Of a stretch of DNA of 21,329 nt, positions 1 through 21,329 are shown piece by piece. The translations under genes and the position numbers were made by a program. Origin of the DNA: a virus; IMG/VR virus record IMGVR_UViG_3300046003_008578, positions 1 to 21,329 of that record. The stretch is one strand, 5' to 3'. Numbering within the stretch: the first letter of the stretch is position 1; each line of letters begins with the position of its first letter. The notes beneath the pieces were generated by a model that saw nothing but the letters and a program-made list of their open reading frames with translations, was not told the DNA's origin and searched no databases.

Positions 1-1
1 C

Positions 2-904
2 AACGATTTATTTTTAGCGGAAAACAGTCAAGGAAAATTTTGCGTGAAATTGTCCCTCGACAAGCAAAACTCAAATCTTGAAAAAGAATTTTTAATCTTA
101 AAGGATAATTTGCATAGGAAAATATCCTCCTTTCCTTTGTTTTACGGTGTTACTGATAGCTTTTCACCAGTAGAGTATAGCGTTTGCGCATATATACCAG
201 CGCCGAATTTATTTGATTTTAGTTTGCAGCCAATCATTGAATCAGAAGAAGCTATTCCATACTTTTTCGCAAATCTAAGCAGGTTTTCCGCAAACAGTGT
301 TAAAAGTTCTATCTTTGATCACTTGAATTATTATTTGTCCTTTGACATATTAAAAATTCCAGAAGTTAATCCCGATTGGATTAAGAACCATCAAGCAATA
401 AAAAACATAATCAAAGACCAAGTTCTTTTTCTTCAAAAAATAATTAAGGAAAAACTTAGTAAATTTACCTTCTCGCAAAATGATTTTTGCCATGGAAATT
501 TAAATTCGTCAAGCATCTTGGCTTTTGGCGAGCATTTGCACGCTATCAATTATGAGAATTCTTATAAGGGAGATTGGGTTTTAGAACTCTTGTGTTTGAA
601 ATATGAACTCTTTTACCCAAATAACTTTGAAAAAGAAATCTTAAATAAAACAGAAAGCTTGCTGCAAACCAATTTCAACAACCATAAAATATCAGAAATA
701 TCTGATCTTGCGTGCTATTTAAATCTGCTAAAACTGATGGTAGAGTATTTAACAGAAGTTTATGTTTTGAAATGCGCTCGCGAACACAAGATTCTTCAGT
801 GCGGAATTAAGCTGAGTAAAAACTACGACCATTTCTATCAACTACCCGATTTCGATAAAAAGCTAAAACCAATAGCAGAATTTTTCGTAGAAAGTGTAAT
901 TTAA
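2..904 (+). CDS. APH/choline-kinase-like protein, probable pseudokinase, 5' end missing
   Basis: The reading frame is open from base 2, so the gene starts upstream of the window; the GTG at 44 is only an internal Val. The visible 300 residues look like the aminoglycoside phosphotransferase/choline kinase fold. A beta-strand pair NDLFLAEN...GKFCVKLS carries the ATP-lysine candidate, LEKEF supplies the helix-C glutamate, and the C-lobe has an HGNLNSSSIL loop (491-520) followed by INYE (545-556). Active family members read HGDxxxxN and then D in an IDxE motif. Here all three catalytic or metal positions are changed: Asp to Asn (497-499), Asn to Ser (512-514) and Asp to Asn (548-550). I infer a nucleotide-binding or scaffolding pseudokinase rather than an active kinase. 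The stop lies 4 bp before the next gene, which suggests one transcription unit. The substrate is unknown. Confidence 0.7.
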   Translation, partial: NDLFLAENSQGKFCVKLSLDKQNSNLEKEFLILKDNLHRKISSFPLFYGVTDSFSPVEYSVCAYIPAPNLFDFSLQPIIESEEAIPYFFANLSRFSANSVKSSIFDHLNYYLSFDILKIPEVNPDWIKNHQAIKNIIKDQVLFLQKIIKEKLSKFTFSQNDFCHGNLNSSSILAFGEHLHAINYENSYKGDWVLELLCLKYELFYPNNFEKEILNKTESLLQTNFNNHKISEISDLACYLNLLKLMVEYLTEVYVLKCAREHKILQCGIKLSKNYDHFYQLPDFDKKLKPIAEFFVESVI

Positions 905-908
905 TTAT

Positions 909-1112
909 ATGCCGTTACCGACTAAAAAAGAAGACGAGAAACAGAATGAATTTATGGGCCGCTGCATGGCGGACGACATGATGAACAAAGACTTTAAAGA
1001 TCAAAAGCAGCGTGCAGCCGTTTGTTATTCTCAGTACCGCAAAAGAACAAAAAACAAGTCAGAAGCCTCTTGGGACGATGTTCGCAAAGGTGATAGCTTA
1101 GGATTAGTTTAA
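909..1112 (+). CDS. Small phage protein with RCM-KQRAAVCYSQ signature
   Basis: This is a 67-residue, highly charged soluble protein. It carries a pattern I recognise from many tailed-phage genomes: EFMGRCMADDMMNKDF at about residues 14-29, then KQRAAVCYSQ at 33-42. In other phages similar segments occur as stand-alone small proteins or at the front of prohead protease and other morphogenesis proteins; this is from memory, and no biochemical function is known to me. The two cysteines (19 and 39) are part of the pattern. There is no signal peptide or membrane segment. It sits between the pseudokinase-like gene (4 bp upstream) and the fiber-like gene (11 bp downstream), so it is probably co-transcribed. 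The upstream sequence is A/T-rich without a Shine-Dalgarno motif. Confidence 0.8.
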   Translation: MPLPTKKEDEKQNEFMGRCMADDMMNKDFKDQKQRAAVCYSQYRKRTKNKSEASWDDVRKGDSLGLV

Positions 1113-1123
1113 TTTTTTAGAAT

Positions 1124-2695
1124 ATGTCTTTCTCCCTCGATCTAAACGTCAATCAAATCAATCAAGCATTAAATGCAGCATATACTGGATTAGTGTCTGC
1201 TGGAACAGGCATTGTGCGTTTAACTGGAGATCAACAAATTTCTGGAATCAAAACTTTCAATGAGCAAGTTTATTTAAGCGGGCTTTCAAACCTTCTCAGC
1301 GTTAATCAAATTGTTCCAACAGGAAATGCGGTTGTTGATTTAGGTTCTTCCTCAAATCGTTTTCGCACTGGTTATTTTTCAGGAGTAACTGGTTTCACTG
1401 GTTACTTTGAATATTTAAAAGTGGCGAATCTTGACGCTAATGTGGCTGTAAACTTAACCGATAAAACTGGAACTAACTTAACTCTCAGCGGCCAAACTAA
1501 TGTTCAAAATTTTGCAGTTTCAGGAAACCAAACAATCGCAAGTGGATTAACGGTCAGCGGCGATTTAAATGTTACTGGCAACACTGTTTTAGCTGGAACA
1601 ATCACTTCCACTGGAAACAAAAGCTTTTCTGGATTGTTGAATCAAAGTGGCAATGTTAATATTTTTGGCGCTGAATCCGTCAGTGGCAATTTGAGAGTTA
1701 CTGGTGACATTTATTGCACGGGTAATTTTTCAGCAAACGGTAATGTTAGTTTGACTGGTGGGTATAGTCAGACTGGCAGTTTTTTCACAAACTCTAACGG
1801 CAACCCTATTGTTTTTACTGGAAACGGTGGCTCTCATCAGTTTGTTGTTTTTGGGCCAATGAGTTTGAATGGAGCTATTTACCATAATGGAGCTTTCCTT
1901 CACTCTGGAAACTTTTCCAACAGTGGAAACATTGTTAATACAGGTTCATTAACGAACATCGGAGACTTAACAGTTAACGGAAACATTTCATCTAACAAAG
2001 TTTCTACCACTGGGATAATCACTTCTGGAACTTCCAATACCGCCGCATTTCTTATTAGAAATAATTTGACATCTTCTCCTAGCGGTGGAGCACTTGAATA
2101 TAACATAGGTCAATTTTTTGCCACAAATGAATTAACTGGAGCATCTACTAGGGCATTAGTTAACCAAACATTCTCATACCTTGCTCCTCAGAATTTTTAC
2201 TCAGCAACGCCAACAGCCAATGCAACCATTCCCCTCTTAGGGAGCACGGGCATTTATTTAAACACTGGCCGTTACAATATCAAATATGAAGTGAGATTTG
2301 CAAAACCAGGAACTGATGGTATAGTACTAACGCTAGGTATTACTGGAAATCAACCTTGCATTACTGATAGAATTGGCTCATTCGTGAGTTCTCCTGCAAC
2401 TGGTACTTTTGGTAATGCTGCCGTGACTCGGAAAGCTTTTTTTGGAACGGGCGCTACTGATAATATTTTTACTAGAGTTTCAAATATAGATGGTAACTCG
2501 TCAGACACTTTTAATAGTTTTTATACATTTGATGCTGCTGTTACAATAACTGGCTTGACTAAAATTCGTCCAATTTTTTCAATTTCCGATGCGCAAACTT
2601 TAACTGGAAGAGCTTTCTCCATGCAGGTGACTCAATTAGCTACTGGAACTGGAGTTGGACTTGTTGGAGCAAATGGCCCTTGGTCTGACGCATAA
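1124..2695 (+). CDS. Fiber-like virion protein, TG/SG beta-repeat rich
   Basis: This 523-residue protein is very rich in Gly, Thr, Ser and Asn. The N-terminal 30 residues (MSFSLDLNVNQINQALNAAY) may form a short helical attachment segment. Residues about 35-50 carry TGDQQISGIKTF, the same module seen in the minus-strand 970-aa fiber as TGNQDVSGVKSF. Residues about 120-310 are a long series of short beta-repeats of the type VSGNLxVTGxI, typical of phage fibers. Residues about 345-510 resemble a compact C-terminal beta-sandwich such as those found in many phage structural proteins. There are no transmembrane segments. It is probably a tail or head fiber, although it lies on the opposite strand from the tail operon, so it may be expressed separately from the other fibers. 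Its stop is 3 bp before the next ATG. Confidence 0.75.
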   Translation: MSFSLDLNVNQINQALNAAYTGLVSAGTGIVRLTGDQQISGIKTFNEQVYLSGLSNLLSVNQIVPTGNAVVDLGSSSNRFRTGYFSGVTGFTGYFEYLKVANLDANVAVNLTDKTGTNLTLSGQTNVQNFAVSGNQTIASGLTVSGDLNVTGNTVLAGTITSTGNKSFSGLLNQSGNVNIFGAESVSGNLRVTGDIYCTGNFSANGNVSLTGGYSQTGSFFTNSNGNPIVFTGNGGSHQFVVFGPMSLNGAIYHNGAFLHSGNFSNSGNIVNTGSLTNIGDLTVNGNISSNKVSTTGIITSGTSNTAAFLIRNNLTSSPSGGALEYNIGQFFATNELTGASTRALVNQTFSYLAPQNFYSATPTANATIPLLGSTGIYLNTGRYNIKYEVRFAKPGTDGIVLTLGITGNQPCITDRIGSFVSSPATGTFGNAAVTRKAFFGTGATDNIFTRVSNIDGNSSDTFNSFYTFDAAVTITGLTKIRPIFSISDAQTLTGRAFSMQVTQLATGTGVGLVGANGPWSDA

Positions 2696-2698
2696 TTT

Positions 2699-3382
2699 AT
2701 GCCTTACTTAAACCACAACATTCCTACGATTACTTGTTTAATTCGTAACGAATTTTTATTCAATCACGAAAAAGGCCATGGCGAATACACGCCAGCCGAT
2801 GTTCATTCCGTCAGTTCAATTGAAAAGCGCGTGCCACTCTTCGAGGCGTATTTAAATAATGGTGTAAACTGGACGCGCCGACCAATCACAGCATTTTGCT
2901 GGAAACCATGCGATCCTGTGCCTTTAGAGCACGCAATGTATTGGGACTGCTTCTCGCCCTATATTGACGTTCAGATTCGCCAAAGACTGCGCGGATTACG
3001 CGCCAAGCTCATTACACCCTCAAATACTAAAGAGTGCGGGGAATACATGTTTACGCTCGATTGGGGCTGGGAGAATAAAAGCGTTCTAGACACTAACTTT
3101 AGCGAAACGCCCGAACATAAATGTGCTCACGTCTTTAAAATGGATAATGGCAATTTTTACGCTTATCCAAACAATCGCATCATCTGGCATGATGACGCTT
3201 GGGTTTACAAACCAATTGATCAAAACCCAGGATATAAAATTGATTTAAATATTTACTCTGTAGAAAATAAGAGAAACAAGTTCACGGACTATAGCTACAT
3301 GACTGAATTTTCAGATGCGCCAATCAATCATACAGAACCTCAAACTGCCGCAGTGCAAACTAGCACCATCAAAAATACCTAA
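2699..3382 (+). CDS. Unrecognised 227-aa protein upstream of SET gene
   Basis: I do not recognise the family. The protein is 227 residues, soluble-looking, and rich in Trp, Tyr, His and Pro. Notable segments are an aromatic/Cys stretch AFCWKPCDPVPLEHAMYWDC (about residues 65-84), a basic stretch RQRLRGLRAKL (about 93-104) and a central MFTLDWGWENK. The last 25 residues are low complexity (Thr, Gln, Asn) and overlap the next gene, a SET-domain protein, by 68 nt. The gene starts 3 bp after the fiber-like gene, so it is probably translated in the same unit. A structural or fiber-associated role, or a partner or substrate for the SET protein, is possible from context alone. No catalytic motif is evident. 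Confidence 0.7.
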   Translation: MPYLNHNIPTITCLIRNEFLFNHEKGHGEYTPADVHSVSSIEKRVPLFEAYLNNGVNWTRRPITAFCWKPCDPVPLEHAMYWDCFSPYIDVQIRQRLRGLRAKLITPSNTKECGEYMFTLDWGWENKSVLDTNFSETPEHKCAHVFKMDNGNFYAYPNNRIIWHDDAWVYKPIDQNPGYKIDLNIYSVENKRNKFTDYSYMTEFSDAPINHTEPQTAAVQTSTIKNT

Positions 3383-3722
3383 CGCTGGAGTAGGTGTTTT
3401 TGCTTTGACCGATATTCCTGAAGGATACCCTATATTTGGCCCTAAAGGATTCTTGAATTTTATTGAATGGGAGGAGATAGCAAACTGCGATTTTTCAGTC
3501 AAGCAATACATTAGAAACGTTTGCCACTCTAATGAAGTTGGTTTTTGGATAGACGGTCATTTAGACAGGATAGACATGAGCTACTACGTTAACCATTCGG
3601 AATTGCCGAATTTATGGCATGACAAAACTGCCGATGTTTATTATGCCGATAAAGACATTAAACAAGGAGAAGAACTTTGCTGCTTTTATCCGATTGAGGA
3701 GAGAGATTGGTTAACAGAATAA
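3315..3722 (+). CDS. SET-domain protein, putative lysine methyltransferase
   Basis: This is a 135-residue protein that is almost entirely a minimal SET domain, a fold that transfers methyl from S-adenosylmethionine to protein lysines. The visible motifs in order are GVGVFALTDIPEG (25-37, SAM-binding N-terminal motif), YVNHSELPN (91-99, the NHSxxPN pseudoknot motif) and ADKDIKQGEELCCFY (111-125), with Tyr125 at the expected active-site position. No post-SET cysteine cluster is present. The ATG at 3315 is the only Met before the domain; it gives a 68-nt overlap with the upstream gene, which suggests coupled translation. SET proteins occur sporadically in bacteria and phages, and the target here is unknown. 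The 3' end overlaps the convergent spike gene by 12 bp. Confidence 0.85.
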   Translation: MRQSIIQNLKLPQCKLAPSKIPNAGVGVFALTDIPEGYPIFGPKGFLNFIEWEEIANCDFSVKQYIRNVCHSNEVGFWIDGHLDRIDMSYYVNHSELPNLWHDKTADVYYADKDIKQGEELCCFYPIEERDWLTE

Positions 3723-6326
3723 ATGTGATGTTTCTGAAGGCCCGCCTCCACTTGTGAGATTCAAAAAGGCATACTTACCACCATCACTAATAATGCCGCT
3801 AGCATTTGTTACCTCTACATCGTCAACAACGAGATAGCCAGAAGTACCTGTTAACTCAATAGTTAAGTTTAAAATTTCTGTGTATGCGGTTAAGCCTGTT
3901 ACAGTTATGCTTTGCGAATCCCATCCAGAACTAACAGTAAGAGTGCTTTGTGCGACTACGCCAAAAGTGTTTTCCACATAAGCTTTAACCGTACCATTTA
4001 ACCCATACGATTTAGTCTTAAAATTAATCGTAACACTTGTTGCTGTGGTAGGTAATAAAAATTGATGCCTGAAGGGATAAGTGGCCTCATTTATCGAGTA
4101 AGGAGTAAGAGCAATTGATTTACCAGTACCAGAGAATGTATCTGTTGATACTGTAGCTGTACCCATTTTCACATAGTTTCTATTTAAAGTAGTACCACCA
4201 GTTCTGAACGTGCAGTTTTCTAATGTAGCCGCGAATCCCGCAAAATATTTTAATGAAGTTGTTGCGACAAACTGACCACCATCACCATTAAAAGAGCAAT
4301 CTTTAAAATAAAACTTACCTTCACTATATAATGGTAAGTTAGTCCAGTTAAGGACTATAAATGATTGATTAGCAAAGTTTGTAGAAAAATAACAACCTTT
4401 AAAAGCTGCATTTGATCTGCCAGCAGCACCAACTAATATTTGAGTTCCAGAAGCAATTGTATCATCTTCAAAAACGCAATCATTAAAAATTGTTCCAGCT
4501 TCTAAAGAGCCAGCATTATAGTAATATCGGTAAAACCCTATAAATTTACACGCAGATATTGTATGCGCCACGCTTGTTATCCCTGAAAAAATTACAGCAG
4601 CTTGCGCATTAGTAAGGATTCTGTTTATTGCTATGCAATTTGATATTGTAGTACTGTTCAAAACAAACGCCGCTGAAGAATATACGTTTGCTGCTGCATA
4701 AAAACCTGCTCCCACAGATAAACAACTATCAACTGTAATTGCGCCAACTCCTGTAGCAGATGACTCGTTTCTACTGATAAAAGCAGGAAACCCATAAGCA
4801 AAACAGTTGCTTATATTCATATTACCGCTGCTAGTAGCTCTCGTATAAAAGGCATATCCTGCGCTATTTAATGTAGTACAAATAGCTATACACCCACTGA
4901 CTGTGGTATTAGCTCCAAGCGCTCCATTTATCACTAAAAATGCATTATTAGCAACTCTAGAAACATACAAACAATTTGTTATTGTGTAGTCTGTACTTAA
5001 TCTAGAATTGTTATTTTCACTGATTATACAAGCGACGTTTAACTGCGTCGATGGATAAAAGCTACAGTTATCAATTATAAAAGAACCTCCTGCTGTTATA
5101 TCCACAATCCAGCCATTTCTAGATGTTGCGGTCGATGTAGCGCCAAAATTAGCTCCTATATCCCTAAAGAATACATTGTCCCAATTACAAGTCACAGGGC
5201 CAAAAAGATTTCCATACCAAGACCCTGTGGAACCTGCTGCGTTACGAAACACAAATCCCCTGTTCATGAGACACGCTTTTGCAACGTCTGGAACTGGTGA
5301 ATAAGTCCCAACCGTTCTTACGTCATGTATATTGGTGAAGTTCGTTGTGCTAGTTACTGTGTTGCTGCTAACAGAACTAACTGTTCTAACTTCACTCGCG
5401 TTACTTGCTCTTGAAGAAGTGTACGCTACTTCTTGCCCCGCTACCCAATCAGGTGCCGAAGCTAATACGGCGTTTGCTTGTCCAGAATTAGCAGTTGAAG
5501 CTAAATCAATAACATAGTTTGAACTTACATCAGCACCATAAATGTTAAATGTACAGGGGCCATAAGCAGTGAATGCATTTAATCCAAAAGATGTTCCGTT
5601 AACAAAGTCAATTGAACCGTTAACAGGCGCTTCAGGTGTTCCTATTGTAAATTCAGATCCTGGGTTAACAGATATACTGCCTGAATTCGTCAAAGTTAAA
5701 TTATTAGCTGTCCACCTCAAAGATGCACCGTTATTGATATATAACCCCGCTAGAGAAGTAGAATTATTTATGGTCATTGATATAGGCTGTAAAATTCCTA
5801 CAGGGTTAGGAATTAGTCTCCCGCCTAGATATAAAATATCTGCTGATGTAGGCGTAACTTCAGTGTTAGTTACATATATTCTATCCCATTCACCAGAACC
5901 ATTACCGCGCATAACCCATAGATTTCCAACCGCTGAGTTGATTACGAGTTGCCATCTCCATGCTTTTCCTGCTGTAAATACTTTACCTCCTTCTCCTAAA
6001 GAAAAGAAACACCAACCTCTAGCACCCGCTAACAAGGAAGCAGGGTATGTAAAAGTTTCATTACCAACACCATCTGTAGCATTCTGTACATTCAGCGATA
6101 CAGTTAATCCAGGGGCACCAGACCAACCTCCTATATGTATTCCAATTGCTGTCACAGTCTCTCCTGCACCTACAAAAGTAGGTGAAGGGGTCGATGCTGT
6201 ATTTATAGGATACGGATAGAGACCTCCAATCTGCAATGCACCAGCAGTGGTAATAACTGATAGATAGTTATTGCTGCCCATTATGTCAGCATCTGTTAAT
6301 GCAGGTTTACTTACTAAGAATGCCAT
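3711..6326 (-). CDS. Tailspike-like protein with G8-like module and beta-helix character
   Basis: This 871-residue protein closes the minus-strand tail operon. Residues 1-180 form an N-terminal beta-rich part, probably for attachment. Residues about 183-245 (MTINNSTSLAGLYINNGASL ... FTIGTPEAPVNGSIDF) read like a G8 domain. This is followed at about 292-360 by DWVAGQEVAYTSS...EVRTVSSVS...LMNRGFVF, the kind of segment that follows G8 in CEMIP/TMEM2-like proteins. Residues about 360-740 are short repeats of hydrophobic, Asn and Cys residues (ITNCLYVSR, ISNCFAYG, VDSCLSVG, FNDCVFED, FKDCSFNG), the signature of a right-handed parallel beta-helix. The C-terminus (about 755-860) looks like a beta-sandwich or carbohydrate-binding module. 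A role in binding or cutting surface glycans is inferred; no catalytic residue can be assigned. The start overlaps the 57-aa gene by 20 nt. Confidence 0.75.
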   Translation of the reverse strand: MAFLVSKPALTDADIMGSNNYLSVITTAGALQIGGLYPYPINTASTPSPTFVGAGETVTAIGIHIGGWSGAPGLTVSLNVQNATDGVGNETFTYPASLLAGARGWCFFSLGEGGKVFTAGKAWRWQLVINSAVGNLWVMRGNGSGEWDRIYVTNTEVTPTSADILYLGGRLIPNPVGILQPISMTINNSTSLAGLYINNGASLRWTANNLTLTNSGSISVNPGSEFTIGTPEAPVNGSIDFVNGTSFGLNAFTAYGPCTFNIYGADVSSNYVIDLASTANSGQANAVLASAPDWVAGQEVAYTSSRASNASEVRTVSSVSSNTVTSTTNFTNIHDVRTVGTYSPVPDVAKACLMNRGFVFRNAAGSTGSWYGNLFGPVTCNWDNVFFRDIGANFGATSTATSRNGWIVDITAGGSFIIDNCSFYPSTQLNVACIISENNNSRLSTDYTITNCLYVSRVANNAFLVINGALGANTTVSGCIAICTTLNSAGYAFYTRATSSGNMNISNCFAYGFPAFISRNESSATGVGAITVDSCLSVGAGFYAAANVYSSAAFVLNSTTISNCIAINRILTNAQAAVIFSGITSVAHTISACKFIGFYRYYYNAGSLEAGTIFNDCVFEDDTIASGTQILVGAAGRSNAAFKGCYFSTNFANQSFIVLNWTNLPLYSEGKFYFKDCSFNGDGGQFVATTSLKYFAGFAATLENCTFRTGGTTLNRNYVKMGTATVSTDTFSGTGKSIALTPYSINEATYPFRHQFLLPTTATSVTINFKTKSYGLNGTVKAYVENTFGVVAQSTLTVSSGWDSQSITVTGLTAYTEILNLTIELTGTSGYLVVDDVEVTNASGIISDGGKYAFLNLTSGGGPSETSHLFC

Positions 6327-6480
6327 CTGTGTTTATTTCTAAAGGTTTTACATCTAAAGGTTCCATGCAAGGGGTATCAGTTTCTTCTATCAATACACTG
6401 CAAAATTTACCACCAGCAGAGATTAATTGATTTTCTTCTGGTATATCACCGTGAATTGGACAGTTATAGTAGAATTCCAT
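6307..6480 (-). CDS. Small 57-aa tail-operon protein, CPIHG motif
   Basis: This gene is too short for common length cut-offs, but it fills the gap between the 970-aa fiber (stop at 6493) and the spike gene (start at 6326). Reading the minus strand from ATG at 6480 gives MEFYYNCPIHGDIPEENQLI, then a second segment with Cys27 and Cys38, and an end INTDGILSK before TAA at 6307. It contains three cysteines and a CPxHG motif that recalls small metal-binding knuckles, but one such motif is not enough to claim zinc binding. It starts 12 bp after the fiber stop and overlaps the next start by 20 nt, as expected for a genuine operon member. A small adaptor or chaperone for a fiber is a guess from position. 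Confidence 0.65.
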   Translation of the reverse strand: MEFYYNCPIHGDIPEENQLISAGGKFCSVLIEETDTPCMEPLDVKPLEINTDGILSK

Positions 6481-6492
6481 AATTTTATATAC

Positions 6493-9405
6493 TTAGTATT
6501 TTGTTGCTCCGATGGTTAAATTTAATTTAGTGATATTGCTTGCAGAGAGAACTTGAAAGTCTAAAATGTCACCATTTTGAATACTTACGCTCCAACCTGA
6601 CAAAGTTGAATCCTCAGATTTAATCGCTCCTGAAATAGTCGGCAAAGATGTTGAACAAATGGAAGATGAAGTTGGATAAGTACTAAAATTAGATTTTAAA
6701 ATATCAATTACGCATACGCCTGAGACATCGGCAACCATGGTAACATTGTTAAGCGTTGCATTGTAAGGAATAGATATTGATCCTTTGTCTCCTATTGTTA
6801 TTGTGCTTCCTGCCCCATCAATAGTGATACCAATTGCAGTTTTACCCAAGGAACCTGTTTGAGACGAGGTGATAAAATTACCCGTTGCTGATTGTAGAGC
6901 ATATCTATTGTCTGCCGCGCCAGTAGTTAAAAATGCTCCTGTTTGAGTGTTCGTTATGAAATTTCCAGTAGCGCCAGTTGAAACAAATTGCCCTGTTTGA
7001 CTAGAGGTAATAAATGATCCCGTGTTAGACGCTAGCGCGTAAGCGGAAATTCCCGAAACGTCTCCAGTGGTTATTTGCCTAGCGAACCAAGCCCCACTTC
7101 CAGAATCATAAATAAGAGCATCTAAATTAGAGGCATTTTTGGCGTAAACTTTATGAAGCTCGTCAATTTCAAAGCCATTCTGAACTTTTACATAAACTTT
7201 ACCATTGCTATTGTTCGAGCGCAAAACAACGCCTAAATAAACAAGATGATTATTACCATAAGGTTTATTAGCTAAACCATAAATTATATTTCCGCTAGTC
7301 CCAAGCCACATTGGATCGCCAGCATTTCCAGAGCTAGTATTAAAACCTTCTAAAGCGCCCTCTGTTACAACATAACCAAACTCATTAACTAATAAATCTT
7401 GAGCTAAAAGACCAATCGTTTTCGAAGATGTGCTTTCGCCAGTGTTTGAAGCTAATTTGATTAAAGGATTTGCGCCGTTTGCGTCATTAATAAAAACAGG
7501 TTGACCTCTATATATTGTTGATCCTTGGTCGTTTTTCGCGTATAAATGAACGAGGTCAACTGGACTGCCGCTAACTAAAAACCCAGAAGGATTACTAATT
7601 GGATAAAATTGTCCAGTTTGACCAGTAGTGATGAAAACGCCAGTTTCGGAAGGTCGAACAACACTGCCTGTAACATAATTTCCTGTTTGATCATTTAAGG
7701 AAGTTATTTGAGTTTGAAGATGCCCGCTGATGCCAGTAACATAAACTGTTGTAGCGTAAGAACTCAAATCAACACCAGTAATATAACCACTCGGATTAGA
7801 ATTTAAAGGATAAAAAACTCCAGTTAATTCACCAGTATTTGCAGCAGTAGCTTCGCCGCTTAAAAGAACTCCAGTGCCATTAACAGTAGGACGAGAATAA
7901 AAACTCTTTACGCCAGAAACATCTTGATTTCCCGTGATAAAAACAACTTGAGAGTTAACGGCAAAATTGCCTGTTTCACTTGTAGAAACAAACTGTCCCG
8001 TTTCGCTTGGGCGCACTACAGAACCAGTCACAAACTGTCCTGTCTGTCCAGTCGTTACAAAAACTCCCGTATTAGATTGCAAGGCGTAACGATTATCTGC
8101 CGTGCCTGTTGTGAGAAACGCTCCTGTTTGATTATTGGAAACAAAATTTCCTGTTGAACCTGTTGAAACAAATTGGCCAGTCTGACCAGTAGTGATAAAA
8201 ATTCCTGTTTGAGAATTAGTTACAAACACTCCTGTCTCAGAAGGTCTAACTACAGAACCAGTCACAAAAATTCCAGTAGCGCCAGTGCTGACAAACTGCC
8301 CAGTCTGTCCAGTGGTAATGAAGCTGCCAGTTGCAGACTGCAAGGCGTAACGACCATCAGCCGCGCCTGTTGTTAAGAATGCGCCAGTAGAAGAAGAAGT
8401 TACGAAAGAGCCAGTAGCGCCAGTTCCAACAAACTGCCCAGTCTGAGATGTAGTGATAAAATCACCAGTTTCAGATGGCCTTACAACAGAACCAGTTACA
8501 AAATTTCCTGTTGAACCTGTGGACACGAATTGGCCAGTTTGCGAAACTGTAACAAAAACGCCAGTTTCAGACGGTCTAACTACCGAACCAGTTACAAACT
8601 GCCCAGTAGCGCCAGTGCTAACAAACTGTCCAGTTTGCGAAACCGTGACAAAATTACCTGTCTGACCAGTGGTAACAAAAATTCCTGTTGCAGATTGCAA
8701 AGTGTATCTACCATCAGCCGCTCCCGTTGTTAGGAATGCTCCCGTTTCAGACGGCCTGACTACCGAACCAGTTGCAAAATCGCCAGTAGCGCCAGTCGAA
8801 ACAAATTGACCTGTCTGAAAAGAAGTTACGAATACTCCTGTTTCACCAGTGGTGACAAAAATCCCAGTAGAAGATTTTAAAACATAACTAGAAAGATCAA
8901 CACCAGTGATGTATCCGCTAGGATTAGCGTTTAATGGGTAAAATGCACCAGTTAATGTGCCAGTGCTTGCAGCATTAACAGCCTCGCCATTTAAAAGAAC
9001 TCCAGTTCCATTTACAGTGGGACGAACAGTAAAATTCTTTAAAGAAGAAACTGTTTGATTGCTTCCAGTGTCTAAAAAGCCTCCAGTATTAGATGGGCGA
9101 ACAACAGCGCCTTGAACATAACCGCTAGGATTACTTTTTAAAGGATAAAAATCTCCAGTAAGGATGCCAGTTTGACTGCTAGTTAAAAAAACTCCAGTTT
9201 GAGAGGTTGTGACAAAAGAGCCAGTTTGCCCAGAAGTTATAAACTGCCCAGTTTCAGAAGGGCGAACAACACTGCCTGTAACATAAAAAGCGGCTAAACT
9301 ATCCAAAGCTCCAGGAGCGTGAGTGGCAGCATGAGGCGGTATTCCTTGCCCAATAGTTACAGGAATACTTGCTGGAGGATTAATTTGAACATTAATATCA
9401 CTCAT
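6493..9405 (-). CDS. Long repetitive tail fiber (TG-repeat shaft, conserved phage fiber domains)
   Basis: This 970-residue tail fiber has a short N-terminal part (INPPASIPVTIGQGIPPHAA) that may anchor it. It is followed by a long shaft of about 10-residue TG units such as TGQFVSTGATG. Within the shaft SVVRPSETG appears seven times exactly plus one variant, and RY(A/T)LQS(A/N)TG four times. A larger module RPTVNGTGVLL...NPSGYITGVDLSSY occurs twice. Residues about 615-745 contain a domain common in phage fibers (QGSTIYRGQPVFI, GLLAQDLLVNEFGYVVTEG, KVYVKVQNGFEIDELH). Residues about 852-970 (GITIDGAGSTITIGDKGSIS ... LNLTIGATKY) look like a jelly-roll-like C-terminal domain found at fiber tips, a likely receptor or glycan contact. 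The start overlaps the previous stop as TAATG. No chaperone-type C-terminal cleavage motif was recognised. Confidence 0.85.
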   Translation of the reverse strand: MSDINVQINPPASIPVTIGQGIPPHAATHAPGALDSLAAFYVTGSVVRPSETGQFITSGQTGSFVTTSQTGVFLTSSQTGILTGDFYPLKSNPSGYVQGAVVRPSNTGGFLDTGSNQTVSSLKNFTVRPTVNGTGVLLNGEAVNAASTGTLTGAFYPLNANPSGYITGVDLSSYVLKSSTGIFVTTGETGVFVTSFQTGQFVSTGATGDFATGSVVRPSETGAFLTTGAADGRYTLQSATGIFVTTGQTGNFVTVSQTGQFVSTGATGQFVTGSVVRPSETGVFVTVSQTGQFVSTGSTGNFVTGSVVRPSETGDFITTSQTGQFVGTGATGSFVTSSSTGAFLTTGAADGRYALQSATGSFITTGQTGQFVSTGATGIFVTGSVVRPSETGVFVTNSQTGIFITTGQTGQFVSTGSTGNFVSNNQTGAFLTTGTADNRYALQSNTGVFVTTGQTGQFVTGSVVRPSETGQFVSTSETGNFAVNSQVVFITGNQDVSGVKSFYSRPTVNGTGVLLSGEATAANTGELTGVFYPLNSNPSGYITGVDLSSYATTVYVTGISGHLQTQITSLNDQTGNYVTGSVVRPSETGVFITTGQTGQFYPISNPSGFLVSGSPVDLVHLYAKNDQGSTIYRGQPVFINDANGANPLIKLASNTGESTSSKTIGLLAQDLLVNEFGYVVTEGALEGFNTSSGNAGDPMWLGTSGNIIYGLANKPYGNNHLVYLGVVLRSNNSNGKVYVKVQNGFEIDELHKVYAKNASNLDALIYDSGSGAWFARQITTGDVSGISAYALASNTGSFITSSQTGQFVSTGATGNFITNTQTGAFLTTGAADNRYALQSATGNFITSSQTGSLGKTAIGITIDGAGSTITIGDKGSISIPYNATLNNVTMVADVSGVCVIDILKSNFSTYPTSSSICSTSLPTISGAIKSEDSTLSGWSVSIQNGDILDFQVLSASNITKLNLTIGATKY
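7600..9290 (-). repeat. Coding repeat array of the 970-aa fiber (SVVRPSETG / TGxFV units)
   Basis: Across this stretch the fiber gene is built of degenerate direct repeats about 30 bp long, encoding TGxFVxxxQ-type units. They are grouped into longer blocks containing SVVRPSETG or LTTGAADxRYALQSATG. The peptide repeats are near identical, but the DNA copies use different synonymous codons: for example the SETG segment is written on the plus strand as ccagtttcagacgg, cctgtctcagaagg and ccgtttcgcttgg. The array is therefore old or maintained as protein rather than freshly duplicated. A small further set of the same units lies at about 6860-7020. Confidence 0.85.
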
Positions 9406-9752
9406 TATTCAAAACCCCCACCTTCTACTGTTACATCGCCAGCAAGAACCCTAACAGGGCAACCGTCGCTAGGTGGATAAATATAAACTTCGTGCTCGTA
9501 ATCATCTAATGTGAGAGATGATGTTTGAGTTGCTGTTAAAGCCATGTTTACAATTCCTAATCCTGTGCTTGTAACTGTCGCTTCCCAATAAGGGCCAACT
9601 GAGCCATCCCACTTTCTGCGAAGAAAGCCGCTCACAGAGTATCCAGAAAGAGTGTATTCACCTGTTGAGGTGCTCAAATCCATCGAGTAAGAGTAACACG
9701 CTCCCCTTTCTATTGCGGAAGAACCAGTTAAATTGTAAGTGCCTGCTGCCAT
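9405..9752 (-). CDS. Small baseplate/fiber-adaptor-like beta protein
   Basis: This 115-residue beta-rich protein has the layout of a small domain common in phage tail regions, for example the N-terminal part of BppU-like baseplate proteins. YNLTGSSAIERGACYSYSMD leads in, then a LSGYSVSGFLRRKWDGS strand pair, GLGIVNMALTATQTSSL, LDDYEHEVYIYPPSDGCPVR and a final VLAGDVTVEGG strand. The pattern '(T/S)GYxVxGxLRRK ... G.vnmaLTAtqTssL ... Y.yev.i ... vrvLaGdVtV' is the basis for the call. It sits between two fiber genes, 21 bp after one and touching the start of the next (TAATG), so it may connect or anchor fibers. There is no signal peptide or membrane segment. Recognition is from memory and no exact family name is certain. 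Confidence 0.65.
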   Translation of the reverse strand: MAAGTYNLTGSSAIERGACYSYSMDLSTSTGEYTLSGYSVSGFLRRKWDGSVGPYWEATVTSTGLGIVNMALTATQTSSLTLDDYEHEVYIYPPSDGCPVRVLAGDVTVEGGGFE

Positions 9753-9773
9753 ATCATTAAATTACACTTCAAA

Positions 9774-11294
9774 TTACCAATTCTGCAAAAGAACTCTTCC
9801 CCATAAATCATTTCCTGTAGCGGCAAATAAATATTCGCCACTAACAGATATTTGACCGATTTTACCATTTGATGTGGAAGAGAGCGGCGGGTTAACAAAA
9901 GAGCAGAAAATTCCAGTTTGACCAGAGGTTACAAATGATCCAGTCTCATTTTTGAGAACATAAGCTCCAGAAATATCATCTTTTGTAGGAATTTCTTTCC
10001 ATTGCCCAGATTGAACAAGTAAAAGTTTTTGTCCAGAAGCTCCAGTTTGATAAATTAAACCACCATCAAAAGTCGTTTCTTGAGCAGTGGCGTTACCACT
10101 ATAAAACAATCCAGTTCGATCTTCAAAACTCAAAACAGGAGGAATCCCGAAACCATAATTTAAAACATCAGGCTCTTCTTTTAAATATGCTGGAACGCCA
10201 GAAGTGTAGATGTATCCGCTGCCAAAATCATCGTAAGGAACAAATTGATAATAAATAACTTGATTACTAGGAATCTCATCAGCGAATATAGAGAATGATT
10301 GACCTAAACCATTATCCAAGAATGGCACGTTTTTAAATAACGAAAAACCATCTAATGAATAATAGTCAACACTTTCACTAGCGCCAGTATAAACATCCAC
10401 GCTTCTAGGAATGTAGTTAAAAGCAGCATCATCGCTCAAAGTGAGGCTAAAAAGAACTTCTCCAGTTAATCCCGAAAGAGTTCCTGTAGAAAAATCAGAA
10501 ACTTCAACGTCACTTATTTGAGCAGGAATATGAAAAACCGTTGCTAAGACAGAGTTTTCTAAACCCTCGTTTGTGACATTAAATAATATATCATAATACC
10601 TTTGCGATCCAGAACTGCCAAAATAAGAAGCGTTTTCTTCTTGAGTGAAAGTAAATTTTAAACTCTCTTGATTAGTCTTAAAGTTTTCAGTAACCAAGAA
10701 AGGGTCAACATTTCCAACAACTGCCCCAGTTGTGTATAAGGAAGCTCTATAATAAAAATTAGCTAAACCTTGCGCGAACTGCAATTCATTATCAATAATG
10801 TTGTCATAAACATCTTGATATTGAAGAGTCACGGAAACATCTTTCGTGGGAGAAACTATAAAAGCAGTTCCAGTTCCAACTGGCGACTCGGAAGGCTTAA
10901 ACGAATTAATAGGTTCTGGATAAGAAGGAGGAGCGGGTGGCGGAGGTATTGGCGGCGGCGTCGGAGGTGACGGCGTAGGTGTCGGCGTGGGCGGCGTAGG
11001 CGACGGAGTAGGTGGGGTAGGCGACGGAGTAGGCGACGGCGGCGGCGTTGTTGGCGGCGGCGTTGTTGGCGGCGGCGTTGTTGGCGGCGGCGTTGTTGGC
11101 GGCGGCGTTGTTGGCGGCGGCGTTGTTGGCGGCGGCGTTGTTGGCGGCGGCGTTGTTGGCGGCGGCGTTGTTGGCGGCGCTGTAGTTGGCGGCGCTGTAG
11201 TTGGCGGCGCTGTAGTTGGCGGCGCTGTAGTTGGCGGAGCCGTTGTTGGTGGAGCCGTTGTTGGTGTTATTGGCGGTGGTGTAGTCGTAGCCAT
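9774..11294 (-). CDS. Tail fiber with Pro/Thr pentapeptide array
   Basis: This 506-residue protein follows J. After MATTTPPPITP come six TTAPP and nine TTPPP pentapeptides (residues 12-86), then a further proline-rich stretch (SPTPSPTPP and PPIPPPPAPP) to about residue 125. Such a segment should be an extended polyproline-II stalk. Residues about 125-400 are beta-rich (SVTLQYQDVYD, FNVTNEGLENSVLATVFHIP, YYQFVPYDDFGSGYIYTSGV). The last 110 residues (GLIYQTGASGQKLLLVQSGQ ... NDLWGRVLLQNW) resemble short fiber-tip domains and contain TG units like those of the 970-aa fiber. It starts 9 bp after the J stop, so it probably attaches to or near the tail tip. The Pro/Thr stalk could be O-glycosylated, but nothing in the sequence proves that. 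Confidence 0.7.
   Translation of the reverse strand: MATTTPPPITPTTAPPTTAPPTTAPPTTAPPTTAPPTTAPPTTPPPTTPPPTTPPPTTPPPTTPPPTTPPPTTPPPTTPPPTTPPPSPTPSPTPPTPSPTPPTPTPTPSPPTPPPIPPPPAPPSYPEPINSFKPSESPVGTGTAFIVSPTKDVSVTLQYQDVYDNIIDNELQFAQGLANFYYRASLYTTGAVVGNVDPFLVTENFKTNQESLKFTFTQEENASYFGSSGSQRYYDILFNVTNEGLENSVLATVFHIPAQISDVEVSDFSTGTLSGLTGEVLFSLTLSDDAAFNYIPRSVDVYTGASESVDYYSLDGFSLFKNVPFLDNGLGQSFSIFADEIPSNQVIYYQFVPYDDFGSGYIYTSGVPAYLKEEPDVLNYGFGIPPVLSFEDRTGLFYSGNATAQETTFDGGLIYQTGASGQKLLLVQSGQWKEIPTKDDISGAYVLKNETGSFVTSGQTGIFCSFVNPPLSSTSNGKIGQISVSGEYLFAATGNDLWGRVLLQNW
11041..11265 (-). repeat. 15-bp tandem repeat array, 15 units (TTPPP/TTAPP)
   Basis: There are exactly fifteen 15-bp units inside the start of the fiber gene. 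Read on the plus strand, nine consecutive units are identical (ggcggcgttgttggc, 11041-11175), then four are identical to each other (ggcgctgtagttggc, 11176-11235), then two (ggagccgttgttggt, 11236-11265). The block-wise identity indicates recent expansion by slippage or unequal recombination. The units are GC-rich inside an AT-rich genome, and every unit keeps the reading frame. Confidence 0.95.
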
Positions 11295-11303
11295 ACTTAT
11301 TTA

Positions 11304-14300
11304 TCAAGCGGGGTTAATAGCGAATCCTTTTACAATTCCATTACTGCGTTTAGGAGCAATATAAGATAATACCTTAAACGTTTTTGCATTAGTGGCAGAA
11401 ATTGGGTTAGGATAAATTCCAGTTTGCACAGCGGTCACTTTTAAAGTGTAGTTTCCAACTTCAGCTTGGTCTTCAAACGTGAATGAGGTTTCACTTGTCT
11501 GGACTTTAGTGCTCCTATATTTTGGAGAAATGAGTTCAACATTGTATGCGTTAGCCCCATTCACCGAGTCCCAAGAACCAGAGATGTCAACAATATCATT
11601 TTGCGCGTCGAAATTCCCAGTAGTAAAAGTGGTAATCAATGGAACCCCTTTTAATTCATAAATAAATTGGTTGGAAACTTTAAAACCAGAACCTTCATTT
11701 ACGAAAGTGTCGCGAACAGAAGGGAAGTAGTTAAAAAACTCATTAAGGTTTTCGCCAACTTCGATTTCAGCGAATTTACCAGTATCAAATTTAGAAGCAA
11801 TAACCTCGTATTCATTAAGGTTCAATTCTTTAATTGATTGAATCTTGTAGATTTCTTGAGCGGTGTTGGCTAGAGTAATGGAACAAGGAGTTCCAATCTT
11901 TGCTTGTTGAAGAAGAGGTAAGCCAGAATTAGAAGATGAAGAATCTAATATTAATTTAACCCCATAAGAACTAAAGTCATAACCAATGGCATTTAATGAA
12001 ACATTCTGAGGAATGTCCGTTTGATAAACTTCAGCGATGCTTAATTTCGCAGGGCTTTTTGCCAAATTATAAAAGTCTTCTGACTGATATTTTCCAGTAG
12101 GAACAAGAATAGAAATTTGTCCAGTTAATCCTGTAGGGGAGAAAGACTCTGCCGAAACATCAATATTTGTGTGAACAATATTATTGGCAAGGTCAATGTC
12201 TAAAACTCGGCCAACATATTTTTTCAATGTTCTGAGTTCGTCATTAATAGCGATCAAGTCTCCTGGCCTACATAAGAGAGTTTCTAATCCAGCGGAGAAT
12301 TGAACGTTTTGATCTTCATTAATTGTTGAATAAATAATGTGCTGACCAATTCGCTGTGCATGAGCGCGGCTAGTTACGCCAAACGTTTGAGCAGAAGTTC
12401 TAAGAATACCTCTTACTTTAATATCGTCAGGGTCTTCAACATATTCGATTTTCTCCTTGAACAAATCGTCGCGATCCAAATAAGAAACTTCAATAACATT
12501 ATACTGCGAATCTCTACGACTGTTGGTATATGAGAAAATTCCATCTTTCACATTTGAATTGTTAAACTGAGCCATGATTGGCTTTAACCTATCATTTGTA
12601 AAGTTAATCTCAGAGTTGGAATAAAACATGTTACCTCGGAAAGAGGAAACAATGGATTGAACCATGTCAAATACGTTAGTCTTATCAGCAATAGCGCCAT
12701 TGAAACCGTATCGCGGTTCTTTGCCGCCATTTGCTGATGGCACGCCAACAAATAAACCGTCACCGTCAACAGCATCACAGTAACGACCAATCTTATAAAG
12801 TTCCCAATAATTAACTTGATCGGGGTTAATAAAGTTACCCAAACCATATCTTCTGTTTATCAAAAGATCAAAAAGAATCCATGCGGGATTATCTGTCCAA
12901 GCTAATTTAAATGTGCCGTCCCAATTGCCATCGTAAACTCTCTTCTCTTCAGTGGTTGCTGACGCAAACTCAGCGGCAGTTAAATATCTCCTATCTTTGC
13001 CGTTTGGCAAAAGGGGAAAATAATTACTAGGCACGAAAACTTTCTTAAATCTGGCATCATAGCTTCGCGCAGGAATTTGAGGTAAGCTACGAGCGTCCAA
13101 CTTCAACCCGCAAATTGTTGAATATGGGTAAGAAAACGGTAGGTTAACAACTTCCGTCACTTTTTCTAAAGAGATTTCCCTCTTCACAAGAGAAGAGTAA
13201 CTCTCATAAGTTGTTCTATAAACGCGAACAAACCTTAACTGATCTGGTTGATAAGGGGGTAAAACAAGAGGAGCGGCAACACTTTTAGTGTTTCCGACAA
13301 TGAACCGAGAATATTTTTGAATGATTTGAGGAGTGTTATTTTCATCTCTTCCAATGTCAATTGTCACTGGAGATTCTACAGAACCTCTTACTTGATACTC
13401 TCTAGATTCAGTTACAATTTCATCACCATCTTTAGTTTGGTAGCCAAGCTCAATTTTAAAGGCAATAAGCGAAGGAATTGATGTTCCAACTTCAACTTCT
13501 TGATCTTCTTTTTTACCAAACCTTCTCAAAAAAACAGTTTTATGAGCTATATCTCTGAGCACTCTAATGGAAAAACTCAAATAAACACTATCAACATTAG
13601 GATTATTAACAATATGTGTAGTAGCTATTGATGGCTCAGAATAAGCAGCAATGTATTGATTATTCCAATTACTAAATTTGAAACTGGCTCCTCTGAAGTC
13701 ATCACTACCTTCAGTTCTTTCACTATATGCTATTGCTGATTTAAATAATGCGGCGAGCGGACTGTCTTCAAAAAAATATGTAAGTCTTTTGTTTGCATTA
13801 TCATTATCAATAAATATTTCAAAACTTTGTAAACTATTTCTGTTAGTAATAAATCCATTTCCGTTAGAAGAATTTATCGCCGTTTTCGTTATAGGATTAT
13901 TACTCCCAATTTTAACGCTTACAGTTTGGCTAAATTTTTTATTATTTAAATTAAGGCTAAAATATATGAAAGTTGAAGATGAATTGGTTATTTTAGCGTC
14001 ATCAGGTACGTCTTCGCCTACTAAATTACCTTTAGCGTATGGAACATTAACAGAATATCTAAAATTTAAAATTTCAGCATCACTTCCTGTTCCTAAATAG
14101 GATTCAAGATATGTAAACGAACCACCTTTATTTAAAATTCTTCTATAGTTAGAATTTACAGTCTTTAACCAGCCTGAGCCAGCAGATGTAAAACCATTAT
14201 ATAGACCTGTGTTTGCAACTTTAATTAGATTAGCTTCTTCTTCGGAAATAGTGTCCGAAAAAAATCGCTCATTAACTCCAGAAATTCCTTGGCTAGAGTT

Positions 14301-15473
14301 TGGATTAAAAGAAGTGTTAATATAAGAAGACTTGCCAGCAAGAAGACTTTTTATTGTTCTACCTTTAGCAAAAGGCCCACGCAACTGCACTCCATAAGAT
14401 TTGTCACTGTAAGTTTTAGAAAAAGCGCCGAGAGGTTTTTGCAATTCAAAACCGTCTCTAATCTCCATACTGGCGTTGCCAACATTATACTTGCTTCCAC
14501 TGGAAAAAACTTTAAAATAATTAAGATTTTTTATTACAGCATCAATTGAATTTTTTAAAGGAACTTCATTGTCTTTATAAAGAAAAAGATAAACAGAACC
14601 GTTTAAATATGAAATAGATAAGTTTGCAGCTTCACCTGCGCTTAAATTAAAATAAGTCAAGTTTAATTTTCGCTGTGGTGGTAAAAATCTACGAACCTGC
14701 AACTCTGTAGATTCTAAAGGAACATAAACTTGATTAAATACATCGTCTTCTAAAACAGTAACAGTATCATAACTATAGTTTTCAATCAAAGGGGCAATCG
14801 AACCGTCTTTATTGAATGAAATCTTAACGCAAAAAAATGGATAATCAGATTCGAGCCTTTCTGGAATATCTGACAATAGATACGATTGGACTTCTTTTAC
14901 TGAATTATAATTAAATTTAGAATTAAGAGATCGAAATTGTTGATAATAAACGTTTTGACTAGATACGTTAGTAGAATAACTTGACAAGCCACTTTTAATA
15001 GCTAAAATATCTTGATAAACGCTAGAGGCAATATCTAATTTTGAATTCAAAACAGAATAAGAAATTCCCGAAACAGAGCCAGTCAAATTAGCAACAACTT
15101 CAGAGCTTAAACGTTTTTCAACGAATTCATTATTCTCATAAAATTGACCAGAAAAACTAGCGCCAATAAAATCAAGGTGGCCAGTAAAAACTGCATCTCC
15201 AGAATATTGAGACGATTGTTTAATTGGAGCGTCTTCTAAATAAATAGCTTCAAATATGCCAACGTCTTCGACATACTCACCGCGTTGATTAACTAAACCG
15301 TCAATAACACCATCTGAAATAAGGTCAATACTCTCCACATATTCATAAGAAGAAATAGCTTGAAGGTCGCCTAGTTTCGGCGGCTTGAGAGTTGGCGGCG
15401 GCGGCGGATCAGGTTTTTTAGGGCCACCAGCACCAGCAAGATTAGATGAATATCTTATAGAAAAATGACTCAT
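11304..15473 (-). CDS. J: Tail tip / central fiber protein J (lambda gpJ-like)
   Basis: At 1389 residues this is longer than lambda gpJ (about 1130) but has the same plan. It forms the tail tip hub and, in lambda, contacts the receptor. The N-terminus has a Gly-rich stretch and a Pro tract (KPDPPPPPTLKPPK, about 20-33), then the family-typical SSYEYVESIDLISDGVIDGL and YLEDAPI. The conserved core lies at about residues 845-1075: AWTDNPAWILFDLLINRRYG, YCDAVDGDG, FSYTNSRRDSQYNVIEVSY and LLCRPGDLIAI. A fibronectin-III-like segment (SWDSVNGANAYNVELIS ... NYTLKVTAVQTG) lies at about 1300-1360. Residues about 300-800 include a poorly conserved region that could carry lineage-specific inserts. The start ATGA overlaps the stop of I. 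The C-terminus is short after the FN3-like domain; receptor specificity may be carried by the fibers downstream. Confidence 0.9.
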   Translation of the reverse strand: MSHFSIRYSSNLAGAGGPKKPDPPPPPTLKPPKLGDLQAISSYEYVESIDLISDGVIDGLVNQRGEYVEDVGIFEAIYLEDAPIKQSSQYSGDAVFTGHLDFIGASFSGQFYENNEFVEKRLSSEVVANLTGSVSGISYSVLNSKLDIASSVYQDILAIKSGLSSYSTNVSSQNVYYQQFRSLNSKFNYNSVKEVQSYLLSDIPERLESDYPFFCVKISFNKDGSIAPLIENYSYDTVTVLEDDVFNQVYVPLESTELQVRRFLPPQRKLNLTYFNLSAGEAANLSISYLNGSVYLFLYKDNEVPLKNSIDAVIKNLNYFKVFSSGSKYNVGNASMEIRDGFELQKPLGAFSKTYSDKSYGVQLRGPFAKGRTIKSLLAGKSSYINTSFNPNSSQGISGVNERFFSDTISEEEANLIKVANTGLYNGFTSAGSGWLKTVNSNYRRILNKGGSFTYLESYLGTGSDAEILNFRYSVNVPYAKGNLVGEDVPDDAKITNSSSTFIYFSLNLNNKKFSQTVSVKIGSNNPITKTAINSSNGNGFITNRNSLQSFEIFIDNDNANKRLTYFFEDSPLAALFKSAIAYSERTEGSDDFRGASFKFSNWNNQYIAAYSEPSIATTHIVNNPNVDSVYLSFSIRVLRDIAHKTVFLRRFGKKEDQEVEVGTSIPSLIAFKIELGYQTKDGDEIVTESREYQVRGSVESPVTIDIGRDENNTPQIIQKYSRFIVGNTKSVAAPLVLPPYQPDQLRFVRVYRTTYESYSSLVKREISLEKVTEVVNLPFSYPYSTICGLKLDARSLPQIPARSYDARFKKVFVPSNYFPLLPNGKDRRYLTAAEFASATTEEKRVYDGNWDGTFKLAWTDNPAWILFDLLINRRYGLGNFINPDQVNYWELYKIGRYCDAVDGDGLFVGVPSANGGKEPRYGFNGAIADKTNVFDMVQSIVSSFRGNMFYSNSEINFTNDRLKPIMAQFNNSNVKDGIFSYTNSRRDSQYNVIEVSYLDRDDLFKEKIEYVEDPDDIKVRGILRTSAQTFGVTSRAHAQRIGQHIIYSTINEDQNVQFSAGLETLLCRPGDLIAINDELRTLKKYVGRVLDIDLANNIVHTNIDVSAESFSPTGLTGQISILVPTGKYQSEDFYNLAKSPAKLSIAEVYQTDIPQNVSLNAIGYDFSSYGVKLILDSSSSNSGLPLLQQAKIGTPCSITLANTAQEIYKIQSIKELNLNEYEVIASKFDTGKFAEIEVGENLNEFFNYFPSVRDTFVNEGSGFKVSNQFIYELKGVPLITTFTTGNFDAQNDIVDISGSWDSVNGANAYNVELISPKYRSTKVQTSETSFTFEDQAEVGNYTLKVTAVQTGIYPNPISATNAKTFKVLSYIAPKRSNGIVKGFAINPA

Positions 15474-16117
15474 GAAAGTAAATTAAGCGAAGATGTTGAA
15501 ATCAAATTAGAGTTAGAGTTATCAACGAAAGCTGATTGATTTGTTGATTTTTTAGTAGAAGCATTATTAAACTCGTCTCCAAGAGTCATATTTAGAGGGA
15601 ATGATTTCACAGTAGATTGCACAACAAAAGAGCCAACGCGCAAACGTCCATAAACAAGAGGAACAGGATTACCTTGTTCAAGAATATTTTCTCGGTTACT
15701 AAATGCTAAAGATCGGTTTAATGCAGCGCTTGTTGCTTCTGCTCCAGGGATTTGTGGATATTCCATTTTGCCAGCTTGAACATAAGAGTAAACAGCGGAA
15801 CCAATAGACAGAGCAAGACTTCCCCAAAAAATCAACCCTTGAACTAAAGTAAAACCAAGAAAACCTGATCCTAAAATACAAGGAACAAAATCTATTTTTT
15901 TAATTTTATCAGAAAATTGTTCATGGTTTTTTACCCAGCGATCATTCACGACAAAACTATAATGAATATTTTTTTGGGCTAACTTTTTAAGCTCAAGAGG
16001 AAAATCGTCATGATTAGCCTCCATAGCTAGCAACAAATCTTTCGGTCTGGAAAGCGCCATTTTATGCACTTTACCATACTTTTTAGCCAAAATACCATGG
16101 AAATGAACTTCTGTCAT
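15470..16117 (-). CDS. I: Tail assembly protein I (lambda gpI-like)
   Basis: This is a 215-residue lambda I-family protein, required for tail-tip assembly with J. The N-terminal 75 residues look like the ubiquitin-like part (EVHFHGILAKKYGKVHKMAL, RPKDLLLAMEAN, NIHYSFVVND). They are followed by a hydrophobic Gly/Ala-rich region at about 78-113 (FVPCILGSGFLGF, LIFWGSLALSIGSAVYSY) and the family hallmark NPVPLVYGRLRVGSFVVQST at about 150-169. The C-terminal 40 residues are Ser/Asn-rich and probably disordered. The gene overlaps K and J by ATGA at both ends, indicating translational coupling in the order K-I-J. This is the only gene in the tail operon with a weak purine run (AAAAGG) ahead of its start. 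Confidence 0.85.
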   Translation of the reverse strand: MTEVHFHGILAKKYGKVHKMALSRPKDLLLAMEANHDDFPLELKKLAQKNIHYSFVVNDRWVKNHEQFSDKIKKIDFVPCILGSGFLGFTLVQGLIFWGSLALSIGSAVYSYVQAGKMEYPQIPGAEATSAALNRSLAFSNRENILEQGNPVPLVYGRLRVGSFVVQSTVKSFPLNMTLGDEFNNASTKKSTNQSAFVDNSNSNLISTSSLNLLS

Positions 16118-16518
16118 AATAAACCTTTTACCTTGTTCAGAATATTTACATCTATTTCATGATTTTGAGGCTCATAAATCGCAAATTTATCAGTTAGAAG
16201 GGAATAAATAAGAGAAACCAAACAGCAAGCATCTGCATTTGCTATGTCTAAGTCAGAAAATTCCTCATTAGAACTAGGGTGCGAATGAAAAATAAAAAGA
16301 AGTTCATTTTCACTTTTAAATCTTAAAAAATCCAAAGGATCAACGCAAAAAAACGAATTAGGATCAGGGGATCGGTTGGCTAAAATTTGAGCCACGAACT
16401 TGCCATCTTTAACACCAATGAAAGCGCAGCACTCAATTGTGCAATATTTATTGCTATGATCCTTTAAAAAAGAAAGAATGTCTTTGAAATTATTTGCGAT
16501 TTTTGTAGGTAGCTCCAT
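16114..16518 (-). CDS. K: JAMM/MPN-domain tail protein (lambda gpK N-terminal half)
   Basis: This is a 134-residue protein from the ATG at 16518. An upstream in-frame ATG at 16581 would add 21 residues lying deep inside L, and MELPTK fits the domain start better. It carries a complete JAMM metallopeptidase signature: Glu29 (TIECCAF), then His78-Ser-His80-Pro with Ser88 and Asp91, an exact HxHx7SxxD spacing. Lambda gpK pairs this domain with a C-terminal NlpC/P60 peptidoglycan hydrolase; here the protein stops after the JAMM domain, so the NlpC/P60 part is absent. The usual role is in tail-tip assembly or processing, and the peptidase target is unknown. It overlaps the L gene by 29 nt and I by 4 nt (ATGA). 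Confidence 0.88.
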   Translation of the reverse strand: MELPTKIANNFKDILSFLKDHSNKYCTIECCAFIGVKDGKFVAQILANRSPDPNSFFCVDPLDFLRFKSENELLFIFHSHPSSNEEFSDLDIANADACCLVSLIYSLLTDKFAIYEPQNHEIDVNILNKVKGLL

Positions 16519-17509
16519 ATTGATATTTGTCCGTGCCTGGGAAACCTCCGAAGGGTAAATAAGCATTTGATGCATCAGCATTAAGTGATGCTGGCACTAA
16601 ATTGTAAACAGTGTATAAGCCACTGGACTCTCCAGAATAACCAGAATAAGTGATGCCAGTGTTAGCGAATCTTTTGCGGCAAGAGTCAACAGTTTTAGAG
16701 CAACCGTCTTTTTCCCAAGGCGAAGCATCTAAGCTTGGGTGATTGTTTTCATCAGCCCTATGATTTTGCTTGCAAACATGCCACGTTCTATATGGGTCTT
16801 TGTCTGTGCTCACATAAGCGACATCGCCACTATAATAAAGCTTTCCATAGTTCCACTCGTTCTCTGTAGTTTGAAAGTTGAAAGCGCCTGTTGGAACATG
16901 AGTAAAATCAACATTGTTATCTTGACAAACAGGGCGACCAAAGTAATTGCATCCCAAACCTCTATACTGCCAGTAGCAATATCTTGACAAAACTAATCGC
17001 CCAGGAATAGTGAAATTTTCCAAGTCAAACGGTGCAGTTAGTTCAAACTCTACAAGTGACCAATTTTCCTGAGTCTTTTGAGAAATAATGTAAGAGTCCT
17101 TGCTGATTTCCGCAGTTGGGTCAGAAACTCCATAAGGATTAACGCCACCGTCAAAATTAACGTCGTCAATGTATTTGAGGAAAATCTTGATTCTTTCAAT
17201 ACGAGCATGTTTAAAATCATTTTTTCGGCGCAATACTTGGCTGATTGTCAAGCTATCGTTTGAGATTCTAATCTTTGGACGATTGATTCTGTTAAAAATG
17301 TTTGATTCAAAATCCTCAACTTCAACAGCGATAGGCAAGTAGGGAATGCTGTTCAAGACGATTTTGCCATTCAAACCATTTGAGCAAGGATGAAATGGAA
17401 AGAAAGAGTCTGGCTCATTCACCGTATCGTAGTAGAGCTTGTAAAACTCCAAGATTGCTGTTGGCTCCAAATCAACTAAATCATTGGAAATTCTATTGTT
17501 AATTGGCAT
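16490..17509 (-). CDS. L: Minor tail protein L (lambda gpL-like) with CBM5/12-like insert
   Basis: This 339-residue protein belongs to the lambda gpL family, a tail-tip protein that binds an Fe-S cluster through four cysteines. The N-terminus (LVDLEPTAILEFYKLYYD) and the middle (LRRKNDFKHARIERIKIF, ENWSLVEFELTAPFDLENF) are family-typical. Two cysteine pairs are visible, Cys178/Cys187 (YCYWQYRGLGC) and Cys270/Cys277 (CSKTVDSCRKRF). The spacings of 9 and 7 match what I remember for lambda (173/182 and 205/212). Between the pairs is an insert of about 60 residues (216-268) resembling a CBM5/12 chitin-binding type-3 fold: WNYGKLYYSGDVAYV, DPYRTWHVCKQNH, then SPWEK. The start is the only option before an in-frame stop; its ATG shares CATG with the divergent gene. 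No tape-measure or M gene precedes it in the window. Confidence 0.88.
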   Translation of the reverse strand: MPINNRISNDLVDLEPTAILEFYKLYYDTVNEPDSFFPFHPCSNGLNGKIVLNSIPYLPIAVEVEDFESNIFNRINRPKIRISNDSLTISQVLRRKNDFKHARIERIKIFLKYIDDVNFDGGVNPYGVSDPTAEISKDSYIISQKTQENWSLVEFELTAPFDLENFTIPGRLVLSRYCYWQYRGLGCNYFGRPVCQDNNVDFTHVPTGAFNFQTTENEWNYGKLYYSGDVAYVSTDKDPYRTWHVCKQNHRADENNHPSLDASPWEKDGCSKTVDSCRKRFANTGITYSGYSGESSGLYTVYNLVPASLNADASNAYLPFGGFPGTDKYQYGATYKNRK

Positions 17510-17510
17510 G
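17507..17510. other. Divergent start codons sharing one CATG palindrome
   Basis: The L gene (minus) starts at 17509 and the GNAT-like gene (plus) at 17508, so both ATG codons are read from the same CATG. L has no alternative start before an in-frame stop upstream. There is no intergenic DNA for promoters, so the promoter of each operon must lie inside the other's coding sequence. A candidate A/T-rich element (TATAAATAATAA, 17513-17524) lies just inside the plus gene; I cannot assign it as a promoter with confidence. Confidence 0.7.
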
Positions 17511-18038
17511 ACTATAAATAATAACGAGTGTAACTATAAATTACACGAATTTCTGGGCGATTTCTCTGAAGAGAAAAAACTACTACAACTTTATCTCAAA
17601 TTTTATGAAAAATCTAAACCACTTCCTGTAAGGGCCAAAACTGTTTCTGGCCAAAGAGAAGAGTGGGTTCGTTATTTTAACAAGCTGATCGAAACAAATA
17701 AAATAATCTATGCTGAATCAAATGGCCGCATTATAGGTTTTGTAGCTTTTGATCTTAAATTAAGTTCTTTGGAAGTGCCAGAAGATTTAATTGAAATGAT
17801 TCAGGCAAAACCTCAGTCACAATTTTGTGAGTTTGTTTTCGCGGCCTCTGATTCTTCACTATCTTTGCTTAAAAAAGTGGTCGCAGATATTTTTCAGTTG
17901 CTAAAAGAAAAGCACGGGGTATTATATATAGTGGGCAACATCAACCGCGAACACAAAAAGAACAAATACATTAAAACTATCCAAAGAATTTTTGGCTTTA
18001 AAGTTTTTCAAAACTTCGCGCTGCATGATATACCGTAA
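17508..18038 (+). CDS. GNAT acetyltransferase-like protein
   Basis: This is a 176-residue protein from the ATG at 17508; a TTG at 17484 would extend it into L and is not needed. The pattern is that of a small GNAT fold: a helical N-terminus, a hairpin of strands KIIYAESNGRIIGFVAFDLK (about 65-84), a central strand SQFCEFVFAASD, a long helix SLLKKVVADIFQLLKEK (about 119-135), then LYIVGNINREHKKNKYI and a terminal FGFKVFQNF, the usual 'GF' strand of GNATs. The acetyl-CoA pyrophosphate loop (R/QxxGxG/A) is not visible, so binding of acetyl-CoA is uncertain. It heads the plus-strand operon and overlaps the nuclease-like gene by 14 nt. The acceptor could be an amine on a sugar or protein. It could also be a catalytically lapsed GNAT. 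Confidence 0.5.
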   Translation: MTINNNECNYKLHEFLGDFSEEKKLLQLYLKFYEKSKPLPVRAKTVSGQREEWVRYFNKLIETNKIIYAESNGRIIGFVAFDLKLSSLEVPEDLIEMIQAKPQSQFCEFVFAASDSSLSLLKKVVADIFQLLKEKHGVLYIVGNINREHKKNKYIKTIQRIFGFKVFQNFALHDIP

Positions 18039-18543
18039 TCGTTTTGACCGAACAGGAGAGTGTTCTGAAAAAGGCCACGATGCCGAAAGCTTGTTTATTT
18101 CAATTGCCGAAAAACAAGGTTGGAAAGCAGTAAAAGCTGATCGAAAACAGCAGCTAGCTCACATTGATGTCTTCCTAACTAAAGAAAACTATCCAACACA
18201 TTCTTTAGATATTAAAGCTCAGAAGAAGATCAAGAGAACCGATTCTGACGTTAATGACGAATTGATTTGGGTAGAGTTTTTAAACGTCGCTGGAAATGGC
18301 GGATGGCTAGTTGGAGCGGCTGAATACATTGCTTTTGAGCGCGAAAATGATTTTATTATAGTGAATAGAGCAGCTTTATGGAAACTCTGTATGGAAAAGG
18401 TAGATCAAAATGCCAGAGTAACGCAATCCAAACACGCGCTCTACAAGATATACCAGAGAAAAGATCGTAAAGATGAAATTTCAATCATTAAATTTTCAGA
18501 TATTTTTGAAAACTTGAAATTTAAAGTCTGGCCAAAATGTTAG
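18025..18543 (+). CDS. PD-(D/E)XK nuclease-like protein
   Basis: This is a 172-residue protein from the ATG at 18025, with 14-nt overlap with the preceding gene; a longer TTG start at 17992 would lie within that gene. The order of residues fits the PD-(D/E)XK nuclease fold: Glu21 in helix 1 (HDAESLFISIAEKQGWKAV), Asp48 (AHIDVFL) and a strand with Asp62-x-Lys64 (SLDIKAQKK). A conserved-looking block WVEFLNVAGNGGWLVGAAEY (about 82-101) and YIAFERENDFIIVNRAALW follow. Similar proteins occur uncharacterised in large tailed phages, as far as I recall. Likely substrates are DNA junctions or host or foreign DNA, but this is inference. No DNA-binding extra domain is seen. The stop overlaps the sulfotransferase start by 7 nt. 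Confidence 0.65.
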   Translation: MIYRNRFDRTGECSEKGHDAESLFISIAEKQGWKAVKADRKQQLAHIDVFLTKENYPTHSLDIKAQKKIKRTDSDVNDELIWVEFLNVAGNGGWLVGAAEYIAFERENDFIIVNRAALWKLCMEKVDQNARVTQSKHALYKIYQRKDRKDEISIIKFSDIFENLKFKVWPKC

Positions 18544-19190
18544 AGATTTCTTCTTGCAAGAACAAATGGATTTGGAGCTTGATATTTATCAGGATTCCAA
18601 AAAATGCTAGCACCTCTCTCTACAAGCATTTGGGAGATTTTAATTTGGTCAAAAAGCACGAAAAGTCTTTTAATGTTTTTCTCAAGAATAAAGTTTATCG
18701 CGGTTGGTTTTCCCCTACTCACGCGAAACCTAATGAAATCGCTCAGGTTTTAGGCAACGCCGTGCGCAATTACATGTCTTTTGCTGTTGTTAGAAACCCT
18801 TATGATCGAATGGTTTCCATGTATCGTTTTGCGGTAGAAAATGAATTGGGTAAAATCTACGGCATGGATTCAGACATTTCTTTCACGCAGTTCTGTGAAA
18901 TTTTAAACGATAAATATTTAAATAAAGATAAAAATTTCATCGCGACCCACTCTCAAACCGAGTGGACAGAAGGCATTTTTACTCCTAATTTCATTTTAAA
19001 ATTCGAAAATTTGAAAAAAGATTTTGAAAATATGCTATTAGAATGCAATATAAAACATATAGCGTCAAGCATTCCTCACGAAAATTCATCCAGCAGAACC
19101 CATTATAGAGATTACTATAACTCTGATTGTAAAAAAATAACAGAAAAAATCTTTGAAAAAGACCTTGACACTTTCAAATACCTGTATTAA
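18537..19190 (+). CDS. Sulfotransferase family protein (PAPS-dependent)
   Basis: This 217-residue protein has the hallmarks of the sulfotransferase family, which moves sulfate from PAPS to sugars or proteins. The 5'-phosphosulfate loop is FIRIPKNASTSL (17-28; compare HIPKTAGTSL), and the 3'-phosphate motif is FAVVRNPYDRMVSMYRF (82-98) with Arg86 and Ser94. HAKPNEI (62-68) matches the substrate-side segment after the first helix. ILKFENLKKDF (153-163) and a C-terminal THYRDYYN...F.KDLDTFKYLY complete the usual Sulfotransfer_2-like layout. No signal peptide or membrane anchor is seen, so it acts in the host cytoplasm. It overlaps the nuclease-like gene by 7 nt and is followed after 8 bp by a small gene and a glycosyltransferase, which suggests a glycan substrate. 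PAPS must come from the host or from genes outside the window. Confidence 0.88.
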   Translation: MLEISSCKNKWIWSLIFIRIPKNASTSLYKHLGDFNLVKKHEKSFNVFLKNKVYRGWFSPTHAKPNEIAQVLGNAVRNYMSFAVVRNPYDRMVSMYRFAVENELGKIYGMDSDISFTQFCEILNDKYLNKDKNFIATHSQTEWTEGIFTPNFILKFENLKKDFENMLLECNIKHIASSIPHENSSSRTHYRDYYNSDCKKITEKIFEKDLDTFKYLY

Positions 19191-19198
19191 AGTATTCC

Positions 19199-19447
19199 AT
19201 GATCGGAAAAATTAAAATTATTGGAGCAAATAATTCCACCCATATCGGATGGATGGAAAAAGATTTTGAAAACTGCAAAATCATGCACGAATACGATAAG
19301 GTTCACAAAGTTTCTGTTCCAGATCGGGGCGAGTTCACTTTCGAAATCACTAAGACTTTCATTGTTGAAGATCATTTTATTTTTGAAGGCTATGCCAGCA
19401 TCGAAGATTCCCTCGGAAAACTAGCTTTTGAATTTCGTATTGGATGA
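19199..19447 (+). CDS. Small beta-rich protein, function unknown
   Basis: This is an 82-residue protein with no family I recognise. Its alternating hydrophobic pattern (KIKIIGANN, FTFEITKTFIVEDHFIFEGY, LGKLAFEFRIG) suggests a small beta-sheet protein. Charged residues are frequent, and there is no cysteine cluster, signal peptide or membrane segment. It lies 8 bp after the sulfotransferase and its stop overlaps the glycosyltransferase start as ATGA, so it is translated in the same operon. The tight coupling suggests a role tied to one of these two enzymes, but nothing more can be said. Confidence 0.7.
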   Translation: MIGKIKIIGANNSTHIGWMEKDFENCKIMHEYDKVHKVSVPDRGEFTFEITKTFIVEDHFIFEGYASIEDSLGKLAFEFRIG

Positions 19448-20364
19448 AATTTCTCATCATAGACTCTCATAAAGGTTCAATTAAAGAGCCTCAGAACTTG
19501 CATTGGCTCAATGCTAAACAAATAAAAGACAATTTAATCTCTCTTGGGCATGAAGTTGATTTGATTTGGAGCTATCCAACAATCAATGAAAACATTAAAA
19601 GCAGCTACGATAGAATTATTTTTAACCATGCTAGTCATTACTCTTATGTTGATTACGCTTGGCTACAAGGTAGTCCAGACGCTAAACTTTTTCACATCAC
19701 AAATGAATACAATTTAGGCGAGCCAAGAGCCTTGTGGATGGCGTTGAAAAATGGTCGCCGCTACGAAGTAATTGCCAATCATCAGCCTCAAGTGAGTAAA
19801 ATTGTACAAAAATATGTTGAAAATTGGCACTTTGTTAATTTAAATACCTTAATTTTTGATCCTATTCTACCGAATAGACAGAAAAAAGGATGCATTTACT
19901 ACGGCTCTTTTAGGAAAAATCGCGAAACTTCATTCCGTAAATATTTAAAAGATTATGTCACCGTATCCACCCATATCAAAAACAGAGAAAAATTTCAAAA
20001 CATCGGAGTCAACGGGCCTTTCATTGATAGAATCAATTGGTCAAAAGATGGCCTCATGGATTTTAAAACTTCTCTTTACATAGAAGACGAAATCACTCAC
20101 GAAAGCTACAACTGCTTGGCGAACAGATTTTATGAGAGCCTCAACTACAACGTTCTTCCTTTGTTCGACGCCTCTTGTAAAAATACCATTTTTTTGTCTG
20201 GTTATGATGTGCCTGATTATTTCATCGTTGATAATGAATCAACTTTGAGAGAGTTGAGTGAAGACACTCCTGTTTCCTACCAATGCTATCTACAACGATG
20301 GAAGGAAAAAGCGGCCAACGAAAAAAGAAACACGTTGACAAACATCGCAAATATAGTATGTTAA
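19444..20364 (+). CDS. GT-B-like glycosyltransferase
   Basis: This 306-residue protein resembles the GT-B glycosyltransferases seen in large phages and in CgeB/YkvP-like families. The N-terminal half begins MKFLIIDSHKG, a nucleotide-fold first strand, and includes NLISLGHEVDLIW and YDRIIFNHAS, typical alternating strands and helices. The second half starts at about residue 150 (CIYYGSFRKNRETSFRKYL, VSTHIKNREKFQNIG). It includes NRFYESLNYNVLPLFD (227-242), equivalent to the RxFEALxxGxLPL segment that binds the nucleotide sugar. A classical EX7E motif is not evident. The sugar donor and acceptor are unknown. Together with the sulfotransferase it points to modification of a glycan or glycosylated virion protein. 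The start overlaps the previous stop (ATGA). Confidence 0.65.
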   Translation: MKFLIIDSHKGSIKEPQNLHWLNAKQIKDNLISLGHEVDLIWSYPTINENIKSSYDRIIFNHASHYSYVDYAWLQGSPDAKLFHITNEYNLGEPRALWMALKNGRRYEVIANHQPQVSKIVQKYVENWHFVNLNTLIFDPILPNRQKKGCIYYGSFRKNRETSFRKYLKDYVTVSTHIKNREKFQNIGVNGPFIDRINWSKDGLMDFKTSLYIEDEITHESYNCLANRFYESLNYNVLPLFDASCKNTIFLSGYDVPDYFIVDNESTLRELSEDTPVSYQCYLQRWKEKAANEKRNTLTNIANIVC

Positions 20365-20404
20365 TTTCGGCTAAGGTAAACTAACTAACAAACAATAAAA
20401 ATAA

Positions 20405-20653
20405 ATGAGCAAGCTAATTGCTAATGCAATTGAGAAAGCAAAGCCAGAGCAGATTGACCTCTGCTGGGCAATTCTAAAATACAAGGAAATCGGCGTTTAC
20501 CGAAAGGTAAAGTCTCTTTGTTCAGCATTCAATCTTTCATTTGAAAAGGTTATCGCTGAACTCCCACAAGAGGAAGGTCGAGTGATTGATTGGGAAACCC
20601 GTCATTTCATCCACGATTGCCTAATCGAAGTTTCTAAGTCAAACAAAGAATAA
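20405..20653 (+). CDS. Small mainly helical protein, function unknown
   Basis: This is an 82-residue soluble protein predicted by eye to be mostly helical (ANAIEKAKPEQIDLCWAIL, VYRKVKSLCSAFNL, TRHFIHDCLIEVSKSNKE). No known domain is recognised. It is separated from the glycosyltransferase by 40 bp, the largest gap on the plus strand here, and has a strongly A-rich leader (aaacaataaaaataa) with no Shine-Dalgarno motif. The next gene follows after 14 bp. A small regulatory or early-type phage protein is possible, without direct evidence. Confidence 0.7.
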   Translation: MSKLIANAIEKAKPEQIDLCWAILKYKEIGVYRKVKSLCSAFNLSFEKVIAELPQEEGRVIDWETRHFIHDCLIEVSKSNKE

Positions 20654-20667
20654 ATAAATAAAAAAAT

Positions 20668-20868
20668 ATGAAGCAAAAGCCAGGAATTAGTTGGTACACA
20701 GTTTATAATCAAAAAGGCGATCATCAAGCCTCTTACGACATGTGCTTTCATGAAGCTTATGTTTGGGCACTTGATTGCGCGAAGCATATTGGAGGCTACA
20801 TTTGCGAATGTGGTGATGGCAAAGAAGAAATGATCATCTTCAACACAAAGAAGGGTGAAAATTCTTGA
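20668..20868 (+). CDS. Small protein, function unknown
   Basis: This 66-residue protein starts GISWYTVYNQKGDHQASYDM and ends with KEEMIIFNTKKG. Aromatic and Cys/His residues are frequent in the middle (MCFHEAYVWALDCAKHIGGY, CECGDG), but the spacing does not match a standard zinc finger. It has no signal peptide. Its ATG follows an A/T-only leader (aataaataaataaaaaaat). It is part of a row of three short genes between the glycosyltransferase and a lipoprotein, and no specific function can be assigned. Confidence 0.65.
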   Translation: MKQKPGISWYTVYNQKGDHQASYDMCFHEAYVWALDCAKHIGGYICECGDGKEEMIIFNTKKGENS

Positions 20869-20923
20869 TTCCATTCCTCTTGTTTTAGAGCTTTTAGTCA
20901 CATACTTTAAGCTCCGATGCAAG

Positions 20924-21103
20924 ATGGCAACTTACGAAGTCATTGAACGCTTTGATGCTCGCCTAGACTCCCTCGATAAAAAGAGGGAGTCTCTTAGGAA
21001 GACTCCTACGCCAGAAGCTCAAAAAGAAGCTTCGAAAATCACTGATGAAATTGTAGAAGAGAAAGTCAAATTCAAACTATTTTGGGAAGACATTTCAAAA
21101 TGA
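20924..21103 (+). CDS. Small coiled-coil-like protein, 59 aa
   Basis: I chose the ATG at 20924 (MATYEVIERFDARLD). The longer GTG start at 20855 would add a hydrophobic, out-of-character segment overlapping the previous gene. The 59 residues are strongly charged with heptad-like hydrophobic positions (VIERFDARLDSLDKKRESLR, ASKITDEIVEEKVKFKLFWE), suggesting a helical hairpin or coiled coil. No family is recognised. The stop TGA overlaps the start of the lipoprotein gene as ATGA, so the two are translationally coupled. If the lipoprotein is an outer-membrane spanin, this gene would occupy the position of its partner but lacks the expected membrane anchor. A 10-bp inverted repeat lies inside it. 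Confidence 0.6.
   Translation: MATYEVIERFDARLDSLDKKRESLRKTPTPEAQKEASKITDEIVEEKVKFKLFWEDISK
20965..20992. repeat. Perfect 10-bp inverted repeat with 8-nt loop
   Basis: agactccctc (20965-20974) and gagggagtct (20983-20992) are exact reverse complements separated by gataaaaa. Outside a 3-nt bulge, CCTA (20962-20965) can also pair with TAGG (20995-20998), competing for one base. It lies within the coding sequence of the 59-aa gene. No T-run follows, so it does not look like an intrinsic terminator. Confidence 0.8.
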
Positions 21104-21329
21104 AATATTTTATTTTAATTTCAACGCTGCTTTGCAGTTGTTGTTCAAGAGAAGATAATGTAGAAAGGCGCAGAATCGAGCAACCAGAAGCTTTATTCTT
21201 CGGCCCACGCACAGCAGTAAAACAAAATGATGGCAGCGTTTATATTTCAGGAGACGTTGTAGAAATCTGGCATTCTGAAAAAACAGTAGAGCGTCTAGAA
21301 AGAGATTTAGCGCGATTCGATCCACAATA
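21100..21329 (+). CDS. Putative lipoprotein, 3' end outside window
   Basis: The frame from ATG at 21100 is open to the right edge (76 codons). It begins MKYFILISTLLCSCCSREDN: a short positive start, a hydrophobic core, and LCSC, which can serve as a lipobox with lipid-modified Cys14. An acidic pair (E18, D19) follows. The later visible part is soluble-looking (EALFFGPRTAVKQNDGSVYI, VEIWHSEKTVERLERDLARF). A secreted lipoprotein in a phage may be an outer-membrane spanin for lysis or a superinfection-exclusion lipoprotein; the context does not decide. It overlaps the preceding gene by ATGA. The start was chosen for this overlap and the signal peptide. Confidence 0.65.
   Translation, partial: MKYFILISTLLCSCCSREDNVERRRIEQPEALFFGPRTAVKQNDGSVYISGDVVEIWHSEKTVERLERDLARFDPQ

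Follow-up and report, generated by a model that had tools for sequence, protein, structure and literature searches.

Gene organization and conservation of the block

The window, by which we mean the whole 21,329-nucleotide stretch of DNA analyzed here (IMG/VR record IMGVR_UViG_3300046003_008578), is a fragment of a viral genome, and near-complete relatives of up to 91.6 kb were used for gene-content searches. Beside a set of tail-tip genes it carries five plus-strand open reading frames, A to E, as the first-pass annotation had described (Table 1). These overlap by 14 nt (A/B), 7 nt (B/C) and 4 nt (D/E, ATGA), with a gap of 8 nt between C and D, and the start of B is placed at ATG 18025 rather than TTG 17992 because all of its homologues start there. 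The ATG of A and the start codon of tapL, which runs the opposite way, share a CATG palindrome. Three small genes, F, G and H, continue the series, and the block is therefore longer than the five genes first delimited.

Table 1. Features of the window discussed in the text
Feature	Position	Strand	Description
Kinase-like gene	44-904		no family match found
SET gene	3315-3722		PF00856, 4.8e-10 (Pfam)
TipJ-like	11304-15473	-	central tail-tip/host-specificity protein, from size, position and conservation
TapI-like	15470-16117	-	tail-tip gene, conserved in relatives
NlpC/Mov34-like	16114-16581	-	tail-tip gene, named from position and conservation; conserved in every relative with TapL and TapI on either side
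TapL	16490-17509	-	opposes A head-to-head; identified as tail-tip protein L by tblastn against annotated minor tail protein L/tail tip assembly protein L
A	17508-18038	+	GNAT-fold protein by model, probably catalytically degenerate
B	18025-18543	+	PD-(D/E)XK-like putative nuclease; most widespread block gene
C	18537-19190	+	predicted PAPS-dependent carbohydrate-type sulfotransferase; optional, allele-swapped cassette
D	19199-19447	+	conserved 82-aa protein without assigned function; present also in clades without C or E
E	19444-20364	+	predicted glycosyltransferase of GT-B type, nearest among known folds to T4 DNA beta-glucosyltransferase
F	20405-20653	+	conserved 82-aa protein, continuing the block; same order in relatives
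G	20668-20868	+	conserved 66-aa protein
H	20855-21103	+	conserved 82-aa protein overlapping G

By tblastn, genes A, B, D and E keep the same order and strand in all 37 related IMG/VR loci, and C is found in 35 of them, being cleanly missing from the other two (L006 and L036); L005 and L006 form a natural pair with and without it. The block adjoins TapL-NlpC-TapI-TipJ in 37 of 37 close loci, and dN/dS is mostly 0.03-0.3 for its genes. Given this retention of order and strand and the low dN/dS values, the arrangement goes beyond chance. All five are genuine genes, coupled in translation and kept by purifying selection. The whole block occurs in no phage-isolate record searched, so that the combination is, as first supposed, undescribed in isolates, although every enzyme class in it is already known. 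The best explanation of the locus is an accessory gene island in a siphophage lineage, transcribed divergently from the tail-tip operon.

Predicted proteins of the block

The PAPS sulfotransferase of the first-pass annotation is borne out by the family searches, in which C was matched over the whole protein by PF03567 (Sulfotransfer_2; 1.8e-18, 68.1 bits against a cut-off of 22) and by PHROG 3347 (1.2e-18). The PAPS motifs are present as a conserved P(K/R)xxSTS loop, an RNPxDR...S motif and an invariant His62, with P21, S25-T26-S27, R86-N87-P88, D90-R91 and S94 unchanged in 22 sequences, which assigns C to the carbohydrate-type sulfotransferase family. Its alleles are swapped between close relatives (∼61% nucleotide identity, compared with mostly 74-97% in the neighbouring genes), and both C and a second sulfotransferase, ST2, come and go as cassettes. 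Such gain, loss and allele swapping of C is as expected of an arms-race specificity gene; C did not co-vary with tail-tip alleles and tracks nothing in the tail.

Profile and sequence searches with E gave no Pfam or PHROG family and no PDB sequence match, although its AlphaFold2 model (pLDDT 87) has a GT-B fold, so that the GT-B-like enzyme proposed earlier is upheld by structure. The first-ranked PDB match in Foldseek was T4 BGT (1c3j; E 3e-7, TM 0.62), and T4 AGT was also among the matches; GT-B enzymes have one common fold, however, and a TM-score of ∼0.6 leaves the acceptor unfixed. Alignment to T4 b-gt with hhalign (probability 56%, E 1.2e-4) paired the GSFR and R..E residues but left the N-terminal half unaligned, and the equivalent of the catalytic base D100 falls outside the aligned part. 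Four residues invariant in 23 homologues of E, R157, R160, R228 and E231, align with the UDP-binding R191, R195, R269 and E272 of T4, with a one-residue offset for R195/R160. We thus take E to be a GT-B glycosyltransferase on the strength of its modeled fold and, because this fold resembles the phage DNA glucosyltransferases more than the cell-surface ones, its acceptor may be DNA.

Distant homologues of E adjoin genes for DNA polymerase, helicase and DNA methyltransferase. One lies next to the DNA polymerase of a T4-like contig (L160). On our reading of the sequences, another (L079) has a DNA polymerase on one side and a pair of DNA methyltransferase-like ORFs on the other, and a third precedes a DnaB-like helicase (L081). 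ThyX is encoded within about 2-4.5 kb of E in clades 1 and 2. Bacterial and archaeal genomes gave a single match of E, on a T4-like contig that had been placed in the bin of an archaeal MAG, so that no host is assigned. A ThyX is present, but searches covering as many as 21 relatives, the longest of 91.6 kb, found neither a ThyA-type dCMP/dUMP hydroxymethylase (PF00303) nor a C5 methyltransferase (PF00145); PF12851 (TET/JBP) was also without a match in up to 21 relatives, but the positive control for this model gave none either. An E homologue also occurs in Cronobacter phage S13, but this phage carries only one ThyA-type gene and no b-gt, whereas T4 has both td and gene 42. With no hydroxymethylase found in the relatives, a 5hmC glucosyltransferase acting by the T4 route is disfavoured for E.

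None of A, B and D has a significant family in Pfam, PHROG or PDB sequence searches. The AlphaFold2 model of A (pLDDT 89) has GNAT topology, with GCN5, PCAF and PseH as the best Foldseek matches (E about 3e-7), and a homologue occupies the same slot in another clade (hhalign 95%, 1.9e-8). The GNAT likeness noticed earlier thus holds for the fold, but the Q/R-x-x-G-x-G/A pyrophosphate (CoA) loop at beta4-alpha3 is absent from 24 homologues, which have no conserved glycine there. Hence A is probably a catalytically degenerate GNAT fold, and acetylation of virions, which had been among the initial ideas, is unlikely in view of the missing loop and was dropped as a leading one. Alleles of A are also swapped between close relatives, and they correlate with the C-terminal part of TipJ (partial Mantel r 0.59, p 0.002, n = 14), unevenly along that protein; with about 40 tests and this small n, co-variation of A with the tail tip is only suggestive. 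For B, the nuclease-like claim comes down to a PD-(D/E)XK-like motif (E21, D48 and D62-x-K64, invariant in 18 homologues) that marks it as a putative nuclease, and its relatives are encoded on 230 viral contigs. Homologues of D follow B in clades 2 and 3.

Dissociation in distant clades and recurrent enzyme pairs

The first-pass annotation expected the five genes to co-occur and took scattering among relatives as an argument against its reading. Co-occurrence holds in the close relatives, apart from the two loci without C, but the unit is broken up in clades 2-4, so that scattering is seen in part (clades 2 and 3, L006 and L036). Clade 2 retains B and D, lacks A and C, and has E 5-7 kb away; IMPDH and GH46 genes are inserted in the same slot, after which F is kept. 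In clade 3 A-like, B, C and D are present and E is absent, and in clade 4 a sulfotransferase adjoins TapL. A fixed five-gene pathway was rejected on this dissociation. The SET and pseudokinase genes on the other side of the tail genes, which had been linked to the block, do not keep their position either, lying ∼44 kb from it in the 91.6-kb relative (G001).

What recurs is a sulfotransferase beside a glycosyltransferase, in three non-homologous pairings. In addition to C with E, 9 of the 12 records of clade-3 type that have C pair it with GT14 (Core-2/I-branching), and in three relatives (G001, G003 and G004) the ORFs of GT8 and ST2 overlap and come immediately after the fibre gene. Beyond the tail block, on its other side, G001 also carries GT1, a GT9-like gene (by sequence reading), a GNAT gene and a third sulfotransferase. 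That such pairs recur at tail-module borders fits a glycan-modifying role. Clade 3 also couples C with Mom-family DNA-modification genes. Relatives carry PSCyt2, PSD1 and DUF1501 genes, which are typical of Planctomycetota/Verrucomicrobiota. Members of the Verrucomicrobiota make sulfated glycosaminoglycan-like exopolymers (PMC7356697).

Interpretation and relation to known systems

The reading we favour, with a probability of roughly 0.4, is phage-directed glycosylation and sulfation of a surface glycan. E would move a sugar from a UDP-sugar to an acceptor chosen by the phage during infection, and C, drawing PAPS from the assimilatory sulfate pathway of the host, would form a sulfate ester on this sugar or on one next to it. 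This would leave a negatively charged glycan either on the virion, at its tail or fibre, or on the envelope of the host, and surfaces related to adsorption are favoured because the link to the tail module recurs. A would act as a GNAT-fold and probably non-acetylating protein co-varying with the tail tip, and B and D would be separate core genes rather than steps of the glycan pathway. For this surface role speak PF03567 and the PAPS-loop residues of C, the UDP-site residues kept in E, the three pairings, the cassette turnover of C and ST2, the clade 4 sulfotransferase beside TapL, and the PSCyt2/PSD1/DUF1501 genes considered together with the sulfated exopolymers of Verrucomicrobiota (PMC7356697). 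Against it stand the nearest fold of E, the replication and methyltransferase genes beside its distant homologues, the loose co-occurrence of E with C, and the lack of tail-tip co-variation in C. The enzyme set for virion or host glycans proposed at the outset is thus supported by the pairing at the tail edges and weakened by an E acceptor that may be DNA.

The main rival, somewhat less probable, is that E is instead a T4 BGT-like DNA glycosyltransferase acting on a modified phage base against restriction, with C an unrelated neighbour of other substrate in a mixed accessory island. The rank of T4 BGT and the match to AGT, the conserved UDP site and the polymerase, methyltransferase-like and helicase neighbours agree with such an enzyme, as do the two loci with E but not C and the position of E, which stays near ThyX and, in clade 2, apart from B, C and D. 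The shared GT-B fold weakens the structural part of this argument, and neither the relatives, in which no ThyA-type hydroxymethylase, C5 methyltransferase or (with a silent control) TET/JBP match was found, nor phage S13, with its single ThyA-type gene and no b-gt, provides the expected companions. That C goes further and sulfates a sugar placed by E on phage DNA is very improbable. In its favour, only the small gene D separates a BGT-like E from C in 35 loci, the isolated phage DLP_6 has a related sulfotransferase closely ahead of DNA polymerase and UvsX, and the Mom-family coupling in clade 3 points the same way; against it, no known precursor-base pathway was found in near-complete relatives, and each of C and E occurs without the other. 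We know of no precedent for sulfated DNA, which, if true, would be a DNA hypermodification of a kind not previously described. We consider it unlikely that A to E are an island of independent morons whose synteny is kept only through common transcription beside the tail operon. The genes could each have a role of their own (A a tail-linked pseudo-GNAT, B a nuclease, C a surface-modifying sulfotransferase, E a glycosyltransferase), single genes drop out, IMPDH and GH46 take the same slot in clade 2, and A tracks part of TipJ and C tracks nothing in the tail; the repeated pairing of sulfotransferases with differing glycosyltransferases argues against independence.

Together these data suggest that a lineage of uncultured tailed phages maintains a conserved block beside its tail-tip genes that most likely serves to decorate virus or host with a sulfated sugar specified by the phage. 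In several clades this class of sulfotransferase recurs at fixed borders of the tail module, time and again close to a glycosyltransferase of another kind, and phages that are otherwise nearly identical have swapped or lost it. This makes a concrete case, open to testing, for a part of sulfated glycans in the biology of phages, whether in virion decoration, host-surface modification or, less likely, DNA hypermodification.

Among known systems, E shares with T4 b-gt (1c3j) and the T4 alpha-glucosyltransferase the GT-B fold, and with b-gt the aligned GSFRxxxR donor-site motif and R..E residues, but it differs in a catalytic base that is not locatable in the alignment, in relatives in which no gene-42-type hydroxymethylase was found, and in a gene position beside tail rather than replication genes in this lineage. 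The arabinosyl-hmC of RB69 offers a parallel in which a GT-B phage enzyme proposed to modify DNA was likewise recognized by fold rather than sequence; RB69 makes hmC with T4-type enzymes (PMC6024577), whereas a recognizable enzyme of that type was not found in the present relatives. In the F1 mycobacteriophages Che8 and Rita, phage-encoded glycosyltransferases decorate capsid proteins (Freeman 2023, cited in PMC11256854); there the target is capsid and not tail, the glycosyltransferases are different ones, and no sulfotransferase is reported. Phage-borne sulfotransferases like C are found in OM43 phage MVGs, whose authors call their function in phages unclear and which are of the Sulfotransfer_3 family, unlike C (PMC10580990), and in Stenotrophomonas phage DLP_6, but in the replication region; a glycosyltransferase partner is described for neither. 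From the PF03567 and PHROG 3347 sulfotransferases that it matches over its whole length, with their PAPS-binding motifs, C stands out as a short stand-alone phage protein, swapped between alleles and encoded beside tail-tip genes.

Conservation of the gene block beside the tail tip

The tight run of five genes reported by the first-pass annotation, A-E, was recovered in place, with junctions that are overlaps or gaps of ≤14 nt, and the block extends past E with the small genes F, G and H; the record (21,329 bases) lacks end repeats. TapL, the divergent neighbor of A, resembles by tblastn the annotated minor tail protein L/tail-tip assembly protein L of lambda-like phages. One CATG palindrome (window 17506-17511) holds the start codons of both genes, an overlap kept in all loci of clade 1, the close relatives (e.g. 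L002:8065/8066 and L005:4404/4405). For either gene, a promoter or ribosome-binding site could fit only within the coding sequence of its partner.

Coordinates of the block genes and TapL in the window and of Mom-family genes in clade 3 contigs
Feature	Position	Strand	Remark
A	17508-18038	+	
B	18025-18543	+	
C	18537-19190	+	
D	19199-19447	+	
E	19444-20364	+	
TapL	16490-17509	minus	head-to-head with A
Mom-family gene	L148:8806-9453		sequence likeness
Mom-family gene	L140:8035-8688		Pfam
Mom-family gene	L145:8775-9500		Pfam

The order A-B-(C)-D-E-F-G-H beside the tail-tip genes TapL-NlpC-TapI-TipJ was found in 37/37 close loci (tblastn, all window genes), a set drawn from viral contig scans with E, C and B that includes near-duplicates and contigs ending within the block. 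E is 71-100% identical across these loci. C is absent from L006 and L036, the former sharing 88-99% nucleotide identity with L005 in A-F apart from the missing gene. The dN/dS values, mostly 0.03-0.3, show the block genes to be functional.

Predicted products of the block

Gene C matches PF03567 (1.8e-18, Pfam) and PHROG 3347 (1.2e-18), and its homologues conserve a P(K/R)xxSTS loop, an RNPxDR...S motif and His62. In carbohydrate sulfotransferases the loop and the motif bind PAPS and the histidine is the probable base, in keeping with the PAPS sulfotransferase first proposed. For E, neither Pfam nor PHROGs gave a family match, nor did a sequence search of the PDB. Its AlphaFold2 model (23 homologues, pLDDT 87) has as best PDB fold match the T4 DNA beta-glucosyltransferase, BGT (1c3j, E 3e-7, TM 0.62), with PimA, WaaG, GtfC and others ranking below and the T4 alpha-glucosyltransferase lower still; in a viral library, the top matches are uncultured-phage proteins of GT group 1. 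Alignment with BGT by hhalign (probability 56%, E 1.2e-4) pairs the GSFR and R..E motifs, and the invariant residues R157, R160, R228 and E231 of E correspond to Arg-191, Arg-195, Arg-269 and Glu-272 of BGT, which hold UDP. The GT-B-like enzyme first proposed is supported.

The model of A (pLDDT 89) has GNAT topology, with GCN5, PCAF and PseH as best Foldseek matches, but the Q/RxxGxG/A loop of GNATs is absent in 24/24 homologues; the earlier label of GNAT-like thus holds for the fold and not for this loop. In B, Glu-21, Asp-48 and Asp-62-x-Lys-64 are invariant among homologues, a PD-(D/E)XK sequence signature that agrees with the earlier description and marks B as a putative nuclease.

Allele exchange and modularity

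Differences between near-identical phages are confined to some genes. Nucleotide identity in A is 55.6-55.8% in L019/L021, L018/L034 and L018/L024, where B-H remain at 92-100%; that in C is 61-62% in L023/L027, L034/L016 and L034/L037, with most neighbors at 74-97%; and the first half of E contains a patch down to 71-83% (L015/L020, L018/L034). These drops mark A and C as the variable genes of the block, as would be expected if they face host or defense diversity. With background controlled, A distances track the C-terminal part of TipJ, the central tail-tip/host-specificity protein (r 0.59, p 0.002, n=14), unevenly along its length, a correlation that is only a lead because ∼40 tests were made; C distances track no tail protein in the same comparison. 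A 506-aa tail protein begins with a PTT/APPTT proline-threonine repeat (window 10906-11364), over which three reading frames are open for ∼400 nt.

Clade 2 (e.g. L066, L073 and L120-L131) lacks A and C. Here TapL faces B, after which come a homologue of D, genes for an IMP dehydrogenase/GMP reductase (PF00478, 1.3e-45) and for a GH46 enzyme (PF01374, 3.5e-14), and then F. At a distance of 5-7 kb, E adjoins a homologue of the 67-aa window gene. The reductase and chitosanase-like genes occupy the C/E slot in many contigs (L066:1122-2743, L073:1347-2961). In clade 3 (L132, L134, L140, L145, L148 and others), B, C (47-50% identity) and D accompany a homologue of A (hhalign 95%, 1.9e-8), E is missing, and 9/12 of the C-positive records carry a GT14 Core-2/I-branching glycosyltransferase (L148, 9.3e-27). 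In L140, L145 and L148, the clade 3 sulfotransferase is followed 0.9-1.6 kb downstream by a DNA-modification gene of the Mom family (PF25680, down to 1.7e-36). Clade 4 (L043-L047), without B, D and E, has C at 36-37% identity adjoining TapL and, farther along in L046, a second sulfotransferase gene (Sulfotransfer_3). Downstream of the clade 4 sulfotransferase lie leucine-rich-repeat proteins of the BspA type (LRR_5, down to 3e-109; L044:8144-9910, L046:11514-12587), which are possible receptor-binding proteins; in L046 they stand between the two sulfotransferase genes.

Among 80 B-bearing loci, HMM patterns were ABCDE 26, ABCE 9, ABDE 2, BD 16, BCD 8, BC 4 and others, with D under-called at overlapping ORFs and clade 3 A homologues too diverged for the A HMM. 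The block is modular: its co-occurrence, proposed as a check, holds in order among the close loci, save for C in two, but the set is broken up in clades 2-4.

Surface or DNA as the target

The 91.6-kb relative G001 encodes three sulfotransferases. A GT8 gene (4e-11) starts 1 nt past the fiber gene and overlaps the second of them, ST2 (PF03567, 1.5e-12). This cassette is also present in G003 and G004; the portions of G006 and G007 that were examined lack it. The opposite strand carries a weak GNAT match, a cupin, a GT1 (5e-5), the third sulfotransferase, another GT-like ORF and a GT9-like gene assigned by eye from sequence; these lie beyond the tail fiber (L163:6501-14480), a candidate glycan biosynthesis cluster of this 92-kb phage. 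Sulfotransferases at tail borders are thus paired with three unrelated glycosyltransferase types (C with E, C with GT14 and ST2 with GT8), which is our chief reason to favor a glycan role over mere coincidence. The early observation that sugar- and sulfate-transferring enzymes stand together beside tail genes is upheld, C and E belonging to the block beside TapL-NlpC-TapI-TipJ. Its extension to one decorating set of the five genes with the kinase-like and SET genes is not, as in G001 the homologues of these and of their neighbors lie at ∼78-82 kb and the block at ∼33-35 kb. The kinase-like protein (window 44-904), earlier called a pseudokinase, carries HGN where the catalytic loop would have HxD, and it has no Pfam match; its G001 homologue is 47% identical, beside the same 67-aa, fiber, 227-aa and SET genes.

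The main rival takes E for a glycosyltransferase of the DNA type with no connection to C. A DNA target is favored by the BGT-like fold and motif and by the company of distant E homologues, which adjoin DNA polymerase (L160, L079) or a DnaB-like helicase (L081); in the T4-like contig L079 (2928-6063) the homologue comes right after the polymerase and is flanked by two methyltransferase-like ORFs, one of which resembles a DPPY-type DNA methyltransferase. In clades 1 and 2, no more than ∼2-4.5 kb separate E from a ThyX gene, which is absent from clade 3 genomes without E, and the sulfotransferase of Stenotrophomonas phage DLP_6 stands beside DNA polymerase and UvsX. However, the relatives contain no ThyA-type hydroxymethylase and no C5 methyltransferase (controls positive), nor a TET/JBP match (control silent), and Cronobacter phage S13 has an E homologue without a gene-42-type second ThyA homologue and without b-gt. 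We hold this rival to be somewhat less likely than a surface target.

The mechanism that we consider most likely, at a probability of roughly 0.4, is that E would add a sugar to a surface glycan or glycoprotein and that C would sulfate such a target; in its favor are the pairing of glycosyltransferases with sulfotransferases, the tie to the tail module and a probable PVC host. Relatives encode PSCyt2 (DUF1549), PSD1 (DUF1553) and DUF1501 proteins (L161, G001:1-20000; L073:5282-6646), whose genes are a signature of Planctomycetota/Verrucomicrobiota; they are a host hint and also unexplained cargo. We found the whole block in no phage isolate of the searched collection and no description of such a sulfotransferase-glycosyltransferase pairing in the literature searched. 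Domains of the PSCyt and PSD kinds are of planctomycete type and also occur in Verrucomicrobia from freshwater (PMC5615132). Sulfated exopolymers that resemble glycosaminoglycans are made by Pontiella, a member of the Kiritimatiellae within the Verrucomicrobiota (PMC7356697).
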